Below, one piece after another: positions 1 to 64,000 of a DNA stretch of 64,000 nt. Source of the DNA: a virus. The stretch covers positions 87,108 through 151,107 of the IMG/VR virus record IMGVR_UViG_3300042516_004811; one strand, 5' to 3'. The translations under genes and the position numbers were made by a program. Below the pieces are notes generated by a model. That model searched no databases, was not told the DNA's origin, and saw only the letters and a program-made list of their open reading frames with translations. Within the stretch, counting starts at the first letter, position 1, and every line of letters begins with the position of its first letter.

Positions 1-1821
1 GACCGTCATGAATTCGAGCACCTCGAATGGGAAAGTCTTTCCCCTCTTCATTTTAGTCGGCCATTGACGCTCGTCACGGGCACCTCGGAAATGTCTAACA
101 TCGTAGACGTAATCACCGAGAGCCATTGGGTCTGGCTGCAGCGAGATACCGAATTCGGGCCACCTGGACCATACGGCAGAACCAAATGGTCTTAAATCTC
201 TGCTTGACATACTTGTACCCAATGGTGCGTGATGCTCAATCCATAGGGCACATCTGTACACAGTCCTGATTGTGTCAAGATATTTGGCGACCTCAATAGC
301 AATTGATTCCGATGTTCTCCCACCTGGGTCTAGGAATGCTTTGTATAGAGGTCCTATAACAAGGAGCTCTGGCCTCACCTCATCCAGTGCTTCTTCCAGT
401 ATTGCCCTATCTGCGGCCTTGAGTAGGTCCATTCCCGATGGCTTGGTCAGCAGGTGAGCGTCAAGTCTGGATGTGCGTGCCATTCCCATGGCTCTCTCCG
501 CTATTCCGCGAGATGTTCTACGAATAATTCTGTCTGGGTTTTCTAGGTCAACAGTAAGTGTTTTAATTCTTGGCATCGGCTGGAAAGAAAAAGGATGAAT
601 GCCGGCAGAACAAAGAATCCCAACTTGTCGTGCGAGCATTGTTTTACCAACACCCTCTGCGGCAACAACAATAACCCTTTCGGAACGCTCCAGCAGACCA
701 GGGATTACCCACTCATACTTTTCACCAGTTGTCTCCTGGAGGAAGTCATTCCAGTGAACGAGCCTTCCTGTGTCGAGAACGAAAGAAACAGTAGCCGTCG
801 AAAGAATTAGATTGCTCTTTAAAATCTTCTGCTTTATATCGATATCATCTCTTTGCAGAAGTTCTTGCAGCTTGTGTAATGCCTGCTCTTCTGGTGAAAG
901 TTCTTCTACCTCTATTACTTCATCTATGAGTGGGGTGGTGCTAGACGATTCTTCGCTAAAGCTTTCCATATACTCAAGGTCATCGATTCCTAGGCCGGCG
1001 GAAAGATGGTCCGTAATGTCTTTGTGCTTGGGTGTATACCAAACCTGCGCACTACACCCAGCGTTGGTTAATTCATCAAGCACCTGTTGTGCGTGCTTCT
1101 TGCCCGCTTCATCATTGTCAGCAATGATTTCTACTGTTGCCCCCGCTAGGGCTTCTGTGTGGATATCCATCCAGCTACCAGCACCATTAGGCATAGTGGT
1201 TGCGATAATCCCAACATCAATGAGGGTGTTGGCATCCTTCTCGCCCTCAACAACCCAGATAGGGAAGCCTTGCTGCTTTGCCGTCAATACTGCTGGGAGA
1301 TTATAAAGAGGTCGAGGTATGTCGCCAAGCGAGTACTCCCATCCACCAGCGCCATCAGGCTTCCTTTGCCTAAAGGTTTTCTTGCCATTCTCATCCACGT
1401 AGCGCAGTTTCTGAAAAAGTAAAACACCGTTCTCGTCCAGGTAGTCGTATGACTCAACAAACTTTGGTTTAGATTGCGGCAGGATATTCAGATTTTTTTC
1501 TGTTTTTTCTGGTTGCTTGAGAGTGCGGATTGGTGCTGGCGCTTTACTGCCGAATCTATCGATAGAAAAGCTTTCAGAACTCGGTGGCATAAGGTCTGCT
1601 GGTTTGAGACTAACAGCATCACAAATCTGCTCAAAGTTGCAGCCAGAACCACGGTGACAAGTTACAAGAACACGACCGTCGTTACCCTCAGAGATTGAAA
1701 GCGATGGGTTGTCGTCATCACTTCTGCAGGGGCAACTAGAAACCCAACCCTTGCCAGACTTTCTTACATTTTGAAGTCTGCTAAGGAAGTTCTCTGTTTG
1801 TTCTGATGGGTGATTACTCAT
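1..1821 (-). CDS. DNA primase-helicase (Zn finger, TOPRIM, RepA/DnaB-like ATPase), 3' end cut by window
   Basis: Open reading frame read on the minus strand from ATG at 1821 through the left edge, so 607 codons are visible and the stop lies outside. The N-terminus has a primase-type zinc motif (C30-P-C32 with C55-H56 and C61). A TOPRIM domain follows near residue 189 (VVEGEKDA) with a downstream acidic DNDEAG. Around residue 390 a RecA-like Walker A (AAEGVGKTML) begins an AAA_25/RepA-type helicase domain, with a TVDLENPDRI strand as Walker B. The family primes and unwinds DNA at the phage fork. The start overlaps the WhiB stop by 8 bases, so the two are co-translated. Domain order is clear; processivity and partners are unknown. 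Confidence 0.9.
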   Translation of the reverse strand, partial: MSNHPSEQTENFLSRLQNVRKSGKGWVSSCPCRSDDDNPSLSISEGNDGRVLVTCHRGSGCNFEQICDAVSLKPADLMPPSSESFSIDRFGSKAPAPIRTLKQPEKTEKNLNILPQSKPKFVESYDYLDENGVLLFQKLRYVDENGKKTFRQRKPDGAGGWEYSLGDIPRPLYNLPAVLTAKQQGFPIWVVEGEKDANTLIDVGIIATTMPNGAGSWMDIHTEALAGATVEIIADNDEAGKKHAQQVLDELTNAGCSAQVWYTPKHKDITDHLSAGLGIDDLEYMESFSEESSSTTPLIDEVIEVEELSPEEQALHKLQELLQRDDIDIKQKILKSNLILSTATVSFVLDTGRLVHWNDFLQETTGEKYEWVIPGLLERSERVIVVAAEGVGKTMLARQVGILCSAGIHPFSFQPMPRIKTLTVDLENPDRIIRRTSRGIAERAMGMARTSRLDAHLLTKPSGMDLLKAADRAILEEALDEVRPELLVIGPLYKAFLDPGGRTSESIAIEVAKYLDTIRTVYRCALWIEHHAPLGTSMSSRDLRPFGSAVWSRWPEFGISLQPDPMALGDYVYDVRHFRGARDERQWPTKMKRGKTFPFEVLEFMTV

Positions 1822-2182
1822 CCCTCAAGGCCACCTGTTCACGCGAGACCATGATAAAGGGCTCACGAGGAACCATTTGAATTTTGAGAAGTCGTCTAAT
1901 GGCGTTCCGTTCACGCTCAGTCTTTCCTCCCCATATTCCATGCCCCTCATGATATAACGCATAACTGAGGCATTCAAGTTTTTTGATACAGCCGAGACAA
2001 ATCCTCTTCGCCGCTTTCCCATCCTCAATAGCCTTTTTGTAATTCTCTGAGTAGTTGCCTTCATCACTACGAGATGCGTGCGGATACCACATTCTTGGGT
2101 CATGACCCTTGCATGCGCCATCTCGCGGGGGCTCATCGATTCTTGTAATCCTGTTTATTCCGTGGATTACTTCTTCGTACAT
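1814..2182 (-). CDS. whiB: WhiB-family iron-sulphur transcription regulator
   Basis: 122 residues with the four WhiB cysteines at C24, C62, C65 and C71 (C-x2-C-x5-C cluster) followed by the G-I-W-G-G turn at 82-86 and a basic C-terminal region. WhiB proteins bind a 4Fe-4S cluster and usually act with the principal sigma factor; the family is confined to Actinobacteria and their phages, which is the best host indicator here. A good Shine-Dalgarno sequence (GGAGGGG) precedes the ATG. It sits upstream of and overlaps the primase gene, so it probably belongs to an early or middle operon. Which promoters it controls is not visible. Confidence 0.95.
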   Translation of the reverse strand: MYEEVIHGINRITRIDEPPRDGACKGHDPRMWYPHASRSDEGNYSENYKKAIEDGKAAKRICLGCIKKLECLSYALYHEGHGIWGGKTERERNAIRRLLKIQMVPREPFIMVSREQVALRDE

Positions 2183-2218
2183 TGCCCCTCCATGTTCAGT
2201 TCAACCTGTTTGTGAATG

Positions 2219-2629
2219 CTACCTGCTGTCAACAATCCTTGCTACATCTCGTGCAGATAAGTAAATAGTTGCGCTCCTGATAATCAGTTCGCCAGCAATA
2301 TCTTCTGAGGCAATATCTACAGCATCAAGTGGGACACCGAGTCTCTGTGCTATTGCGGCTCTCGATGATTCTATTTTTAATTCTTGGTCGGCAAGATTTG
2401 GCTCGTAGGCAACAAGTATCCCAGGGCGTGAAAGCGCCTTTATCTCTTGTTCTTTTTGTTCAGCCTTGGGACACCACGTGCACGCAAGTTCTGGCGTTGA
2501 AGCCGCACGTTTGCGCTCCTCGACGTGACCACAGGAGAGAAAGTGTCTGTAGATGACGTTACCCCAAGAACCAGCTCTCTCAATTTTTGTGACAGACCGT
2601 CTTGGAGCTTTTCTTCGCTCCGTGGTCAT
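2219..2629 (-). CDS. Small Cys-motif phage protein, function unknown
   Basis: 136 residues. The N-terminal third is basic and has a C-G-H then C-x2-C pattern (SCGHVEERK ... ACTWC, roughly residues 33-54) that looks like a small zinc ribbon; the remainder is mixed alpha/beta with IASEDIAGELIIRSATIYLS near the end and no motif I recognise. The ATG is immediately downstream of the stop of the Lys/Ala-rich gene, and the reading frame lies between that gene and whiB in the same orientation, so it is probably in the same transcript. Function not assigned. Confidence 0.7.
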   Translation of the reverse strand: MTTERRKAPRRSVTKIERAGSWGNVIYRHFLSCGHVEERKRAASTPELACTWCPKAEQKEQEIKALSRPGILVAYEPNLADQELKIESSRAAIAQRLGVPLDAVDIASEDIAGELIIRSATIYLSARDVARIVDSR

Positions 2630-2637
2630 GTATTTTT

Positions 2638-2943
2638 TTAGCGACCGAAGAGTCGGCTAAACAGTGAGCGCTTTTTTGCTGGCTTCGCTGGGGTGGTTTG
2701 TTCAATCATCTTATTTTGAATGATGTTATTTTGAATGATTGGCTTGCTGTGTGTCACGGGAGCAATGGAAGCCTCAAAAGAAACGTTTTCCACCGTCTTG
2801 GGGGTTGCTGAAGTTTTGGATGCTGCAGCCTTCTTTGCCGGAGCAGCCTTCTTTGCCGGAGCAGCCTTCTTTACTGGGGCTTTTTTCTGTGCAGCTTTCT
2901 TTGGGGCTGCTGTCTTTTTTGCTGGTTTTTTGTCATTGGCCAT
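2638..2943 (-). CDS. Lys/Ala/Pro-rich histone H1-like protein
   Basis: From ATG at 2943 this gives 101 residues. Residues 4-45 are almost entirely K, A and P in repeats of the type PAKKAA, like the tail of histone H1 or of actinobacterial nucleoid proteins. A neutral segment follows, then a basic C-terminus ending SLFSRLFGR. Such tails bind nucleic acid non-specifically; a role in phage or host DNA compaction is inference. A longer reading frame begins at 2982, but the first 13 residues are unlike the rest, while a TAGTAT -10 box lies 7 bases before the chosen ATG, suggesting leaderless translation. First gene of a minus-strand block. Confidence 0.75.
   Translation of the reverse strand: MANDKKPAKKTAAPKKAAQKKAPVKKAAPAKKAAPAKKAAASKTSATPKTVENVSFEASIAPVTHSKPIIQNNIIQNKMIEQTTPAKPAKKRSLFSRLFGR
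2827..2880. repeat. 18-bp tandem repeats inside the Lys/Ala-rich gene
   Basis: Three consecutive units of about 18 bp (AGCCTTCTTTGCCGGAGC and variants on the plus strand) encode the repeated P-A-K-K-A-A segments. The first two units are identical, which suggests recent slippage-driven expansion, so length may vary between relatives. Confidence 0.8.
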
Positions 2944-2979
2944 GCCGGAAATACTAATACACAAGAGTGCTGTTGTCTG
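2944..2979 (-). promoter_or_regulatory. Candidate leaderless promoter for the Lys/Ala-rich gene
   Basis: On the minus strand TAGTAT occupies 2956-2951, 7 bases before the ATG at 2943. A CAGACA hexamer (2979-2974) lies 17 bases further upstream as a partial -35. No Shine-Dalgarno sequence is present between the box and the ATG. The other side of this intergenic region carries the promoter of the divergent gene at 3040. Confidence 0.4.
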
Positions 2980-3027
2980 CAAATATTCGTCGATTAAGTA
3001 TTTACGGAAAAATTTTAAAAGGGGATT

Positions 3028-3039
3028 TAGTATCTTTCT
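3028..3039 (+). promoter_or_regulatory. Candidate -10 box just upstream of the GTG at 3040
   Basis: TAGTAT at 3028-3033 lies 6 bases before the GTG start. No convincing -35 hexamer is visible at the usual distance. The only purine-rich ribosome-binding candidate (AAAAGGGG) ends 15 bases before the start, which is too far to work well. The arrangement matches other start-proximal -10 boxes in this window. Confidence 0.35.
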
Positions 3040-3681
3040 GTGCAGGAGTACGTCAGTGAAATAAGTAAGATGGCCCTCGCCCTAACATCTGGACAGATGG
3101 CCAAGGATGAGGCTGTCAAGGAACACGGTGTTGGCGAGGAGCTGGCTGTCCATTTTTTAGGATGGGTGGGAGACAGTTTGGGGCTGATTTGCCAGATGGG
3201 AGAATCCCTCTCCAAGAGCGACAAAGAGGACCGATTTGCCGCGTCCATGAACCTATGTAGCATCCTTAGGCAGTATTGGTGGATTACGGCGATAACCATG
3301 GTTTCTGAGGGCTACTGCTCCCTGGACAGGGCGGCCACTGGGGACACCGACCTTGCCGAGGCCTTCGTGGACCCAACAAAACCAGTCATGGAGTGCCTCA
3401 CCGTCATGCACGCCGGACTAGATGATGGTGGAAGGATTAGTCCAGTGTCAATGGTTGCCGCACCATACAGGATGGGTGTTGGGAAAAACGTAATGTGGAA
3501 CGACATTTTGGTTTATCCAGAAAAGGCCGACTCCCACATCAAGAACGCCAAATACCCAACCATGATTCGCAGGTCACTCATGGTGCAGCCAGTAGAAGAG
3601 GTTACGTCGGCCCACTTGGTGCAAGTCAGGGATGAAATAAATGAAATCGGCTTTCTAATGCAAGAATTTTTTGACGTATAA
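3040..3681 (+). CDS. Conserved-looking phage protein, function unknown
   Basis: 213 residues from a GTG start, without signal peptide or membrane segment. The first half is predicted largely helical (E-x-x-V-H-F-L-G-W-V-G-D-S-L and similar), with tryptophan and cysteine residues in a QYWWITAIT stretch; the second half includes a glycine-rich turn (PYRMGVGKNVMWNDI). I recognise no catalytic motif. An alternative ATG at 3070 would remove 10 residues; GTG at 3040 was preferred because of the -10 box placed 6 bases upstream. It heads a plus-strand run towards the ribonucleotide reductase gene and may be an early gene. Confidence 0.7.
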   Translation: MQEYVSEISKMALALTSGQMAKDEAVKEHGVGEELAVHFLGWVGDSLGLICQMGESLSKSDKEDRFAASMNLCSILRQYWWITAITMVSEGYCSLDRAATGDTDLAEAFVDPTKPVMECLTVMHAGLDDGGRISPVSMVAAPYRMGVGKNVMWNDILVYPEKADSHIKNAKYPTMIRRSLMVQPVEEVTSAHLVQVRDEINEIGFLMQEFFDV

Positions 3682-3691
3682 TTTATTGACT
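3677..3691 (+). promoter_or_regulatory. Candidate -10 box for the gene at 3692
   Basis: A perfect TATAAT (3677-3682) ends 9 bases before the ATG at 3692, with no Shine-Dalgarno sequence between them. It overlaps the 3' end of the preceding gene. The -35 position shows no match. Confidence 0.4.
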
Positions 3692-4018
3692 ATGGGAGCA
3701 TTCTACGATAGCCCTGCCTTTGGGGGGGAGGAATCCGAGTCTGGGGAGATTCATGGCATCCCGTATTTGAGGGCGGCTAGGAAGCCATGTCTTGTTTGTG
3801 GTCACCCAACTGGTGACTGCACCGGGGATTCTGGTCCGCCAGAAACTATTTGGGGGTTCAATACAAATTCAACCCTGGATAAAAAACTGACTTTTTATGT
3901 TGAAGAAGATTATTACGAAGAGCGTCAAATTGCGCCCGGTTTAGTGACGCGGATACTTATCCACAAGAAGGGGAAACACATACCCCTTGAGGAAGCAAAA
4001 AATCTAGGACTCATTTAA
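3692..4018 (+). CDS. Small zinc-finger-like protein, function unknown
   Basis: 108 residues from ATG at 3692. Near residue 33 there is a C-L-V-C-G-H-P-T-G-D-C motif, likely a metal site; the rest is acidic to neutral with an IHKKGKHIPLEEAKNLGLI tail that resembles a lid or degron-like helix. The frame can be extended to a TTG at 3671, but that would add seven residues translated from the TATAAT box itself. It lies between an unknown gene and the ribonucleotide reductase. Function not assigned. Confidence 0.65.
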   Translation: MGAFYDSPAFGGEESESGEIHGIPYLRAARKPCLVCGHPTGDCTGDSGPPETIWGFNTNSTLDKKLTFYVEEDYYEERQIAPGLVTRILIHKKGKHIPLEEAKNLGLI

Positions 4019-4062
4019 AAATTACTATAGTCCCTCGACTTTTTCACTATTCATTCTTGCGC

Positions 4063-4090
4063 TACACTCGGTGTTCCACTGTTGAACACC
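4063..4090 (+). promoter_or_regulatory. -10 box and 7-bp inverted repeat in the ribonucleotide reductase leader
   Basis: TACACT (4063-4068) is a plausible -10 box; the -35 region is weak. Immediately after it GGTGTTC (4070-4076) and GAACACC (4084-4090) form a perfect 7-bp inverted repeat with a 7-base spacer, covering the expected transcription start. This placement is typical of a repressor operator, although an RNA hairpin in the leader is equally possible. It does not match the NrdR box consensus that I know. The remaining leader to 4109 carries only a weak ribosome-binding site (GAAAGA). Confidence 0.5.
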
Positions 4091-4109
4091 TAGCAAGCGA
4101 AAGATAAAA

Positions 4110-6035
4110 ATGAGCGTAATTAGCGACGAATTTGTAAACACCTATAACGGCAAGCCAATACCTTGGGGTTTTAATGGCATGGGGGAGATTGTTTTTCTCC
4201 GTACGTATAGCCGCACCAAAGAAGATGGAACACTCGAAACCTGGGCTGACACAATCCAGCGCGTTATAAATGGCGCAATTGAAATTGGAGTCCCCTACAC
4301 ACAAAAAGAAGCTGAAGAACTTTTTGACCACATGTACAACCTTCGTTGCTCAATGAGCGGACGAGCATTGTGGCAACTTGGAACACCTATGGTTAAGAAG
4401 TTTGGTGGAGCATCGCTCAATAACTGTTATTTCGTAAACGTTGAAACAATCGAGGATTTTGAGTTCTTGTTTGACATGCTCATGCTTGGCGGTGGTGTTG
4501 GATTCTCTGTTGAGCGCTCCAAGATTCATGACCTGCCAAAAATCAAGACAGGTGTAACGATTACGCATGAACGCACTAATGATGCGGACATCATTGTTCC
4601 GGACTCACGAACCGGTTGGCGTCGCCTTCTTCACGGCGTACTAAAGTCATACTTTGACACCGGTAAGTCATTCTCATACTCCACGATTCTGGTTCGCGAA
4701 TTTGGAGCACCACTCAAAACGTTTGGTGGAACTGCCAGCGGACCTGGCGCGCTCATTGATGGAATAGCAGATATCTGTAAAGTGCTAGACAACCGTGTTG
4801 GCAAGAAACTTCGCTCTGTTGACGTGCTAGATATTTGCAACATCATCGGGCGCATTGTTGTCTCTGGTTCATCTCGCCGCTCGGCTCAGATTTCAATGGG
4901 TGACCCAGATGACGTTTTGTTTCTCCGAGCCAAAAACTGGGCGTCTGGTTCCATTCCGGCATGGAGAGCAAACAGCAACAACTCCCTCTACGCGGATGGC
5001 TGGAATGAAATCCCCTCCGAGCTATGGAAGGGTTATGACGGTTCTGGTGAACCATACGGTTTGGTAAACAGAAAACTTGCTCGCACGTATGGACGTCTTG
5101 GAGAGAAGCGTCCAGACCCAACAATCGAGGGCTTCAACCCTTGTGCCGAAATTGCCCTTGGGGACGGCGAGTCGTGCAATCTAGCAACGGTTTTCCTTCC
5201 GAATATCACATCAGAGAAGCAGTTGCACAGCATTGCTCGTTTGCTTTACATGACACAGAAGCACATCACGCGTCTGCCCTATCCATATGAGAAGACAACT
5301 TCGATTGTTCGTCAGAACGCTCGTCTTGGGCAGAGCATCACTGGAGTTCTTCAGTCAACGGAGAAGCAGTTGTCATGGCTCGACGGCACTTATCAATATT
5401 TGCGCGATATCGATAAGGAATATTCAGCAAAGAATGGTTTCCCTGAGTCAGTCAGAATAACGACGGTTCAGCCATCCGGCACACTTTCTCTGCTGCCTGG
5501 GGTTACTCCTGGAATTCACCCAGCTTTCGCTAGTCACTACATTCGTCGTGTTCGGTTCGGTGCCTCTGACCCATTGGTTGAGGCATGCCGCAAGCGTGGA
5601 TACAAGGTTCAGTGGGACGTCGGCCTTGATGGGCGTGAGGACCATACGCGTTTCGTTGTTGAATTCCCTTGCATGTCACCAGAGGGTTCAGTTCTCGCAA
5701 AAGATATGACAGCAATCGAGCAGCTTGAGTGGGTTAAGAAAATGCAGACACAGTGGGCAGATAATGCAGTTTCTGTGACTGTTTATTACCGTAAAGAAGA
5801 GCTTGATGACATCAAGTCATGGTTGAGCCAGAACTATGACAAAGGCGTAAAATCTGTTTCGTTCCTCTTGCATAGTGACCACAACTTTGCCCTACCTCCA
5901 TATGAGGAAATTACGGAAGAGCAATACACGAAGACTGTTTCGAAGATTAATTTCGACCTACCTTTGGTCCAGAGCAAGTTTGACGCAGAGTTCGATTTAG
6001 AGAATTGCGCAACTGGAGCCTGCCCGGTAAAGTGA
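4110..6035 (+). CDS. nrdJ: Class II (adenosylcobalamin-dependent) ribonucleoside-triphosphate reductase
   Basis: 641 residues, similar in plan to the monomeric Lactobacillus-type enzyme but about 100 residues shorter. It reduces ribonucleotides to deoxyribonucleotides for phage DNA synthesis. The redox pair is C106 (in SLNNC) and C356; the thiyl-radical site is N343-P-C345-A-E347, and C345 to C356 has the family spacing of 11. The C-terminal reducing pair is C633/C638 (N-C-A-T-G-A-C), matching the C-x4-C of the family. No NrdB-type radical subunit or NrdG activase is present in the window, which fits a B12-dependent class II enzyme; the host must supply cobalamin. tRNA genes follow directly. 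Confidence 0.92.
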   Translation: MSVISDEFVNTYNGKPIPWGFNGMGEIVFLRTYSRTKEDGTLETWADTIQRVINGAIEIGVPYTQKEAEELFDHMYNLRCSMSGRALWQLGTPMVKKFGGASLNNCYFVNVETIEDFEFLFDMLMLGGGVGFSVERSKIHDLPKIKTGVTITHERTNDADIIVPDSRTGWRRLLHGVLKSYFDTGKSFSYSTILVREFGAPLKTFGGTASGPGALIDGIADICKVLDNRVGKKLRSVDVLDICNIIGRIVVSGSSRRSAQISMGDPDDVLFLRAKNWASGSIPAWRANSNNSLYADGWNEIPSELWKGYDGSGEPYGLVNRKLARTYGRLGEKRPDPTIEGFNPCAEIALGDGESCNLATVFLPNITSEKQLHSIARLLYMTQKHITRLPYPYEKTTSIVRQNARLGQSITGVLQSTEKQLSWLDGTYQYLRDIDKEYSAKNGFPESVRITTVQPSGTLSLLPGVTPGIHPAFASHYIRRVRFGASDPLVEACRKRGYKVQWDVGLDGREDHTRFVVEFPCMSPEGSVLAKDMTAIEQLEWVKKMQTQWADNAVSVTVYYRKEELDDIKSWLSQNYDKGVKSVSFLLHSDHNFALPPYEEITEEQYTKTVSKINFDLPLVQSKFDAEFDLENCATGACPVK

Positions 6036-6041
6036 TTGTAA

Positions 6042-6078
6042 GTGGCCACCCCGAAAAGTACGAACTCGGGGTGGCCAC
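6042..6078 (+). terminator. Perfect 13-bp hairpin after the ribonucleotide reductase gene
   Basis: GTGGCCACCCCGA (6042-6054) and TCGGGGTGGCCAC (6066-6078) pair perfectly across an 11-base loop. It starts 6 bases after the reductase stop codon and ends 8 bases before the first tRNA. There is no T-run after the stem, so it may be a processing or mRNA-protecting hairpin rather than an intrinsic terminator. Confidence 0.55.
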
Positions 6079-6086
6079 CAACAAAT

Positions 6087-6159
6087 GCGTCGGTGGCCAA
6101 ATGGATAAGGCAACAGACTTCTAATCTGTCGATTGCAGGTTCGAGTCCTGCCCGACGCG
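6087..6159 (+). tRNA. tRNA-Arg (anticodon TCT)
   Basis: Complete cloverleaf: acceptor GCGTCGG (6087-6093) pairs with CCGACGC (6152-6158), the anticodon stem ACAGA/TCTGT encloses loop C-T-TCT-A-A (anticodon 6120-6122), and the T arm GCAGG-TTCGAGT-CCTGC is standard. The 3' CCA is encoded (6160-6162). It reads AGA/AGG codons. Confidence 0.95.
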
Positions 6160-6197
6160 CCATTTTGACAGCGTGGGGTGCGTAGCCCAGCAGCAGG

Positions 6198-6278
6198 GGG
6201 CTAGTGGTGGAATGGCATACACGGAGGACTTAAAATCCTCTCCCGAAAGGGATGCGGGTTCAAATCCCGCCTAGCCCA
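6198..6278 (+). tRNA. tRNA-Leu (anticodon TAA)
   Basis: Acceptor GGGCTAG (6198-6204) pairs with CTAGCCC (6271-6277). Anticodon stem GAGGA/TCCTC encloses CT-TAA-AA (anticodon 6231-6233). A long variable arm (CCC-GAAA-GGG core) and a canonical T arm are present, as expected for leucine. CCA is not encoded. It reads TTA codons, which are rare in many actinobacteria. Confidence 0.95.
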
Positions 6279-6297
6279 CAAGGTAGTATTCAATCAT

Positions 6298-6370
6298 TGG
6301 CGAGTAGCTCAGTTGGCAGAGCGGAGGACTGTTAATCCTTTGGTCGCAGGTTCGAGCCCTGCCTCGCCAG
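6298..6370 (+). tRNA. tRNA-Asn (anticodon GTT)
   Basis: Acceptor TGGCGAG (6298-6304) pairs with CTCGCCA (6363-6369). Anticodon stem GAGGA/TCCTT encloses CT-GTT-AA (anticodon 6331-6333). The T arm is standard and CCA is encoded at 6371-6373. Third member of the tRNA cluster. Confidence 0.95.
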
Positions 6371-6393
6371 CCAAATAAATACCGTATAAGGTG

Positions 6394-6405
6394 TACAATG
6401 TTCGG
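6394..6405 (+). promoter_or_regulatory. Candidate -10 box for the gene at 6406
   Basis: TACAAT (6394-6399) lies 6 bases before the ATG at 6406, immediately after the tRNA-Asn gene. The closest purine-rich sequence (AAGG) is about 14 bases from the ATG, so leaderless translation is the simpler reading. No -35 match. Confidence 0.35.
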
Positions 6406-6768
6406 ATGGCTGAATTCGAACCAACAGAGAGACTTGGTGACTTTAAGGATATATTGTCCCGGTTCCAGTCTGGTTTTCCCGCAATAATAGATTGCGAGCA
6501 TGGGTGGAATGAAATTATCGCCAACTGCCATCAGGAGTTAAAAACAATAGATGACGAGTATACGATTGCCCAGATTAAAGAGAAATTTGGAACACTCAGG
6601 TATTACTTTTCTTCTAGTAACCCATCTCTTTACAAGCAGATGTGTGGGGTTGTTTCTAAATATGAAAAGATGTCTTCTTCGACATGCGAGCTCTGTGGTT
6701 CTCCTGGGGCAACCAGGAACTCTGGCTACATCAAGACGCTATGTAATGAGCACGCGAAAACTAATTAG
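6406..6768 (+). CDS. Phage protein with C-terminal CxxCGxPG zinc-ribbon motif, function unknown
   Basis: 120 residues from ATG at 6406 (a GTG at 6391 would add five). The central section carries Y-T-I-A-Q-I-K-E-K-F-G-T-L-R-Y-Y, and the C-terminus T-C-E-L-C-G-S-P-G-A-T-R then T-L-C-N-E-H, giving a probable four-ligand zinc site. I recall this I-K-E-K-F-G-x-L-R plus C-x-x-C-G-x-P-G combination from many uncharacterised phage and bacterial proteins; no activity is established as far as I know. Its stop overlaps the stop of the convergent gene by 4 bases. Confidence 0.8.
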   Translation: MAEFEPTERLGDFKDILSRFQSGFPAIIDCEHGWNEIIANCHQELKTIDDEYTIAQIKEKFGTLRYYFSSSNPSLYKQMCGVVSKYEKMSSSTCELCGSPGATRNSGYIKTLCNEHAKTN

Positions 6769-7589
6769 CGCTTAGCTTTTCTCGCTTTAGCCATTTGTCG
6801 TGACGCCCTGTTCATTCTGGCCATGACGGATTCGTCACCAGCAAACATTCGGTCGCCTTTCATAAAAGATGGGGAAAGCATCAACATTGCTTTCCTGGTC
6901 TCATCGCGAAGTGTGGTTACCGATTCGTCTGTAACTAGCTCTTCCGGGGTATAGAGTTCACTAATTACACCAATACCGGTGAGGTCCGTATCATGAATAC
7001 TGTGGTCAGCCGATTTTCTTTGTGTCGAGCTAAATATTGACAAACTAAATTCTTCGGGATTTTCTGACTTCTTCTTAACCTTACTATAACGCTCAAGAAG
7101 TCTTCTCCCCTTTGCTGCAAGCTTTGCTGCATCTTCCATATTTTTGGGTACTGGTTCACCCCATGCTGCGGCAGAGAGCGCAAGCCTTGTAGCTCTACCT
7201 TTTTCGTCAACCATTGGCCCGGATGGATTCGTGAAGAAGCGTGTTAGGAAGGAGCCCTTCCTTCTCATCTTTTCTGGAGTATTTGCTGGCCCCATTACTC
7301 CGGGTTTTAGGTTTGCCCCTTCTTTGCGCTTGAAGTAGGCGCGCCCAGCAGCAGTGAGACCACCCTTGGGGTCTTTGAGTCTTTTCTTGGCTGCCTTGCC
7401 TTCAATGCAGTCATTTAAGATTTTCCCACCGTAGTATTCATCGAATATCGGCATCATTGAATCGCTCTTTAGTTCGACTATTGACTGCTCAGCAATTAGG
7501 GCAAGTTCTTCTTCGACGTCTATGGCGTCAGAAATATTAAGAAGCTGCTCAAAGAGGGAGTCAAGATTCTCGTTATTGGTTTCATCCAT
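6765..7589 (-). CDS. DUF6321-like phage protein
   Basis: 274 residues. The N-terminal 45 residues are acidic and helical. Near residues 76-118 comes a basic G-L-T-A-A-G-R-A-Y-F-K-R-K-E-G-A-N-L-K-P-G-V motif followed by K-M-R-R-K-G-S-F-L-T-R, which resembles the small DUF6321-type domain seen in many marine phages. The C-terminus is basic (RQMAKARKAKR). It lies downstream of the major capsid gene but beyond a strong terminator, so it probably has its own promoter; GATAAT lies 8 bases before the ATG. A virion or DNA-binding role is possible but not shown. Confidence 0.75.
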   Translation of the reverse strand: MDETNNENLDSLFEQLLNISDAIDVEEELALIAEQSIVELKSDSMMPIFDEYYGGKILNDCIEGKAAKKRLKDPKGGLTAAGRAYFKRKEGANLKPGVMGPANTPEKMRRKGSFLTRFFTNPSGPMVDEKGRATRLALSAAAWGEPVPKNMEDAAKLAAKGRRLLERYSKVKKKSENPEEFSLSIFSSTQRKSADHSIHDTDLTGIGVISELYTPEELVTDESVTTLRDETRKAMLMLSPSFMKGDRMFAGDESVMARMNRASRQMAKARKAKR

Positions 7590-7626
7590 ATAGCTACATT
7601 ATCCCATGAAAGTTGTTTGTAGATAG

Positions 7627-7670
7627 AAAAGAACCCTGGGGTTCCGGTTTCCCGTTGCCCCAGGGTTCTC
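7627..7670 (-). terminator. Strong intrinsic terminator after the major capsid gene
   Basis: On the minus strand GAACCCTGGGG and CCCCAGGGTTC form an 11-bp perfect stem (7668-7658 with 7641-7631), and the flanking A/T extends it. The stem is followed by TTTTCTATCT. It sits 28 bases after the capsid stop codon and should end the long structural transcript. Confidence 0.9.
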
Positions 7671-7697
7671 TCTTGCGTTGCTACGCGTTGGTCGTTA

Positions 7698-9059
7698 TCA
7701 GACAGGTGCGCTGTCGAATGACACCTTCACGAAGGCCTCTGGACGCTTCACCGCTAGGGCTAGGCGCTGCTCGGCCAAGATGACGATGGCGTTGCGTACG
7801 AAGAAGTCTGAGTGCTGTTCCGAAATACGGATGCTGGCTTCCTCGCGGTCGTACAACTGAGCGCCGGTACCGAAGGCACCAACAAGAGCAGTGCCCTCAT
7901 CGATGGCTGGGGTGTCCACCAGCGGCATGCGCCAGACCTTTGGCTCACCACCCATCGCAACCGAAACTGCGATTAGGTACTGACCCTGCTCGTCCTTCGT
8001 CAGTTCGATGTCTTCCCAGTCGTTCGGGTGTAGAACAACACCGCTTGGCTCGTAGTAAGCCAGGAACGAGAGGGTAGCAGCACGACGAATTGCGTCAGCC
8101 TTGGTGTCAGCAACTGGAGCGGTTTCTCCATCTGACCATGCGTATTCCTGAATGTTTGGTGTGTTGAGCACGCCGAGAAGGTTCTCGCCGGTTCCGTCAC
8201 CGTTCAGAATCTGGTTGTCTTCGAGGAGACGCAGACCGTACATTAGCTCGTTGTCGATGATTGAGCGCAGCTGTGGCTCATCGGCAAGAACGTTGCGGTG
8301 TGCTGCTTCCCAGTGTGCGAGTGTGCGCACTGGAGCCTGCTCGCCAACGAAAGCGAATGACGACTGTGGCTTGATGCCGAAGGTCGCGCTCGCTGCGCCG
8401 GTTCCACGCTCTGCAACTGTCGCAGCGTTGTTTACGCCATGACCAGCCTCAAGTGTGGTGAACCCGAGCTGACGGAAGTACTCGATAACCGCTGCGTTTG
8501 TGCGACGGACCGGGAAAAGGTCACGAACGCGCTTGGTACGCATTGGAGGAGTAACGATTGCGTCACGCTGAACTGAACCAAGGCCAGTGGTGATGTCACC
8601 GCTTGGCATACCTGAGAAGACGTCCTTGACGTTGTAACCACCTGAGAAGCTGGTGAGGGAAGCCTTCACCTGCCATGGAGCGGCCATGTTTGCGCCATTA
8701 CGTCCACCGTTGAGGGCCTTGAACTCAGCTGACTCAAGGAACATCTGGCCGATGCTCTTGATTTCACGTGATGTCAACTGGGTGAGGTCAGCGGCAGCAG
8801 CAGCATAGGCTGAAGAAACCGAGTCACCTGCTGGCTGATTTGACCAGCTGTCAACGTTTTCGATGGTCTGAAGGTCCGAAAGAAGCGACTTGATTTCTTT
8901 GATGTCGCGCATGTTCTTGTCGAACGCTGTCTTCTGGTCTGAGGAGACGACTACTGTGCCGTCCTCAACGCGGAACGAGTCGGCAATTGCCTTATTCTCG
9001 TCCATTTTGGTTCTTAGAGCTGACTGGAGCTCTGAGATGCGGGCTTTGTCTTCCGACAT
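7698..9059 (-). CDS. Major capsid protein, HK97 fold
   Basis: 453 residues. The first 110 or so are charged and helical, like the scaffolding delta domain that the prohead protease removes. The remainder matches the Phage_capsid family: T-P-P-M-R-T-K-R-V-R-D-L-F near residue 170, I-L-N-G-D-G-T-G-E-N-L-L-G-V-L around 285, and the C-terminal V-G-A-F-G-T-G-A-Q-L-Y-D-R-E-E followed by A-E-Q-R-L-A-L-A-V-K-R-P-E-A-F. It forms the icosahedral shell. An AGAGG ribosome site precedes the ATG, and a 166-base upstream gap may hold a dedicated promoter. It is about 23 kb from the portal gene, an unusual separation. Cleavage site not identifiable by eye. Confidence 0.95.
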   Translation of the reverse strand: MSEDKARISELQSALRTKMDENKAIADSFRVEDGTVVVSSDQKTAFDKNMRDIKEIKSLLSDLQTIENVDSWSNQPAGDSVSSAYAAAAADLTQLTSREIKSIGQMFLESAEFKALNGGRNGANMAAPWQVKASLTSFSGGYNVKDVFSGMPSGDITTGLGSVQRDAIVTPPMRTKRVRDLFPVRRTNAAVIEYFRQLGFTTLEAGHGVNNAATVAERGTGAASATFGIKPQSSFAFVGEQAPVRTLAHWEAAHRNVLADEPQLRSIIDNELMYGLRLLEDNQILNGDGTGENLLGVLNTPNIQEYAWSDGETAPVADTKADAIRRAATLSFLAYYEPSGVVLHPNDWEDIELTKDEQGQYLIAVSVAMGGEPKVWRMPLVDTPAIDEGTALVGAFGTGAQLYDREEASIRISEQHSDFFVRNAIVILAEQRLALAVKRPEAFVKVSFDSAPV

Positions 9060-9183
9060 TGTGTTTACCTCTTATTGAAGTTGAAGGGTTGGATTAATTG
9101 CTTTTCAGCGGATGGCTTAGGTAAGCACCCAGCCCTGCTAATAATCAAAAATAACAGATGATTGACATCATTTAGTGGAACTA

Positions 9184-9211
9184 ATTATGTTTTGCCATTA
9201 AAGTGTGTAAA
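9184..9211 (-). promoter_or_regulatory. Candidate promoter for the major capsid gene
   Basis: On the minus strand TTTACA (9211-9206) and CATAAT (9189-9184) are separated by 16 bases, in the 166-base gap between the preceding gene and the capsid ATG at 9059. It would give a leader of about 115 bases. A dyad ATGATgtcaATCAT (about 9158-9171) lies downstream of the -10 box. A separate strong promoter would fit the high demand for capsid protein. Confidence 0.35.
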
Positions 9212-9225
9212 TAGTTTTTTTACTG

Positions 9226-9864
9226 CTACTTGTGCCTTAGTTCTTCAGGGATGCTTGACTTGCGTTTTACGGGCTTATTTCCTCGTTCTGAAAGAACAAC
9301 CCGAACTGCTTCCCTGGTTTCATTGTCTCTTCTTTTGGAGATATTTCGTCTACCAAGGGCCGTTGAGCCAGCCCTGTTTGCATAATCCGTCATGTTGCTG
9401 CACGGCATCCATACCGAGCGTCCATTTTTGCTGACCCGCCTACTAATGCCGATGCACCCAAGCTGTCTTGAACGAGCCCTAGCTGACTCTGGGTCCATAA
9501 ATACATCCATGTCTGTCTCGCGGATATATTCTGGGCCGACTGATTTGCCACCAAAAGAAGTTGCCGACACGAGTCCACCGCCAGGGAGTGTAGCTATGCC
9601 CATTATTGGGGCTTCGCGGAGGTTCTCCCAATCACTTCTTTTCTTTTTCCTCTTACCCATCTCGCGTTTTTTCTTAGGGCTGTAACCGGGGACAACTGTT
9701 CTCCATTTCGATGTTTCCGCAATATTGGAGATTCTCTCCATTTCTTCCATTGTCTCGCATGGCATCCAGTTTCCGTCTGCGGAAAGATGCGCACCAGTGC
9801 AGCCAATTTCTCTGGCCATTGCAAGTGCCTGAACTTTATCGACTAATTTCTTTTCGCGTGCCAT
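9226..9864 (-). CDS. Duplicated GCxG...WMPC-motif protein, function unknown
   Basis: 212 residues, strongly basic. Two copies of one Cys motif are visible: near residues 19-36 (R-E-I-G-C-T-G ... W-M-P-C) and near residues 132-155 (R-Q-L-G-C-I-G ... W-M-P-C), separated by a linker rich in K and R (KKKREMGKRKKKR). Each copy could form a small metal or disulphide module. It lies directly upstream of the capsid gene in the structural operon, so a capsid-internal or head-decoration role is reasonable inference. The start follows the previous stop by 2 bases. Confidence 0.75.
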   Translation of the reverse strand: MAREKKLVDKVQALAMAREIGCTGAHLSADGNWMPCETMEEMERISNIAETSKWRTVVPGYSPKKKREMGKRKKKRSDWENLREAPIMGIATLPGGGLVSATSFGGKSVGPEYIRETDMDVFMDPESARARSRQLGCIGISRRVSKNGRSVWMPCSNMTDYANRAGSTALGRRNISKRRDNETREAVRVVLSERGNKPVKRKSSIPEELRHK

Positions 9865-9866
9865 GA

Positions 9867-10604
9867 TTACCCAAGTTTCGACTTAATTGAAATTGTTATT
9901 CTTTGCTTACCAGAAAGCATTTTTTTGCCATCAATAACTGGAGACAGGTTTCTCGCTCTTCTCTTCAGTCTTCTTCTGGCTGTGGTCCTATCGCGTTTTC
10001 CGTCATCTGAAAGAAATCTGCCCATCATTGATTCAGGCACAGATTTTTCTGCAATTTCGGAGGCAAGTAGAGAGATTGCATTATTTTTTCGTGGAACAAA
10101 TGCTGACTTAGTTGTATCGAAACCAAATTTTCCACTCTTTATGGGGGAAATGATGGACGAAATCCGCGAAGCGACCTCGAATTGTCTTGCCTTATAATCA
10201 ATTGCATTCATTTTTGACTCAACAGAAGAAAATTTTGCTATTGATAGCTCTGATGAGGGCTTGTTTTCACTTAATTCAGTGTTTGTGTGTCTATTGCTAA
10301 ACATGCGAAAGGCCTGCGATGGTTTTTCAGTAACGTAATCTTGTTTTAGTGACTTGGTTTCTATGGCGTCCGAGGCAAACGAACCAAGCATTTTTTCAAT
10401 CGATGGGGTTACGGACTTGAATCCAGTGCAAACAAACCCCTCGGGAAGAGCTATTTGCTCTATATCTGCAGATATAGAGCTTTCTGCAACTATCCGCTTC
10501 CCGTACTCCGTCAAACTCTTTGATTCAATTACACCGTCATTATCGGAAATAACAACATGAGGGGTGTTTCTGAACAAATCTTTGATTATTGCGACTTTTT
10601 TCAT
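9867..10604 (-). CDS. Structural-operon protein, function unknown
   Basis: 245 residues. The N-terminal 40 residues look like a small beta-rich unit (VAIIKDLF ... HVVISDNDGVIESKSL). The middle is Ser/Lys-rich and low in complexity, and the end is strongly basic (RDRTTARRRLKRRARN ...). Similar basic C-termini occur in several neighbours and could bind DNA inside the head. One base separates it from the stop of the upstream 680-residue gene. I recognise no known domain. Confidence 0.7.
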   Translation of the reverse strand: MKKVAIIKDLFRNTPHVVISDNDGVIESKSLTEYGKRIVAESSISADIEQIALPEGFVCTGFKSVTPSIEKMLGSFASDAIETKSLKQDYVTEKPSQAFRMFSNRHTNTELSENKPSSELSIAKFSSVESKMNAIDYKARQFEVASRISSIISPIKSGKFGFDTTKSAFVPRKNNAISLLASEIAEKSVPESMMGRFLSDDGKRDRTTARRRLKRRARNLSPVIDGKKMLSGKQRITISIKSKLG

Positions 10605-10605
10605 T

Positions 10606-12648
10606 TTAGGCGCCTCTGATTATCGTGTTTAGGATGTTTTTTTGATTTCTAAGAACATCAAGTCGCTCTGTGAAAAGTTTTTCCATGATTTCCATGTGTA
10701 TCTTTTCGCCTGCAGACATTCCATATCTGTTCATATCGTTCTGGAAATTGGAAGTACTGAACTTTCTTGCCCTATTAATGAGCTGACCAATGAACTGAAT
10801 CAATAGAACCCTTTGTTCAGCCTTCAAAGTCTGGTAATACTCAGAATATGCTGGTGTCAGGCCTGATTCATAGAAGTCATTGAGTCTCAATTTCATTCTT
10901 TTGGTGATTTCTATCTTGGATAGGTCTGTCAGACCAGAAGTAGTGTTTTGTGCAAGCACTGCCCTTGTGCCATCAGGGGTATCTATTGGATAAATCGATG
11001 TTGATGGCCTATTTCTCTGGTCAGTAAGGAAATCGGCAACAATCATCCGGGCCACATCCTCGTAACCTATGTCCTGAAACTTTGCATTTGGATTAAACAC
11101 GCCACCCGGTATTGCTGCTTCAACATCCTGGCGCAAGTACGTTCTTTTATCGCCGGCTTTGCCAACAAAAAGCACGTCAGGTGAGCTAAGCCCAAGGAAC
11201 TGCTGTACGTCTGAAGCAAACCTTTCACCGAGATGTTGGAATTTTGCTGGACGCTCATACATGAAATACTTTTCTGGCCCAGATACAACTGCAGTAATGT
11301 TGTTGCCCATTTTCTGTTTCTGGATAGCGTTGGAACGCTTAATTACCTCAGAAAGAATGTCTGGGTGGATTGCAGAGAGAGAGCCACCCCCAGATAGGTG
11401 AGCCATTGCCCTGTCAATATCTTTAATAAGCTTACGCTTTGCATCAAAAGACACAGTTTCTCTTGATTCCGAGGTGGAAACATCAACTGGCTTTTTTCTT
11501 CTCTTTGAAAAAAGGAGCTCTTGTGCCCATCTGGTTGTCTTGCCAACTGGCTCGTTTGGGTTCTTTATCCCAACAAATTTTTCTGAGTACTGAATCCCGT
11601 CGCCAATTTCTTGAGAAACGTTTACCAGTCTTGCTGCTGGGTTTGTTGAGTTATTTATCTCCTGTGCAGTGTTAACTACCCGCCCAAGCTTTCTTCTTTC
11701 GCCAACAGTGAGCTTCCTTGCTTTTTCAAGCGTCAGCGAAGAACCACCAGGCAGAACATAAATAAGAGACCTTATTCCCGTATTTGAAAGAAGACCCAGC
11801 TCTTCTCCACCAATATCAGATGGAGACAATGCTGACATTATGAATGAAGCGCCTTCCATGTCCCTGTTGTCGGGTATTGCTCGCAAAACGCGGCTTGGTA
11901 CGACCGGCTCAAGAACAAATCCGTCACGTCTTACCATTCGTCTCACCCGCGTCGACGACGAAGAATTAAACTGACCAACGTCACGGATAATGTCTCTTGT
12001 TCTACCCATAGAGATTGAGCGATTTTCGTTTCCGACACGCGGAATCTGGGGGGCACGACTTTGAATGATTGAACTTGGTGCTATTCCGCCAGTTATATCC
12101 CTTCCGGACACCCTATCCGGTAGTCCAGAAGTCTGTGCTCTGCGTATTTCTCTTACTGCTGCACCAAGGACTGATGGTATGTCGAAAAGTTGTTGACCGC
12201 AAGTTGTAAACCTATTGTCTGTAAATCTTCCACCATACTGATACCCCTCGGGGCATCTGGCCGCACGGTTTTGACCAGGCAGTGAACCGCCACGACGGCC
12301 TCCACCAAAACCTGGAGTGGCTGCTCTATAAAAAGCAGAACGAACAGGCGACCTTACCGGACCTAAGTCTCCAGGAACGAGAGTGCTTCCTATCGTGCTT
12401 CCTATTTGGCGTAGTGCATTTGCCTTGAAGCTGATTTGATTGTTTCCTGTCTGACTTTTTCTTCTCTTAGTGTTGCCGTTTCTTTTTGAGAGAGCCCTGT
12501 ACTGAATTAGGGCATGGGAAAGCTGCTTTCTTCCACGTAGATGGTCCACGTTTGACTTCCCAAAAAGGTCGCCAAGTACCACTCTTGTTACAATAAGCTC
12601 GTTATTGTCGCAACATGGAAGAAGTTCATCCACAGCAGTTTTCCTCAT
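10606..12648 (-). CDS. Structural-operon protein with Cys-pair module and possible degenerate kinase-like C-terminal half
   Basis: 680 residues. Around residues 131-153 it carries R-C-P-E-G ... F-T-D ... T-T-C-G, the same module as residues 231-251 of the 2070-residue protein. The C-terminal third contains K-Y-F-M-Y-E-R-P, then V-A-D-F-L-T-D-Q-R-N-R-P and P-I-D-T-P-D-G, which loosely recalls the catalytic and metal loops of HipA/FAM20/PI-kinase-like folds (D-x-x-x-x-N-R, D-x-x). That fold has been reported in injected polyvalent proteins; my match is weak. The ATG overlaps the upstream gene by 23 bases; a GTG at 12633 would give an 8-base overlap. Confidence 0.65.
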   Translation of the reverse strand: MRKTAVDELLPCCDNNELIVTRVVLGDLFGKSNVDHLRGRKQLSHALIQYRALSKRNGNTKRRKSQTGNNQISFKANALRQIGSTIGSTLVPGDLGPVRSPVRSAFYRAATPGFGGGRRGGSLPGQNRAARCPEGYQYGGRFTDNRFTTCGQQLFDIPSVLGAAVREIRRAQTSGLPDRVSGRDITGGIAPSSIIQSRAPQIPRVGNENRSISMGRTRDIIRDVGQFNSSSSTRVRRMVRRDGFVLEPVVPSRVLRAIPDNRDMEGASFIMSALSPSDIGGEELGLLSNTGIRSLIYVLPGGSSLTLEKARKLTVGERRKLGRVVNTAQEINNSTNPAARLVNVSQEIGDGIQYSEKFVGIKNPNEPVGKTTRWAQELLFSKRRKKPVDVSTSESRETVSFDAKRKLIKDIDRAMAHLSGGGSLSAIHPDILSEVIKRSNAIQKQKMGNNITAVVSGPEKYFMYERPAKFQHLGERFASDVQQFLGLSSPDVLFVGKAGDKRTYLRQDVEAAIPGGVFNPNAKFQDIGYEDVARMIVADFLTDQRNRPSTSIYPIDTPDGTRAVLAQNTTSGLTDLSKIEITKRMKLRLNDFYESGLTPAYSEYYQTLKAEQRVLLIQFIGQLINRARKFSTSNFQNDMNRYGMSAGEKIHMEIMEKLFTERLDVLRNQKNILNTIIRGA

Positions 12649-13279
12649 CCGATTTTGAACTAATGAACGCAGAATAAACCTTTGTTCCAGATTCGTTTTC
12701 GCCTTCTATTTGCCAATTTTTATCGTCACCGATAAACTTGATAAAATCTGGCTCCATGTCGGCAAATTCCGACAAGACCTTCATCGCGTACTCAATGTCA
12801 CCTTCTGTTACGACCTGGTTTAGACCCTTTTCCTCAGTGGCAAACTCCCTGTCGTAAAAGAACATGTCCAACTCTTCAATGGAGTCACTCTTTTTAAGAT
12901 TTCTAACCACATTCTTTGGTTTCTTGCCAGCGAGAGACTGAGAAAACTGCGCATCAGTCCAGTTTGTTAACTTGCGAAGCTTTTTTCTGCAGTTTTTCAT
13001 GCCCGGATGATGACATCCTTCGTTTGGCCATAAACCAGTTGTCTCATGGTGCAGCCAGGCGCATATATTGCTAAGTGGATAAAGCTCTGGATGGTTTGCA
13101 AGAATCACTCGACATCTTCTGAATCCACCAGGCTTCTTCATGATTGGTCGCCAATACCTAAGTAGGCGCTCAAGATTGCCTCTTCTGGGGCCGTACCCCC
13201 TAAGTATGTCACCAGTGACCAGTTCCTGTGGCAGTATGCCGCCAAGCGGGTCGGCCTTAATCTGCTCATTGTCAAGCAT
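12626..13279 (-). CDS. Conserved-looking phage structural-operon protein (RPIMKKPGGFRRC motif)
   Basis: 217 residues. Residues 38-98 hold the most distinctive part: L-L-R-Y-W-R-P-I-M-K-K-P-G-G-F-R-R-C, then Y-P-L-S-N-I-C-A-W-L-H-H-E-T-T-G, then E-G-C-H-H-P-G-M-K-N-C, with four cysteines and several histidines that could bind metal. I recall similar W-R-P-x-M-K-K-P-G-G-F-R-R-C segments in phage head-region proteins of unknown role. The second half is acidic and helical. It overlaps both neighbours by a few bases, so it is tightly coupled in the head operon. Confidence 0.7.
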   Translation of the reverse strand: MLDNEQIKADPLGGILPQELVTGDILRGYGPRRGNLERLLRYWRPIMKKPGGFRRCRVILANHPELYPLSNICAWLHHETTGLWPNEGCHHPGMKNCRKKLRKLTNWTDAQFSQSLAGKKPKNVVRNLKKSDSIEELDMFFYDREFATEEKGLNQVVTEGDIEYAMKVLSEFADMEPDFIKFIGDDKNWQIEGENESGTKVYSAFISSKSDEENCCG

Positions 13280-13784
13280 TATCGCTCTCCTCTATTTTTC
13301 GGAGCAGGTGCATGGCGAGCCATGCGTCTTTCCGCTCCTGCTTCGTATTGAATACTCGTTTTGGCTTATCAAACTTTACCACTGGCCCATTAGCCGATTT
13401 GCTCAAAATTTGATTCGCTAAACCACTGGATGAAAATTCAAGAGATTTCTCATTAATCTTGTCAATCTTCTTGCGGTCTTTTCCAAGAGCAGAATAAACA
13501 GGCAACCCGGCAAGCATCTTCTCATCCACTTCTTTTTCCTTTGAGATGAATGTTTCATACCAGCTACCGGAAGACATGTTTCTTGGGGCATCCCATAGTT
13601 TTCTATGGAATGGCGATGTCCTTATTTTCTTTAAACTGCGAGCACTTGAGGAAAAGGACATAAAGTCAATCCTCACAACAGTTCCATCTTCTCTCTCAAT
13701 TGCGCCATCTTTGTCATTGACCGTGGCGTCGATTATGTAGTAAAGCTTGTCGTCTCCAACGGTCCCTACAAGTGCTGCTTTCAT
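13272..13784 (-). CDS. Structural-operon protein, function unknown
   Basis: 170 residues. It begins M-K-A-A-L-V-G-T-V-G-D-D-K-L-Y-Y-I-I-D-A-T-V, a beta-rich start, followed by a Ser/Lys-rich middle and an amphipathic helical end (ERKDAWLAMHLLRKIEES). Two S-S-G tripeptides (NMSSGS, SSSGLA) occur but without the L-S-S-G-[RKA] context of the giant proteins. Overlaps of 4 and 8 bases with its neighbours show translational coupling. No family recognised. Confidence 0.65.
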   Translation of the reverse strand: MKAALVGTVGDDKLYYIIDATVNDKDGAIEREDGTVVRIDFMSFSSSARSLKKIRTSPFHRKLWDAPRNMSSGSWYETFISKEKEVDEKMLAGLPVYSALGKDRKKIDKINEKSLEFSSSGLANQILSKSANGPVVKFDKPKRVFNTKQERKDAWLAMHLLRKIEESDNA

Positions 13785-15298
13785 AGCTTGCCGCCTCGTC
13801 TTGAAATAAGTGAAGGTTTTTCACTGCTTCTTATTTCCTTCATGAGCTTCTTGCCCATCTCGGCTATCTCTATCTCTATGTTTTCTTTCAAAACCTCTTC
13901 AACATCTTGTCCTGGCCTCGCAGCTTTAGAGTGGCTTAGTGGGTTAAAGATATTTATGCCAGATGGGTGAGCAATCATTAATTTGTTTATGCCTGACTCC
14001 TGGTACTTGTCTCGCATCTTTACGGCAAGCCTGTAGGAGCGAAGCATGTCCATACTTTCGGTGTTTGTGCGTGAAGTCATCCCCGTAGAAGACATGTACT
14101 CAATTTCTTCAATAGTAAATCCGTTCTTAACAAGGGTGTTGTTAATAAATGATTCGTTAACAACATCGCTTATATCCTGATTGGCGGCCATTTTCTGCAA
14201 CTTGGTGAACGGGTAGTTAATTTGCTCAATTTCATCTATGTCAAATCCACCAAGCACATGTGCTTCAAGCGGTTTATGGGTTCTTTTCTCTGAATCAAAT
14301 TGCCCAGAGCGCCTCATTGAGCCAGACTCATCGAGTGAGCTGTTGACGTCTGCAAAATCCTTATCAATACTTGCCGCAAGCAGATTAAGCATTGTCTCCA
14401 TTGACTCTATTTTTCCGTTTGAGCCATCTAGATTAGATAGGGCGTCAGATACATCTTCTTTATTTGTTGAGTTAAGGCGAACAGGCTTATTGCCATTTTT
14501 CACCCCATTACCCATTCCGTATGACACTCTTCCTGATACGCCGGGCTTTAGCACAACCTCTATTTCCCCATGGGCGGTCAATCCATCACCGAGAATATCT
14601 TCGTCACCTAATTCAAATATCGCATCTGACTCAACGTTGCCAATACCTGAAGACATTGCGAGCTGTCTTTTCTTTTTGATTTGGTCCTCGTGAATTACGT
14701 ACCCAGAGACCGGCATTAGCTCGTCAGGTACATCCTGACCAAGACCAACGCTTGCGTAATAATCCCTAGCAATGTCCGATGCCGCTCTTTCTACGGTTTC
14801 TCCACCTAAAGGTTTTTGCTCACTGGTTGCACTTCTATTGCGGTTTCCGCCCGAACCTATCGTTCTGCCATTTATAACCTTTGGGGCGAGAAGACCAATT
14901 CCTGACTCCGTAACAGCATCTGCTGCCTGATTAAATAATCGGGTTATTCGCACCGAATTATTTCTGTTGGTTTTGTGCTTCTTTTCTATCGCGGAAATCA
15001 TTGATTCAACTTCGATGTCACCAACAAGCCCCATATCACCGAGTCTTGAGACTGCAGCAATTGCATAATCCGGCCCAATGTCCGTAGCTACAGACGTAGC
15101 CGCTTTCATATACCCCGAGTCTCTGTCACGAGAAACAACTGAACGAAGCTCCCAAATGGTTTTTTTAATATTGTCTGATTCCTGCTTGCTGGCACCAGAA
15201 CGAGAAACAGCGGCAGAAATAAATCTATTTGCCCGAGCCTTTTCTGACTTCGTTATATTTCTTGCGCTAAATCCGCGCTGATTGTTGTTACTTGTCAT
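13781..15298 (-). CDS. Structural-operon protein, function unknown
   Basis: 505 residues, hydrophilic, rich in S, N, D and E, with no membrane segment. Regions of regular helix (residues 1-130 and 440-490) flank a Gly/Ser/Asn-rich centre (GGNRNRSATSEQKPLGGE). Near residue 425 the sequence A-H-P-S-G-I-N-I-F-N-P-L-S-H-S-K-A-A-R-P resembles short linker motifs of phage head proteins. No enzyme motif is seen. It follows the 2070-residue gene by 17 bases and overlaps the next gene by 4. Confidence 0.6.
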   Translation of the reverse strand: MTSNNNQRGFSARNITKSEKARANRFISAAVSRSGASKQESDNIKKTIWELRSVVSRDRDSGYMKAATSVATDIGPDYAIAAVSRLGDMGLVGDIEVESMISAIEKKHKTNRNNSVRITRLFNQAADAVTESGIGLLAPKVINGRTIGSGGNRNRSATSEQKPLGGETVERAASDIARDYYASVGLGQDVPDELMPVSGYVIHEDQIKKKRQLAMSSGIGNVESDAIFELGDEDILGDGLTAHGEIEVVLKPGVSGRVSYGMGNGVKNGNKPVRLNSTNKEDVSDALSNLDGSNGKIESMETMLNLLAASIDKDFADVNSSLDESGSMRRSGQFDSEKRTHKPLEAHVLGGFDIDEIEQINYPFTKLQKMAANQDISDVVNESFINNTLVKNGFTIEEIEYMSSTGMTSRTNTESMDMLRSYRLAVKMRDKYQESGINKLMIAHPSGINIFNPLSHSKAARPGQDVEEVLKENIEIEIAEMGKKLMKEIRSSEKPSLISRRGGKL

Positions 15299-15315
15299 TT
15301 AAATCATCCACCCAA

Positions 15316-18300
15316 CTAAACAACACTTCTTGTTGTTTCAGATAGTGAGTTGTTTGCCCCAGACCATCTATCTTGATGCATTAAACGCAGAAGAGCATTT
15401 CGACTTAAGTTAGCAAATATTCCAGGAGTAACAGGGAATGACATACCATCATGTTTTCTTGTTTTTTCAAAGTGTGCATTATCTGAGTGTGAGTGCATTT
15501 TATTCTCAACGTCAAGCTGGGCAGCTATTCCACTTATTCTCTGGTCGGCATCGAGGCCAACAGAGTCTGTGCCTCCATACATCCTGACATCAGGACTCAT
15601 TCCCATGCTTTCAAGCTCAGTATGAACCTTGCCCCATGGGTCGGTTTCACCCTTTTCTAGTTTGAGTGTCCTAACTGCAGACGCAGGAAGTTTGAGTGGC
15701 TCCCCCGGTGGTGGCGTTAAATATGTATCAACTCCGTAAAGGTTGTCGAGTGCTCCAGGGTTGGCCGCAATAACGTCCTTTAACGGAATCATTATTACAT
15801 TGCTTGCTTCTGGGGTCTCTCTTTGCTGATGTCCGGAAACCCTGTGGTTAATAGAAAAATGTATTGTTCCCCTATATGTATCCCACGGTCTACCATTGTC
15901 ATCGAGTAGCGGTTGACCATTTTCATCAAGCATTGGGTAGTCGCCTGTTGGTCTTATAACTAAATTACCATCACTGTCGTACTGTGGTTCATATGTAGTT
16001 TCGTGGACGAGATACAGGTCGTCTACTGACAGGCCACTAAAGCCGTTGGACCGAGAGGGGCGTGCTCTTCTTTGTATTTCTTCTTCTGAAGCGTCTGGCA
16101 ATGCCCTTCTAAGTTCACTTAGGGTCTTCTCTCTTGCGGCAGCTTCCCTATCGATTGTTTCCTGTCGTAATTGGGCTATGTTTTTGCGACTTGCGTCAAC
16201 TGTCTTCTGTCCGGCCTCGGCAAGGTCATCAAGTCTCTTTTGTGCGTCAGTGTCACCGCGCGTTGCTGCATAAAGTATTGAACTTGCTTCTGTTTTTGAA
16301 TCATTACCTTCTTCATTAAGTCCAATTCCGGCAAGTGTCCACTTAATGGCCAACTCCCGGCCCTCGTCAGATGTCTCGTCAAGCCCAGAAATAACAAATG
16401 GGTTAATTGGTAAAACTTCAACATCAGATATATCTGATTCCCATGACTGTTCATTGGGAACACCGAAGGCGACACGCTTTCCGCCTATCTCGTAAACTTC
16501 TATTTGGTCACGCCAATTTTCCCCGAGAGAGATTGAAGCACGACTGCTCTTTATTTTGGAAGTTTGTGGGGATATCGAGCCAGGCTTAAGTGTTCTCTCC
16601 ACCCTTCCGCTAGAGAGGGTCACTCGTGGTTCGCCGCGAAGAACCGGCACTGGCGGTAGCCCGATGGGAGGCCCAGTTTCGCCCGCGTCGTTGATTGCCT
16701 CAACACCAGTTATTCTGTCTCGCATTTCGCGCACTCGTTCTGCGCTTGCATCTCGTAAGCGCCTTGCTCTGCGTCCAGCAGATTCACGCGCTGTAGCTAT
16801 TCTTTCCCTGTTTTCTGGTGTATCAACCATCCTGCGCGCGCCCCTTGCTGCAGAAACTGCGGCATCCTTGAGCGGTTCGGGCAGCCCCTCTGGGGCAACT
16901 CTATTCATTCTCTTAAGAATCATCTTTGCTTGTTCATCGTTGATTCTGTCGTCTTCCTTAAGTTTTTCAACAACAAACTCTGCTAGGTCTCTGCTTCCTC
17001 TTCTGGCTAGTTCCATTCCAAGTTTCGTGAGTGCAGCTTGAGGACCAAAACGCATCGCTGCGGCCGTATCAACGACAAGCTCCATGACTTCTTTCTCTTC
17101 ATCATCGAGGCCCATTCGTTCAGCTATCTGATTCATCGCCCTGCCCTTTAGGCGCTCACCGATGCCCTTTTTGACTGCCCCACTGCTAAGGGATTCGCTT
17201 TGCATGGCTCTTCTGAAGCCGTCTTCTCTTGTGCCAGATGAGTTGCGTCTCAGTATTCTTTCTATGCGTCTTGAAGCAACTGGAGAATCGTCAGAGCTTG
17301 ATGCGAGTGGTGAACGAACCGTTCCAGTTATGAGCATTTCATCAACTTCTGATTCCCTCATTCTCACATGGGCGCGCCTATCTAGGCCAGAATGCATTCT
17401 GTATGCGGTTTCCTCGATTAGTGAATGAAGTTCTTCATCTGGAAGGTTCATAATTAATTCGGCAACACGTGGGTCAATATTTTCCTTTGATAGTTCTGGG
17501 AATTCTTTTGAGCCTTTGCCTGAAAGTATGTTTCTTATTTCCTTAGCGTTGCTGGAGATTTTACTGCGTCGAGACTCGGTTCTCTGTGCTCTTGTTTGTT
17601 TTGGACCATATATTGAACGTCCGGATGACAATGATTCGCTTGCGCCCTGAAGGTCAACATCATCTATACCTTCACCAAAGCTTGAGCCAGCATCAACTAC
17701 CTGTTCATTGATGGATGAGTTTGTCTCTGCTATCTGTTTATCGCTGTCGTTTCTAGGGGAATCTATATCTCTGCTTTCCCGGCGTGCAGTCACATATTCA
17801 TTGACAACCTTGCCAACCCTATTGGATGCACCTTTTCGCCAAATTGCGTCATCAGTGCCGTTAGAAAGAGAATCCCTCAATGACTCGGCAGCCTCAACTG
17901 CATTCTTCTGAGATGAAACCTCCATGTAGATTGTTCCATCGTCACCACGAGACACAACACGCAAAGAGCCGGGAGGTAGAATGAATCTGCTCTCCCCATC
18001 TTCTCCAGGAGACGAGAATATTCCCTTGTCTCCCTCCTTCAGAGAAATTACAACGCGCTTCTTCTTCTTGCCTTCGGGGGCATCAGATTCTTGCTGTCTT
18101 GTCAGCTTCGTTGGTCTACGGCCCTTGGGCATAAGCCTGCCCGTAACGAGGCTGTCTATCTGAACATCTTTTCCAACAGAGCGGCCGGAAACCTTACCAG
18201 ACTCAACTTCTACGATTGCCTCAATCTCGAAAGGCTCTGTTATGGAGGTGGCATCTATCGCCTCCATTGTTGGAATCAAAACATTCTGCACTTGCCTATC

Positions 18301-21300
18301 AAGGGGGGCTTCAGAAGATGAATTTTCATCTACCTCAAGACCAAGCCTTGCAAGGCGAGCGTTGCGACGATTTATTGCACGACCAGCGGAAACTTGTTTC
18401 TGTGGGTCCAAAACATTAGAGATATCCACGTCTTCACCAGTACCAATCTGGCGAATGGCTTCACGTTGACGTGGCGTAAGTCGTCTTGATTGACTCGCCC
18501 TACGAGACTTAACAAATGAATCAGCATCCGCTTTCGATTTGAATTTTCTAGTTGGTTTTGGTTTAGGGCTGTTTAGGGCTTCAATTTTTTCATCGATTTC
18601 TTTACTAATTCTCGACCTGCTGCGTTTATCTCCACCAGCCCTAAGTTTTTCAATCATGGCATTCTTCATGGTGTCGAATTCTTCAGCTAGTTCTACTGAT
18701 TTGTCGACATCATCAGAATTTGCCTTCATCAGAACTTGGGTGTCGGCCATTTTTCTGATGGCTTTTTTATCATCGATTTGTGTTATGTCTTCAGAAATAG
18801 CATCAAGCTGTCTTGCTCTTGCATTTTTAGCAGCTTCCGATGGACTAAGTAGGCCGCGAGACTCCCTTAGTGACCCTACTTCTGCGTCAAATCTTGCGTT
18901 TTCCGAACGAGCACCAATTCCATACTTCTTTTTCCATTCACGACGTGCATCGTCGTACTTCTTCTCATGGAATTGAGCCTCTTCTATGGCTATATCAAGA
19001 AGCTCTTGTCTGGCTCTTGTTGCAGCATCTGTTTCTTCCGGTGTTAAGCCAGATGGGATTTCCGACTTTTCTATTTCATCCAGACTTTCTTTAGCGATAG
19101 TGTAATCTGTCGCTATTTCTGTAGCAACATCAAACATCTCCTCCTGAGTGAGTCCCGAATAGTCACTTCTGAAAGCTTTTAGAGTTTCTCTCCTGTCGGC
19201 AACCCTACGGACTAGCGCTTCTTCTGCCATTGCGTCTAGTTCTTCTGGCGTTATTCCAGGAAGAACGTCTGCTGTTGGTGAATCAATGTCTGGAGAATCA
19301 ACCTCATCCAGGTCATATGTTGCGCTTGCGATTGCTGCCGAAGTTTCAGCTCTCTTTGCCATGATGTCATCCATGAACTCCAGAACCGAGTCGACGTCAT
19401 CGCCGCTTATAAGTTTTTGTTCCCTCAGCGCATAAAGTTCAGCAAGGGCTTCTAGCGCCCATATTTCGCTTCCCTTTTCATATTCTCTTGGATATGCGCC
19501 AGAGAACTGAGCAACACCCTCTAGGCGGCTCATCACATCACCAAGTTCTTTAAGGTTTATCCCGTCAGCTGTTTGTGTCATCATGTTCATGATGTCGCCA
19601 GCGCTTAAGTCGTAAAGGCTATTTATCTTTTTCTGCCCTAGATAGTCGCCGCGCTTAGAGAACTGCGGAACCTCAAGCATTCCGGCTTTTGCTCTGCGGT
19701 CAATCTCCTCCATGAATCCCTGAGCCTGGACCAAGTGGGCAAATTCGTGTATCCCTATGTGTCTCGTGAATGATTTTGGACCATCTACGAGTCCAGCCAT
19801 GTGGCGAGCCGCAAGGTCAGCGTTTAGCATAAAATGTGAAAGAGCCATCTGAGATTCGGCGTCTGTTCTTCCGCCAATGGCAGCTATTGACAGGCGCTGG
19901 CCAGCACCCATGTTTGGAAGCATGGTTTCCTGGTTGCTCATAATCATGTCCATGTTGAAGTCGATTACCCCACGCATTTCCCCGGGTATTTTGACTTTTC
20001 TTGTTTTCCCAGTAACAGGGTCAGTCATGTCGATAATTTGAGCAGCATCGCGCATTAGTGATGTTCCGGCCTCGTGGTTCGAGTCCGAGTCGTACATGAT
20101 TGTTCCAAGAAACTTTGCTGCAGATGGGTTTCTCTTGAACTGAACTAGCAGGGACTCAAGGAATGCTCTTTCGGTTTCGTAATATCTTGCAGTATCAGCC
20201 TTGACCATGAGGTCTTGTTCTTCTTTTGAGAGTGAAGTCCATCCCTGAACGGCCTGTAGGCGGGCTGTGACAAACTGCTCGACTTGTTGTGGTGTCAGTC
20301 TTGGCTGGTCTACTCCGTTTGCGTTGACAAGGTTTACATCCCATCCGCGTGGGTCGCCATTATTAGCCATCTGTCGCAGTGTGTCAAATGCTTGACCAAG
20401 GTCTTCATTCGTGGCTCTCGCCTCATCACTTATGTCGACACCAAGGTCATCCAGTAGACTGAGAACTTCAGCATCAGCTCGCGCAATTTCATCTTGCGCG
20501 TTAATCATCCCATTAGTTGTTACGCGGAGATTTTCTGGGCCATCAACGTCACGCCAGTCAGGTGTTTCTATTCTTTCGCCAGTTGCTGCGTCATACCATG
20601 GACTGCGACCAATTCTTGCTGGGTCAGCATCAGCTAAGTCACGAAACCATCTTCCGTTGTAAACAAAGTCAAGTACATTTCGTGCACTGTTTCTAAGTCC
20701 CTGCATTTCTCCTTGGTTGGAGAGTTCTGCGGCCTGGCGAGCAGCAAATCTTGCGAATCTACTAGCACTGAACCCAAAGCAGTTTGAGCCCATGGCGTCC
20801 GTAAACTGGTTAGCTGCTGGCGTTCCTGGAGGACACCTAAACTTATTATTTTCATCTCTAAGTATTCCAACTGCTGCAGCTGCCCTTGCTAGCAATGAAC
20901 CGCCAGGAACTCGCGCACCAAGATTGGGTCCTAATGATTTTTCTTCTACGTTTTTGCCCTTGTTGAGCCTTCTTCTGCGTTCCTCCATTGTCATGCCTGT
21001 TGACATTGCAAATGGGTCGACAATTTTTTCAGAAGATGTGTCAACTTCGTCAGTCTTAGGGTTTACATCAAACTTAGATATTTTTATGTGTGGTTTATTT
21101 CGCAGCTTATTCAGCAGCTTGTCAAACGAATCAACTTCGCGTTCCTTTTCTGGAATCCAGCCAAAATTAGGCTCGATATCCATTCCGCGAATGCTCTCAA
21201 TTGTTGGCGATAGAACAAGCTTTGAGCCCGGTTCCCATCTGGCTTCTGGTTTCCACCTATACCCGTATGCGTTTTTTTCAACACCGGGCATTGATTCCCC

Positions 21301-21528
21301 GGTGAATTCACGCTTTTTATTGTCAGTGTTTCCCTCGTCTTGTTTGCGAGAGATGTCCCAACCAAGCGCCTTTACGGCTATATCTGCTTGAAGCCTGCCT
21401 GAGTAGACGCTTCCGTTGATTGATTGCTTGAAACGAAGCGCTCTAGCATCGAAGTCCCTACAGCAGGCAACTGGAGATACTAGACGTCCAGACGTTATTA
21501 CCCTGTGCTTTACCGGTTCACCCGACAT
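15316..21528 (-). CDS. Giant head-operon protein with zincin metallopeptidase domain (putative packaged polyprotein)
   Basis: 2070 residues. Visible parts in order: a unit with C22/C23; the Cys-pair module R-C-P-P-G ... F-T-D ... N-C-F-G (232-250); a zincin domain with H594-E-F-A-H598 and a downstream E-A-L-A-E-L-Y-A helix (693-700) that can supply the third ligand; long charged helical stretches (700-1300); L-S-S-G motifs at 1300, 1447 and 1638; and a C-terminal domain from about 1837 with L-V-H-E-T-T-Y, R-P-T-G-D-Y and I-H-F-S-I-N-H-R-V-S-G-H. A GAGG ribosome site precedes the ATG. I infer a polyprotein packaged in the head and cut at the LSSG linkers. The metallopeptidase substrate is unknown. 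Confidence 0.8.
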   Translation of the reverse strand: MSGEPVKHRVITSGRLVSPVACCRDFDARALRFKQSINGSVYSGRLQADIAVKALGWDISRKQDEGNTDNKKREFTGESMPGVEKNAYGYRWKPEARWEPGSKLVLSPTIESIRGMDIEPNFGWIPEKEREVDSFDKLLNKLRNKPHIKISKFDVNPKTDEVDTSSEKIVDPFAMSTGMTMEERRRRLNKGKNVEEKSLGPNLGARVPGGSLLARAAAAVGILRDENNKFRCPPGTPAANQFTDAMGSNCFGFSASRFARFAARQAAELSNQGEMQGLRNSARNVLDFVYNGRWFRDLADADPARIGRSPWYDAATGERIETPDWRDVDGPENLRVTTNGMINAQDEIARADAEVLSLLDDLGVDISDEARATNEDLGQAFDTLRQMANNGDPRGWDVNLVNANGVDQPRLTPQQVEQFVTARLQAVQGWTSLSKEEQDLMVKADTARYYETERAFLESLLVQFKRNPSAAKFLGTIMYDSDSNHEAGTSLMRDAAQIIDMTDPVTGKTRKVKIPGEMRGVIDFNMDMIMSNQETMLPNMGAGQRLSIAAIGGRTDAESQMALSHFMLNADLAARHMAGLVDGPKSFTRHIGIHEFAHLVQAQGFMEEIDRRAKAGMLEVPQFSKRGDYLGQKKINSLYDLSAGDIMNMMTQTADGINLKELGDVMSRLEGVAQFSGAYPREYEKGSEIWALEALAELYALREQKLISGDDVDSVLEFMDDIMAKRAETSAAIASATYDLDEVDSPDIDSPTADVLPGITPEELDAMAEEALVRRVADRRETLKAFRSDYSGLTQEEMFDVATEIATDYTIAKESLDEIEKSEIPSGLTPEETDAATRARQELLDIAIEEAQFHEKKYDDARREWKKKYGIGARSENARFDAEVGSLRESRGLLSPSEAAKNARARQLDAISEDITQIDDKKAIRKMADTQVLMKANSDDVDKSVELAEEFDTMKNAMIEKLRAGGDKRSRSRISKEIDEKIEALNSPKPKPTRKFKSKADADSFVKSRRASQSRRLTPRQREAIRQIGTGEDVDISNVLDPQKQVSAGRAINRRNARLARLGLEVDENSSSEAPLDRQVQNVLIPTMEAIDATSITEPFEIEAIVEVESGKVSGRSVGKDVQIDSLVTGRLMPKGRRPTKLTRQQESDAPEGKKKKRVVISLKEGDKGIFSSPGEDGESRFILPPGSLRVVSRGDDGTIYMEVSSQKNAVEAAESLRDSLSNGTDDAIWRKGASNRVGKVVNEYVTARRESRDIDSPRNDSDKQIAETNSSINEQVVDAGSSFGEGIDDVDLQGASESLSSGRSIYGPKQTRAQRTESRRSKISSNAKEIRNILSGKGSKEFPELSKENIDPRVAELIMNLPDEELHSLIEETAYRMHSGLDRRAHVRMRESEVDEMLITGTVRSPLASSSDDSPVASRRIERILRRNSSGTREDGFRRAMQSESLSSGAVKKGIGERLKGRAMNQIAERMGLDDEEKEVMELVVDTAAAMRFGPQAALTKLGMELARRGSRDLAEFVVEKLKEDDRINDEQAKMILKRMNRVAPEGLPEPLKDAAVSAARGARRMVDTPENRERIATARESAGRRARRLRDASAERVREMRDRITGVEAINDAGETGPPIGLPPVPVLRGEPRVTLSSGRVERTLKPGSISPQTSKIKSSRASISLGENWRDQIEVYEIGGKRVAFGVPNEQSWESDISDVEVLPINPFVISGLDETSDEGRELAIKWTLAGIGLNEEGNDSKTEASSILYAATRGDTDAQKRLDDLAEAGQKTVDASRKNIAQLRQETIDREAAAREKTLSELRRALPDASEEEIQRRARPSRSNGFSGLSVDDLYLVHETTYEPQYDSDGNLVIRPTGDYPMLDENGQPLLDDNGRPWDTYRGTIHFSINHRVSGHQQRETPEASNVIMIPLKDVIAANPGALDNLYGVDTYLTPPPGEPLKLPASAVRTLKLEKGETDPWGKVHTELESMGMSPDVRMYGGTDSVGLDADQRISGIAAQLDVENKMHSHSDNAHFEKTRKHDGMSFPVTPGIFANLSRNALLRLMHQDRWSGANNSLSETTRSVV
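16603..17631 (-). other. Three LSSG linker motifs in the 2070-residue protein
   Basis: L-S-S-G-R at 17617-17631 (residue 1300, context E-S-LSSGR), L-S-S-G-A at 17176-17190 (residue 1447, E-S-LSSGA) and L-S-S-G-R at 16603-16617 (residue 1638, V-T-LSSGR). Flanking sequence is low-complexity, as expected for linkers between folded modules. Same tetrapeptide as in the protease-polyvalent fusion; inferred to be processing sites. Confidence 0.6.
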
Positions 21529-21542
21529 ATCGGGGACCTCGG

Positions 21543-23120
21543 TTACTTATCGTCGATTGAGTCTTCGAGAAGCTGGAACTCGACGAGGGCCGCCATGAAA
21601 TCCGCATCACCCAGCTCCTCGCTCTTTTCCTTGCTTCCGGCAAGCCAGTTTGCGGGGATAAGGCTTTCGAGTTTAAGGTCGCGAGCGCGCTTCATAATAT
21701 GGCGCTTGGCAGCCTCTTTGTCTTTTGCCCTACCGAAAGCCTGAATTGCATTTCTTAGGTCGGACTCTGAAACGATTGGATATGAACCGTCAGGAAGAGC
21801 CATACCTTCCTTGGCAAGTTCCATTCTTCTCTCTTCAGAAAAAGCTCTCTTGATTGCAATCTCAGCTGCTTCTGCTTCAATCTGCTCAACCTCATCAGCT
21901 TCATACTTGTCATAACCGAGCACTTCGCCATCAAGGGCAACGAAGACGTCGTACGACTTTCCGTCAAATCCTTCGATTTCTACAGCATAAGCATCAAAAC
22001 CTTCGAAAACATCTGGCTCTACCGCAACAACATGTCCATCAATTGACTTGACGGCGATTTCTGCTGCTTCGGTGAAATCAATGAGCTTGTATTCAGAAAA
22101 GCCAGACTTCTGTTCAAATTCTGATTCATCGAGCTTCTGGAAGCCCAAAACTTCTGCGCTTGTTCCGTCGATGAATACTTCCTTGACGGAACCATCCTTT
22201 GTCTGTACGTCAACAACAAACATGTCTGCTGGCTGCGAGTAGCCGGAGTCAACAACAACACCATCGAACATTTTTTCTGCCAAACCTTCGACGTGTAGCA
22301 GTCCGGGCAGACCCTTTTCAGCAACACAACCACCTGGGCAGTCGTCGCAAACAGGAGAAGAACCCGCATAGGCTTTTCTCTCTATTGCACATAGATATCC
22401 GTGAGCGCCAAGGTCAGCTGTCTTTATTCCAAGGGACTTAATTCGTGACCTGCGAATGTCTTCCCACTCTGAGTCGCGAGCAGAGAATGACTTCTCGCCC
22501 ATAATGAGCTCATCGTCTTCGTCTTCCTCGTATTCCTCGTCCTCTTCGTCCTCGTCTGACATTTCTTCGTCTTCCGACATTTCTTCGTCGTCTGACTCTT
22601 CGTCATCATCTTCTGAGTCGATTTCTACCTCAAGCTTTGCAGCCTTCGCCTTGCCCATAGTTCTTTGAGCAGAAGACTCCTCGTCTTCGTCACCCATTGA
22701 CTCCATGTCCATTTCGGCTTCGTCAAGCGCTGCCTCTTCGCCCTCGTCATCAGCCATTATTACCTGGCCAGGAACTGGGACCCTCTTGGGCTTCATCTCT
22801 TTAGATGATTTCTCCATTGGCTCGCCGTCTTCGTCTTCTTCCTCTTCGGTGTCTGCCTCAAGGTCAACTTCCATTACGCCAACAACGCCACCTTCTGCAG
22901 GCTTCTTCTTCGGCTTCATTTCCGGAGCTTCCATGGCCATTTCCTTCTCCTCCAACTCAGAGGCGGGAACCATCTTCATCTCAACAGGCATGGCGCCGCA
23001 CTTTGCGCACAACTCCGAACCCTTAACAAAACCGCAGTCAGCGGCACTAGCGCCTTTGGCGCACTTAAGAACGTTGCCCTCGGCGTCAATGCTGACTGTG
23101 GCTTTCTCGTCGTAGCTCAT
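21543..23120 (-). CDS. Acidic head-region protein with PepSY-like repeats and DUF6582-like C-terminus
   Basis: 525 residues from ATG at 23120, chosen because ACGGGAG lies just upstream; an upstream in-frame ATG at 23165 lacks a ribosome site. An N-terminal zinc-ribbon-like part (C-G-F ... C-A-K-C-G) is followed by an extremely acidic low-complexity stretch, about residues 55-215, mostly D, E, S and M. Next comes a C-x2-C-x3-C segment (C-D-D-C-P-G-G-C), then two PepSY-like units, roughly 285-340 and 350-410. The end (M-A-L-P-D-G-S-Y-P-I, then L-R-N-A-I-Q-A-F-G-R) is a helical domain often found in phage capsid-region proteins. Its position directly after the protease gene would suit a scaffold or internal protein. 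That role is inference. Confidence 0.7.
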   Translation of the reverse strand: MSYDEKATVSIDAEGNVLKCAKGASAADCGFVKGSELCAKCGAMPVEMKMVPASELEEKEMAMEAPEMKPKKKPAEGGVVGVMEVDLEADTEEEEDEDGEPMEKSSKEMKPKRVPVPGQVIMADDEGEEAALDEAEMDMESMGDEDEESSAQRTMGKAKAAKLEVEIDSEDDDEESDDEEMSEDEEMSDEDEEDEEYEEDEDDELIMGEKSFSARDSEWEDIRRSRIKSLGIKTADLGAHGYLCAIERKAYAGSSPVCDDCPGGCVAEKGLPGLLHVEGLAEKMFDGVVVDSGYSQPADMFVVDVQTKDGSVKEVFIDGTSAEVLGFQKLDESEFEQKSGFSEYKLIDFTEAAEIAVKSIDGHVVAVEPDVFEGFDAYAVEIEGFDGKSYDVFVALDGEVLGYDKYEADEVEQIEAEAAEIAIKRAFSEERRMELAKEGMALPDGSYPIVSESDLRNAIQAFGRAKDKEAAKRHIMKRARDLKLESLIPANWLAGSKEKSEELGDADFMAALVEFQLLEDSIDDK

Positions 23121-23178
23121 AGAACTCCCGTAAATGCAGGGAAATGCCATAGGGACATTAACCAATCAATTTGCTTAA

Positions 23179-23207
23179 ATTATAACGTATCAGAACCTTG
23201 CGCGCTA
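23179..23207 (-). promoter_or_regulatory. Promoter upstream of the acidic head protein
   Basis: On the minus strand a perfect TATAAT (23184-23179) is preceded by a 17-base spacer and TAGCGC (23207-23202), one base from the TTGCGC hexamer used at other candidate promoters here. It lies in the 117-base gap between the 2967-residue gene and the ATG at 23120 and leaves a leader of about 50 bases containing the GGGAG ribosome site. Confidence 0.55.
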
Positions 23208-23237
23208 ATTAGTAACGTTTGCTAATTTGCTTGCCTG

Positions 23238-26200
23238 TTAATCGTTGGCGAAATTGTCTGGCTTAACCTTTCTTCTCTCTCGTTTTTTTCCAGAGAGTGT
23301 CTCGCCATCCTCTTCAATTCTTCTGCGTGCTGTCTCTAGCTGCTCTCTACTGAAGATGTCTTCAATGGTGTGATTCGTTCCAAATGCTTCATTGAATCTG
23401 TTGACAATCTGTTGTAGCTCGTTGCTGCTGAATCTTGGTTCATCGCCCTTTCTTGGGCTGAATACGGAACCTTTTCTCTTTGCTGACTCCGACAGATATA
23501 GGGCCATATCTGTGCTGTTTGTTATGTAGTTGCGCGTTTTTGTGCTGTTTTGCGGCGAATTCGGAAAACTCTTGTCAATAAATTCATTAAGTGCCTCATA
23601 AACAGCATGTTTCGCGTTGCTGAGTTCTGAATCCAGTTTTGAACCGGAGTCTCCATCTCGCCAAACAGAACTGGCGTCTGGAATGAGACCAGCCTTTATC
23701 ATCTGGTTGATATACGCGATTGGAACTCCGTTTTTCTTCCAGTCACTCTGTGCGCCAAGACCAACATCATCCATGCCGAACGACTGCTGCAGTCTTTCGC
23801 GCATTCTCTGTTGCCATCCCTTTTCTGGGATACCCAGATACTTGAGAAGAGCGTCAAGTTCAAAGTCCTTGCGCGCAGTCTTGTCAGCCCTTAGCTCCTC
23901 CGCAGAAACATCTGGCTCCTGTATGTCAGGAAGTTCTGCCTCATCAATTGACTCCTCCATGAGCATTTCCTCAACTGGTGAGTCACCCCTGGTGGCGCTA
24001 TCTTTATCGAATCGGCCGCTAGCACGGAATTGTGAAACCCTGCTCACCTCACCAAGTGAATCGTATTCCTCTGGGGAGATTGGGTTATTTTCTTCCTCGT
24101 CAAACCAGTGTGGGAATGCGTCCTTGCCAAATGTTTCGATTATGAATCGGTCACGCATGTTGGCCCTGCCAAGATTTTCCGCAAATCGTTCCATTACGTT
24201 CATTTCAGCAAAGTCTTCGTCTGCTCTTGTGACAGGGGCAAAAAGCCTCCATCCAGCAAACTCTGGCTGTTTTCCAAGTTCGGCAACAAGCATGCGTACC
24301 GCATCGTGGTTAATTCCGGCATCGGGGTCCGAAAGTTTTGCCGCATTTGGCTTGTCAAGGTTCAGCAGGGATGCCAGCTCATCATTGCTTAGTGGACGCG
24401 ATTGGGTCCAGGTAATGTCTTTTCTTCCGGTTCCTGGGTCGGTCTGGACAGAGTATTCCGTTGGAATTCTTATCGTATCCTTCAGTTTTTCCGTGGAGAG
24501 CATCCATGTTGAGGCTGTTGGGTTCTGGTTGGGGTTGTTTGACGAAACGCTACCAACAGTAATTTGTGGTCTGTCTGCCATTCTCTGTGAAACGTTGTTC
24601 ATCGCTTCGCGAATCTGTCTCTGTCTTGCATCAGTTCCAGAATCATCACTATTCACGTCAAGGGCTATGCCGGTTCTCTTGAATCCGTCCCATACGCGCA
24701 TTGAATAATCGAGTTCGCGTCTAGCTTTAGAGTTTGTTTCTGGGTTTCCAGACAACCTCAGACCTGCAATTCCCTGTGTGCTTGGTCTTGCATTCCTTGG
24801 TGCGCGCTGAGCTCCGCCCTGGCGCAGTCTGCGACCAAATCTTCCTTCTAGCTCCACATCGGTACGACCGCTAGAGAAGAACTCTTCTGGCGACGGACCA
24901 TCATTCCGCTTGCCAGGGCGACGATTTGCCCTCAGCCTGTCACGGTCAGCAAATCTTTGCCTGTCTTCGTCGGACCATGGGGTTTGACGGGAACGATTTA
25001 GTCTGCGGTTTCTGCGTCCGCGACCTGAGCGACCAGAGGAAAGGAAGTCAACGAACTGGTCCATGTCTGGACTATTGGACGCGTCCTCGTCACCGATGTC
25101 TTCGATTCCGTCGATGCTGGCGTCTTCGTCTTCTTTTTCCTCTTCTTTTTCTTTGATTATGTCGTCAATTGACTTGCCATCATCGCCACCACCAACTTCG
25201 TAGTCGCCAGGCTCATCGTCGTCGTCTTCGATTGTTGGTGTTGGTGCATTTATTTCCCCAGAGTATGGGTCAAACAGGCCTTCCGGCTTATTGAGATAGT
25301 CGGGCATTCTGCCGTCCTCAATAGCCTTGTCGATTGCCTCCCTTTGTCTTGCCGACACAGTGTCAGAGAGGTAAAGGTCGTATATTGCCTTGCCCGGGTC
25401 GATTGCTCTCTTTGCTCTAGTTAGAGCAACATAAACAATGTTGAGTTCCTCTCTTCTGGAGCGACTCTCAACTGGTTTTCCAGTTTCTGGGTCTATGTCG
25501 AGGTCTGGAGGATTACGGAAGTCAGAAGCAACGCGGACCCTATCCCACTCTCTACCCTTGGATAGCTGCGCGGTTGTTATTTCAACGTCAGCATTTGGCG
25601 TTTTTGCTGAAGTCCTCATGCGGCTTACTATGTCGTTGAGAATAAAAGCAGTTTCTTCGTCGGTATCGCCCTTGATAACAACAGTGTCTCCAAACTCTTT
25701 TCCAGAACCTTCCTTGTTTCGGAGACCGTTCTTCTTGAATTGGACTTTTCCACCGTAGTAATCACTATCCTCTAGGATTCTCATCATGTCTCTGAAGTAG
25801 ACACCCTGTGGCGCTTTTACGACTTTTCCAGTCTTGGTATCGGTGTATTCACCACCGCTATCAATGCCCCAGTCAAATAACTCAATGGCCCCCGTCCATT
25901 CGCCCTCACGCTTTCCGTTCACATCCGCGAGCTGGAGGTGCCACTGAACCTTGCTCTTTCCTTTACCGGTTGTGTCTGGAATTACCTCAAATCTTCTGGC
26001 ACGACTTGCTGTTGACGTTGAGGTGAAACCCGTTCCGCGCTGTGCAGATATGGTCTTTAGGTCATCAACATTTACGTCCTTGAGCTTGGAAAGATTGAGC
26101 ATCTTTCTCTCTGGAACAATGACTGGCGCCTTGATTCCTGGCGTTACGCCATTAGCGAACATGTTTCGGTATTCCCATGCCCTGCGTGGTGGGATTCCGA

Positions 26201-29200
26201 GGTTTTTATTGCCGCGAGTAACAAGCTTGTACATTGACTTGAGCTGTGCATACTGCTCTTGTTGAGCCCTGCGCTTTATTTCGCCAGCATCCCAAACATC
26301 ACCAATCCATGAAGACGCTTTCGGGCGCAACCCCTTCTTTGTCAGCTCTATCTGCTTATCTACCGGTGTATCCATTACGAACGACAAGTGCTCAAAGAAT
26401 GCTTTCATTTCTCTGTGTTTTGTCGCTGGAATCATCACAACGGGAGGGAGTTCCTGTCCGTTTCTGGTGAATCTCGGCTGGAAGTTTTGGATGAACTGCA
26501 ATGCTTCATAAATAATTGTTGCATTATCGCGCGTAAGGATTGCGTCAGCGTCCTTCATGTCGGCAACAAACTCACCAGCTGCTTCTTTTGAAAGAACATC
26601 CTTTAGTGACGCAAGCTCCCTGCTTCTTGCTGCCTCGTCCATATCGGCAAGAGCAACGTAACTATCTTCTACTTTTCGGAGCTCCTTGGAGAGAGCCTTG
26701 TTGATTTCAATACCTGAAACAATTTCATCATCAGACAAAGATGCAAGCTTTGTCTTGTACTTCTTGTCTGCTGCTTTGAGCTTTTCTCTTCTCTGGTCAA
26801 CAGTCATGCTTGTCATATCGAAATCATCACGAATGCCTTTTTGGGCAATTCTGATTCTGTCGCTCTTGTACTTTGACTCAATCTTTACTAAGGCTTCGCG
26901 GGCTCTTTCTGGGGAAAGGCCATCCATGTCGAAGTCGTTGTTGATTACATCAACAGCCAAACCGGCAACGTGGTGGAATCTGTCTTCTATTCCCAATTCA
27001 GAATCGTCAATATTGCCCTGTGACTGAATCAGGTTTGCCAACCAAGCAACAGTTGGTCCATAACGGAACGACTCATTCAATGGGAGGTCATAGTCGCCGT
27101 TTAGTGAGGAAAGAATGTCTTTAGCACCACGGAACGCATAAACTGCTTGCCTCTTGTCGCCAACAAGTAGAATAGAGAGATTGTCTCTGTTCTTATTTAA
27201 CACCTGCTCCATTACTGGGTTCATATCTTGAGCTTCGTCAATCATGAACATTGACAGCGGGTTATCCTTAGTTGCGTATCTCCGCGCGACCGTGGCCTGG
27301 AAGTTCTTGCCTTTCTGGCCTGTCTTTACAGAGATAACCACACGTCCGTCAGGGAGAATGTCCCCAACTTTTGTTTCCTTTGGAACCTGAACGTTTGCCT
27401 CTAGGTCTTTTCCTGTGGCATGACCAATCAAGCCAGGGTCGCTTCTCAGGTCTGGGTCGGTCATCGCCCAGAGTTTGTCTGTCTGCCCTTGGTCTGGAAG
27501 GACGATGCTGTCCGGGTCGGTAACCATGTTCCAACCATCATTGGCGTCTTTCAACCACTGGTCTGGAATTGAAGGCCATTCAGTGTCAACAATTGAATCA
27601 GATGCTCTGCCCTTGTTGATGTCTGCTCTCTTGAAGTGCTGTGGGCCGATTTTCTCGTCAGCACTGTTTGCGAATGCCTTGAGTGCCTTGTTAAGAATGT
27701 CTGCATAGTCTCTAACTGTTAGATTTACTCCCGCTATTGGGGTTGGCATTCCGGCACCCTTGCCAGCAGAGAACTCTTCTCTATCGGTGAGCTTGAGTGC
27801 TTTAATCCAGCCGTTTGAGTCAGATAGCTTCAAATAACCAAGGTCTCTCCAGCCCGGGTCGTACCCAACCGTCTCACCCTCTGTTCCATCAACTTTTGTG
27901 AACTTGATTGTTTGAAGTTTTCCGTCTTTGTCTCTTCTGGCAAATGTCCCTCTATCCTGGGTGGAAATTTTTACCTTGTCGCGGAACTTCTTGCCATACT
28001 TTTCGTCACCCTGACCGAGCAACAATGACCACCAAGACAGCCTGTTTAGTGTTGATACACCAGTGTTGTCGCTGAATTCAGCAGCAGCCTCTTCTTCATT
28101 CTTCTTGTTGAAAACAACGTAGTACGCCGTTGGTGACTTAAATTTGTCTCTAAGTTCAGAAAGTTTTGTATCCCTGTCCTCTTCCGACATTGAGGAAAGG
28201 TCAAACTTGTCATCATCGGTGCTGTACTTCTCGGAGATGAAATCCAGTTTTTCCTTTAGGGCTTCCGGTCGATTAATGAATCGCGTGATATCAAACTCGC
28301 GTTCAGCTGCGGCCATCAATGCCTTGAGGGTTGTTGTTTTCCCTGAGCCGGCACCAGCAGAAACAGTCATGATGCCTTTTTGCTCGCCAAACATTAAAGC
28401 AAGACCAGTATCGATGATGTCTTTCTGCTGCTCTGTTGGCTCATAAGAGAATCCATATAGGCTTCCGAAATGTGCCGTTCCTGGTGAGCGTTTTACGGCA
28501 CGAGCTTCGTCACCGCTCCTATGCTGGACTGAACCACGCGATGCACCACTGGACAAGCGTCCAGATACGTCCTTAGCTAACCCGTCGCGACCCTCACGAC
28601 GGATATAGCCGCCGCCGATAATGTCTTCATCAACGGTATTGAGGTTGCTCATCATTGCGCCGCTAGACAGGGCCTCGGTTGAAGCCTCGCCGGAGGCCTT
28701 TGAGCCCTTCCTCGTTCTCTTTGGCTTTTCTGCTGGAGCTGGAGGAACTATGTCCTCAATGTCTTCGTCGCCAAATGTTCCACGCACGCCACCAATTGTC
28801 GGAATCTTTGGTGAATCCTCAAATCCAACAATCATTGGGACTTCAGCGGTTGCCTCGTCCTTGCCCTTGCGCTCGCCATCCGGAATACCAGCACGCTTGC
28901 GCATGGTTGCCGAACGATTCATCAGGAAGTCAACAGCCTGCTGAGCTTGAGTAATTGCGTCTTTCAATGCCTCTGGACGGCTACGTAGAGCCTGGAGCCA
29001 TGAAGCCAAGTACGGTGCGTGGTCTTTTCTCACTGGAGCTTCAACACCCATTGCGCCAAGAGCAAATGCCGAACCAATCTCGGCAATAAGTTCTTCGAAT
29101 GCATAATCAGCATCACCAAACTGTTTGCCAAGTTTTCTGTTCATTCTTGATGGGTGTGATGTCCAGTGAACGGTCTCGTGGAATAGCGTTGAGTAGAAGT

Positions 29201-32141
29201 TCAATGGGTCCTTGAACTGCTCAAACTGCGGCATTGTGATTTCGTCAGCCATTGGGCTATAGAAAGCCCTATTGCCCTTGACTTCCTTCCATGCTGGAGC
29301 AATTTCTTTGATTACATCTTCCAGGTCCTGGAGTCTCTGCTCTGGTGACAACTGAAGAACATCATCTAATTCATACATTTCTGGTGGGAGACCCTCAACG
29401 TCTGCGACGTTCCAGACTGTGGTTGTGTGGAAGCCGCGATAGCTGCCAACTACATTTCCATCCCTATCGAGTATGGCTGTCTCTGTTTTGTTCGGAGCAA
29501 GAATCTGGACGCCACGCTTTTCCATGGCCTCCTTGCTTATTTTGCCGCCAATCTTTTTCCACTGACCAGCTCCGGCCCAGCGATTCGTCTTGTAGCCCCT
29601 AGCGCTGCTGATTAGTGTCAGCATCAGCTGGTTTGTTCCCTGATAAACACGCTTCTGGCCAGTTGCGTTTCTCGCCATGATTTCCAGTTGGCGCCACGGG
29701 ATTTCCCATCTCGCATTGCCTGGATTCTTGGCAATTTCTTCAAGAGCAGTAATAATCTGCTCTGTCATCTTGGCATAAACATCATCCAGAATTTGCTTTT
29801 GCTCTTCTGGGGTTACATTGTCGGAGTCAAGAACCTTTCCAGAGGAAAGTCTTTCACCTTCTTTGAACTTGTTGAGTGGGCCCTGATACTTAACCTTGTC
29901 AAAATCGCTACGCTTATTGTCTGGGGTGCTGAGGAAGCGCTGGTAACCGCTTGAGAGTTTGGTTACGTCTCCAGCATCCTGCTGACGCATTTCGCGCTCT
30001 GACATCTTCTCGACACGATTCATGTATTTGTCGAGTTCGTTGATTGCCTTACGCAGTCTCTTTATTTGGTCTGGGTCACTTGCCCCATCAAGAACACCCT
30101 GTAGCTGTTCTCTCTGCTCTTCAGCCATGGCCATTTTGTCAAACGACGCAACATCTGGGTCATCCACACGTGGAACCTCATAGAGCTTTCCACTCGAAAG
30201 TCCTGTTGCTGGCTTTGATACTGGCGCGCCAGGTGCGCCTGGCTTCTTGAGCTGCTCGGGGGATGGCTTTGGGTTGCGTATTGAGCCAGGACCGTCTGGG
30301 GTTGGGTCGGCCTGCGCAAGGGGTGTGCCTCGCATGAATAGGCCCTCACCAACAATTCCATCAAGGTCAACGTCTCTTGCGGTGAATGGGTCAAAGTCCT
30401 GAGCACCAGAGCTGGTGAAGAATCTTCCACGAGAGCGACCGCCACCAAGATTTGGTCGGTCAACCATTCGGCTACCAATTGCCCTGCCTAGGCGGTAGCC
30501 AATAGCCTTTTCTTCTATGCCACCATCATTTAAGGATTTTTTTTTTAAATTATCAAGCGCGGTATCAATTGCGTCGATGAGCTCAAAGCTGGCCCCCGAA
30601 GTGATAACAATTCCATCCGTATCCACATAAGCGTCGGCATAGTGGTAATCAAAAATTGGGTCGAGAGCCTGCTTTACACGGAACGCATACTGCGGCATTA
30701 CCGGAATGCAGTATGCGCCATTCATGTCATCGCCCTCGCGACCGAAGTCAGCGAGGCTCTTGTATTTACGATTCTTCTTGCGCTTACGCCCAATAATTCC
30801 TCTTAGAGCAGCTACGGCTAGTTCGCCTGGATACTTAACCTCAAGGTCCTCAAGGTAATCCTCTTCATTTGCTTCTGTCTGGTATTCGTAAGACTTCTTG
30901 ATGACAACATCACCCTTGACTACACCCTTAGGAATGACTGCAAATCTGCACTTACCTTCAGATTCAATGTCGAGGTCGATTATCTGGCAAGAGTTCCCAC
31001 CCTTGAAAAATACGCAGTTGGCGCACTTGACGCCGATGTTCTTGACATCATTTTCTGCGGCCGATGTGTACCCAGCCCAAACGCCATCAGCGTCTTCATT
31101 AAACTTGCCATAGCGCTTAACTATCTTAAGAAGAGAATCGCGGAGGTCAGCCTCTTCTGAGTCGATATTGTTCGGGTCGAACTGCGGACGAGGCTTTTTA
31201 CCTGAGTCCTCGTAATCAACTGGCGGAAGCGGAACTATTTGCATCCCAGCCTCGCCTGGCTTGATTGCAACAGGGATTCCCGGCATCTGCGAAGGACGCA
31301 TAATTCTTTCTGGGACTGACGGCATTCCAGGTGAAGCCATTGGCATCATTGGCATTGGCTTTGGAGCCATAGGAACACGCTGTGGTGGGCCAAACATAAA
31401 TCCGGCAGGTCCACGGCTGTAGTGGCACTTGTACTTGCCCACTTTTCCTTCGTCTTCCCTACGCGAGAAGGTAATCATGTCATCAGCAACGTCATCAATC
31501 ATGACCTTTGAACCGATAACCATCGATAGCTGCTTTTGGATTTCGTCTGTCTCGTCCTCTTCCATCATCATCATCGGTGATGGGGTCATCATTCCGCCCT
31601 TTTCATCTGACTTAACTGAGATTGTTCCAGTTAGCTGGTTTGCACCATGCAGAACGGGGGAGACTTCGTATAGTTCAAGCTCAAAGATGACATTTGCCTG
31701 AGATTTCTGGTCATACTGAGCGCGTAGCGTCTTGTAACCAATTGACCACTCTTGCTCCTCGCCAAAAAAGGCAACATTTGCAAAGGCTTCCCGGCCCTTC
31801 TCGGACTGAAGATTGAACTGGACGCGAGCAAAAAGTCCACCAATTCCAGCCATTTTCATCTTCATTGGCAAGCGATTATCGGTGGGAGGAACTTCGTAAA
31901 TCTCTAGAACTTTACCAATCGGGTCATTCCAGTTATGGCCCCATACAACACGTGGTTTTCTACGCATCAAGCTCTTTGTAAAAGCGCCAGTGGCAACGAT
32001 GTCACCAACTGAGTCCTTGTTTCCGATGCCAGCAACGAAACACTCGACAATACCCTGCGCCTCATTGAGGTTAACTGAGTCGGCCTTGCCCTCGGCAGTG
32101 CCTAGCGCAGTTGTCTTGTATTCAAAAACCTCACCTGGCAT
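23238..32141 (-). CDS. Prohead protease fused to ArdC-N / zincin / UvrD-like helicase polyvalent protein
   Basis: 2967 residues, 8.9 kb. Residues 1-175 match the HK97 (S78) prohead protease: G-N-K-D-S-V-G-D then G-A-F, catalytic H69 (V-V-W-G-H) and S123 (E-W-S-I-G-Y), and E-L-Y-E-V-S-P-V. About 355-400 is a four-Cys module (C-A-N-C ... C ... C). An EF-hand-like D-V-D-L-D-G loop follows near 590. Residues 770-1110 resemble ArdC-N (W-E-I-P-W-R, Y-Q-G-T-N) plus MPTase (H988-E-T-V-H992, then E-E-L-I-A-E). Residues 1210-2260 are a superfamily 1 helicase: A-G-A-G-S-G-K-T near 1264, D-E-A-Q-D, V-G-D-K-R-Q-A-V-Y-A-F-R-G-A and V-A-L-T-R-A-K. The C-terminal 540 residues are unassigned. LSSG-type linkers separate the modules. 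GGAAGG precedes the ATG. Confidence 0.88.
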   Translation of the reverse strand: MPGEVFEYKTTALGTAEGKADSVNLNEAQGIVECFVAGIGNKDSVGDIVATGAFTKSLMRRKPRVVWGHNWNDPIGKVLEIYEVPPTDNRLPMKMKMAGIGGLFARVQFNLQSEKGREAFANVAFFGEEQEWSIGYKTLRAQYDQKSQANVIFELELYEVSPVLHGANQLTGTISVKSDEKGGMMTPSPMMMMEEDETDEIQKQLSMVIGSKVMIDDVADDMITFSRREDEGKVGKYKCHYSRGPAGFMFGPPQRVPMAPKPMPMMPMASPGMPSVPERIMRPSQMPGIPVAIKPGEAGMQIVPLPPVDYEDSGKKPRPQFDPNNIDSEEADLRDSLLKIVKRYGKFNEDADGVWAGYTSAAENDVKNIGVKCANCVFFKGGNSCQIIDLDIESEGKCRFAVIPKGVVKGDVVIKKSYEYQTEANEEDYLEDLEVKYPGELAVAALRGIIGRKRKKNRKYKSLADFGREGDDMNGAYCIPVMPQYAFRVKQALDPIFDYHYADAYVDTDGIVITSGASFELIDAIDTALDNLKKKSLNDGGIEEKAIGYRLGRAIGSRMVDRPNLGGGRSRGRFFTSSGAQDFDPFTARDVDLDGIVGEGLFMRGTPLAQADPTPDGPGSIRNPKPSPEQLKKPGAPGAPVSKPATGLSSGKLYEVPRVDDPDVASFDKMAMAEEQREQLQGVLDGASDPDQIKRLRKAINELDKYMNRVEKMSEREMRQQDAGDVTKLSSGYQRFLSTPDNKRSDFDKVKYQGPLNKFKEGERLSSGKVLDSDNVTPEEQKQILDDVYAKMTEQIITALEEIAKNPGNARWEIPWRQLEIMARNATGQKRVYQGTNQLMLTLISSARGYKTNRWAGAGQWKKIGGKISKEAMEKRGVQILAPNKTETAILDRDGNVVGSYRGFHTTTVWNVADVEGLPPEMYELDDVLQLSPEQRLQDLEDVIKEIAPAWKEVKGNRAFYSPMADEITMPQFEQFKDPLNFYSTLFHETVHWTSHPSRMNRKLGKQFGDADYAFEELIAEIGSAFALGAMGVEAPVRKDHAPYLASWLQALRSRPEALKDAITQAQQAVDFLMNRSATMRKRAGIPDGERKGKDEATAEVPMIVGFEDSPKIPTIGGVRGTFGDEDIEDIVPPAPAEKPKRTRKGSKASGEASTEALSSGAMMSNLNTVDEDIIGGGYIRREGRDGLAKDVSGRLSSGASRGSVQHRSGDEARAVKRSPGTAHFGSLYGFSYEPTEQQKDIIDTGLALMFGEQKGIMTVSAGAGSGKTTTLKALMAAAEREFDITRFINRPEALKEKLDFISEKYSTDDDKFDLSSMSEEDRDTKLSELRDKFKSPTAYYVVFNKKNEEEAAAEFSDNTGVSTLNRLSWWSLLLGQGDEKYGKKFRDKVKISTQDRGTFARRDKDGKLQTIKFTKVDGTEGETVGYDPGWRDLGYLKLSDSNGWIKALKLTDREEFSAGKGAGMPTPIAGVNLTVRDYADILNKALKAFANSADEKIGPQHFKRADINKGRASDSIVDTEWPSIPDQWLKDANDGWNMVTDPDSIVLPDQGQTDKLWAMTDPDLRSDPGLIGHATGKDLEANVQVPKETKVGDILPDGRVVISVKTGQKGKNFQATVARRYATKDNPLSMFMIDEAQDMNPVMEQVLNKNRDNLSILLVGDKRQAVYAFRGAKDILSSLNGDYDLPLNESFRYGPTVAWLANLIQSQGNIDDSELGIEDRFHHVAGLAVDVINNDFDMDGLSPERAREALVKIESKYKSDRIRIAQKGIRDDFDMTSMTVDQRREKLKAADKKYKTKLASLSDDEIVSGIEINKALSKELRKVEDSYVALADMDEAARSRELASLKDVLSKEAAGEFVADMKDADAILTRDNATIIYEALQFIQNFQPRFTRNGQELPPVVMIPATKHREMKAFFEHLSFVMDTPVDKQIELTKKGLRPKASSWIGDVWDAGEIKRRAQQEQYAQLKSMYKLVTRGNKNLGIPPRRAWEYRNMFANGVTPGIKAPVIVPERKMLNLSKLKDVNVDDLKTISAQRGTGFTSTSTASRARRFEVIPDTTGKGKSKVQWHLQLADVNGKREGEWTGAIELFDWGIDSGGEYTDTKTGKVVKAPQGVYFRDMMRILEDSDYYGGKVQFKKNGLRNKEGSGKEFGDTVVIKGDTDEETAFILNDIVSRMRTSAKTPNADVEITTAQLSKGREWDRVRVASDFRNPPDLDIDPETGKPVESRSRREELNIVYVALTRAKRAIDPGKAIYDLYLSDTVSARQREAIDKAIEDGRMPDYLNKPEGLFDPYSGEINAPTPTIEDDDDEPGDYEVGGGDDGKSIDDIIKEKEEEKEDEDASIDGIEDIGDEDASNSPDMDQFVDFLSSGRSGRGRRNRRLNRSRQTPWSDEDRQRFADRDRLRANRRPGKRNDGPSPEEFFSSGRTDVELEGRFGRRLRQGGAQRAPRNARPSTQGIAGLRLSGNPETNSKARRELDYSMRVWDGFKRTGIALDVNSDDSGTDARQRQIREAMNNVSQRMADRPQITVGSVSSNNPNQNPTASTWMLSTEKLKDTIRIPTEYSVQTDPGTGRKDITWTQSRPLSNDELASLLNLDKPNAAKLSDPDAGINHDAVRMLVAELGKQPEFAGWRLFAPVTRADEDFAEMNVMERFAENLGRANMRDRFIIETFGKDAFPHWFDEEENNPISPEEYDSLGEVSRVSQFRASGRFDKDSATRGDSPVEEMLMEESIDEAELPDIQEPDVSAEELRADKTARKDFELDALLKYLGIPEKGWQQRMRERLQQSFGMDDVGLGAQSDWKKNGVPIAYINQMIKAGLIPDASSVWRDGDSGSKLDSELSNAKHAVYEALNEFIDKSFPNSPQNSTKTRNYITNSTDMALYLSESAKRKGSVFSPRKGDEPRFSSNELQQIVNRFNEAFGTNHTIEDIFSREQLETARRRIEEDGETLSGKKRERRKVKPDNFAND
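24864..30416 (-). other. Eight SSG linker motifs (LSSG type) in the protease-polyvalent fusion
   Basis: Positions and residues: TSSGA 30402-30416 (576), LSSGK 30186-30200 (648), LSSGY 29946-29957 plus next codon (729), LSSGK 29835-29849 (765), LSSGA 28656-28670 (1158), LSSGA 28542-28556 (1196), LSSGR 25029-25043 (2367), FSSGR 24864-24878 (2422). They fall in low-complexity linkers: the ArdC-N/metallopeptidase module lies between the fourth and fifth, and the helicase between the sixth and seventh. Inferred processing sites. Confidence 0.65.
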
Positions 32142-32217
32142 TGGGCTACCTTCCGTAGTGGACTATCTGATAATAAACCACTATTAAGTCTGAGCAGTGT
32201 AAGTTTCGATTTTTATA

Positions 32218-32242
32218 GCTGTATAAAGATAATATTTACAGC
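32218..32242. promoter_or_regulatory. Inverted repeat between portal and protease-fusion genes
   Basis: GCTGTA (32218-32223) and TACAGC (32237-32242) are perfect 6-bp arms around a 13-base AT-rich centre, in the 103-base gap between the portal stop and the ATG at 32141. There is no T-run, so an operator or promoter-linked site is more likely than a terminator. The right half overlaps an 18-base element also present at 63848-63865. Confidence 0.35.
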
Positions 32243-32244
32243 AA

Positions 32245-34332
32245 TTAAACAGTTTGGGCGTAATTCCAGGTACTTCTGGCAACATCCATAGCAATTTCAG
32301 CCTGTTCTTTGGCAAAAAAGTTGGTGTACATGTCGACAATTCCCTCACGAATCATCGACGCTCTACTATCTCCGTCAATGAGATTAAGGCTGTCAATGTA
32401 GAGGCGCTGTATTTCATTGACGTTCTCCCTGTTGAGTGACTTAATTACACCAACCTGAGAGTCAACGGTCTTTACCGTGTCAAGTTTTGGCAGGCTCTTT
32501 ACTTTGATTCCGTTAGCTTCGCCAAATTCTTTTCTAGCATCGTGAGAGTCGCGAATAATCGCAGAAAGAATTGGCTTAATGTCCTCTTCCATCTGTCTAT
32601 CCCAAGTATCGATAGCTAGAACTGCGTCCACCTCAAGGGTTCCAGCAGATAGGGCCTTTCTGGCCTTCATTCCAGTCACCTTCTCAAGAACGACCCTTTG
32701 CTGTCTTTCTATGACGCGCTCAATGCTTCTTGAAAGAATTTCGGCCCATCTTTCGATAGCCATCTCCGACTTGTCTTCGAAGTAAGAGTCATTTTTTTCT
32801 TCTATTTCATCTTCTTCAGTCTTTGTTTCAACTAGAGAAGCGTCTGCGCCAGCCATCGTCATTCCGGGTACTGGGGGCGGCGGAGTTACTGGTGGTGCGG
32901 CCTCGGCCGGAACGGTTGTTTGGGCCAACTCGCCCGCACCAGCTGCTTCAGCCATCGCTCCCTGCATTGTGTTTGGGTCAAGGGGTACTGGTGCCCCAGG
33001 AGGCATTGGGGCACCCGGCATTGGTGGCATTCCAGGCATTCCAGGCATTCCAGGCATTCCAGGTGCGCCGGGGACCTGTGCTGCGTTCTCCTCCATCTTC
33101 TTCTTGGTGTTGGCAATCGGAATGAGGTTCGGGTTTGCTAATAGTGAGTCAGCAAGGTCGGCTTCAACTTCCTTGCGTGACGAGCCAGTTCTGTACTCGT
33201 TTGCCGAAATCAGGCCGCCCTGGAACTCCTGGAGGAGGTATCTGTCTCGCTCTTGCTTGTAAAGCATAAGGATGGGGACTTCCGAAGTGTCGAAGTCGAC
33301 GTAGTACTTATCATCCAGTTCATCAAGCGCGCGAGCAATTGGCTCTAGGTGAGGAAGCATTGTTTCCATCCAGAAAACGCGAATTTCCTCTGCTGCGTTA
33401 CTAAATGTTCTTCCAGCAGCATTTCCGATGACCGACTCGGGAACACCAAACGCAGAAAGGATTTCCTCCTTGGTGACCTGACGCATCTGAATATATGCGG
33501 CATCTCTTGGGGAGGCCGAGGTGTCGACGTAATCAACTCCGTCATCTGCCGCAATTACCGTTGTGTGGCCAGTCTTCGCGAGGTTCCCACGAAATCTAGA
33601 CTTCAACTCTTCCTTGTCGTCTTCGTCGATTTCTCCACGAACAACAAGGAGTCCGCCTGGTCTACCGTCATTAAGGAGGTAGTTGCGGTTATAAAGCTTG
33701 GCAAGGTTTTCAATTTCTATCGCAACACCGGCTGCTTCCAGCGGGGTCAGGGACAAGTATGGGTCGAGTGGGTGTGGTCGCCTAATCCAGCAGACATCTT
33801 CTGGTTTTAGGAATTTCTTCTCACCATAAGGCATCATCACTTCGTAGCCCTTGACGAAAGTCTTGGGGTCTGGAATTGGCGCAGTTGATTGCGGTGGAAG
33901 AAGGTTCAGAGCAATTATTCCGCCGTCTCGACCACGGATTTTCTCGATAAAAACACCGCGAGTACCGAGAAGCAACTGAGCCGAAAGCCGGTAACGGAAG
34001 ATAAACGAGTTCTCCCCAAGGTTGGCACGATTGTTAAGAATCTCCAAAAGATTGGACCTGTTTGCTTCGCGCCCAACAACAATCTCACCCATATTGGAGT
34101 TGTCTTTGCGGAGAATTATTGGAAGTCTCGCCTGGTTCCCGGAAATAGCGTCAATACAGCGATTAACCCACGTAATTTTGGACATGCCCTCGCGGTATGC
34201 GCGCTCAATGTCCCACGAGTCCCTATAGGACTTGCCAACGAACGATGGATTGCTTGAAATAGGCAACCCGTAGCCGAGCTGCTTAGCCTGAGGTCCATCA
34301 AGGGACTTGTTTTGTCTTGAGTTCCACGCCAT
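32245..34332 (-). CDS. Portal protein with collagen-like insert and long C-terminal extension
   Basis: 695 residues. Residues 1-395 match HK97-type portals: W-V-N-R-C-I-D-A-I-S, P-P-Q-S-T-A-P-I-P-D, W-I-R-R-P-H-P-L-D-P, L-L-N-D-G-R-P-G-G-L-L and I-L-S-A-F-G-V-P-E-S-V-I-G-N. The portal dodecamer forms the DNA entry/exit vertex and docks terminase. About residues 417-447 form a collagen-like G-M-P / G-A-P run, followed by an Ala/Pro-rich linker. A charged helical domain of some 190 residues ends the protein. The extension is beyond the normal length of the family (about 400-500) and may be an internal head component. No convincing ribosome site is seen. Confidence 0.92.
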   Translation of the reverse strand: MAWNSRQNKSLDGPQAKQLGYGLPISSNPSFVGKSYRDSWDIERAYREGMSKITWVNRCIDAISGNQARLPIILRKDNSNMGEIVVGREANRSNLLEILNNRANLGENSFIFRYRLSAQLLLGTRGVFIEKIRGRDGGIIALNLLPPQSTAPIPDPKTFVKGYEVMMPYGEKKFLKPEDVCWIRRPHPLDPYLSLTPLEAAGVAIEIENLAKLYNRNYLLNDGRPGGLLVVRGEIDEDDKEELKSRFRGNLAKTGHTTVIAADDGVDYVDTSASPRDAAYIQMRQVTKEEILSAFGVPESVIGNAAGRTFSNAAEEIRVFWMETMLPHLEPIARALDELDDKYYVDFDTSEVPILMLYKQERDRYLLQEFQGGLISANEYRTGSSRKEVEADLADSLLANPNLIPIANTKKKMEENAAQVPGAPGMPGMPGMPGMPPMPGAPMPPGAPVPLDPNTMQGAMAEAAGAGELAQTTVPAEAAPPVTPPPPVPGMTMAGADASLVETKTEEDEIEEKNDSYFEDKSEMAIERWAEILSRSIERVIERQQRVVLEKVTGMKARKALSAGTLEVDAVLAIDTWDRQMEEDIKPILSAIIRDSHDARKEFGEANGIKVKSLPKLDTVKTVDSQVGVIKSLNRENVNEIQRLYIDSLNLIDGDSRASMIREGIVDMYTNFFAKEQAEIAMDVARSTWNYAQTV
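33019..33066. repeat. 9-bp tandem repeats coding collagen-like GMP triplets in the portal
   Basis: GGCATTCCA-type units (plus strand) repeat about five times with one variant, giving P-G-M-P-G-M-P-G-M-P. Nearly identical codons imply recent slippage expansion; copy number is likely variable. Confidence 0.8.
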
Positions 34333-34339
34333 GATTTAT

Positions 34340-34585
34340 CTACTCAGCACCCAGCAAAAATCCGAAAACGCCACATGAAACCCCAGCCACAATCCACCCA
34401 GCGGGGAAGAAAATCATTCCCGCTCCAATACTGGTCAATATTATAAAGCAAAGCATGAATATATTGGCGAACGTGCCTCTGTTGAGTGCCGTTCTGACCC
34501 TTATTCTTGCCACTCTAAGCCTTGAGCGGGTGTTCGCCATGGTAACTCTGAGGCGCTTCTTAATATTTGTCTTGGGTTTTGGCAT
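34340..34585 (-). CDS. Small basic membrane protein at head of structural block
   Basis: 81 residues from ATG at 34585 (another ATG at 34606 adds seven). The first 38 residues contain many K and R; then two hydrophobic segments, about residues 39-60 (NIFMLCFIILTSIGAGMIFF) and 63-80 (GWIVAGVSCGVFGFLL), predict a hairpin in the membrane with both ends inside. Size and topology resemble a holin, but there is no lysis gene beside it, and it precedes the portal gene by 7 bases. It is divergent from the terminase gene. Function not assigned. Confidence 0.6.
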   Translation of the reverse strand: MPKPKTNIKKRLRVTMANTRSRLRVARIRVRTALNRGTFANIFMLCFIILTSIGAGMIFFPAGWIVAGVSCGVFGFLLGAE

Positions 34586-34647
34586 ATAACATACAGTAGC
34601 GCACAAAATTGCTCGCCGTGGCGGAAAGAGTGCAGGAAGAATTGATT

Positions 34648-35961
34648 ATGGCTCAAAAACCAAACTGGGAAGAAGTTCTTGAATACTTAACCCCTAAAGA
34701 AACTCCGTTTTGTCCAGAAGAACCCTCCATAAACCAAAAAGTCTTCTTGAGGACAAACGCAATCGAGGCCCTTTTTGGTGGCGCAGCAGGCGGTGGCAAG
34801 TCCTCGGCTTTGCTAATGGCCGCCCTGCAGTATGTCGACATTCCTGGATATTCAGCCATTCTCTTCCGTCGTACTTTTGCCGACCTCTCCCTTCCTGGCG
34901 CCCTGATGGACCGTTTTAAATCTTGGATGTCCAACTACGACGACATTCACTGGAACAGCAATACTTTTATTGCGACATTTCCTTCTGGGGCGAGAATTTC
35001 TTTTGGTTACCTAAACAATCAGAATGACTACCTTCGCTACAAGGGTTCAGAATTTCAGTTCATTGGCATGGACGAAGTTACAGAAATCCGCGAATCTGAC
35101 TACCGATACATGTTCTCCCGTTTGCGTCGTCCCGCGAATGGTCCCGTGTCCCAAATACCCCTCAGAATGAGAGCGGCATCAAACCCCGCTCCCAACTGGG
35201 TTAGACAGAGATTTATTGTTGAAGGAAGGAAAGAGGGAAGAATTTTCGTTCCTTCACGACTTACCGACAACCCTGGAATTGACGCCGATTCTTATCGACA
35301 GTCGTTGTCTGCCCTTGACCCTGTTGAGCGTCGCAGGCTTGAGGAAGGCGACTGGTGGTCGACAACTCTTGGTACCCTATTTGACAGAACCGGTTTTGTA
35401 ATAATCGACGGAAGCGAGATTCCGAATATCACCAGTTCGGCACGGGTTGTCAGATACTGGGACTTGGCAGCGACCGAGCCATCCGCGTCAAATCCCGACC
35501 CGGACTGGACGGTTGGTACTTTGATGATGTTCGACGGTGGCATTGCTTACGTGCTCGATGTTAGAAGAGCTCGTGTTCGTGGCGAGAAGGTTGAAGAGCT
35601 AATGGCCCAGACAGCCTCGGAGGATGGTCATGGCGTTCCAATCAGAATGGAACAGGAACCTGGTTCATCGGGTAAGGCACTGGTTGACCAGTTCGCTAGA
35701 TATGTAGTTCCAGGATACGACTTTGGCGCGATGAAGCCCACGGGGGACAAAGTTACGAGAGCGCGCCCATTCGCTGCAGCCGTTGCCAATGGGAATGTGA
35801 GATTAGTCCGTGGGGCATGGCTAACAAACTGGCTTGACGAGTTTTCATCGTTTCCAGAAGCAACCAATCATGATGACCAGGTTGACTCTGCCGTTGGGGC
35901 TTTTACATATTTGACCGGACTGGGGTTGCCCCAGAGAAAACGGGTACATATACTCCTCTAA
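34648..35961 (+). CDS. terL: Terminase large subunit
   Basis: 437 residues from ATG at 34648, chosen because AGGAAGA lies 7 bases upstream; the frame opens earlier at a TTG (34609). The ATPase has Walker A G-G-A-A-G-G-G-K-S (K51) and Walker B F-I-G-M-D-E (D142, E143). The nuclease half has R-Y-W-D-L-A-A-T, then E-Q-E-P-G-S-S-G-K and finally H-D-D-Q-V-D-S-A, giving the acidic residues of the RNase H-like fold. It pumps DNA into the prohead through the portal and cuts it. No small subunit gene is recognised nearby. It begins the plus-strand block, divergent from portal. Confidence 0.95.
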   Translation: MAQKPNWEEVLEYLTPKETPFCPEEPSINQKVFLRTNAIEALFGGAAGGGKSSALLMAALQYVDIPGYSAILFRRTFADLSLPGALMDRFKSWMSNYDDIHWNSNTFIATFPSGARISFGYLNNQNDYLRYKGSEFQFIGMDEVTEIRESDYRYMFSRLRRPANGPVSQIPLRMRAASNPAPNWVRQRFIVEGRKEGRIFVPSRLTDNPGIDADSYRQSLSALDPVERRRLEEGDWWSTTLGTLFDRTGFVIIDGSEIPNITSSARVVRYWDLAATEPSASNPDPDWTVGTLMMFDGGIAYVLDVRRARVRGEKVEELMAQTASEDGHGVPIRMEQEPGSSGKALVDQFARYVVPGYDFGAMKPTGDKVTRARPFAAAVANGNVRLVRGAWLTNWLDEFSSFPEATNHDDQVDSAVGAFTYLTGLGLPQRKRVHILL

Positions 35962-35988
35962 GCCACCTACTTGCTAAGGGGATTATTA

Positions 35989-36486
35989 ATGTCATTAGAA
36001 AAACTTGCCGAGATAAAAGAACTTATTACAAAACTTGAGTTCGATATCGATGCATTCGTTTCATCTGAGCCATCCATGGATGAGGCTTGTTCAGCCCTAG
36101 TTGAAATGAACATCCTCAAGAGGGATATCTCATATGTGTATGACCATCTGTCTAGGGCAGTCTCTAGAATTATGGGAGAGACAGAAAATATTTCGCTCCC
36201 CGATGGCTCAACTATTGAGAAGAAATCCTCGTACGACAGAAAGGGTTGGGACCACAAGGCTCTTGCCTCCGTCGTTGCCCAAAAAGTTGTTCAGATGTCG
36301 GTTGATATGGATACTGGTGAAGTCATCAAGTCTCCACAGGAAATAGCTGCAGAAATGTTGACCTACTGTGCTCCCTCTTACTGGAGAATCAAGGAACTAA
36401 ATAAACTCGGCGTTAATGCCGACAACTACTGCGAAGTTGGCGAACTGCGCACTAGCATCATCGTGCGTAAACCAAAGGAAATCTGA
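35989..36486 (+). CDS. Phage protein upstream of Rad52-like gene, function unknown
   Basis: 165 residues from ATG at 35989, preceded by AAGGGGA. Residues 1-75 are acidic and helical, probably coiled (KLAEIKELITKLEFDIDAF). The second half holds H-K-A-L-A-S-V-V-A-Q-K-V and Y-C-A-P-S-Y-W-R-I-K-E-L-N-K-L-G, reminiscent of small proteins found beside recombinases in actinophages. It lies between terminase and the annealing protein and ends 10 bases before the next ATG. Role in recombination is inferred from position only. Confidence 0.7.
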   Translation: MSLEKLAEIKELITKLEFDIDAFVSSEPSMDEACSALVEMNILKRDISYVYDHLSRAVSRIMGETENISLPDGSTIEKKSSYDRKGWDHKALASVVAQKVVQMSVDMDTGEVIKSPQEIAAEMLTYCAPSYWRIKELNKLGVNADNYCEVGELRTSIIVRKPKEI

Positions 36487-36496
36487 GGCATTGAAC

Positions 36497-37180
36497 ATGG
36501 AAAACTCTTCCGAACTTTACAACCACCTAGCGGAGCCATTTCCGCAGGAGATGGAGAAGGTAATTGTCAAGAGCGGCGTGGAGCTGGTCTACCTGCCTGT
36601 TAGCGAGGTAATCAACCGGCTCAATCGCGTCATTGGCGTAGATAACTGGTCCTTTGAAATTATCTCTGTCAATAGAGACACGATTGACCAGGATGAAATC
36701 ATCGCCCACGTAAGCCTTACTGCGCTCATCGGTGACAAGACCGTTGTCAAGCACGGATTTGGTGGAATTAGTGTGAAGCGTTCAAAGAAGGACGGCCGAC
36801 CCGTTGACCTTGGAAATGACTTTAAGGGTGCAGTTTCTGATGCGTTGAAAAAGGCTGCACAGAATCTTGGTATCGGCCTATATCTTGCTCGTTCCGCTGA
36901 TGCTCTTGATATTGAAGAGGCAATGCAGGCTACGGAAAGTTCTTCCGCTCCACAGCAGGCAGTGGACCCAGAGATTGAATCACGCTGGGATAACTTCATC
37001 ACTGTAACGAAACTCCTCACAAAAGAACAAAAAGACGAACTGAATGCATTCTGGGAGACACATTCTTCAGGTCGGCCCAAGCCAACAAAAACAACAGCGA
37101 CGATTGAAGATATTGATGCCCTGGTTGTCAAGGCCATGGCTTTGTCGTTCGGCGCTACTCCGGTGAAGAATGATGAGTGA
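36497..37180 (+). CDS. Rad52-like single-strand DNA annealing protein
   Basis: 227 residues from ATG at 36497, with GAGG 8 bases upstream. The core follows the Rad52/22 pattern: L-A-E-P-F-P near the start, Y-L-P-V-S-E-V-I-N-R-L-N-R-V-I-G-V-D-N-W-S-F, a beta section, then F-K-G-A-V-S-D-A-L-K-K-A-A-Q-N-L-G-I-G-L-Y-L. The family forms rings that anneal complementary strands in phage recombination. The C-terminal 70 residues are a separate acidic helical tail that may bind the partner nuclease or SSB. The end overlaps the start of the Fe-S nuclease gene, a typical annealase-nuclease pairing. Confidence 0.85.
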   Translation: MENSSELYNHLAEPFPQEMEKVIVKSGVELVYLPVSEVINRLNRVIGVDNWSFEIISVNRDTIDQDEIIAHVSLTALIGDKTVVKHGFGGISVKRSKKDGRPVDLGNDFKGAVSDALKKAAQNLGIGLYLARSADALDIEEAMQATESSSAPQQAVDPEIESRWDNFITVTKLLTKEQKDELNAFWETHSSGRPKPTKTTATIEDIDALVVKAMALSFGATPVKNDE

Positions 37181-37943
37181 GCCAATTCTGGTAGCACCAG
37201 ACAGGCTTTCCCCTTCGTCAATCTCCACTTTTCGCCAGTGTCCACTGAAGTTTAAGTACAGCAAAATCGATGGCTTACCCGATGCGCCGACAGACGCGAC
37301 TGTTCTCGGTAATTTCGTTCATGAAGTTCTTGAAACAATGTATGCACTGCCCCCCGAGCAGAGAACGCAGGAAACGGCAAAAGCACTAGCTAGACAGTTG
37401 TGGACTGAATCCTGGGGAGAGAAGGCGGCAGGTCTTATTCATTCTGAAAAGGAACTGAACTTTTTTAGATGGACAGCATGGTGGTGTATAGAGAACCTCT
37501 GGAGACTTGAGGACCCGCTGAATACGACCCCATGGGCAATAGAGGAGCATGTTGAGGGTGTTGTTGGCGGCATTCGTCTCCATGGCTACATCGACCGTCT
37601 TTTCTACGAGAATGGCGTCGCCAAAATATCCGACTACAAGACCGGCAAAACACCAAAACCCAAGTACATGGGGGATAAGTTCTTCCAGTTGATTATCTAT
37701 AGTCAACTATTGGAGAGCATTGATATTGTTCCAGAATCAATGTCACTAGAGCTCCTCTACCTCAAGGATGGCGTTAGGTTTGAAAAAGTCGTTTCACCAG
37801 AAGATGTTCAAGAAGTCATCGAGGTGATTCAAGAGGTCCGAGAAGGAATAGATTCACGCTGCAGAAGCGGTGAGTTTGAGCCAAATAAATCAATTCTTTG
37901 CAATTGGTGTGGATATAAAAGGATTTGCCCAGCATGGCAGTAA
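37170..37943 (+). CDS. PD-(D/E)XK nuclease with iron-sulphur cluster, Cas4/RecB-like
   Basis: 257 residues. C24 (F-R-Q-C-P-L-K-F) and C244, C247, C253 (C-N-W-C-G-Y-K-R-I-C) form the 4Fe-4S set of the Cas4/AddB-type fold. Catalytic elements are H51 (G-N-F-V-H-E), an upstream acidic residue in G-Y-I-D-R-L, and the D-Y-K-T-G-K signature. The family are exonucleases or end-processing nucleases; paired with the preceding Rad52-like protein it would make a phage recombination system. Start codon ATG-ATG overlaps the stop of the previous gene by 11 bases, indicating coupled translation. Confidence 0.9.
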   Translation: MMSEPILVAPDRLSPSSISTFRQCPLKFKYSKIDGLPDAPTDATVLGNFVHEVLETMYALPPEQRTQETAKALARQLWTESWGEKAAGLIHSEKELNFFRWTAWWCIENLWRLEDPLNTTPWAIEEHVEGVVGGIRLHGYIDRLFYENGVAKISDYKTGKTPKPKYMGDKFFQLIIYSQLLESIDIVPESMSLELLYLKDGVRFEKVVSPEDVQEVIEVIQEVREGIDSRCRSGEFEPNKSILCNWCGYKRICPAWQ

Positions 37944-38497
37944 GAGGAAAAACAATAAAACCGCAGGCTTTAATACCTGCTATGTTCATCGATATGAACG
38001 ATGACGCTTTTGCAAGGATGGTTGCAGAGGAGGTTAAGAATAAAATCTCCCCTGTTCACAAACAGGAGTTGATGAAAGAAGATAATTGGGAGCGCTGGAG
38101 AGAAGCGCTTATTGCTCTTTCAGAAAATCTTCAACGTCAGATTGAAAGCATTGAAGCAGATGCAATCTCTGACGAGAGGCGCTATGCGTCCCTGGGCAAG
38201 ACCGGAACAAGACTTGCTCGCGAGTCAAATAGCTACTACGACACAAAGGCCACAAGAGTTCGTAGATTTAAGTTTCATGTAGATAAGAGACTCGACGAAG
38301 TTTGCGTGATGATTGATACTGGCGATGTCATTAATTCTGACGGATGGGACCAGGTTGAGTTCTATCGAAAAGCCATAATTGAGCATCGTAATCTGATGAG
38401 ACAGTTTGACCTTGAGGACACTTCTATCGATAGAGCTCTATGGGATACTCTGGATAACCAGTGGAACTTTGATTCCGTAAATAACGACAACCTATAG
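37934..38497 (+). CDS. Helical phage protein, function unknown
   Basis: 187 residues from ATG at 37934, overlapping the nuclease stop by 10 bases, with an AAGG ribosome site. It is almost all helix and charged: A-R-M-V-A-E-E-V-K-N-K near the start, W-E-R-W-R-E-A-L-I-A-L-S in the middle, and a basic A-T-R-V-R-R-F-K-F-H segment. No cysteines arranged as a metal site. Position suggests participation with the nuclease and HNH protein, but nothing in the sequence identifies it. Confidence 0.65.
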   Translation: MAVRGKTIKPQALIPAMFIDMNDDAFARMVAEEVKNKISPVHKQELMKEDNWERWREALIALSENLQRQIESIEADAISDERRYASLGKTGTRLARESNSYYDTKATRVRRFKFHVDKRLDEVCVMIDTGDVINSDGWDQVEFYRKAIIEHRNLMRQFDLEDTSIDRALWDTLDNQWNFDSVNNDNL

Positions 38498-38508
38498 GTG
38501 GTAACGCC

Positions 38509-38928
38509 GTGGCGCTACAGAGAAAAAAACCGCTACAGCAGAAAACGCCACTAAAAGCAAAAAAACAACTACAGTCAAAAACTGGCCTAAAACAGAATAA
38601 ACCCATAAATCGTTCTTCTAAAAAAATTGCTCACAGAAGCAAGAAGATGGAAGATAAGTACGTTGACAGGCGGAAGTTTGTCAAAAAAATACTTTCGGAA
38701 AGACCATTTTGTCAGGCCTGTCCAGTTTTTGCCGAACATGATGCTAGGGCAGTTTTTTGGGTAAACCAGAGCACCGATGTTCATGAATTAGTCAGACGTT
38801 CACAGGGTGGCTCGATACTTGACGAAGAAAATGTACTCGCAGTTTGCAGGCCGTGCCACACACGCATAGGTGAATATCCTGAGTTGTCTTTTAATTTAGG
38901 ATTAGCAAAACACTCCTGGGAAAAGTAG
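38509..38928 (+). CDS. HNH-type endonuclease domain protein
   Basis: 139 residues from a GTG start with a TAGGTGG site upstream. The first 60 residues are strongly basic (multiple QKTPLKAKK-like segments). The HNH region contains C68-Q-A-C71, D90-V-H92-E, N108 and C113-R-P-C116-H117, giving a zinc-stabilised beta-beta-alpha-metal fold. Such phage proteins nick or cut DNA, often acting in packaging or recombination; here the context is a recombination operon and the terminase is 2.5 kb away. It is the last gene before a strong terminator. Confidence 0.8.
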   Translation: MALQRKKPLQQKTPLKAKKQLQSKTGLKQNKPINRSSKKIAHRSKKMEDKYVDRRKFVKKILSERPFCQACPVFAEHDARAVFWVNQSTDVHELVRRSQGGSILDEENVLAVCRPCHTRIGEYPELSFNLGLAKHSWEK

Positions 38929-38959
38929 TACACTGTAATCACCTTAGGACCGTTATAGG

Positions 38960-39002
38960 CGCAGAAGTAGGGAGATAAAGCCTCCCTACTTCTGCGTTTT
39001 TT
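38960..39002 (+). terminator. Intrinsic terminator after the recombination operon
   Basis: CGCAGAAGTAGGGAG (38960-38974) pairs perfectly with CTCCCTACTTCTGCG (38982-38996) over 15 bp with a 7-base loop, followed by TTTTTTG. Textbook rho-independent terminator, 31 bases after the HNH stop. Confidence 0.95.
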
Positions 39003-39004
39003 GT

Positions 39005-39017
39005 TATAGTCGAAACT
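39005..39017 (+). promoter_or_regulatory. Candidate -10 box for the RuvC-like gene
   Basis: TATAGT (39005-39010) ends 7 bases before the ATG at 39018, directly after the terminator's T-run, and no Shine-Dalgarno sequence intervenes. The -35 position falls in the terminator stem and does not match consensus. Confidence 0.45.
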
Positions 39018-39554
39018 ATGCGGCTCGTTGGTCTTGATTTATCACTTACATCAACGGGTGTTTCAATTAATGGCAGTACGCATGTCATCGCGGTCAAAGA
39101 GAGAGGGCCAGAACGCCTCTCTATCGTGAGCAGACAAATAGCTGATATTTGTTTATCTGAGAGAATTGATTGCGCCCTCATAGAGGGGTATTCATTTTCC
39201 TCAAGGAATTCCCAAGCACACAGTATTGGTGAGCTTGGTGGATGTGTGAGAATGAGACTCTGGGAGAACCAAATACCCTTTGTAGACATCCCACCAACAT
39301 GCAGGGCTAAGTTTGCTACCGGAAAAGGAAACGCAAGCAAGGGTGAGGTAATTTCAGCGATATCAGCAAAAACTGGAAAAGTATTCTCCGGTGCTGGTGG
39401 AAACGATGAGTGCGACGCTTGGGTGCTTGAGCAGATGGGAATCGCCTATTTAGGTAACTCGGAGTGGGATTGGACAAGGGAACAATTATTAGCCTTGGCC
39501 AAAGTAGACTGGACCGCAATTGACAACATTGAAAACGATAAGACAAATTTGTGA
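39018..39554 (+). CDS. ruvC: RuvC-like Holliday junction resolvase
   Basis: 178 residues with the RNase H-like RuvC fold: D7 in G-L-D-L-S-L-T-S-T-G, E56 in C-A-L-I-E-G-Y, and D130 and D133 in G-N-D-E-C-D-A-W. These four acidic residues would bind the catalytic metals. The enzyme resolves four-way junctions before packaging. It opens a new transcription unit after the terminator, probably from a start-proximal -10 box. The C-terminal 30 residues are phage-specific. Length is close to the bacterial family. Confidence 0.9.
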   Translation: MRLVGLDLSLTSTGVSINGSTHVIAVKERGPERLSIVSRQIADICLSERIDCALIEGYSFSSRNSQAHSIGELGGCVRMRLWENQIPFVDIPPTCRAKFATGKGNASKGEVISAISAKTGKVFSGAGGNDECDAWVLEQMGIAYLGNSEWDWTREQLLALAKVDWTAIDNIENDKTNL

Positions 39555-39564
39555 GGATTAATAA

Positions 39565-39900
39565 ATGAGAACTACACCTATTAGCCAGATAGAAATTGAG
39601 CAGGAATTGATTCGACTGGTGAATAGATTAGAGAACGAGACGGAGCAGTTTGAAACAGTCGCCATGGATATGGCTAAAAAGGAAGCTCTTTATAAGTCTA
39701 ATTGGGCCAAAGAGTACATATCAGCAAAGGGCTCAATCAAAGAACGAGAAGCATGGGCAGACTACAAGCTTGACCAGCAGCTTTTCGAATACAAGTGCGC
39801 TGAGGCCCTAGTCAAAGCAAAGCGCGAAGTTCTTCTTTCAATCAGGTCATCAATTGATGCTATTCGCACACTTAATGCAAACGTTAGAACACAGGTCTGA
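39565..39900 (+). CDS. Small coiled-coil protein, function unknown
   Basis: 111 residues, nearly all helix. It starts I-E-I-E-Q-E-L-I-R-L-V-N-R-L-E-N-E, a heptad-like pattern, and continues through basic and acidic helices to the end. No catalytic residues. It stands between the RuvC-like gene and a ParB-like gene, with 10 and 1 bases of spacing, and has a GAGGA ribosome site. A structural partner for the resolvase or ParB protein is possible but only by position. Confidence 0.7.
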   Translation: MRTTPISQIEIEQELIRLVNRLENETEQFETVAMDMAKKEALYKSNWAKEYISAKGSIKEREAWADYKLDQQLFEYKCAEALVKAKREVLLSIRSSIDAIRTLNANVRTQV

Positions 39901-39901
39901 C

Positions 39902-40780
39902 ATGTCGAATGGAATACATGAGTCACTCAGCGAGCTTGCTGTAGACATAAATACTCTTTCACCACTAGACGGAAACCCGCGTCGTGGAAATGTTGAGGCA
40001 ATCATGGCCTCGTACCGTGAATTCGGACAAATTAAACCAATAGTTATTCGACCAAACTCGGATGGTACTGCAACCGTTATCGCTGGCAACCACCAGCTAG
40101 AGGCAGCAAAGAGACTTGGTTGGGACAAGATTGCTGCTGTCGCATACGACGTCGACGACAGAAAGGCAATTGCCTTCGCTCTTGCTGACAATAGGACAAT
40201 GGAGCTCGGATACACAGAGCCGGAACTTCTTGGGGAAGCGATACTGGAGTTGTCTGACTTTTACCCAGAACTCATGGAGGGTCTCGGTTGGGATGAGTTT
40301 GCTGCTGCGGAAATAGAGCAGAAGATAATCCGTCAGGATAATCAGATTGTTGAACCAGGCTCGGGATTCATGCCGCCAGTTATTGTTTCTAACGGAAGCA
40401 ATGGATTCGACAGGATAGACGATGATGATGAAGAAGAGTACGAAGATGCTCTATCGCCTCAAGGTTTAACAACACCAACACAGCCATCGCCGTCAATTGA
40501 CAGAAACGCAGTGTCAATCACTACGACGGAAGATGGACAACAGAGGATTAGCGCACGACCCGGTGTTGACCAGGATGATGCTGTGGTTAGGGGTTCAACA
40601 ACTGTTACACCAGGCTCTGCGCCTCAAGCGATAGTTCAGTACACGCTTGTTTTTGATAACCACGAGCAGCAGAGACGCTGGTACGACTTCATTAAGTGGC
40701 TCAGAAGTGACCCAGCAGTGGTTGGCGTAACAACCGCTGAAAGACTAATGGACTTCATCGGTCAACACACGGAAATATAA
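39902..40780 (+). CDS. ParB-like nuclease/NTPase-domain protein (first of two)
   Basis: 292 residues from ATG at 39902, one base after the previous stop. Residues 12-105 form the ParB/Srx fold: L-D-G-N-P-R-R-G-N, a Y-R-E-F-G-Q-I-K-P-I-V-I strand, and A-G-N-H-Q-L-E-A-A-K-R-L-G-W. The ADNRTMELG segment follows. After residue 130 there is a long Asp/Glu, Pro and Thr-rich linker and a small C-terminal domain (Y-T-L-V-F-D-N-H-E-Q-Q-R-R-W-Y-D-F). In phages, proteins of this kind act with modification or sulphur-transfer enzymes rather than in plasmid partition. The PAPS-reductase-like gene follows after a tiny ORF. Confidence 0.85.
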   Translation: MSNGIHESLSELAVDINTLSPLDGNPRRGNVEAIMASYREFGQIKPIVIRPNSDGTATVIAGNHQLEAAKRLGWDKIAAVAYDVDDRKAIAFALADNRTMELGYTEPELLGEAILELSDFYPELMEGLGWDEFAAAEIEQKIIRQDNQIVEPGSGFMPPVIVSNGSNGFDRIDDDDEEEYEDALSPQGLTTPTQPSPSIDRNAVSITTTEDGQQRISARPGVDQDDAVVRGSTTVTPGSAPQAIVQYTLVFDNHEQQRRWYDFIKWLRSDPAVVGVTTAERLMDFIGQHTEI

Positions 40781-40784
40781 CAGC

Positions 40785-40940
40785 ATGGATACTCCAGAAG
40801 AAAGAATCGAGAAACTAGAGAAGAACCTCGCTGAGGTTGAAGCTGACCGAGACTACTGGCGCTCAATGGCGGTTAGGGTTCTTCAAGAAATCAATGATGC
40901 TAAAGCGGAGATATTGAAACTATCGACCGGTAAACACTAA
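40785..40940 (+). CDS. 51-residue coiled-coil micro-protein
   Basis: ATG at 40785 to TAA at 40940. It is helical and charged (E-R-I-E-K-L-E-K-N-L-A-E-V-E-A-D-R-D), with a heptad-like spacing of I, L, L and V. It fills the gap between the ParB-like and PP-loop genes exactly: 4 bases after one stop, and its TAA shares a base with the following ATG (TAATG). This tight fit is the main evidence that it is real. Function unknown. Confidence 0.65.
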   Translation: MDTPEERIEKLEKNLAEVEADRDYWRSMAVRVLQEINDAKAEILKLSTGKH

Positions 40941-42085
40941 TGACAAGACAGAGACTCTTCCTTGATATGTCCTGTGTTGATGCAGCTCGTCAACGCATTA
41001 GGCACGTATACGACACATTTGATACTGTCTGCGTTCAATTTTCCGGAGGAAAGGACTCCACAGCTGTCCTCCTTCTTGCCAAGGAAGTCCACGAAGAACG
41101 AGGTCTTGGGCCTGTAAAAGTTATTTTCCGTGATGAGGAAATGGTTAGCCCAACTGTTGCTGCCTATGTTGAGAAGGTAAGAAATTACGACTGGGTTGAT
41201 ATGGAGTGGTATTGCCTGCCATACCCAGCCGAGATATGGGTTCTTGGTTACCGTTTAACCACAATCCTGTGGAGCCAGGAAAGATTTGAGCAGGACAGAT
41301 GGGTCAGGCCCATGCCACCCTGGGCCATTAGCGGCAAGAATTTTGGTCTTTCGCACAGTGTCTCCCTTCCAGAGCAGACCGACTATTACACAATGCAGGG
41401 AAAAAGAGGAAACGTGGCGTTCCTTACCGGCGTTAGGGCCAGTGAGTCAATGGTTCGTTATCGCTCAATAGTTCAGAAGCTTCACGAGAACTACATCAAT
41501 ACCCCATACAAACTGAAACGCGGTATCCCCCTTAAGTTTGCCAAGGTAATTTATGACTGGAATACAAATGATGTGTTCAAGTTCATTATTGAGGAGCATG
41601 GGGCTGAATACTGTGAATACTATGACCTTGCTGTAACTACGGGAAGTAATACTCGCGTGGGGATTCCACTCCACGCAACAGCCATTAGGAGAATCGGTGA
41701 CGTCATTGCAACTGAGCCAGAATTCTACGACAGACTATTTGAGTGTTTTCCATACATTGACGCACAGCGTCGCTTGTGGCCTGAATTTGATTCAGAAAAA
41801 CTGATTGATAAATATGCCAAAGATGGTTTTGACGGAGCTTCACGCTTTATTGACGAATACCTGATTGGCGATAGAAGAAAAACAGAAGCCAGGGCATATG
41901 TAAATAAGTTTCGTAAGAAGCATTTAACAGACCCGCATGGCTATCCTGTTAGTTGGTTAATCAGAAACTTGATGCTCAATGAGATTGACGTCAATTCACC
42001 AACCCCTGTTGGTCCCAAGACGAAAGCCTATGCTGTCAGGGCAATAGAGATGGAAAGGGCAGATGTTTATGAAGATGAAAATTGA
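40940..42085 (+). CDS. PAPS reductase-like PP-loop protein (IbrA/DndC-like)
   Basis: 381 residues. The ATP-pyrophosphatase loop is S35-G-G-K-D-S40, followed by I-F-R-D-E-E and later L-T-G-V-R-A-S-E-S, as in the phosphoadenylyl-sulphate reductase superfamily. Overall arrangement resembles the DUF3440/IbrA group, whose partner IbrB is a ParB-like protein; here ParB-like genes lie on both sides. Members activate a substrate by adenylation and often transfer sulphur; DndC in DNA phosphorothioation belongs to the same superfamily. No cysteine desulphurase gene is in the window. Substrate unknown; DNA modification is a hypothesis. Confidence 0.85.
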   Translation: MTRQRLFLDMSCVDAARQRIRHVYDTFDTVCVQFSGGKDSTAVLLLAKEVHEERGLGPVKVIFRDEEMVSPTVAAYVEKVRNYDWVDMEWYCLPYPAEIWVLGYRLTTILWSQERFEQDRWVRPMPPWAISGKNFGLSHSVSLPEQTDYYTMQGKRGNVAFLTGVRASESMVRYRSIVQKLHENYINTPYKLKRGIPLKFAKVIYDWNTNDVFKFIIEEHGAEYCEYYDLAVTTGSNTRVGIPLHATAIRRIGDVIATEPEFYDRLFECFPYIDAQRRLWPEFDSEKLIDKYAKDGFDGASRFIDEYLIGDRRKTEARAYVNKFRKKHLTDPHGYPVSWLIRNLMLNEIDVNSPTPVGPKTKAYAVRAIEMERADVYEDEN

Positions 42086-42626
42086 TTATGTTGACCCATC
42101 GGTACTGAGTGTTCCGGAATGGAGAGCTACATACACCGTTAGACCTGAAATGCTTGTGATTTCCGCCTCGCTCTCTCAGTTTGGATTTATTGAACCGATT
42201 CACGTTCGCCTATCAACTGGTGAAATAATCAACGGCTCAGAGAGATACTTACTGGCAACCAGTATTCCGGCAATCCTGGCCCATACTGATGGAAAAATAC
42301 CAGTTGTATTTCATGATGTTGACAAAATCGACGCAATGATGCTGCATCTCCGCCTCAATAGGGGTCATTCTCATGTGATTGCGGCCAAAACTTCTGAAAT
42401 AATTCGTTCGGTTCGTCGTTCCGGCAAATACGGGGCAGCCGATTTTGAAGACATGCTCTGCATGAGGTCAGAAGAATTATCGCTAATGCTTGACGGAAGC
42501 CTATTCAAGGTTAGAAAAATCAAGGAGCACAACTATGCAAGAGCATGGGTTCCGATTGAGGCTCCGCCCGGCTATAAAGACCAGGAATCAATGGTTATAG
42601 AAAGACCACCAAATCCTGACAGATAA
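42069..42626 (+). CDS. ParB-like protein (second of two, IbrB-like)
   Basis: 185 residues from ATG at 42069, 9 bases after GGAAAGGG; a further ATG at 42063 is possible. It overlaps the PP-loop gene by 17 bases. The N-terminal domain has A-S-L-S-Q-F-G-F-I-E-P-I-H-V-R, then I-I-N-G-S-E-R-Y-L-L-A-T and the L-H-L-R-L-N-R-G-H-S-H motif, typical of the ParB/sulfiredoxin fold. It is only 20-25% alike by eye to the first ParB-like protein, so this is not a recent duplication. Likely co-acts with the PP-loop protein. Confidence 0.8.
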   Translation: MKMKIDYVDPSVLSVPEWRATYTVRPEMLVISASLSQFGFIEPIHVRLSTGEIINGSERYLLATSIPAILAHTDGKIPVVFHDVDKIDAMMLHLRLNRGHSHVIAAKTSEIIRSVRRSGKYGAADFEDMLCMRSEELSLMLDGSLFKVRKIKEHNYARAWVPIEAPPGYKDQESMVIERPPNPDR

Positions 42627-42672
42627 GTAAAGTCTTTTTCTGGTATATTTAGAAAAACACCAGAGGAGAGCC

Positions 42673-43389
42673 ATGCCAGGAGTACGTTACGGTCCTGATA
42701 TTTCTGATGACGCTGCATTCGTCGTGGATAGGGTCAAGGAGCTTCAGGCTGTCCTGCGTCGCGGCGGAAGACTCAATAAGCGCCAGACAACCCAGTATGA
42801 GAGCTTTGCAACTTACGCTAGGGACCTATTTGGTGTGGGTCGCGACCGTTTTGACAGGGGTCAGCTTGGTGAGTTGGGTGAAATGGCTAGATACGGCGGC
42901 TCTAAATCACGCAGTAAACTAGCTAGAAGCTGGCGAACTGGTGGAGACATGAAAAAGTCGGTTGCGCAGGAATTTGCTGACCGTGGTGGCGGAGTGAGAA
43001 GGGCTGGTAGCGCCAAAACCCCACAAGGTGCATGGTACGCAGGCAGAACGAGACCAAAGAAATTCCGCGACCTGGAGGCCAGGGCTCAAAGGCGAGCAAA
43101 TCGCAATGGTGTTAAATTTGGGAAAGTCTCTATTGCTAAAGGCTCGGTTAAGCCCAACACGTTCTTGGCCCAGACGGATAAACTAAATGTCGCCAAGGTT
43201 GGTGCTGGGGCTAGCGACATAGCCAACAGACCGCGTGGCGTCACGACAGTAAGAAAGACCGGAGCCTCAATTAGGCCAGCACTTCCAAAATCACAGGCTC
43301 GTGCTCAACAGAGAGCAAGGAAGAGGGCTGTTGCTGGCGCAACCAGGGACCTTACGAATAAGGGCAGAACTGGCGGCAGGCGCAGGTAG
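42673..43389 (+). CDS. Highly basic phage protein, function unknown
   Basis: 238 residues with an excellent ribosome site (AGAGGAGA). R and K make up about a quarter, with many glycines; the C-terminal 130 residues are largely disordered in character (AQQRARKRAVAG, NKGRTGGRRR). The first 75 residues are more ordered and helical (VVDRVKELQAVLRRGGRL). A TCTGG/CCAGA pairing in the leader could partly cover the ribosome site. Located between the ParB-like gene and the tail connectors, followed by a terminator. Nucleic-acid binding is likely from charge alone; it could be packaged. Confidence 0.7.
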   Translation: MPGVRYGPDISDDAAFVVDRVKELQAVLRRGGRLNKRQTTQYESFATYARDLFGVGRDRFDRGQLGELGEMARYGGSKSRSKLARSWRTGGDMKKSVAQEFADRGGGVRRAGSAKTPQGAWYAGRTRPKKFRDLEARAQRRANRNGVKFGKVSIAKGSVKPNTFLAQTDKLNVAKVGAGASDIANRPRGVTTVRKTGASIRPALPKSQARAQQRARKRAVAGATRDLTNKGRTGGRRR

Positions 43390-43402
43390 TTGAACGTTTG
43401 AT

Positions 43403-43429
43403 TTAACTAGATTTCGCTAGTTAATTTTT
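43403..43429 (+). terminator. Intrinsic terminator between convergent genes
   Basis: TTAACTAG (43403-43410) pairs with CTAGTTAA (43417-43424) around a 6-base loop and is followed by TTTTT. It ends the plus-strand transcript of the basic protein and overlaps the 3' end of the minus-strand gene at 43407. Confidence 0.8.
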
Positions 43430-43808
43430 CGTCGTGCCTTCCAAAACCGGAATCTGGACCAACGTCCTCAAGATAATCCTCGTAGAAGATGTGGTCATCT
43501 TCTCCGATATCTTCATTGATTAGGAATTCTTTTACTGAAGCACATGGCTCAAGGGCGGCAATAATCCTGCCCCTATCGTCCTTGCCTATAAATGAAATTC
43601 CCGCTGCTGCCAGTGCTGAACTAGTTACGTCCCAGAGGTAATTGGAGAACTCATCCATGGCCCCCTCGTCATCAAGTTCTTCTTGGTCTTCTTCAAAGTA
43701 AAAGAAAAGAACTTTCATAATTTTCTCACCCACAGCCACAGCAGCAGCTCGACGCTCACTCTCGGTGCCAAAATACTGAGAAACGACAACTTCTTGATTC
43801 TTGTTCAT
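43407..43808 (-). CDS. Acidic paralogue A, function unknown
   Basis: 133 residues, strongly acidic (notably FEEDQEELDDEGAMDEF and the C-terminal EDDHIFYEDYLEDVG). Residues 15-100 align along their whole length with the 101-residue neighbour: the shared pattern is F-x2-F-x2-D/E, an acidic loop, F-x2-x-L-x-D-V/I, A-x-A-G-I/M-x-F/V-I-G, D-G/R-x-I-x-A and A-S-V/M-x-D/E-F. It has an extra acidic C-terminal tail. Its own promoter ends 6 bases before the ATG. Small acidic proteins of phages often mimic DNA to block host enzymes; that is a hypothesis only. Confidence 0.8.
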   Translation of the reverse strand: MNKNQEVVVSQYFGTESERRAAAVAVGEKIMKVLFFYFEEDQEELDDEGAMDEFSNYLWDVTSSALAAAGISFIGKDDRGRIIAALEPCASVKEFLINEDIGEDDHIFYEDYLEDVGPDSGFGRHDEKLTSEI

Positions 43809-43814
43809 AGACAG

Positions 43815-43843
43815 AATCTATCTTTCAAAAATGCCAAGCGCAA
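43815..43843 (-). promoter_or_regulatory. Leaderless promoter of acidic paralogue A
   Basis: On the minus strand TTGCGC (43843-43838), a 17-base spacer and TAGATT (43820-43815), then 6 bases to the ATG at 43808. The -10 hexamer and the 6-base gap are identical to those of the paralogue's promoter. No Shine-Dalgarno sequence can fit in the gap. Confidence 0.7.
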
Positions 43844-43848
43844 TAGCA

Positions 43849-44154
43849 TCAAGAGATGTTGTACTTATTAGCAAAATCAGACATCGATGCCATGGGGTTA
43901 AATTTGGCAACTATCTTGCCATCGCTATTTTCCCCAATTACTTCCATTCCAGCTACTGCCATTACGAGACAGGCAATATCTGTCAGGGAATCAACAAACC
44001 CATTGAACTCGTCGTCATCACCCAAGCCATCTTCAGTATCTGCAAAAAATGCGAACAGTATCTGAACTATGTGGTCAGTGATTTCCGTGTTTGCCCCAAT
44101 GCGCTCCTGTTCGCTAAAAAACTTAACTGGCTCAAATATTGAAGCGTTTCCCAT
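43849..44154 (-). CDS. Acidic paralogue B, function unknown
   Basis: 101 residues, net acidic (ADTEDGLGDDDEF). It is homologous to the gene at 43407-43808 over most of its length, without the acidic tail, so the pair arose by tandem duplication and then diverged considerably. No membrane segment, cysteine cluster or enzyme motif. The two genes stand alone on the minus strand between plus-strand replication and tail blocks, each with its own promoter, the usual look of a moron or early takeover gene. Confidence 0.8.
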   Translation of the reverse strand: MGNASIFEPVKFFSEQERIGANTEITDHIVQILFAFFADTEDGLGDDDEFNGFVDSLTDIACLVMAVAGMEVIGENSDGKIVAKFNPMASMSDFANKYNIS

Positions 44155-44160
44155 TCCACG

Positions 44161-44189
44161 AATCTACATCACTTAAAGCATTCAGTCAA
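44161..44189 (-). promoter_or_regulatory. Leaderless promoter of acidic paralogue B
   Basis: On the minus strand TTGACT (44189-44184), a 17-base spacer, and TAGATT (44166-44161), then CGTGGA and the ATG at 44154. This is the closest match to a sigma-70-type consensus in the window and predicts transcription starting at or next to the start codon. Confidence 0.75.
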
Positions 44190-44264
44190 TGGAATTCACG
44201 GCCCATATCGCTTAAAGGTGTTAAAATTTAGAACACAGATTTTTCTATCTCTTGACGAGGTGTC

Positions 44265-44912
44265 ATGATTGTTTCACTTTCAGAAATCAGAAACTATATG
44301 GACATCTCGTTCACTCAGCGGCAGGAAGATGCCGCAACACTTGTTCTTGCCGGACTTCAGAGTGAGCTTGAGGCATTCCTGCGTAGACCAATAGAGCCGA
44401 CTCAGTTTGTTGAGCAGTACAGGCTTGATGCAATGCATACCGGTGTTCCGATGGGGACATTTCTTACGGCAAATGACAATGTTTATAACGAATCATTCAC
44501 AACATCTAGCCCAAGACAGAACGCCACTCAGTATGCGGACCCACCACCAGCTATCTACTTCAAGAACACCCCGATTGTGGAAATTGAAGAAATAAGGGTT
44601 AAGCCGCTGTTTGGTAGCGAAAGAGTTCTTGAAAATGAGCTGGACTACGTACAGCGGCCGTACGGTATCGACTACTACTACGGCTACGCAGATGACCTAC
44701 TGACCATGACCTACACTGCCGGCCTTGATGGCGCAAGTATCCCAGTACTTAAGCTCCTCATACTCCGTGCCGCATCACGAGAAATGCAGAATATGCATGA
44801 CGATGTTGTCGGTGTCAAAGACCTGAACACCAGAAACACTGGACCATTGGTTACGGGTTTTCTGGAAACCGAACTTTCATCAGTGCGTAAATACCGCAGG
44901 GTGCGTGTTTAG
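44265..44912 (+). CDS. Head-tail connector (adaptor) protein
   Basis: 215 residues. N-terminal helices (L-S-E-I-R-N-Y-M-D-I and Q-E-D-A-A-T-L-V-L-A-G-L-Q-S-E-L-E-A-F-L-R-R-P-I) match the start of HK97 gp6/SPP1 gp15-like adaptors, followed by a beta-rich insert with I-Y-F-K-N-T-P-I-V-E-I-E-E-I and a closing helical part (L-L-I-L-R-A-A-S-R-E-M). The adaptor ring joins portal to the tail. A GAGGTG ribosome site is present. First gene of the tail block, divergent from the acidic pair. Confidence 0.8.
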   Translation: MIVSLSEIRNYMDISFTQRQEDAATLVLAGLQSELEAFLRRPIEPTQFVEQYRLDAMHTGVPMGTFLTANDNVYNESFTTSSPRQNATQYADPPPAIYFKNTPIVEIEEIRVKPLFGSERVLENELDYVQRPYGIDYYYGYADDLLTMTYTAGLDGASIPVLKLLILRAASREMQNMHDDVVGVKDLNTRNTGPLVTGFLETELSSVRKYRRVRV

Positions 44913-44914
44913 GC

Positions 44915-45415
44915 GTGGCGCGCAGGCGTAGTGCAAACGTTCTTGTCAAGGTAATCGTCCACGCCGAGGAGACGATAGAGAACCTTCAAGACATGCAGGA
45001 TAGGGCCAATGACATGCGCCCTGTTTTCGCCTGGGGTAAAAGAGAGCTTGAGCGCGCCTACTCAAACAACTTCACCAGCATGGGTTCAGAATCGGCCAGA
45101 GCGATGCTGAAAGGGGCGTGGCCGCCACTTGACCCACAGTACGCATCATGGAAGCTTAGAAACCAGCCAACGCCAATGATGATTGGACCAACGGCAAGAC
45201 TTTTCCGCAGTGTTGCAGATTTGGCTCAGTCACCGGCGAACTCAACCACGAACAGCGAAGCCACGTTCTTTGTTGATAATCCCATAGCAAAGTTCCATCA
45301 GTACGGAACGGAGAATATGCCAGCTCGCAGGCTTGTCTTTACCCCGAGGGACTTTGAGGACGACTTTGCAAAGAAGGTTGCCAAGTATGTGAAGAATGGA
45401 GCTAACGGGCTATGA
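44915..45415 (+). CDS. Virion morphogenesis / head-tail completion protein (Mu gpG / HK97 gp10-like)
   Basis: 166 residues from GTG at 44915, two bases after the previous stop. It shows the family signature W-P-P-L-D-P-Q-Y-A-S-W-K, then T-A-R-L-F-R-S-V, and K-F-H-Q-Y-G-T-E-N-M-P-A-R-R near the end. These proteins complete the neck or the tail end. It overlaps the following gene by 4 bases (ATGA). Confidence 0.8.
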   Translation: MARRRSANVLVKVIVHAEETIENLQDMQDRANDMRPVFAWGKRELERAYSNNFTSMGSESARAMLKGAWPPLDPQYASWKLRNQPTPMMIGPTARLFRSVADLAQSPANSTTNSEATFFVDNPIAKFHQYGTENMPARRLVFTPRDFEDDFAKKVAKYVKNGANGL

Positions 45416-46026
45416 GTTCAGAAGCTCTAATGAATGGTTCACATTTTGCCAAGCAGTTTGTGACGGATTATCTAAAACAAGATATGCCAATTAGACTCAT
45501 TCGTTACAGGAACGGCTGGAACCTAGATAGCTCTCAGTTGCCGGACCCAATGCAGTACATAAGTTATGAACCACTAGCCATAGATGAGTGGCCATCAATA
45601 ATCACCGTCGCTCTGTCAATGAATAATATAAACAGAATCGGATTCGATGGTCCAGACCCGCTGTATAGAGTTTCTTACAACATGCGCACATATGTTTGGG
45701 TTAGGTCAGAAGGTTCAGAGGGCGTAACATTAATGCGTGACCGACTCGTAACCGTTCTGCGGTCTTCGCTACTTGACTACCCGTGCTTAAAGGCTTATGA
45801 CTCAAGAACATCCTTCAAGGCAATGATTGATGAAGGAACAATTCGTGAAGAATACTCAGATATTACGCTTCTAAAGGGCGACCGAATGATGGCTGGGGCC
45901 TATGTTGGATACACATTGAATCTTGATGAGGTTGTAACACGGGTCGGATTGGGAACTGTTTCAGAAATACAGTTGACAACATTCTCAGTCGGGCCAAATC
46001 AAGAGTTAACGGAACCAGAAGAGTGA
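45412..46026 (+). CDS. Probable tail terminator protein
   Basis: 204 residues. Position between the completion protein and the sheath gene, and the alternating beta/alpha character (Y-R-V-S-Y-N-M-R-T-Y-V-W-V, then D-R-L-V-T-V-L-R-S-S-L-L), match phage tail terminators, which cap the tube and attach the tail to the head. No sequence signature is strong enough to confirm it. The start overlaps the previous stop. A 7-bp hairpin with a 3-base loop (ATTGCAG/CTGCAAT, 46026-46042) follows the stop codon but lacks a T-run. Confidence 0.6.
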   Translation: MSSEALMNGSHFAKQFVTDYLKQDMPIRLIRYRNGWNLDSSQLPDPMQYISYEPLAIDEWPSIITVALSMNNINRIGFDGPDPLYRVSYNMRTYVWVRSEGSEGVTLMRDRLVTVLRSSLLDYPCLKAYDSRTSFKAMIDEGTIREEYSDITLLKGDRMMAGAYVGYTLNLDEVVTRVGLGTVSEIQLTTFSVGPNQELTEPEE

Positions 46027-46058
46027 TTGCAGCTTCTGCAATAAAGTTAAATTCATAG

Positions 46059-46091
46059 TTGCACAAAATATTACCTACCCATCTGTACAAT
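46059..46091 (+). promoter_or_regulatory. Possible promoter for the tail sheath gene
   Basis: TTGCAC (46059-46064) and TACAAT (46086-46091, preceded by TG as in an extended -10) lie in the 110-base gap before the sheath ATG at 46137. Their spacing of 21 is too long for a standard promoter, so the TGTACAAT box would have to act mainly alone. Confidence 0.3.
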
Positions 46092-46136
46092 TAGAACCAT
46101 ACGGGAGTTAATCCAAAGCTCGAACAGTGAGGTCCT

Positions 46137-47603
46137 ATGCCTGGCTTAGTCATTTCAACTTCAGTGAGAACCGGCCCATCATCAGCGACGGTTCGCGAAT
46201 CTTCACAGCTATTTGTCGTCGGCCAGGCCGAGCGCGGCCCATCCGATGAACCAGTCGTGGTTGAGAGCCTGGCAGAGTTTGAGTCGATTTTTGGTGGGTA
46301 TATTTCAGGTTCTTATCTGCATCCAACAATTGAGACATTCTTTGAAGAGGGTGGAACACGCGCCTACATCGGTAGAACCGTTGGTAGTGCTGCTGCAATT
46401 GGTGAACTCACACTTCAGTCAGCAAGCGCAGTTGACGTTCTGACCCTCACCGCCAATGGTGCTGGAGACTGGTCAGACAACCTGGAAGTTGAAGTTACTC
46501 AGCCAACACCTGGCTCAACATTTAAGGTCAACTTCTATTACGACTCAGCTCTTGTTTACTCAACAGGAACAGTAACATCAGCGACTCAGGCAGCTGGCAG
46601 AATCAACTCTTCAGCTATTGCGACTCAGTATGCATCTGCAACTGTCGAGGACGACACCCTCATTCCGGCAGTCCTGGCTGCAGAAAACGGTGCATTCTCT
46701 GGCGGAGATTCCAACACAGCCGGAATTAACGATGCTAGCTACGTAGCAAGCCTTGAGTTGTTCAACGATGCTCTTGGCTCTGGTGCGGTAACATGCCCAG
46801 AGAGCTCAGCTACCGAGGTTGTTCAGGGACTGGTTGCCCATGCCAACACATACAGCAGAATTGCTCTACTGTTTGGCGGAGAAACCAACAGCGTTGCAAC
46901 AATCAAGCAGGCCGCTCTTGACGTACAGACAGAAAACCACGCCGAGCACGCCGCTTACTACTACCCATGGGTTGAAGTGCCAACAGGAACTCCTGGCGTA
47001 ACACGCTTCATTCCACCAGTTGGATATGTTGCCGGCAAGCGTGCCCTTGCTCACAATCAGACAGGACCACATCTTCCTGCGGCTGGCCTCCTCTCGGTTG
47101 CTCGCTTCGTAGTTGGGCTCAAGTCCAGCATCAATAAGACCGTTGGTGATGACCTTGACGAGAACTACGTGAATGCTCTGAGGGTTATTCAAAACACCAT
47201 ACGAATTTATGGTGCGCGCTCATGCTCTTCAGATACTGACAACTTCCGCTATATCACACAGCAGGATGTTGTTAACTCAATCGTGACGGAGTGCTACCGC
47301 TCAATCGAAGATGTCGTCTTCAGTGCAATCGACGGAAGAAACACAATTTTCGCGAACGTCGAATCACGACTACTTTCAATTCTTTCCGTCATGCGCAACA
47401 TTGGCGCTCTGTACCCAGCCTTTGACGCCAATGGCCGTCAGCTTGACCAGGGATACACCGTACGATGCGATGCTTCGCTCAACCCCGCCTCTCAGCTAGC
47501 GACCGGCTTGGTCAAGGCTACTGTCGGTGTTCGAGTGAGCAGCGTTGGCGACAAGATTGAAATCGAAATCGTCAAGTCCAACCTAACCTCATCAGTGGTT
47601 TAA
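46137..47603 (+). CDS. Tail sheath protein
   Basis: 488 residues. The N-terminus P-G-L-V-I-S-T-S-V-R-T-G-P with V-G-Q-A-E-R-G-P-S-D-E-P-V-V-V and E-F-E-S-I-F-G-G-Y is characteristic of contractile sheath proteins. A variable central domain (about 95-200) follows. The conserved C-terminal domain includes N-A-L-R-V-I-Q-N-T-I-R-I-Y-G-A-R and a final strand D-K-I-E-I-E-I-V-K-S-N. Presence of a sheath makes this phage a myovirus. A GAGGT ribosome site precedes the ATG. Tail tube gene follows 16 bases later. Confidence 0.93.
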   Translation: MPGLVISTSVRTGPSSATVRESSQLFVVGQAERGPSDEPVVVESLAEFESIFGGYISGSYLHPTIETFFEEGGTRAYIGRTVGSAAAIGELTLQSASAVDVLTLTANGAGDWSDNLEVEVTQPTPGSTFKVNFYYDSALVYSTGTVTSATQAAGRINSSAIATQYASATVEDDTLIPAVLAAENGAFSGGDSNTAGINDASYVASLELFNDALGSGAVTCPESSATEVVQGLVAHANTYSRIALLFGGETNSVATIKQAALDVQTENHAEHAAYYYPWVEVPTGTPGVTRFIPPVGYVAGKRALAHNQTGPHLPAAGLLSVARFVVGLKSSINKTVGDDLDENYVNALRVIQNTIRIYGARSCSSDTDNFRYITQQDVVNSIVTECYRSIEDVVFSAIDGRNTIFANVESRLLSILSVMRNIGALYPAFDANGRQLDQGYTVRCDASLNPASQLATGLVKATVGVRVSSVGDKIEIEIVKSNLTSSVV

Positions 47604-47619
47604 TCGGAGGAAATAAGCA

Positions 47620-48117
47620 ATGGCAAAAATTTCGCAGAGACAAGTACTTGCGACGATTGTCCCAAGCACCTTCACTGACAACGCTAAGCAGCAGACAAAC
47701 GTCCAGACAAACCTGCCCAAGTGGAATGACTTCCGCTTTGCTCAGGTCTCTGGTGGTGAAATCACTGCTTCGGTTGAGAAGATTTACGAAGGTGGTAAGT
47801 CACGTCCAACGGTGCTGTGTGCTCCATCCGAGATTGGTGATATCACCTTGACGGCGCACTACGACGACGACTTTACCCCAGCTGATACCGCCGCTGGTAT
47901 CGGAGACAAGTTGCAGAAGCTCCGCCGCTACGTTGGTGTTGCGTACTACAACGTTACAGTATCTGTTTACGACTGTGACATCAAGGACCCAACCAATGAC
48001 CGCGTTTATACAAACGCTCTATTGGTGGGAATGACCGAGCCAGAAGGCGACTCCTCATCTGGAGCCCCAGCTACGTTCGCCCTAACGTTCGCAATTTCTG
48101 ACGTCGACGCTGCATAA
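47620..48117 (+). CDS. Tail tube protein
   Basis: 165 residues with a GGAGG ribosome site 10 bases upstream. The order sheath-tube, its size and the beta-rich composition (F-R-F-A-Q-V-S-G-G-E-I-T-A-S-V-E-K-I-Y, then D-I-T-L-T-A-H-Y-D-D-D, closing F-A-L-T-F-A-I-S-D-V) fit the T4 gp19-like tube fold. Stacked hexamers form the DNA channel. Confidence 0.85.
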   Translation: MAKISQRQVLATIVPSTFTDNAKQQTNVQTNLPKWNDFRFAQVSGGEITASVEKIYEGGKSRPTVLCAPSEIGDITLTAHYDDDFTPADTAAGIGDKLQKLRRYVGVAYYNVTVSVYDCDIKDPTNDRVYTNALLVGMTEPEGDSSSGAPATFALTFAISDVDAA

Positions 48118-48126
48118 CTAACAGAG

Positions 48127-48154
48127 TTGCGCTTCCGGCGCATGTCACTATGCT
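48127..48154 (+). promoter_or_regulatory. Possible promoter upstream of the tail chaperone gene
   Basis: TTGCGC (48127-48132), 16 bases, then TATGCT (48149-48154), ending 12 bases before the ATG at 48167; no Shine-Dalgarno sequence is visible. The same stretch contains a small TGCGC/GCGCA hairpin, so a structural RNA role is an alternative. Confidence 0.35.
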
Positions 48155-48166
48155 AGGTTCTACCTC

Positions 48167-48709
48167 ATGAGTGATAACGCATTTTTCACAGTTGAGGACG
48201 GCAACGAGGATAACAAGACCCCCAAGAAGGGTCGTGAGTCCACTAAGTCGCACGAGGAAACGCAGCTCCAGAAGCTTCGCGGAATTGTAAGCAAGAAGGT
48301 CGAAAGACCTATTGTCTTGCTACCTGTTCCGGAACGCCCTGGTGTCAGCCTGAAGGTAAGCCCCAACATTACCCAGTCCCAGATGAAGAACTGGCGTAAG
48401 AATGCTGGTGAGGACTCCAGAAATGGCCTTGATGCGACAAAGTTTGCATGTCTAGTTATTGGGCACACAACAATTGGCATCTACATGGATGACGAAGAAG
48501 TGTTTGACGATAACGGTACCCAAATGACCTTTGGACATCCACAGATTCTGGAGATGACCGAAACAACTCGTCCAGTCCCTGACGCTGTTCGCGCCCTTTT
48601 CGGCGTGGACCCACATGTAGAGTCCGCAGCTCTCGCAATCCTTGATGCTGCTGGTTACTCGGATACGGTGGCAGCCGTGGACCCTACGAAGGAATCTTCG
48701 ACGAACTAG
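48167..48709 (+). CDS. Tail assembly chaperone, short (0-frame) product
   Basis: 180 residues. Located between tube and tape measure, where tail chaperones occur in nearly all long-tailed phages. Residues 1-50 are charged and probably disordered; 60-150 are mixed, with V-P-D-A-V-R-A-L-F-G-V-D near the end. The stop at 48707-48709 is bypassed if ribosomes slip back one base shortly before it, extending the protein as described at 48679-48882. Chaperones of this kind coat the tape measure during tube assembly. Confidence 0.85.
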   Translation: MSDNAFFTVEDGNEDNKTPKKGRESTKSHEETQLQKLRGIVSKKVERPIVLLPVPERPGVSLKVSPNITQSQMKNWRKNAGEDSRNGLDATKFACLVIGHTTIGIYMDDEEVFDDNGTQMTFGHPQILEMTETTRPVPDAVRALFGVDPHVESAALAILDAAGYSDTVAAVDPTKESSTN

Positions 48710-48882
48710 CCGAAGATTCTTACATCAAGTCAGCAGCAAGACTTGGAGAACTCTTTAATGTCAATCCATTGGAGCTGCTAAACGTTGACGACACTGACTG
48801 GATGATACTGATGGCTTGTGCTACAGTTATTAGTAACGACCGCGAAGAGCAAGAGCGCCAGTCGAAGACTCAGAAGACCTAA
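48679..48882 (+). CDS. Tail assembly chaperone, -1 frame extension
   Basis: An open -1 frame runs from inside the previous gene to TAA at 48882. It encodes about 66 residues (Y-E-G-I-F-D-E-L-A-E-D, A-A-R-L-G-E-L-F-N-V-N-P, W-M-I-L-M-A-C-A-T-V-I) and has no good start codon, which fits the T-fragment of a G/GT chaperone pair. The only repetitive slip site I see is C-CCT (48682-48685), where Pro-tRNA could move from CCT to CCC, after which TAC is read. It is not a canonical heptamer. Fusion product: 48167-48685 joined to 48685-48882. Confidence 0.7.
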   Translation, partial: GPYEGIFDELAEDSYIKSAARLGELFNVNPLELLNVDDTDWMILMACATVISNDREEQERQSKTQKT

Positions 48883-48947
48883 TATTCAGGCTTCATAGCT
48901 CGGCCGCCCTTACACTCACGTGAATTAAAAACTCACCTGGAGACGTA

Positions 48948-51900
48948 ATGGCCGACGAGATTGTCAGCATAAAACTTAAGGTAGATGCCCACGATAGGCA
49001 GCTGACCCAAGTTATTGCCAAGCTCAAGGCTCTTGAGGCTGTCGAAAAACGCCTTGCTAGCGGTTCTCGCATGCAGAATTATGCAAAGAACCAAAGCAGC
49101 GCACTAAACGGCATGACAAAGGGCTGGAAGCGCCACTTTGATGCTGTTGACGCCGGAATTAAAATGATGGGCAAGGGTCTTAGTGGATTCCTCAAGATGG
49201 CCATCAAAGGTGTAATTATCGAAATGGGCCTCCTTGGCGCTTCCATGATTGCCGTCCACGGTGTGTTTGTTGCTGGTCAGCTGATAATGAAGGCCTATCG
49301 AGGGGCTATGCAGCTGGTCGCTGGTGCGGCCGCAGGAACCGTGGTTGCCATAGCGGCGGTATCGGCAGCAATTCGTGAGCAGCAAGCCGCAATATACGCC
49401 TACCGAGGCAAGGGCGCTAAGGAATTTGGCTCAGCCATGAGTCAGACGCGAATGGCGATGAGGGCGCTTCAAGCTGACGCAAGTTTGGCGACGCTTGGCG
49501 TGGATGCCCTCAACCAGGCATACGGCATTATGTCAACGACGATGAACTCTCGTCAAATCGCAGGAAGCACCGGAGCGCTAAAAGCATTGATGGACTTTGG
49601 TTCAGCCGGCCAAGACCCAGCAAAAGGCCTCCAATCAGTTGCCTCTGTTGTTCAGGCACTTAATGACCCAAAGAAGGGCATGGCTGCAGTTAGGGCGGAA
49701 GCTAAAAAACTTGGTCCGGAAATGGAAAAAGCGCTTAAGGCCGCAAACGTTCAGACAAAACAGCAATTTTCCGAACTTCTGTATTCGGGAGAACTAGCCC
49801 GACTTGGTGGCGTAGAAGGCCAATTTGGGGCAATCAATAGCACCCTTATTGCGCAACTAAAAAGCTATATGACGCAGATGCGAACGGTTTTCGCAGACTT
49901 TGGTGACCAGTTTCTTGAACCACTAAAGGTTGCCTTTAACGAAATATTCCACATCCTCAAGAGGGATATCGCCAGAATTATGGGCGCTGTTCAAATAACC
50001 ATCGGAACAGATGGTTATATCGATGGTTTCGTAAGCATGATTGACAAAACCTCAAACTTCATGGTCAAAATGATTCGTGAATACCTGCCCAAGGCTGTTG
50101 GTATGTTCGACAGAATTGGCGATTGGATGGATAACTTCCAAAAGGGATGGAACAGAACTCTTGACTACCTGCGCCCACTGATTGACGGTGCTCGCGTTTT
50201 ATATAGGGCATTAAACCCAGTATGGGAAGCAATTAAGGGCGGAGCAGACAACCTGTTCCTTATGAAAGATTTGCTTGTCGAAAATGCTGACAATGTAGAG
50301 GAATTTGGTGAGCGTATTGGTGGATTCATAACAGCGCTATCTGAACTGTTCATGAACCTAAAGATGATGTTCTTTGATGTTCTTCCATTAATTAATGACA
50401 TGATTAGTGGACTTACTCAAGTATTCAAAATGCTCTCCAATATTCTTACCGGGTTTGCCGGCAAGGGGTTGACATCAGCTCTTGCTCCATTGTTGGCTTT
50501 TGCTGTTGCTGGCCGAGCAATGCAAGGCGTAAAGGGACGCCTAATGCCGGGCGCTACACCATTCAAGCAAAACATGATGAACGTTCAGGCAAACGTCGTA
50601 AATGTGAGTGGTCCTGGTGGTCCAGTTGGCGGCACTGGACCAGGAGGGCTATCCTCGGGCCTACGCCGAGTGGGCGGTATGGCTCCAGTTATGGCAAGTG
50701 GTGCGGCATATGGTCCAGCCCTTCCACCTGGCTCAATGAGACTCAGGGACCTCAAGTCACAGCACGGCATGACAAGAGGCGCCCTCATGAGGGAGGGTAT
50801 TGGCGCGGCAACGCGAAATATGAACTACCAGAGCATCATGGCTGGTGGTAATGCAATTGTTGCTGGAAGACCTGGATTCCTATCAGCCCTCAGCCGTGGT
50901 CGTGGAATTGGAATGCCGAGCTACTCGCAGGCTTTAGGAATGACCCCATTTGAGAGAAATCAGATGACCGCAACACAGACATCTCGTCGTGATGACTTGC
51001 GTCAGGGTGCAGCAAACTCACTAAGAAATCTAGGAACAAGAGCGAAGCAGGGTCTCGCTACTGCAAATTATAGAGGTCGTCAGGGTTTTGGTGCTGCTGC
51101 TGGTTTAATGGGATATGCGCGAAGCGGTGCATGGGATGAGTCAATGGGCGCATATGTTGACGTGGGGGCAAGCCGCCAAGCGTTGCGTGACAAGCTAAAC
51201 TACGACCTATCTCAACAAACAGCTACCGGTCCGCTGGGTAGGGCGAAACTTCGTGCTAGAGCCGCAATAGACCAAAGCCGAATATCACGAAACTATACAA
51301 AGTTTGGTGCTGGTATGAATAAGTTTCAGGGCGGAATGGGTGGACGTATGGGAACGTCACTTGGTCTTGGCTTAGCCAGTCAGTACGCACCAGAGGAAAT
51401 GCGCGGAGCCATGGCGCTTGGTGGCATGGTTGGTCAGTTCAATCCACTAGCAGGTATTGCGGTTGCCGGAGTTGGCGGAGCCCTAAAAGCTGAGGGGGCA
51501 GGCAAGGGGGCGCTATCTGGAGCAGCAGGTGGAGCAGCAATTGGAGCCATGGTTGGTGGACCAATGGGAGCGGCTATTGGTGGTGGAATTGGTCTTGTTG
51601 TTGGCGGCATTATGGGTTCCATAAATAAGGGGAAGGCGGAACTGAAGCGCGCAAAAGTTGCGGCTGAAAATTCATTCGACACCCTTTATGCCGGTGTTGC
51701 TTCAAGCGCATCTAAAAAACTTACAAATTTTCAACAGATAATTGAGGCCGGGGGAACTATCGCCGTAGGAACAAAAGGCGCGTTTCAGGACCAGGCTTAT
51801 GAAACGAAAGGAAGACAGGACACACTGCGAAGAACGATTCTTGGTCTTCAACCAGGCGGTGGTCCCTCAATACATAGACCACAAGGGGAAGTAATCGAAG

Positions 51901-53498
51901 ACTTGTACAGAAATCAGGCTAGATACGGCATGACGATTACTGAGCAAGAATATAAAGACATGACAAAGAGCCCTGAAGCAACTTCTAAGGCGCTTCAAAC
52001 CTATCTAACCGAAATAGGAGAGGCGGAAAAACCACTCCAAGCTGTTCAGGACCAAACTACAGCCAGAATGAACATGCTAACGAAAATGACAGGCAAGACG
52101 GCCCCAGAGCTAGAAATGCTTGCCCATGAAATCGGTTTCAACCTATACGATGCAACACTTGATTTTAATAAAGTAGTCAAAGAACTTGGTGCTGCAGTAC
52201 TGAAAACTGGCCAAGAATTTAAATTTGCAATGCAGGACGCATTTCTTGGTGGCTCAGAAGTATTCCGCAAGTCAGTGGAACAACGTGAAGGTGAAAAGGC
52301 TGTGGACCAGTCTGCTGCAGCACTGAATGCGGTACTCATGGGCGGGGGCAGTATCGAGGAAAAAAACCTGGCCCTTGAGCAAACGATGGCGGACTTCTTC
52401 CCGCAGATGCTCGCTGCTTCTGGTGGAGACCCAATATCCGCCTACTTGAGCACTCAGGCATTATTTGGCCAGGGGCCAACTGGTGGGGCATTTGCGCCAG
52501 GCATGGCATACGCGGGACAGGGTGAATTCTTTGCTCAAAACGAATCATTCCAGGGAATGCTTGAGCAGCAGAAGACCGCAATGCCCCAGATTGCAGCTGA
52601 GCAGCTATCAGCATATGTATATAGCAAAACTGGTCAAGCACTAGACGTATCAACATTGATTCCAGCCATCGGAAAAATGACCGCAGAGCAACAGGGTAAG
52701 TTACTTACAGACCTTTCTACGCTCGACCAGAACACCCTTGTTCAGACCGGAATGAATGCATATGACAAGGTTGAAACAAACGCCCTCAAGGGAATAACCG
52801 CATATTCGGGGGACCAGGGAATCAAGGATGTTCTTGCTGGAGTTGGACTTACTGGTGCAGGGCTTGTGAAAGCTGGTGAAGATGTAAATGTTGTTTCTGA
52901 TGCTCTGGCCGGCCTAACAGACCCAATGAACACGTTAGGCATAAAGACAGAAGACCTTAAAAATACGGTAGAGAAGCTTAACGAAAACTTTGGGGCATAT
53001 TTTACTGGAAAAGAACCAGAAGAAGATGACACCAGAACACCAAGAGGTGGACAAATTGGCGACACCGCAACATCCCGCCTATCACAGACGATGGCGCGTC
53101 ATGCAGGCCTTGACTCACAGCTCACCGGCAAGAGAACAATCACATCAGCATTTAGGACATGGGGCCTTGGTTCTCCAAGTTCGGACCATGCAACTGGCAG
53201 AGCATACGACCTAACCGGCCAAAACCTCGGTCAATACGCAAAGCTCGTTCATGCAAACGGTGGATTTGCGGAGTTCCACGGAGCAGCCGCTAATCGCCAC
53301 CTCCACGTCGTTCCTGGTCCGGGAATTGGCGACACAGCAACAATGAGAGCAACAGTTGGAGCATCTTCTGGCGGCGGCTCGACGACCAATTACTATAACT
53401 TTGAGATAAACGGAACGGGTTTTGACTCAGAGGCAGTTGCTCAGATGGTAATGATGAAGATTAAGGAAACTGAGCGCGTGAACAGAGAGCGTTCATAA
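48948..53498 (+). CDS. Tape measure protein with C-terminal M15-like peptidase domain
   Basis: 1516 residues; the longest gene of the tail block. The N-terminal part is helical with hydrophobic segments (about 75-145), the centre has Gly/Ala-rich membrane-like stretches near 830-890, and the remainder is helical, as in tape measures that set tail length and enter the host envelope. At the C-terminus H1414-x6-D1421 and H1451-L-H1453 give the M15/DD-carboxypeptidase-like zinc site (S-D-H-A-T-G-R-A-Y-D-L, then R-H-L-H-V), suggesting local cell-wall cleavage during entry. CTGGAGA ribosome site upstream; the stop shares bases with the next ATG. Confidence 0.9.
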   Translation: MADEIVSIKLKVDAHDRQLTQVIAKLKALEAVEKRLASGSRMQNYAKNQSSALNGMTKGWKRHFDAVDAGIKMMGKGLSGFLKMAIKGVIIEMGLLGASMIAVHGVFVAGQLIMKAYRGAMQLVAGAAAGTVVAIAAVSAAIREQQAAIYAYRGKGAKEFGSAMSQTRMAMRALQADASLATLGVDALNQAYGIMSTTMNSRQIAGSTGALKALMDFGSAGQDPAKGLQSVASVVQALNDPKKGMAAVRAEAKKLGPEMEKALKAANVQTKQQFSELLYSGELARLGGVEGQFGAINSTLIAQLKSYMTQMRTVFADFGDQFLEPLKVAFNEIFHILKRDIARIMGAVQITIGTDGYIDGFVSMIDKTSNFMVKMIREYLPKAVGMFDRIGDWMDNFQKGWNRTLDYLRPLIDGARVLYRALNPVWEAIKGGADNLFLMKDLLVENADNVEEFGERIGGFITALSELFMNLKMMFFDVLPLINDMISGLTQVFKMLSNILTGFAGKGLTSALAPLLAFAVAGRAMQGVKGRLMPGATPFKQNMMNVQANVVNVSGPGGPVGGTGPGGLSSGLRRVGGMAPVMASGAAYGPALPPGSMRLRDLKSQHGMTRGALMREGIGAATRNMNYQSIMAGGNAIVAGRPGFLSALSRGRGIGMPSYSQALGMTPFERNQMTATQTSRRDDLRQGAANSLRNLGTRAKQGLATANYRGRQGFGAAAGLMGYARSGAWDESMGAYVDVGASRQALRDKLNYDLSQQTATGPLGRAKLRARAAIDQSRISRNYTKFGAGMNKFQGGMGGRMGTSLGLGLASQYAPEEMRGAMALGGMVGQFNPLAGIAVAGVGGALKAEGAGKGALSGAAGGAAIGAMVGGPMGAAIGGGIGLVVGGIMGSINKGKAELKRAKVAAENSFDTLYAGVASSASKKLTNFQQIIEAGGTIAVGTKGAFQDQAYETKGRQDTLRRTILGLQPGGGPSIHRPQGEVIEDLYRNQARYGMTITEQEYKDMTKSPEATSKALQTYLTEIGEAEKPLQAVQDQTTARMNMLTKMTGKTAPELEMLAHEIGFNLYDATLDFNKVVKELGAAVLKTGQEFKFAMQDAFLGGSEVFRKSVEQREGEKAVDQSAAALNAVLMGGGSIEEKNLALEQTMADFFPQMLAASGGDPISAYLSTQALFGQGPTGGAFAPGMAYAGQGEFFAQNESFQGMLEQQKTAMPQIAAEQLSAYVYSKTGQALDVSTLIPAIGKMTAEQQGKLLTDLSTLDQNTLVQTGMNAYDKVETNALKGITAYSGDQGIKDVLAGVGLTGAGLVKAGEDVNVVSDALAGLTDPMNTLGIKTEDLKNTVEKLNENFGAYFTGKEPEEDDTRTPRGGQIGDTATSRLSQTMARHAGLDSQLTGKRTITSAFRTWGLGSPSSDHATGRAYDLTGQNLGQYAKLVHANGGFAEFHGAAANRHLHVVPGPGIGDTATMRATVGASSGGGSTTNYYNFEINGTGFDSEAVAQMVMMKIKETERVNRERS

Positions 53499-55057
53499 TG
53501 GCACTTGGTGATGTAACACTAATTACTGTTGGCTATACGTCAACGGCTGGGAACTCTACAAAAAAGATGTACCCAATTAAGCGTAAATATAAGCAGGTGG
53601 AGCGGACCGATAATCCAATATTTCCTTCTTCTTATCAACTTTTTGATACCACCTATTACTGGTTTCCGTACGATGAGCTAAACGTAACCGAAGAAAATTA
53701 TGTCGTATATGAATCGGGTGATGAAATTGGATGGCAGGAATCACCAAGAAAGCATAAGCCAGCAGTTGCTAAAGCTTCTCCGGATTTGAAAAAGTATGAC
53801 CTTATTCAGTCTGGAACACGTATTTACTACGCAAACAACATATATGAGGCCACTGCTTATTATTTTAACTGGACAGATACCAAACTTGGTCTACGCAGAA
53901 ATCCATACTTTTCTAATAGGGTAAATAAATGGCGTAGATTTGATGACTTATCAAACGATTGGGTTCAGTATTGGTATCACCCTTTCCTTAAGAGGTTTTA
54001 CCCACTCGAAGATTCAAGCATTGTGTTGGAATTGCCCGACTCCGGAGATTTTGACCAAGAGAAGTGGGACCTATTTATAGGCGATGCGCAAGACATGAAT
54101 CTGCAAAATTTAACTATTTCGCAAATAGAAGAATTAGTAGCGGGTGGTTTTAGTCCTGGTGCCGCAGCTGCAGCCGTAGCAAATATCGACAATAAGGTTG
54201 TTGCCGCAAATGTTTCAGATACAACACCATTGGAAAACTCAACAAGGCAATTGTCCGAAATAACTACACATTCCGACCCCACATCGGAAGCTCCAAAGCC
54301 AATAGCGGCTACGGTAATTCCTCGTGGCGGTGTTCCAGCCAATCAGAGAAGGCGGCGTGAAAGAACTAGACCAAGTGGCGTAACAAACTCCCCATCCATG
54401 ATTCAAGAGTACAAGAATCCGATAAATGGTGAGCAAAGACGAGAAAGATTTACATTCGATTATGCGCCAAACAATATTTCCTACACCAATATTGGTTCAA
54501 CATGGACGGAGATAGAGCGCATAAATAACGCTCCGATAGTTGACTTCAAGAACTTTAAGCATATGAAAATAAGTTTTGAGTTTGTGGTGGGTGATAAAGC
54601 TGGCGGAATTTCATCACTTTACACCTCGTGTGAAGAACAGTTATTTCAGTTAAGAAAGATGGCAGCCAGGCCGGAATTCGTCAGATTTGTTAACTTTGAC
54701 ACTCTTTTCAGCAAGTTTCTTATTTATCCAAAACTTCTACCAAACGGCAACAACACAGCATTTGCGATTGTTGACATGTCAATTAGCTCCGTTCAGCGGG
54801 CAAGAGAAGACAGCACAACGGGTTATTCTGGAGAGATAAGTAGAGCAACTGTAAACATGACAGTACAGGAAGTTTCTACATCATCACCCGACCTAATTAT
54901 TATGCCGCGCATGATTGCTGCTCCATTAAATCCAGGAAAACCAAACGAGGGTGGCGGAGACCCGGAAACATCTCGTAGAAAATTGACACAAACACCGGGT
55001 GTTACAGGAAAAGCCGCAACAACACCATACGACAACATACTTCAGCTTGGGCTTTGA
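53498..55057 (+). CDS. Tail/baseplate protein following the tape measure
   Basis: 519 residues. Residues 1-190 are rich in Tyr and Trp (YYWFPYDELN, VQYWYHPF) and may be a beta-rich carbohydrate- or tail-binding unit. A disordered acidic/Pro linker (about 200-295) is followed by a conserved-looking domain with R-E-R-F-T-F-D-Y-A-P-N-N-I-S-Y-T-N, D-F-K-N-F-K-H-M-K-I-S-F-E-F and P-E-F-V-R-F-V-N-F-D. That second part looks like the LysM-carrying baseplate proteins that sit after tape measures in myoviruses, but no LysM is obvious. Confidence 0.65.
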   Translation: MALGDVTLITVGYTSTAGNSTKKMYPIKRKYKQVERTDNPIFPSSYQLFDTTYYWFPYDELNVTEENYVVYESGDEIGWQESPRKHKPAVAKASPDLKKYDLIQSGTRIYYANNIYEATAYYFNWTDTKLGLRRNPYFSNRVNKWRRFDDLSNDWVQYWYHPFLKRFYPLEDSSIVLELPDSGDFDQEKWDLFIGDAQDMNLQNLTISQIEELVAGGFSPGAAAAAVANIDNKVVAANVSDTTPLENSTRQLSEITTHSDPTSEAPKPIAATVIPRGGVPANQRRRRERTRPSGVTNSPSMIQEYKNPINGEQRRERFTFDYAPNNISYTNIGSTWTEIERINNAPIVDFKNFKHMKISFEFVVGDKAGGISSLYTSCEEQLFQLRKMAARPEFVRFVNFDTLFSKFLIYPKLLPNGNNTAFAIVDMSISSVQRAREDSTTGYSGEISRATVNMTVQEVSTSSPDLIIMPRMIAAPLNPGKPNEGGGDPETSRRKLTQTPGVTGKAATTPYDNILQLGL

Positions 55058-55063
55058 TACACC

Positions 55064-56824
55064 ATGAGCAGCGGCATAACGACACAGCAACTCGTTCAAG
55101 ATAGGTCGAGAAAATTCAGCAGAAAGTTATTCATAGCCAATCTTCCACGCCTTGGTGATGGTGAGTATGTAGATATAACTCGCTTCATAACAGACCTATC
55201 TGTCAGTTACACCATGGATATGGCTTCGTCAATAAGCTTTAATATTATTGACAAAGACCTAAGAATGGCCAACAACAGATACTTTTCCATTGGCCGCGAC
55301 ATCATATACGAAACACAAACAATAGGTGTCATTAGCGGTGTTAGCGGTGAAGTACGAAACGTAAGACAACTGTTTGAAATATCTAGCGTAACGGTGGCTC
55401 AGGGTCCTGGTGGTAGTGCATCTTTTAACGTGCAGTGCTATTCGAAGGCCGTTCAGCAAATGAAGAGAGATAAAAATCCATCAGCAATCAAAGGAAACGG
55501 TTCGACTTTCATAAAAAATGCAGCTGCTAAATACGGTTTGCGTTTTTACGGTCAAGAAACATCAAAAGCGAAAGAAATAACAAAATCATCAGGGTCAAAG
55601 CAGGCTGAATCATTATGGGATGTCATGACCAGATTAGCAAGTGATGCAAAATTTGTACTTTTTGAAGTTGATGGGTATTTAGTGTTTGCTTCAGAAAAGT
55701 GGCTTTTGAACAAATGGGGCTCAGATTCTAAAAGACAAATCAAAAAATCAAAAAACTCCAAAACCGGTGTAACAACATCTAAATGGGTGACGAAACGATG
55801 GGTTCCTCTTCAGTTCAAAAATGATGCATGGAACTACAAGGGTAGGAAAAACGTATTTAGACTAACCCAGTATCCACAGATAACGGCATCAGACAATGAC
55901 CCGTATGCTGCTAGTGGTTCGTGCCTGGCAGAGCGAACCAACGCTGTACAGCTACGGCCGGGAATGACCGCGTACGTTGGCCTAATTCCTGGATTGTCGA
56001 ACTATTTCATAATTGACAGCGTTACTTTCCAAGAAATGGTTCCTGACCCTGTTTCTATATCTTTTCGAACCCCAACGAAAGACCCTGAAAAAGAAAACAT
56101 ACGCCAGTTGGCTATTGGTGAGGTTTATCAACAGACTTATGTTCCCACTCCATCTGGTCAGTTAACTGTAAAAACAGTTTCCCAGGCTCTTGCGGAACAA
56201 TGGAGAGCGCGTGACGTAAATGGAAATCCTTCTGTTTTTCCAGTATTTGACTCCAGAATCATTAATCATCCAACCGAAGAAAATCAATTCCTTTATCCAG
56301 TAATGGAATTTGCAAATATAAGCACTTCTTATCCGGCATTTTTGGAAGTAATCAATTCTTGGACTGGTACAAAATATCTAACATCCACTCTTGACAAAGA
56401 TTCACAAGTGGTGACTGGGAACCTAAACCTTTACAACAGGCCTGTATTCAAGACAAGCACCCTAATAAGAAGAACAAAACCATCTATTGTTGATTCTTAT
56501 ATTCTGACATTTCCATCAGGTTCGGAGTGGCTGTCTGTGATAGTTCCATCCGTGTATACGCAGGGTGGACTTGCGGTTACAAAAACACTTCAACAGGTAA
56601 CGAATAAATATAATGAACTTGGTGGTTATTTGGGTTCAGCTAAACACTTTGGTGTTTTTCGCGGAAACTCGGAGTTGGCCGCCAGAACAAATGCCAGGGA
56701 TTATTTATATTTAATAGTCTGGCAGCAAGAGGGTCTCGTGCTTAGGAAGCGTTTTCCTTCGCTAGCTGGAAATACTCCAGCAATACCAAACACGCCCGGT
56801 GGCGCAGATAGTGATTGGGTGTAG
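55064..56824 (+). CDS. Baseplate hub protein (gpD-like)
   Basis: 586 residues. The N-terminal 130 residues form a beta domain (Y-V-D-I-T-R-F-I-T-D-L-S-V-S-Y, S-S-I-S-F-N-I-I-D) like the first hub domain of P2 gpD/T4 gp27, followed by a middle part containing I-K-N-A-A-A-K-Y-G-L-R-F-Y-G and L-W-D-V-M-T-R-L-A-S-D-A-K-F, the usual 'LAxxxGx' section of hubs. The C-terminal half (Y-P-V-M-E-F-A-N-I-S onward) is beta-rich and unassigned. It forms the trimeric platform that holds the spike. Confidence 0.8.
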   Translation: MSSGITTQQLVQDRSRKFSRKLFIANLPRLGDGEYVDITRFITDLSVSYTMDMASSISFNIIDKDLRMANNRYFSIGRDIIYETQTIGVISGVSGEVRNVRQLFEISSVTVAQGPGGSASFNVQCYSKAVQQMKRDKNPSAIKGNGSTFIKNAAAKYGLRFYGQETSKAKEITKSSGSKQAESLWDVMTRLASDAKFVLFEVDGYLVFASEKWLLNKWGSDSKRQIKKSKNSKTGVTTSKWVTKRWVPLQFKNDAWNYKGRKNVFRLTQYPQITASDNDPYAASGSCLAERTNAVQLRPGMTAYVGLIPGLSNYFIIDSVTFQEMVPDPVSISFRTPTKDPEKENIRQLAIGEVYQQTYVPTPSGQLTVKTVSQALAEQWRARDVNGNPSVFPVFDSRIINHPTEENQFLYPVMEFANISTSYPAFLEVINSWTGTKYLTSTLDKDSQVVTGNLNLYNRPVFKTSTLIRRTKPSIVDSYILTFPSGSEWLSVIVPSVYTQGGLAVTKTLQQVTNKYNELGGYLGSAKHFGVFRGNSELAARTNARDYLYLIVWQQEGLVLRKRFPSLAGNTPAIPNTPGGADSDWV

Positions 56825-56828
56825 CACC

Positions 56829-57512
56829 ATGAGCCGCCCAGATATTGTCGATAAAAGTAAGGCCTCTGCTCATCCACTTAGGCCCGGAAGATTTTATACA
56901 GCTCGTATCAAGAAGGTAAATACCGATGGTCGAGTTATCGTCTTTATTCAAGAACTTGGCCTAAGCATGGGGCCGATGCTTGCATTGAACAGCAACGACG
57001 ATACCCCCTATGAAGTCGGGGAATATGTTAAGTGTGCATTCACTGATGAATTTTTCAATGAATTAATTATTTTTGGCAGTGTCACAAAAAAAACAATGCC
57101 GTACGTTTTGCTTTCGACATTTGATACAGCGTGGAAAGAGTACGTACCAACGATAAGTCAACTAGGGGTACCGGACATAGCGAAAACAGTTGACTACTCC
57201 AGGTATTCATTAATTGCAAGAACTCTTACATGGAACTGCAAGATGACTGTTACTGAAGATAGTGCTGGCATGGGTGAGATAGTCATAACCTTGCCAGAGA
57301 TATCAATAGCACCAGCCTCCACCGTTATTGGTAGTGCCGTATTGTCTGTGCCCGGCAACACCTATCCATGCGTCGCCTTGGTCAATGGCCTTCAGGCAGA
57401 CAATCTCTCCTTTCGCGGTTCAGCAGGTGGGATTCTGGGGGAATCACCAGCAGTAAACTTAAGCAATGGACATGTTCTCACTTTCTCTGTTTGTTACGAG
57501 GTAGGTTCATAA
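56829..57512 (+). CDS. Baseplate protein, probable spike/OB-fold component
   Basis: 227 residues from ATG at 56829, just after the hub stop. The N-terminal 100 residues (R-P-G-R-F-Y-T-A-R-I-K-K-V-N, V-I-V-F-I-Q-E-L-G, V-G-E-Y-V-K-C-A-F, L-I-I-F-G-S-V) look like the OB-fold of gpV/gp5-type spikes. The C-terminal part is a beta sandwich-like sequence without repeats and may bind a ligand. Its TAA overlaps the next ATG (TAATG). Assignment rests on fold impression and position. Confidence 0.6.
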   Translation: MSRPDIVDKSKASAHPLRPGRFYTARIKKVNTDGRVIVFIQELGLSMGPMLALNSNDDTPYEVGEYVKCAFTDEFFNELIIFGSVTKKTMPYVLLSTFDTAWKEYVPTISQLGVPDIAKTVDYSRYSLIARTLTWNCKMTVTEDSAGMGEIVITLPEISIAPASTVIGSAVLSVPGNTYPCVALVNGLQADNLSFRGSAGGILGESPAVNLSNGHVLTFSVCYEVGS

Positions 57513-57817
57513 TGGACTGCATAGCTTTCCCGGTACGTTTTGATTCGACTGGTCTAAGAAAATTACAGGACGGTTCGAGCGAGTACTACACGCAGCTTCT
57601 TTCCGTGTCAATACTTACGGAACCTTTTACTCATCCTTTTACCCCAACATTTGGGGCCAACGACCCAAGCTTTACGAATCTTGACAAAGGTTTATTTGTT
57701 CTCAATGCTGCAAAATTTGTTCCAGAAGTGAGAATCATCGACCTATTAATTGATGATAGTGGGGCCGAGGCAGGCAAGAGCAAAATAAACTTCTCATTCG
57801 AAATAGTGCAGACATAA
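57512..57817 (+). CDS. Probable gp25-like baseplate wedge protein
   Basis: 101 residues from ATG at 57512. The middle Y-T-Q-L-L-S-V-S-I-L-T-E-P-F-T-H-P-F-T-P-T-F-G contains the 'T-x-x-x-E-P, P-x-x-G' pattern of gp25/W-like wedge proteins, and the end V-R-I-I-D-L-L-I-D-D fits too. Position right before the J-like gene is the standard order (spike, W, J, I) in contractile phages. Short size agrees with the family. Confidence 0.75.
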   Translation: MDCIAFPVRFDSTGLRKLQDGSSEYYTQLLSVSILTEPFTHPFTPTFGANDPSFTNLDKGLFVLNAAKFVPEVRIIDLLIDDSGAEAGKSKINFSFEIVQT

Positions 57818-57826
57818 GGAAAGACC

Positions 57827-59290
57827 ATGCCAGCAGACTTCTCAGAATATGTCAATTTAACGATATTTGACAAAGAACCAGGCGATATTTATCGCGATTC
57901 AATTGAAATAGCCAGACTCTCTCTTCCTGAGTTCAATCTGCGTGTAGGAACGCCAGAAGACGCAATATTTCAGGCAATGGCATACGTTAGTGCATTGAAC
58001 GTTGCTTCAATAAATCGCCTTCCAGACAGGCTTATGGCCGGGATTGTTGGAATGATGGGGTTTTCACGACAGGAAGCTGTTCCTGCGGAAATCGATGTCG
58101 TCATAACAGTTGGTGACCTGGCTGGTGGAGTCATTCCGGAAGGAACAGTATTTACTTACGATGCGGTATTTGAAGATGAGGCGATTCAGTACGCATTTAC
58201 TACAACTTCCGCCACAACTGTACCGCCATCCGAAAGTGAGTATGAACTCCCATACGCAACTATCACTGTACAGGCAATAGAAGGTGGAGTAATTCCACCA
58301 ATTGGAAGCGGCGTGGAGTTGAATATAATTTCATCAGGCACGGACATCGCCTCCGCAATTACAGCAACACCATCAAACTTTGCAAATGGACTTAATGCCG
58401 ACACAGACCAAGACTACCTGTCACGTGCTTCCACGTATTTAAGGTCACTAACGTCAGCGTTAGCAAAAGCAAGCCAAGTTGATGCCTATGTTCTCACTCA
58501 GTATCCAGGAGTTATTGGTCGCGTAAAGACATTTGACCTAACAAACGGTGATGACAATGGTGGAGATATTACCCTTAATAGGGTTTATCCAATTGAAAAT
58601 ACTTATCTTCAGGACAACATTGCAACAATCGAACTCAATGCTCCACACCTTTACGTAAGCGGAGACACCGTGCGTATTGAGTTGTCTGGTGCATCAGCGA
58701 GTGCTAGTGCTATTTATGAAGGCGAATTCGAAATTGACAATACAGCAGAAACACTCATAGTTTTCCCGCGCGTTGCATCAAACCAAGCCAGCGCACAGCT
58801 TACTGGTTCAGTGTTCGCTGGTGAAGATATTGCTGGTTACGTAACAATATTTGCATATGGTCAAAATAGATTCTTGACGCAGATTGAAAAAGACGAAATC
58901 CTCGCGGATGTTATTAACCGTTCAATAGCCGGTTTGAGATTCTTCATTCTTGACCCAACGCTTGTAACGCTCGAAGTGAGTGGAACCGTTAGCCTTAACG
59001 ACGACTACGATGCCACAACCGTGCAAGATGCTATTAATAATGCGCTAATTGAGTACCTCAGTCCTGCTACGTTTCCAATGTCGTTTGACAGGGTTCGCCA
59101 GAGCCAAATTGTTTCAATAATAAGCAATATACCTGGTGTTCTTTATGTCAATTCTTTAACACTGACACCAACTGGTCAGAACTGGCTACCCAAAATTGAT
59201 GATGACATCATATTCAAAAACAAGGGAACACTGCCGGTTTTGTCGGTTGGCGATATTGGCATCACGTACCAGATTGTTGCGGTGGAGTAA
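57827..59290 (+). CDS. Baseplate J-like wedge protein
   Basis: 487 residues. Matches the Baseplate_J family: F-Q-A-M-A-Y-V-S-A-L-N-V-A-S-I-N-R-L-P-D-R, then G-V-I-P-E-G-T-V-F near residue 105, the N-A-D-T-D-Q-D-Y-L-S-R-A motif near 190, and Y-P-G-V-I-G-R-V-K. J-like proteins form the wedges that open to trigger sheath contraction. The last 130 residues include V-S-G-T-V-S-L-N-D-D-Y-D-A and I-S-N-I-P-G-V-L-Y-V, usual for the family. Two bases separate it from the next gene. Confidence 0.92.
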   Translation: MPADFSEYVNLTIFDKEPGDIYRDSIEIARLSLPEFNLRVGTPEDAIFQAMAYVSALNVASINRLPDRLMAGIVGMMGFSRQEAVPAEIDVVITVGDLAGGVIPEGTVFTYDAVFEDEAIQYAFTTTSATTVPPSESEYELPYATITVQAIEGGVIPPIGSGVELNIISSGTDIASAITATPSNFANGLNADTDQDYLSRASTYLRSLTSALAKASQVDAYVLTQYPGVIGRVKTFDLTNGDDNGGDITLNRVYPIENTYLQDNIATIELNAPHLYVSGDTVRIELSGASASASAIYEGEFEIDNTAETLIVFPRVASNQASAQLTGSVFAGEDIAGYVTIFAYGQNRFLTQIEKDEILADVINRSIAGLRFFILDPTLVTLEVSGTVSLNDDYDATTVQDAINNALIEYLSPATFPMSFDRVRQSQIVSIISNIPGVLYVNSLTLTPTGQNWLPKIDDDIIFKNKGTLPVLSVGDIGITYQIVAVE

Positions 59291-59292
59291 AT

Positions 59293-60504
59293 ATGGCTAC
59301 AACCGTCAACCTTCTTGAGTACAACAATGCACTTTTACGCAGAGATGGCGACAGCCGAGTCGTTGGTGTTGCTAATTACTCAACAAACTGGACAGCTGGT
59401 GTTGGACAAGCATCTTTATCTGTCGTTTCCGACATATACACAGTTGATACTAGGTACTCTCTCAGGGTCAACCCATCAACATCTGGGGCAATAGTCCTAA
59501 CGCTTCAGTCCAGGGACCTAAGACTTTTTGACAATAATAGAGTTTTGTCTTTCAATTGCAAGATTAAAGCAGAAGGTACGTGCGATGTTTCCACGCTTCT
59601 GTTGATAGACGAAGATACTGCTGGTAGTCCGCACAACCAAGAGTTTAGCAGTGGTCAATTTAACTCAATTCAGTCTAACCGCGTGCTTGTTCCAGATGAT
59701 AATGAAATCCACTCGTACACAATTCAGATGACAATCACGAACCATGGTAGCTCGTTAATTTATTTAACAAACTTTCACCTTATACATGACATGGCATTTT
59801 ACGAAAATCCATTTGTTCCACAGATGCGCTCATACATGCCGGATTTCTACTGGGACTACGACTCGGACGAAGAATACCCAACTTACCCATTTCACAGACT
59901 GATTGACGTACTTTCATCTACTGCGGGTGATTCTCGTCGACTATACGACTCGCTCTTCCCTTTCGAAACACCAGAGTTTGTAACACCAGATGACCAGACC
60001 GGATACTGGGCAAAAAGCACACTTACAACACCCCACCTCGTAAGAGATGAATATATTCCATGGCTATCGCAGTTTACTGGAGTGCGCATCCAGAGAAATG
60101 CGATGCTTCCAGATGGTTCTTTATATTTCCAAAATCCATCCGTTGAGCGTGATTATGTTGAGTGGCAGTTGCGTACTGGATATTATGGAAGAAACTCCGG
60201 AACACGACAAGCGATAATCGAGGCGGCTCAGCAGTTCTTGATACGTACTCGTGATGGTAGTCAGTCAACCAAATCCGTTGGCGTTACAACTAATTACCTT
60301 GGTGACCCCTTCACTATTCTTGTTCAAACTCTTGAGAACGAAACAATTGATGCGCTCAACGGTCAGACAAGCCCAACTGTTCTTGCTTCCCTCAACCTTG
60401 CCAGGCCAATTGGGTACAAAATAATTCACGAAACAGTTGACGAATTTGAATTCACGCTTGACAGCCTCACGCTTGGTCGTTTGGACGAATTCAGGTGGGG
60501 TTAA
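59293..60504 (+). CDS. Tail protein I-like baseplate protein
   Basis: 403 residues. Residues 1-165 make a beta-sandwich (S-F-N-C-K-I-K-A-E-G-T-C-D, Y-T-I-Q-M-T-I-T-N-H) that looks like a carbohydrate-binding module. The second half carries the gpI-type section: Y-I-P-W-L-S-Q-F-T-G-V, then R-D-Y-V-E-W-Q-L-R-T-G-Y-Y-G-R-N-S-G-T and A-I-I-E-A-A-Q-Q-F-L. In P2-like phages gpI follows J and connects fibres to the baseplate. The N-terminal extension is unusual and might contribute to host binding. Confidence 0.8.
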   Translation: MATTVNLLEYNNALLRRDGDSRVVGVANYSTNWTAGVGQASLSVVSDIYTVDTRYSLRVNPSTSGAIVLTLQSRDLRLFDNNRVLSFNCKIKAEGTCDVSTLLLIDEDTAGSPHNQEFSSGQFNSIQSNRVLVPDDNEIHSYTIQMTITNHGSSLIYLTNFHLIHDMAFYENPFVPQMRSYMPDFYWDYDSDEEYPTYPFHRLIDVLSSTAGDSRRLYDSLFPFETPEFVTPDDQTGYWAKSTLTTPHLVRDEYIPWLSQFTGVRIQRNAMLPDGSLYFQNPSVERDYVEWQLRTGYYGRNSGTRQAIIEAAQQFLIRTRDGSQSTKSVGVTTNYLGDPFTILVQTLENETIDALNGQTSPTVLASLNLARPIGYKIIHETVDEFEFTLDSLTLGRLDEFRWG

Positions 60505-60543
60505 TAATGATAAAATCAATATTTAGTGGTTTAGGAGAATAAA

Positions 60544-61512
60544 ATGGCCGGCACCGGAGTAAAGCTATTTCTGTCTGGCGAGGTTGCATACGCAGCCGAT
60601 GTCAACACGTACCTCATGGACCAGGTGGTTGCCGTATTTGACGACTCCACGGAACGGAATAACGCCTATGGCGACGGTGTACCTGTTTCCCTAGGCGGTA
60701 CCGGTAAGCCATCTCTTTCCCCTGGACGATTCTGCTACCTTATTGACCCAGGCGAGGTTCAGTACTACGACGGCACTTCTTGGCAAGCATCAAGTCAGTT
60801 CAGCATCGAAGACGGTGCGATTACGGAAATAAAACTTGCCAACCTTGCTGTGACAACTGGAAAGATTGCAAACCTGGCTGTTACTGAAGGAAAGATTGCA
60901 GCCAGTGCTGTAACAAGTGCAAAAATTGCGGATGACAATGTTATTGAGTCGAAAATCCTGAATGGTGCTGTAACTACCAACAAAATTGCAGCAAATGCCG
61001 TAACGGCTTCACGTTTTCGTCAGTCAGTATCGACTTCGGTTGTTGGTAACGCAACTGGTAGCACCGCTGATGTGGCCGATATTCAAGCAGCATCAGACGC
61101 AACGGTTCTAAGGCGAAACGGCTCAGCCCTAGAGTTTGCCAAGATAACCAATACAAATGTTGACGATGCAGCAGCAATATCATCAACAAAACTTGGCCCC
61201 ATTTCGGTTACGTCCCACGTTGGAGCAAGCGGCTCAACTATATCGGCTTCATACGCCAACAGGCTAATCACTGTTGATTCGGCTACAGCATTCAATCTGG
61301 GCCTGACCGGCTCCGATGTTTCCTACCCAATAGGCACAACTATTACATTTGTTCAGATTGGTACTGGCAAGCTGACATTTCAGTCACATGACAGCTCAGT
61401 ACTGGTTACGCCAATTTCTGGAGCACTTAGCTGCAGAGCAAGATATTCGGTTGTGAGCGCAATCAAGATTGCATCAATTACATGGCTTCTGGCTGGTGAC
61501 CTCTCGACATGA
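60544..61512 (+). CDS. Tail fibre protein with short degenerate repeats
   Basis: 322 residues. About residues 99-155 contain degenerate 10-11-residue repeats (N-L-A-V-T-T-G-K-I-A, N-L-A-V-T-E-G-K-I-A, A-S-A-V-T-S-A-K-I-A) like the shaft of trimeric tail fibres. The N-terminal 90 residues (L-S-G-E-V-A-Y-A-A-D-V-N-T-Y-L) probably attach to the baseplate. The C-terminal 110 are a beta-rich knob. A GGAG site precedes the ATG. The end overlaps the next gene by 4 bases. Confidence 0.8.
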   Translation: MAGTGVKLFLSGEVAYAADVNTYLMDQVVAVFDDSTERNNAYGDGVPVSLGGTGKPSLSPGRFCYLIDPGEVQYYDGTSWQASSQFSIEDGAITEIKLANLAVTTGKIANLAVTEGKIAASAVTSAKIADDNVIESKILNGAVTTNKIAANAVTASRFRQSVSTSVVGNATGSTADVADIQAASDATVLRRNGSALEFAKITNTNVDDAAAISSTKLGPISVTSHVGASGSTISASYANRLITVDSATAFNLGLTGSDVSYPIGTTITFVQIGTGKLTFQSHDSSVLVTPISGALSCRARYSVVSAIKIASITWLLAGDLST

Positions 61513-62954
61513 TTCTTGCTCGTTTTGTTGGTTCAATTTCTGGGGCCAGGTTAAGTCCGATAATTGGCGGTCCTGCATCCTCTGGTGCACCGTTAGCACC
61601 AACCGTAACCACCTCCACATCCTCGGAAGCTGTCGGGTCTGTTGCTGTTTCTGGAACATTTACCGGAGTAGCAACAACGTCTAGATACTTTCAGCATGGA
61701 GCTAGTTCTGGTGCATTGAACTCAACACTCAACATAACAAACGATGCGACATCTGGAACATTGACTGGCCTATCTGATAGCGAAACTAAGTTTTTTAGAG
61801 CAGTTGGGCAAAACGATAATTATGTCCGAACTATAACTGGAACAATAAATCCTAACTTCTTTTCAACACAACTTTCCCTAATTTGGGGTACGAGCCCAAC
61901 ACTTGATGGGGCAACAACTGTAAACCTAGGCACATTCACTGGTAATACTGCTACAAGCTTTAGTGCTTCACGTTCATCTGTTGCAGGCACAACGTATTAC
62001 TACAAAATAGTTGCTACAAATGTATTCACGACAGTTGAATCTTCTATAATTTCCTATATTGAATCGCCGGCTATTGGTTTTGGAACAACCAGAAGCCAAA
62101 CAACAGCCGCCACACAACCAACACCATCAATAGTGTGGGAGAACTCAGAAACAACCAGAATTGCCGACTGGCGTCTTTATCTTACATCTGCGGCTGGCAC
62201 CACATACAGATGGGAATACTCTTCGAACAGAAGCAGCTGGACGGATGGCGGAGCAATGAGCGTCTACGGAACTCAGCACTGGACACCTTACCTAAATCCA
62301 GGAACTGTTGATTACGCAACGACATACACTTATTACAGAGCTAAAGCCACGGACGGTTATGGCCGCGTCAAATACTCAAACGTTCGCGGTGTTGCCCCAA
62401 TTAATCTCAAATGGGGAGCGCTACGTGGCGGTGTTCAGGACCCTGGAGCGTACGACACGAGTGTTCCATCTGGAAGCTTCGTGATGGATGCGATTGGGAG
62501 AGAAGTAGAAGACGCGGTAAAAATTCAGAGCTTTTTGGGTGGATTTACTAGATACCGCGTTACATCAACTAGATGGATTCTCGACAAGAATGGAAGCACT
62601 GGTAACGCAACGAGCTTAAACAGAAGATTTAGGCTCTATTTTAGAAATGGCTGGTCATCAGAGAGAACTAGCGACTTCGATGGAGCGAATAGAGTCCAGT
62701 ACGATAATTTTGGTGACTATCCAGATAACAGCTTGAGCCGCAGCAATGATGGATACTGGACAAAGGAAACTCTTGAATATGGCGGCGGAGATATGCCGTC
62801 ATCTGGCGGTGTGTACCCAGGCGGAGCCTCAAACTTGTGGGGTTCGAGCACAGCCAATACAACATCTGTTGAAGTATATGTATTCATAGAAGAGCAGGGG
62901 CTCAGAACAACAACCACAAACAGTGAAAGCCTGTACTACAATGGCGCAACATGA
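61509..62954 (+). CDS. Tail fibre / receptor-binding protein with fibronectin-like domains
   Basis: 481 residues. Residues 1-30 are hydrophobic and glycine-rich. Between 30 and 190 there are two or more fibronectin-like units, e.g. S-P-T-L-D-G-A-T-T-V-N-L-G-T-F-T ending Y-Y-Y-K-I-V-A-T-N-V. Another such unit, near 205-300, ends T-Y-Y-R-A-K-A-T-D-G-Y-G. The last 180 residues (W-G-A-L-R-G-G-V-Q-D onward) are a separate beta-rich tip. Distal position in the tail operon and composition suggest host binding. ATGA overlap with the fibre gene and with the next gene. Confidence 0.75.
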   Translation: MILARFVGSISGARLSPIIGGPASSGAPLAPTVTTSTSSEAVGSVAVSGTFTGVATTSRYFQHGASSGALNSTLNITNDATSGTLTGLSDSETKFFRAVGQNDNYVRTITGTINPNFFSTQLSLIWGTSPTLDGATTVNLGTFTGNTATSFSASRSSVAGTTYYYKIVATNVFTTVESSIISYIESPAIGFGTTRSQTTAATQPTPSIVWENSETTRIADWRLYLTSAAGTTYRWEYSSNRSSWTDGGAMSVYGTQHWTPYLNPGTVDYATTYTYYRAKATDGYGRVKYSNVRGVAPINLKWGALRGGVQDPGAYDTSVPSGSFVMDAIGREVEDAVKIQSFLGGFTRYRVTSTRWILDKNGSTGNATSLNRRFRLYFRNGWSSERTSDFDGANRVQYDNFGDYPDNSLSRSNDGYWTKETLEYGGGDMPSSGGVYPGGASNLWGSSTANTTSVEVYVFIEEQGLRTTTTNSESLYYNGAT

Positions 62955-63184
62955 GAGACAACGTAGGCAAAAACAAAAAAGCTAGACCTACTGACTTTTT
63001 GATGCCATCGACAGAGTACGTAGAGAAATCACTGCAGGAACAGCGTTTTTCCATATGTGCAGAATGCCCCGAGTTAATAAAGCTCACGAATCAGTGCAAA
63101 CTTTGTGGATGCTTTATGAAGATAAAGGTAAAGCTGGCGCATGCCGAGTGCCCGGCAGGCAAATGGGACTCAGTTAGCGGGTAG
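62951..63184 (+). CDS. Small zinc-ribbon protein (DUF6171-like)
   Basis: 77 residues. Cysteines are arranged as C-A-E-C-P-E-L, C-K-L-C-G-C-F-M and a final E-C-P-A-G-K-W, a pattern I recall from a short phage family (DUF6171-like) often placed after tail-fibre genes in T4-like and marine phages. It likely binds one or two zincs. Role unknown; the position suggests a tail or assembly role. It overlaps the preceding stop by 4 bases and converges on the VanY-like gene. Confidence 0.8.
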   Translation: MRDNVGKNKKARPTDFLMPSTEYVEKSLQEQRFSICAECPELIKLTNQCKLCGCFMKIKVKLAHAECPAGKWDSVSG

Positions 63185-63196
63185 TCTATTGACTAC
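63181..63196. terminator. Small hairpin at the convergent gene ends
   Basis: GTAGTC (63181-63186) and GACTAC (63191-63196) form a 6-bp stem with a 4-base loop that contains or touches both stop codons. On the plus strand a pyrimidine-rich stretch follows at some distance. It may act as a weak bidirectional terminator. Confidence 0.3.
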
Positions 63197-63825
63197 TTAC
63201 CGCCCTTTTTCTTTTTTTCCTCTGCGGCAACGGCTGCAAGATAAGCAAACAAGTCCCTAACCGGCTGTGGCAAGTTGTCGCCAACCGCATACTGCCAATG
63301 CCATGCTTCAAACTCTGGCGACTTTGGGTCATTTCCCTGTAGGTAGAAGCCGTACTTCGGAGCGTTTGCACACATCCATCCCATCGCCTTGGCGTTGCCA
63401 CCGAGGGTTGACCCATCCTTCATGCATAGGTCGATTGCGAGGCCCATGCCATGATTGGATGTACCAGGTGTGCCGCTTGGGCTTTTGCCAGGCTTGAGAT
63501 ACCAGGTCTTGCCCTCGAATGTTCTTGTGACGCCTCGACCATGGTCCTTGCTGTCATATCTATCTCTGAACATTGCCAGCTGAGCGTCGTAAAGGCGGTA
63601 GTCACCAATGTTCTTCAGCTCAATACCCTCTTTCTTTGCGGCATCAAGCATCATGTCGAAAGAAATTGAGGACCAATGCCACAGTCTTCCGCCAATCTTG
63701 GTCTTTCTAAGAATGCTGTCGGGCAACTGACCGTTCTTGATGTTTTTTAGTTCGGTTGGAAGAACTAGCTTGATGTATGGGTACTGCATTTTCCTGTTTC
63801 TCCGATTTCTCGAAAGCCGCTTCAT
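63193..63825 (-). CDS. VanY-like D-Ala-D-Ala carboxypeptidase, probable endolysin
   Basis: 210 residues with a good GGAG ribosome site. The M15/VanY zinc site is seen as S-N-H-G-M-G-L-A-I-D-L (H-x6-D) and E-A-W-H-W-Q-Y; R-D-R-Y-D-S-K-D-H-G-R-G and P-G-T-S-N-H are also standard. It would cleave peptidoglycan stem peptides for host lysis. The N-terminus is basic (RLSRNRRNRK) without a signal peptide, so release would need a holin; the C-terminus is Lys-rich. It is separate from the tail block and transcribed towards it. Confidence 0.88.
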   Translation of the reverse strand: MKRLSRNRRNRKMQYPYIKLVLPTELKNIKNGQLPDSILRKTKIGGRLWHWSSISFDMMLDAAKKEGIELKNIGDYRLYDAQLAMFRDRYDSKDHGRGVTRTFEGKTWYLKPGKSPSGTPGTSNHGMGLAIDLCMKDGSTLGGNAKAMGWMCANAPKYGFYLQGNDPKSPEFEAWHWQYAVGDNLPQPVRDLFAYLAAVAAEEKKKKGGK

Positions 63826-63847
63826 GTCACTCCATAATAGCAGAGAG

Positions 63848-63865
63848 AATATTTACAGCATTTAA
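63848..63865. repeat. 18-bp element shared with the portal-protease gap
   Basis: AATATTTACAGCATTTAA here and AATATTTACAGCAATTAA at 32231-32248 differ at one base. Each sits between a minus-strand stop codon and the next minus-strand gene (at 32231 it overlaps the portal stop). A common regulatory element is possible; a chance match in AT-rich DNA cannot be excluded. Confidence 0.35.
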
Positions 63866-63868
63866 TAA

Positions 63869-64000
63869 TTAAAGCTGGTACCAGCCATCTTCCCAAAGCT
63901 GAGAAAGTCTTCGAAAATGCTTGTCATATTTAAGAGCAACGACATCTAGTGAGTAGTTGTCTATGGCATGCTGCCTAACCATCGTTCTATCCATATATTT
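63869..64000 (-). CDS. C-terminal end of a probable glycosyltransferase, cut by window
   Basis: An open minus-strand frame enters from the right edge and stops at 63869-63871. The 43 visible codons include R-Q-H-A-I-D-N-Y-S-L-D-V-V-A-L-K-Y and end W-E-D-G-W-Y-Q-L. The N-Y-S followed by a Y-x-x-x-F helix is the usual ending of GT-B (glycosyltransferase group 1) proteins, hence the tentative name. The rest is outside the window, so the identification depends on this short piece. Confidence 0.45.
   Translation of the reverse strand, partial: KYMDRTMVRQHAIDNYSLDVVALKYDKHFRRLSQLWEDGWYQL

What the first reader, a model, noticed from the sequence alone, without database searches (positions are those of the whole stretch)
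23238..32141. Prohead protease fused to an ArdC-N / metallopeptidase / UvrD-helicase polyvalent protein
Seen: one 2967-codon frame with no stop joins an HK97-type protease (H69, S123) to ArdC-N-like, zincin (H988-E-T-V-H992) and superfamily 1 helicase motifs. Known: ArdC-N, MPTase and helicase domains occur together in the 'polyvalent' proteins described by Iyer, Aravind and co-workers, thought to be injected against host defences. Inference: the fusion loads these factors into the prohead, because the protease is part of the assembling head, and frees them during maturation. I do not know of a described phage in which the maturation protease itself carries the injected payload.
Basis: partly seen in the sequence, partly recalled or inferred. 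Interest (0 to 1): 0.93.

Follow-up and report, generated by a model that had tools for sequence, protein, structure and literature searches.

The report
Phage head protease leading a polyprotein
In a large, mostly uncultured group of phages of actinobacteria, the enzyme that matures the virus head is fused to a 3,000-residue chain of probable injected proteins, with repeated short motifs that look like its cut sites between the parts and a strictly conserved run of ten A's that probably also lets the phage make the enzyme alone.

Summary
Window 23238-32141 (minus strand) is one 2,967-aa frame: S78 prohead protease, ArdC-N, MPTase, UvrD-type helicase and a C-terminal domain without known relatives. 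Other IMG/VR contigs carry the same frame. The fusion is conserved across a clade of actinobacterial myophages, and this is the only S78 protease in the record. (1) The tetrapeptide LSSG occurs six times (0.07 expected), in linkers. It is the commonest tetramer in 29 relatives (159 copies). It recurs in a second, unrelated giant late protein, where its subtype (RLSSG, SLSSG, GLSSG, FSSG) follows the fusion's (permutation p = 0.00015). Sister fusions use GLRS/GMRS instead and have no zincin. This fits cut sites of the fused protease. (2) Codons 532-535 form a run of ten A's, kept (A9-A11) in all ArdC-bearing relatives read there. Stops follow within six codons in both other frames where counted. 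This is the Thermus dnaX slippage layout, and it predicts a free ~537-aa protease beside the polyprotein. Cleavage, slippage and injection are inferred, not shown. The capsid protein lacks the motif. Peptidases in polyvalent proteins were known, but C-terminal.

The parts
23238..32141 (-). Fusion polyprotein, 2,967 aa
31620..32060 (-). S78 prohead protease domain (residues 28-174; H69, S133 invariant in alignments A2 and A3)
30537..30546 (-). A10 run (T10 on + strand), third base of codon 532 through codon 535; predicted slippage site giving a 536- or 538-aa short product
30189..30200 (-). LSSG motif, residues 648-651
29946..29957 (-). LSSG motif, residues 729-732
29838..29849 (-). LSSG motif, residues 765-768
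29523..29783 (-). ArdC-N domain (787-873)
28956..29285 (-). MPTase-PolyVal zincin (953-1062, HETVH at 988)
28659..28670 (-). LSSG motif, residues 1158-1161
28545..28556 (-). LSSG motif, residues 1196-1199
25404..28391 (-). UvrD-like superfamily 1 helicase (about 1251-2246, matched in separate stretches)
25032..25043 (-). LSSG motif, residues 2367-2370
24867..24878 (-). FSSG variant of the motif, residues 2422-2425
23241..24866 (-). C-terminal domain, conserved (505-554 aa after the last motif in most relatives), no fold match
32245..34332 (-). Portal protein, gene just upstream
21543..23165 (-). 540-aa protein; its C-terminal part matches the C-terminus of the free protease gene of Gordonia phage GMA6 (58% over 77 aa)
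15316..21528 (-). Second giant late protein (2,070 aa): three LSSG motifs and an HEFAH zincin motif; proposed trans substrate
7698..9059 (-). Major capsid protein; no LSSG

Best explanation
This is a protease-led phage polyprotein. The late gene next to the portal gene encodes the only recognisable head maturation protease (S78) of the phage, followed in frame by a payload: ArdC-N plus MPTase, a superfamily 1 helicase and a conserved C-terminal domain. Shown by sequence: the fusion, its conservation, the repeated linker motif, its co-variation with a second giant late protein, and the conserved A10 run with stops close behind it in both other frames. Inferred: (1) slippage at the A10 run, most likely by RNA polymerase, makes part of the product stop at residue 536-538 as a free protease, while unslipped mRNA gives the full polyprotein; (2) the protease part brings the payload into the prohead; (3) on maturation the protease cuts at [LF]SSG between the modules, in itself and in the 2,070-aa protein; (4) the freed ArdC/MPTase, helicase and C-terminal pieces leave the head with the DNA and act early in the new host, perhaps against restriction or on the incoming DNA ends. 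The phage is a myovirus and its host is probably an actinobacterium.
For: Fusion is real and conserved; the fused clade is one side of one branch, SH-aLRT 100, next to unfused phages with 68-74% identical proteases in 441- and 447-aa frames. One S78 per record in nine records and no ClpP. LSSG: 159 copies in 29 fusion proteins, commonest tetramer; 6 of 169 [LF]SSG sites fall inside domain-matching regions that make up 70% of the residues. Subtype follows in trans in a non-homologous protein: FSSG/FSSG in G011, GLSSG/GLSSG in G013, RLSSG/RLSSG in G017 and G018, permutation p 1.5e-4. Sister fusions carry GLRS or GMRS 3-11 times (in those where it is clearly repeated) and no HExxH; the five scanned have no other Pfam peptidase than S78. 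In G013 the MPTase is missing but the motifs remain. A10: KKK at the site is AAA AAA AAA in 27 of 28, elsewhere in the same proteins in 1 of 65; stops within 2-6 codons in both other frames; no other run of 9 or more in the window. Same layout as Thermus dnaX (PMC1088944, PMC5009743). The predicted short product resembles the 423-529-aa free proteases of marine and other close unfused relatives. WhiB in 10 of 10 records; tail sheath and tube.
Against: No proteomics, no transcripts, no biochemistry. The capsid protein, the classical substrate, has no LSSG; the conserved QLSS(R/H)E near residue 95 is only suggestive and does not follow the FSSG change. The two giant proteins also carry zincins, so another peptidase could cut. 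The permutation test does not model relatedness of the phages. ArdC-N, helicase and MPTase functions rest on homology. Unfused close relatives have neither LSSG enrichment nor the A run, so the motif cannot be tied to the protease family as such.
Confidence: 0.6

Rival explanations
1. The motifs are cut by the zincin (MPTase) domains of the giant proteins, not by the S78 protease.
For: Iyer et al. propose autoproteolysis by MPTase domains (PMC5512222). The fusion has HETVH and the 2,070-aa protein family a conserved HExxH.
Against: The G013 fusion lost ArdC and MPTase yet keeps eight GLSSG; GLRS/GMRS fusions have no HExxH in the fusion frame. S78 is the one peptidase common to all fusions.
Confidence: 0.17
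2. The motif is not a cut site but a docking or packaging tag that binds the giant proteins to the capsid or to a chaperone.
For: Repeated, in linkers, shared by two proteins that probably enter the head.
Against: It tends to bracket each module, often twice in one linker, which a tag would not need; the layout fits release of modules better.
Confidence: 0.13
3. The A10 run is a mutational on/off switch in DNA (phase variation), or a neutral stretch, rather than a programmed slippage site.
For: Two assemblies (L007, L042) read A9 and are out of frame there.
Against: A neutral run would not be kept as AAA AAA AAA in 27 of 28 while KKK elsewhere is so encoded in 1 of 65. A switch remains possible and does not exclude slippage; the A9 cases may be sequencing errors.
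Confidence: 0.2
4. The long frame is an assembly chimera or a missed stop between two genes.
For: None found.
Against: Identical frame in three other contigs and open fusions in dozens of diverged phages.
Confidence: 0.01
5. The payload is a structural or scaffolding part of the head that is degraded or stays in the head and is never injected.
For: It sits in the head operon; no ejection evidence exists.
Against: Helicase, ArdC-N and zincin domains are enzymes or DNA binders of invasion-type proteins (PMC5512222) and not known scaffolds.
Confidence: 0.2

Closest known systems
Polyvalent proteins (Iyer et al. 2017, PMC5512222)
   Same: ArdC-N, MPTase and helicase domains in one giant protein near virion genes; inbuilt peptidases proposed to free the parts
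   Different: There the assemblin-like peptidase is reported always at the C-terminus; here the canonical S78 protease is N-terminal and the only one of the phage; no linker cut motif or slippage site is mentioned in the passages read
SPN3US and T4 head proteases and ejection proteins (PMC5694885, PMC7411985, PMC10052503)
   Same: A head protease cuts several head and ejection proteins in trans at a shared short motif, and also trims its own C-terminus
   Different: Substrates are separate genes; the protease carries no payload; different motif
Thermus thermophilus dnaX (PMC1088944, PMC5009743)
   Same: Full-length product in one frame, A9 run, nearby stops in both other frames, short product made by transcriptional slippage
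   Different: Bacterial replication gene; here a phage protease-polyprotein, slippage not measured
Actinophage head modules: Gordonia phages GMA6 and Chidiebere, Brevibacterium phage Cantare, Streptomyces phage Gilgamesh
   Same: Homologous portal and S78 protease (36-44% identity); homologous capsid protein in GMA6, Cantare and Gilgamesh
   Different: Protease free (GMA6, Cantare) or with a NUDIX domain (Gilgamesh gp52); no LSSG series
MuF-effector and portal-effector fusions (PMC5512222)
   Same: A head protein carries an effector domain
   Different: No MuF domain here; the carrier is the maturation protease

Membership tests
Peptidase S78 (HK97-type prohead protease) | Profile match above the curated cut-off | tested here: met
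Peptidase S78 (HK97-type prohead protease) | Conserved catalytic His and Ser | tested here: met
   H69 and S133 invariant in alignments A2 and A3
Peptidase S78 (HK97-type prohead protease) | Gene between portal and capsid genes | tested here: met
Peptidase S78 (HK97-type prohead protease) | Cuts capsid and head proteins | not testable with these tools
   needs biochemistry
Polyvalent proteins | Several disparate enzymatic or DNA-binding domains incl. ArdC-N/MPTase in one protein | tested here: met
Polyvalent proteins | Encoded beside virion genes | tested here: met
Polyvalent proteins | Assemblin-like peptidase, where present, at the C-terminus | tested here: not met
   here N-terminal; text of PMC5512222
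Polyvalent proteins | Transferred into the host with DNA | not testable with these tools
   needs virion and infection proteomics
Programmed transcriptional slippage (Thermus dnaX type) | Conserved run of 9 or more A | tested here: met
Programmed transcriptional slippage (Thermus dnaX type) | Nearby stops in both non-zero frames | tested here: met
Programmed transcriptional slippage (Thermus dnaX type) | Heterogeneous mRNA | not testable with these tools
   no transcript reads on hand
Stimulated -1 ribosomal frameshift (E. coli dnaX type) | Downstream stem-loop and upstream Shine-Dalgarno-like stimulator | tested here: inconclusive
   mean z of downstream folding -0.55, about -2 in the window's own lineage; no SD-like stretch within 25 nt upstream
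MuF-type effector fusions | MuF domain | tested here: not met
   no MuF match or 11

The most novel reading that the evidence does not exclude
Tailed phages have a Gag-Pol-like system: a maturation protease heads a polyprotein of injected factors, releases them at lineage-specific repeated sites inside the prohead, also processes a second giant polyprotein in trans, and is made in free and fused forms by slippage at a conserved A10 run.
Probability: 0.5. Interest if true: 0.92.

Novelty: new variant of a known kind. Interest (0 to 1): 0.82.

Why it matters
If true, phages use the polyprotein strategy best known from eukaryotic viruses, with the head protease as carrier, and the motif lets anyone predict which proteins and which fragments are loaded into the head. 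It gives a sequence-readable, testable rule (motif plus cognate protease) for uncultured phages of actinobacteria, and a rare candidate for programmed slippage in a phage head gene.

Tried and rejected
Assembly chimera: rejected. Structure prediction of the first 651 residues gave a poor model (mean pLDDT 49), so no fold search was run on it. The C-terminal domain folded with mean pLDDT 80, but no PDB or BFVD match reached E 0.001. Capsid N-termini were searched for a co-varying site: only suggestive similarity, no clear motif. A stimulatory RNA structure after the A10 run was looked for: weak at best. MuF: no match. A second S78 or ClpP in the records: none. A literature search for a maturation protease together with polyvalent proteins after 2017 gave nothing in the held open-access library.

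Full report
What is there. The window lies in a 151,107-base virus record (G000). On the minus strand of the window the order is portal (32245-34332), the finding (23238-32141), a 540-aa protein, a 2,070-aa protein, several smaller proteins and the major capsid protein (7698-9059). The finding is one frame of 2,967 codons with Pfam matches above their cut-offs to Peptidase_S78, ArdcN, MPTase-PolyVal and UvrD-helicase; PHROGs agree. The phage has a tail sheath and tube, so it is a myovirus. WhiB, in the control set found only in Corynebacterium, occurs in 10 of 10 records tested, and the portal's nearest named relatives infect Brevibacterium, Gordonia and Streptomyces. The host is therefore probably an actinobacterium (inference).

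It is not an artefact. Three other IMG/VR contigs hold the whole frame at 100%. The protease there is 72-100% identical to the window's, the payload mostly 27-57%. Exceptions are L090/L091, which have S78 and helicase but no ArdC or MPTase, and L007, L042 and L074, whose frames are broken; L007 and L042 break exactly at the A run discussed below, L074 elsewhere. In a protease tree the fused clade is one side of one branch (SH-aLRT 100), beside two phage-like contigs binned in a marine MAG whose 68-74% identical protease is a free frame of 441-447 aa. That tree did not include the sister fusions found later. Free proteases in actinobacterial genomes and phages lie further out. The fusion is therefore derived.

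A repeated motif. LSSG occurs six times in the fusion (0.07 expected from composition) and three times in the 2,070-aa protein. In 29 dereplicated fusion proteins it occurs 159 times in 80,122 residues and is the commonest tetramer. Of 169 [LF]SSG sites only 6 fall in regions that match the five conserved domains, though these make up 70% of the residues. In the window the sites separate protease and N-terminal module, ArdC-MPTase, helicase and C-terminal domain. The residue before the motif, and the L/F position, differ between lineages but agree within a phage, and also in trans with the non-homologous 2,070-aa protein (permutation p = 0.00015; relatedness of phages is not modelled). In record G011 both proteins use FSSG, and a third giant protein of 4,564 aa has eight FSSG and four LSSG. 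In G013 all thirteen sites are GLSSG. In the record's first 89 kb the only LSSG copies in frames of 100 aa or more are two in a 1,210-aa RNase_T protein. Sister lineages with 70-79% identical proteases have other fusions (1,027-2,455 aa), and in many of them GLRS or GMRS is repeated in the same way, with no HExxH and, in the five scanned, no second Pfam peptidase. The simplest reading is a cut site of the one peptidase common to all, the S78 domain. The zincin remains a rival, because the 2,070-aa family has a conserved HExxH. The capsid protein has no LSSG; a conserved QLSS(R/H)E at the end of its N-terminal region is only suggestive. This is the main weakness.

A conserved slippage site. Lys533-Lys535 and the last base of codon 532 form a run of ten A's (30537-30546), the only homopolymer of nine or more in the window. 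In 35 distinct contexts the run is A10 in 29, A11 in four and A9 in two (one A9 followed by G keeps the frame; the other, L007, does not). KKK at this place is encoded AAA AAA AAA in 27 of 28 proteins; KKK elsewhere in the same proteins is so encoded in 1 of 65. In every member counted, a stop follows within 2-6 codons in both other frames. The run is absent from L090/L091, which also lack ArdC and MPTase, and from the free or differently fused sister proteases, where the longest run is A8. This is the layout of Thermus dnaX, where an A9 run with stops in both non-zero frames yields about half short product by transcriptional slippage (PMC1088944; PMC5009743). There is no upstream Shine-Dalgarno-like stretch and little downstream structure on average, though the window's own lineage scores about z = -2. 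Transcriptional slippage is thus favoured over a stimulated ribosomal frameshift, but the latter is not excluded. The predicted short product, 536 or 538 aa, is close to the 423-529 aa of free proteases in close unfused relatives.

How it most likely works. The late transcript gives both a free protease and, in unslipped copies, the polyprotein. The protease part places the payload in the prohead, cuts the linkers during maturation and also cuts the 2,070-aa protein. The freed enzymes leave with the DNA. Only the sequence facts are shown; each step is inferred, with decreasing confidence from slippage and cleavage to injection.

What is known. Polyvalent proteins with ArdC-N, MPTase and helicases, and proposed self-release by inbuilt peptidases, were described by Iyer et al.; they state that assemblin-like peptidases occur always at the C-terminus (PMC5512222). 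Trans cleavage of ejection proteins by a head protease at a shared motif is known in SPN3US (PMC10052503), whose protease also has a C-terminal propeptide thought to target it to the core (PMC7411985). New here are the N-terminal canonical protease as carrier, the lineage-specific repeated motif shared with a second giant protein, and the slippage site. The paper library holds open-access papers only, so prior description elsewhere cannot be excluded.

Noticed in passing
15316-21528 (-): 2,070-aa late protein without Pfam or PHROG match above threshold, with an HEFAH zincin motif and three LSSG; conserved in 19 of 21 sister records.
   Followed up: partly
G000:C1:82426-86055 (-), L157:6426-10055: 1,210-aa protein just outside the window with an RNase_T exonuclease domain, HEYGH zincin motif and two LSSG: probably another member of the processed set.
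   Followed up: partly
L151:608-14299 (G011): 4,564-aa protein with GNAT and RNase_T domains and twelve [FL]SSG motifs; it holds two copies matching the C-terminus of the window's 2,070-aa protein.
   Followed up: partly
L252, L258, L236, L217, L223, L250: Sister protease fusions with a different repeated motif (GLRS/GMRS); L252 also has sigma70 region 4 and HTH matches in its payload.
   Followed up: partly
L013:79-13953 (Streptomyces phage Gilgamesh gp48): 4,624-aa protein of unknown function shortly after the portal gene; Gilgamesh gp52 is an S78 protease with a NUDIX domain.
   Followed up: partly
fusion residues about 585-600, 'FTARDVDLDGIVGEG': Calcium-loop-like DxDxDG stretch conserved between the N-terminal module and the first LSSG in many relatives.
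   Followed up: no
40940-42085 (+): Phosphoadenosine phosphosulfate reductase-like gene (PHROG 2302), a possible auxiliary or DNA-modification gene.
   Followed up: no

What the first reader, a model, noticed from the sequence alone, without database searches (positions are those of the whole stretch)
43407..44189. Tandem acidic paralogues, each with the same leaderless promoter, in reverse orientation
Seen: two homologous acidic proteins on the minus strand amid plus-strand genes; both have TAGATT exactly 6 bases before ATG and a -35 (TTGACT or TTGCGC) at 17 bases. They look like independently expressed early genes, duplicated and diverged. Inference: host-takeover or anti-defence factors, possibly DNA mimics.
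Basis: partly seen in the sequence, partly recalled or inferred. Interest (0 to 1): 0.72.

Follow-up and report, generated by a model that had tools for sequence, protein, structure and literature searches.

The report
Reverse-oriented acidic gene pair in phage
A group of phages, probably of water-dwelling actinobacteria, carries a small self-contained gene unit, backwards among its structural genes and with its own host-type promoter, that makes one or two undescribed acidic proteins; it is probably an accessory unit acting on the host cell, but what it does is not shown.

Summary
Two minus-strand genes (A 43407-43808, 133 aa; B 43849-44154, 101 aa) are acidic paralogues (31% identity, E 1e-15), each with TAGATT exactly 6 nt before ATG and a -35 at 17 nt. 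They sit between a basic plus-strand gene (M) and the head-to-tail adaptor gene (N) of a 151-kb contractile-tail phage record whose cultured relatives infect Actinobacteria. Homologues in IMG/VR form a new family (no Pfam, PHROG or PDB match), always at this site and reversed. All 22 starts tested have TANNNT 6-7 nt upstream; 14 have TTGAC[C/T] at exactly 17 nt. A/B arose by one ancient duplication, after which B lost an acidic C-terminal tail. A's own promoter exists only in the window's lineage; in other two-copy phages A overlaps B as an operon. The family maps as one gain or loss on the N tree, under purifying selection. AlphaFold gives a confident alpha+beta fold with no solved match found. 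Best reading: a moron-like accessory unit transcribed by host sigma-A, leaderless, whose protein acts on a host target. Early timing and target are inferred. The DNA-mimic reading is not supported: charge is moderate and lies partly in a tail that B lacks.

The parts
43407..43808 (-). Gene A: 133 aa acidic protein (pI 4.11, net -21), long form with acidic C-terminal tail; kept ancestral form of the duplication
   Evidence: ORF; family; charge; tree; pN/pS 0.16/0.79 against L007
43849..44154 (-). Gene B: 101 aa acidic paralogue (pI 4.05, net -13), short form without the tail; promoter-proximal
   Evidence: ORF; paralogy; tree; charge
43815..43843 (-). Gene A promoter: TTGCGC-N17-TAGATT, 6 nt before ATG (leaderless); shared only with sister phage L007/L017
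44161..44189 (-). Gene B promoter: TTGACT-N17-TAGATT, 6 nt before ATG (leaderless); -10 position conserved in the whole family
44219..44229 (+). Extended -10 element TGTTAAAATTT, probable separate promoter of the adaptor gene N, divergent from B's promoter
   Evidence: conserved in most loci with the module; TGCTACAAT at the equivalent place in many loci without it; inference
43405..43429 (+). Possible weak terminator hairpin AACTAG-ATTTCG-CTAGTT-AATTTTT between convergent M and A; holds A's stop codon
   Evidence: sequence; only 2 G-C pairs, not called by the terminator scan
42673..43389 (+). Flanking gene M: basic 238 aa protein of unknown function (MPGVRYGPD... N-terminus conserved)
   Evidence: no PHROG match
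44265..44912 (+). Flanking gene N: head-to-tail adaptor
   Evidence: tblastn to Gordonia phage adaptor proteins, E about 1e-6

Best explanation
A and B form a self-contained, moron-like transcription unit lying backwards at the boundary between two structural operons. Host RNA polymerase with the housekeeping sigma factor reads a leaderless promoter (TTGAC-N17-TANNNT-N6/7-start) without needing phage factors, so the proteins can be made from the start of infection and independently of the late genes. The unit encodes an undescribed small acidic alpha+beta protein (two long helices, a beta-hairpin, a short helix, and in the long form an acidic tail with an [FY]ED motif). It most likely is not a virion part but acts in the host cytosol, binding a host protein (defence, transcription or replication machinery) through the conserved acidic loop and, in A, the tail. 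One tandem duplication gave B, which lost the tail, and A, which kept it. Shown here: anatomy, paralogy, family, conserved site, promoter conservation, selection, predicted fold. Inferred: host sigma-A use, early timing, non-virion location, host-protein target.
For: Reverse orientation at one fixed site in every family member found, whether found by the adaptor gene or by the family itself; no second site in the 151-170 kb records searched. TANNNT 6-7 nt before the start in 22 of 22 starts, exact 17-nt spacer in all 14 TTGAC members. TANNNT is the preferred -10 of SigA and about a quarter of transcripts are leaderless in Mycobacterium smegmatis (PMC6448022). N has its own, different promoter-like element, so the unit sits between operons. 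An antisense position among lytic genes with an own promoter is described as characteristic of moron loci (PMC7067206). Closest cultured matches of the tail sheath and adaptor are mainly actinobacterial phages. Purifying selection. One gain or loss on the adaptor tree; one broken copy, L039. Confident model, pLDDT 89.
Against: No transcript or protein data; early timing rests on promoter type alone. Stable vertical inheritance at one site is unlike typical mobile morons and would also fit a role tied to its structural neighbours. Members of the L028/L030/L037/L040 group lack a recognisable -35. No tyrosine integrase was found, so a lysogenic role cannot be leaned on. No homologue of known function exists in the libraries searched.
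Confidence: 0.45

Rival explanations
1. Assembly partner: the acidic protein is a chaperone or regulator for the adjacent, strongly basic protein M or for the neck, and its fixed place next to M and N reflects that.
For: Absolute linkage to M and N over wide divergence; M is rich in K/R while the family is acidic; vertical inheritance.
Against: M is basic also in phages that lack the family, where M and N lie directly adjacent; opposite strand and a separate host-type promoter are odd for a late assembly factor; a broken copy exists.
Confidence: 0.2
2. Lysogeny or pseudolysogeny accessory gene, for example superinfection exclusion, expressed constitutively from the host promoter.
For: Independent promoter antisense to lytic genes is typical of prophage accessory loci (PMC7067206); a ParA/MinD-type ATPase-like protein and a Cro/C1-type HTH protein lie in the genome; a dispersed operator-like array resembles stoperators.
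Against: No tyrosine integrase in the 151-kb record; the family was not found in bacterial genomes (close relatives only). Serine integrases and plasmid-type replication were not searched.
Confidence: 0.15
3. DNA mimic of the Ocr/ArdA type that blocks restriction or another DNA-binding defence.
For: All 25 members acidic, pI 4.05-4.67; conserved acidic cluster around A residues 40-53 and 104-119.
Against: No fold similarity to a solved structure among the chains compared; core net charge only -4 to -14 and partly tail-borne, with the tail lost in all B copies. Ocr carries 34 acidic and 6 basic residues in 116 (PMC4872106).
Confidence: 0.12
4. Spurious ORFs or chance promoter matches.
For: The promoter motif is no more frequent in the window than chance predicts.
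Against: pN far below pS in every pair tested; family and promoter position conserved across divergent phages.
Confidence: 0.01

Closest known systems
Phage morons (e.g. STMMW_20121 of ST64B, antisense to lytic genes with own promoter, PMC7067206)
   Same: Small gene unit on the opposite strand among lytic/structural genes, own promoter, present in one group of related phages and absent in another, not matched to virion families
   Different: Leaderless actinobacterial-type promoter; stably inherited at one site as a single gain or loss; no clear terminator; phage not shown to be temperate
DNA mimics Ocr (T7) and ArdA
   Same: Small acidic phage or mobile-element protein from a unit that could be expressed early
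   Different: Different predicted architecture (two helices plus beta-hairpin), lower charge, tail-borne acidity lost in one paralogue, no sequence or fold match found
Leaderless SigA-type promoters of Actinobacteria (M. smegmatis, PMC6448022)
   Same: TANNNT -10 placed so that transcription would start at or next to the start codon
   Different: Here with a consensus-like -35 at an invariant 17-nt spacing in most members; found in a phage, start sites not mapped
BFVD models A0A6J5MHA4 and A0A6J5NHT1 (uncultured Caudovirales phage, 88-91 aa)
   Same: Best structural matches by probability, 0.95 and 0.80, similar length to B
   Different: E-values 0.1 and 0.51, 11-15% identity; uncharacterised; relationship unproven

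Membership tests
Phage moron | Own promoter, independent of neighbouring operons | tested here: met
   Conserved promoter at B/single-copy starts, 22/22 TANNNT at 6-7 nt; sequence evidence only
Phage moron | Present in some and absent from related phages at the same site | tested here: met
   Absent with M and N adjacent in a sister clade; one gain or loss on the N tree
Phage moron | Own transcription terminator | tested here: inconclusive
   Only a weak hairpin at 43405-43429; not called by the scan
Phage moron | Not needed for the lytic cycle | not testable with these tools
   One broken copy (L039, 80-nt deletion) hints at dispensability but may be an assembly error
DNA mimic (Ocr/ArdA) | Fold shared with a known DNA mimic | tested here: inconclusive
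   No mimic among Foldseek or VIA-align matches; absence is not proof
DNA mimic (Ocr/ArdA) | Very high conserved acidic charge on the folded domain | tested here: not met
   Core net charge -4 to -14 over 90-103 aa, not conserved; Ocr 34 acidic, 6 basic in 116 (PMC4872106)
DNA mimic (Ocr/ArdA) | Blocks a DNA-binding host enzyme | not testable with these tools
   Needs binding or restriction assays
Leaderless SigA-type gene | TANNNT placed 6-7 nt before the start codon | tested here: met
   22 of 22 family starts against 4 of 48 other window genes
Leaderless SigA-type gene | Mapped transcript start at the start codon | not testable with these tools
   No transcriptome available

The most novel reading that the evidence does not exclude
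A previously undescribed fold and protein family that actinobacterial phages deploy immediately after injection from a host-read leaderless promoter to disable a host defence or housekeeping protein, with the two paralogues (tailed A, tailless B) specialised for different targets or as a modulator pair.
Probability: 0.2. Interest if true: 0.65.

Novelty: new member of a known kind. Interest (0 to 1): 0.38.

Why it matters
It defines a new protein family with a confident model for which no solved match was found, tied to a promoter so well conserved that it may mark host-read genes in uncultured, probably freshwater actinophages. If the early, host-directed role holds, the promoter signature plus reverse orientation gives a simple rule for picking host-interaction genes from metagenomic phages of this group. 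If it does not, an acidic factor fixed beside a basic head/neck protein would be an unusual reverse-coded assembly factor.

Tried and rejected
Known families: no Pfam or PHROG match for the six members scanned, no PDB sequence match, no INPHARED phage match by tblastn, no relative in GTDB genomes (close relatives only). Fold search of both models: PDB best Foldseek E 0.65-0.8 and Z at most 5.0, common helical arrangements. An alignment-based collection scan could not run for lack of conserved stretches, so scans used single proteins. Toxin-antitoxin pair: rejected because the two genes are paralogues and most relatives carry one gene. Correlation between the basic tail of M and presence of the family: M is basic in both groups. 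Host identification through the ribonucleotide reductase found nothing. A motif-count argument for the promoter was dropped because raw counts equal chance. A first spaced-pattern search used a wrong spacer and is not used.

Full report
What is there. The window is bases 87108-151107 of a 151,107-base IMG/VR virus record. Its structural genes run on the plus strand from the terminase large subunit at 34609 to about 62954, through the contractile tail sheath at 46137-47603. Between gene M (42673-43389, a basic protein of unknown function) and gene N (44265-44912, head-to-tail adaptor by homology to Gordonia phages) lie two minus-strand ORFs: A (43407-43808, 133 aa) and B (43849-44154, 101 aa). 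They are paralogues: 31% identity over 83 residues, E 1e-15.

Is it more than chance? Raw motif counts are not enriched: TTGAC-N18-TANNNT occurs once in the window (2.1 expected), and that one match is B's promoter; the whole record has two. The argument is conservation. I collected 80 IMG/VR loci around N and further loci with the proteins themselves. An iterated profile search gave 27 distinct members, every one between M and N where both are held, and on the strand opposite to them; loci found with the family proteins have the same neighbours. Of 22 starts examined, all 22 have TANNNT six or seven bases before the start codon, against 4 of 48 other window genes, and 14 have TTGAC[C/T] at exactly 17 bases. 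These sequences are related, so this is conservation rather than 22 independent trials. Coding is real: pN is 0.04-0.26 where pS is 0.17-0.86.

History. A tree of 25 members puts all five short B-type copies in one clade (99/99), and the A copies of the same phages together in another: one tandem duplication, after which B lost the acidic C-terminal tail that A and all single-copy members keep. In L011, L024 and L025 gene A overlaps the end of B and shares its transcript; only the window lineage and L007/L017 give A its own promoter. On the tree of N, presence of the family needs a single change, so it has been inherited vertically at a fixed place, with one copy (L039) truncated by an 80-base deletion. 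Where it is absent, M and N lie 14-90 bases apart in most loci. Records searched whole show no copy elsewhere.

Promoter context. N has its own probable promoter, an extended -10 element (TGTTAAAAT) without a -35, conserved in most loci with the unit; many loci without it show TGCTACAAT at the equivalent place. The unit therefore sits in a boundary between two transcription units, with a promoter of a different class. In Mycobacterium smegmatis TANNNT is the preferred -10 of the housekeeping sigma factor and about a quarter of transcripts are leaderless (PMC6448022). The best cultured relatives of the sheath and adaptor are mainly phages of Gordonia, Brevibacterium and Arthrobacter, so an actinobacterial host is likely; the host itself was not identified, and a freshwater source is a guess from the group's known ecology. 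From this I infer transcription by unmodified host polymerase, hence possible expression from the start of infection. No timing data exist.

The proteins. All members are acidic (pI 4.05-4.67). The long forms carry net -17 to -24, but much of it lies in the tail; the folded core has -4 to -14. Conserved acidic columns fall in the helix 1-helix 2 loop (A residues 40-53) and, in the long forms, around the [FY]ED motif of the tail. AlphaFold models of A and B are confident (pLDDT 89 and 88): two long helices, a beta-hairpin and a short helix. Neither sequence nor fold gave a match to anything characterised; two uncharacterised phage proteins in BFVD are weak candidates.

Interpretation. Best reading: a moron-like, independently expressed accessory unit acting in the host cell, probably by protein binding. 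The main rival, an assembly partner of the basic neighbour M, gains from the fixed site but loses from the opposite strand, the separate promoter and the fact that M is also basic where the unit is absent. A lysogeny role cannot be excluded although no tyrosine integrase was found. Surface electrostatics could not be computed from the models with the tools at hand.

Verdict. Real, conserved and, as far as the libraries searched show, undescribed as a protein family, but of a known kind (accessory unit with its own promoter). Function remains inference.

Noticed in passing
Own genome G000 about 20-62 kb (loci L120-L122), outside the window: 67 copies of GTAGATAAGT (about 0 expected; none in the window), mostly between genes; 12 lie exactly 16 nt before a TANNNT box, often as GTAGATAAGTCTGAACC-N8-TACTGT. 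Looks like a promoter plus dispersed operator (stoperator-like) array; 44 copies of the 11-mer GTAGATAAGTC in relative L020's record but none in five others.
   Followed up: partly
window 6394-6408 (+): A further leaderless-looking gene (TACAAT-N6-ATG) directly after the tRNA-Arg/Leu/Asn cluster at 6087-6373.
   Followed up: no
L036:4875-4920 (-), also L042, L047: GGTCAA-N7-TTGACC inverted repeat overlapping the -35 of the family promoter in one subgroup, a possible operator.
   Followed up: no
window 42673-43389 (+): Gene M: conserved N-terminus MPG[VL]RYGPDI[TS]DDA and a very basic C-terminus that is histone-like (AKKAAK repeats) in many relatives; no PHROG match.
   Followed up: partly
L022, L030, L036, L037, L040, L042, L070 family proteins: C-terminal short motif [IMV]D[LW][GA]x[FW]xx[LIV]F at the end of the acidic tail in one-copy members, absent from the window proteins; may be a binding motif.
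   Followed up: no
window 39854-40780 and 42063-42626 (+): Two ParB-like proteins among the structural-side genes, flanking a phosphoadenosine phosphosulfate reductase-like gene at 40940-42085.
   Followed up: no
L039:4654-4875 (-): Family gene truncated by an 80-nt deletion relative to L042; possible natural loss or assembly error.
   Followed up: partly
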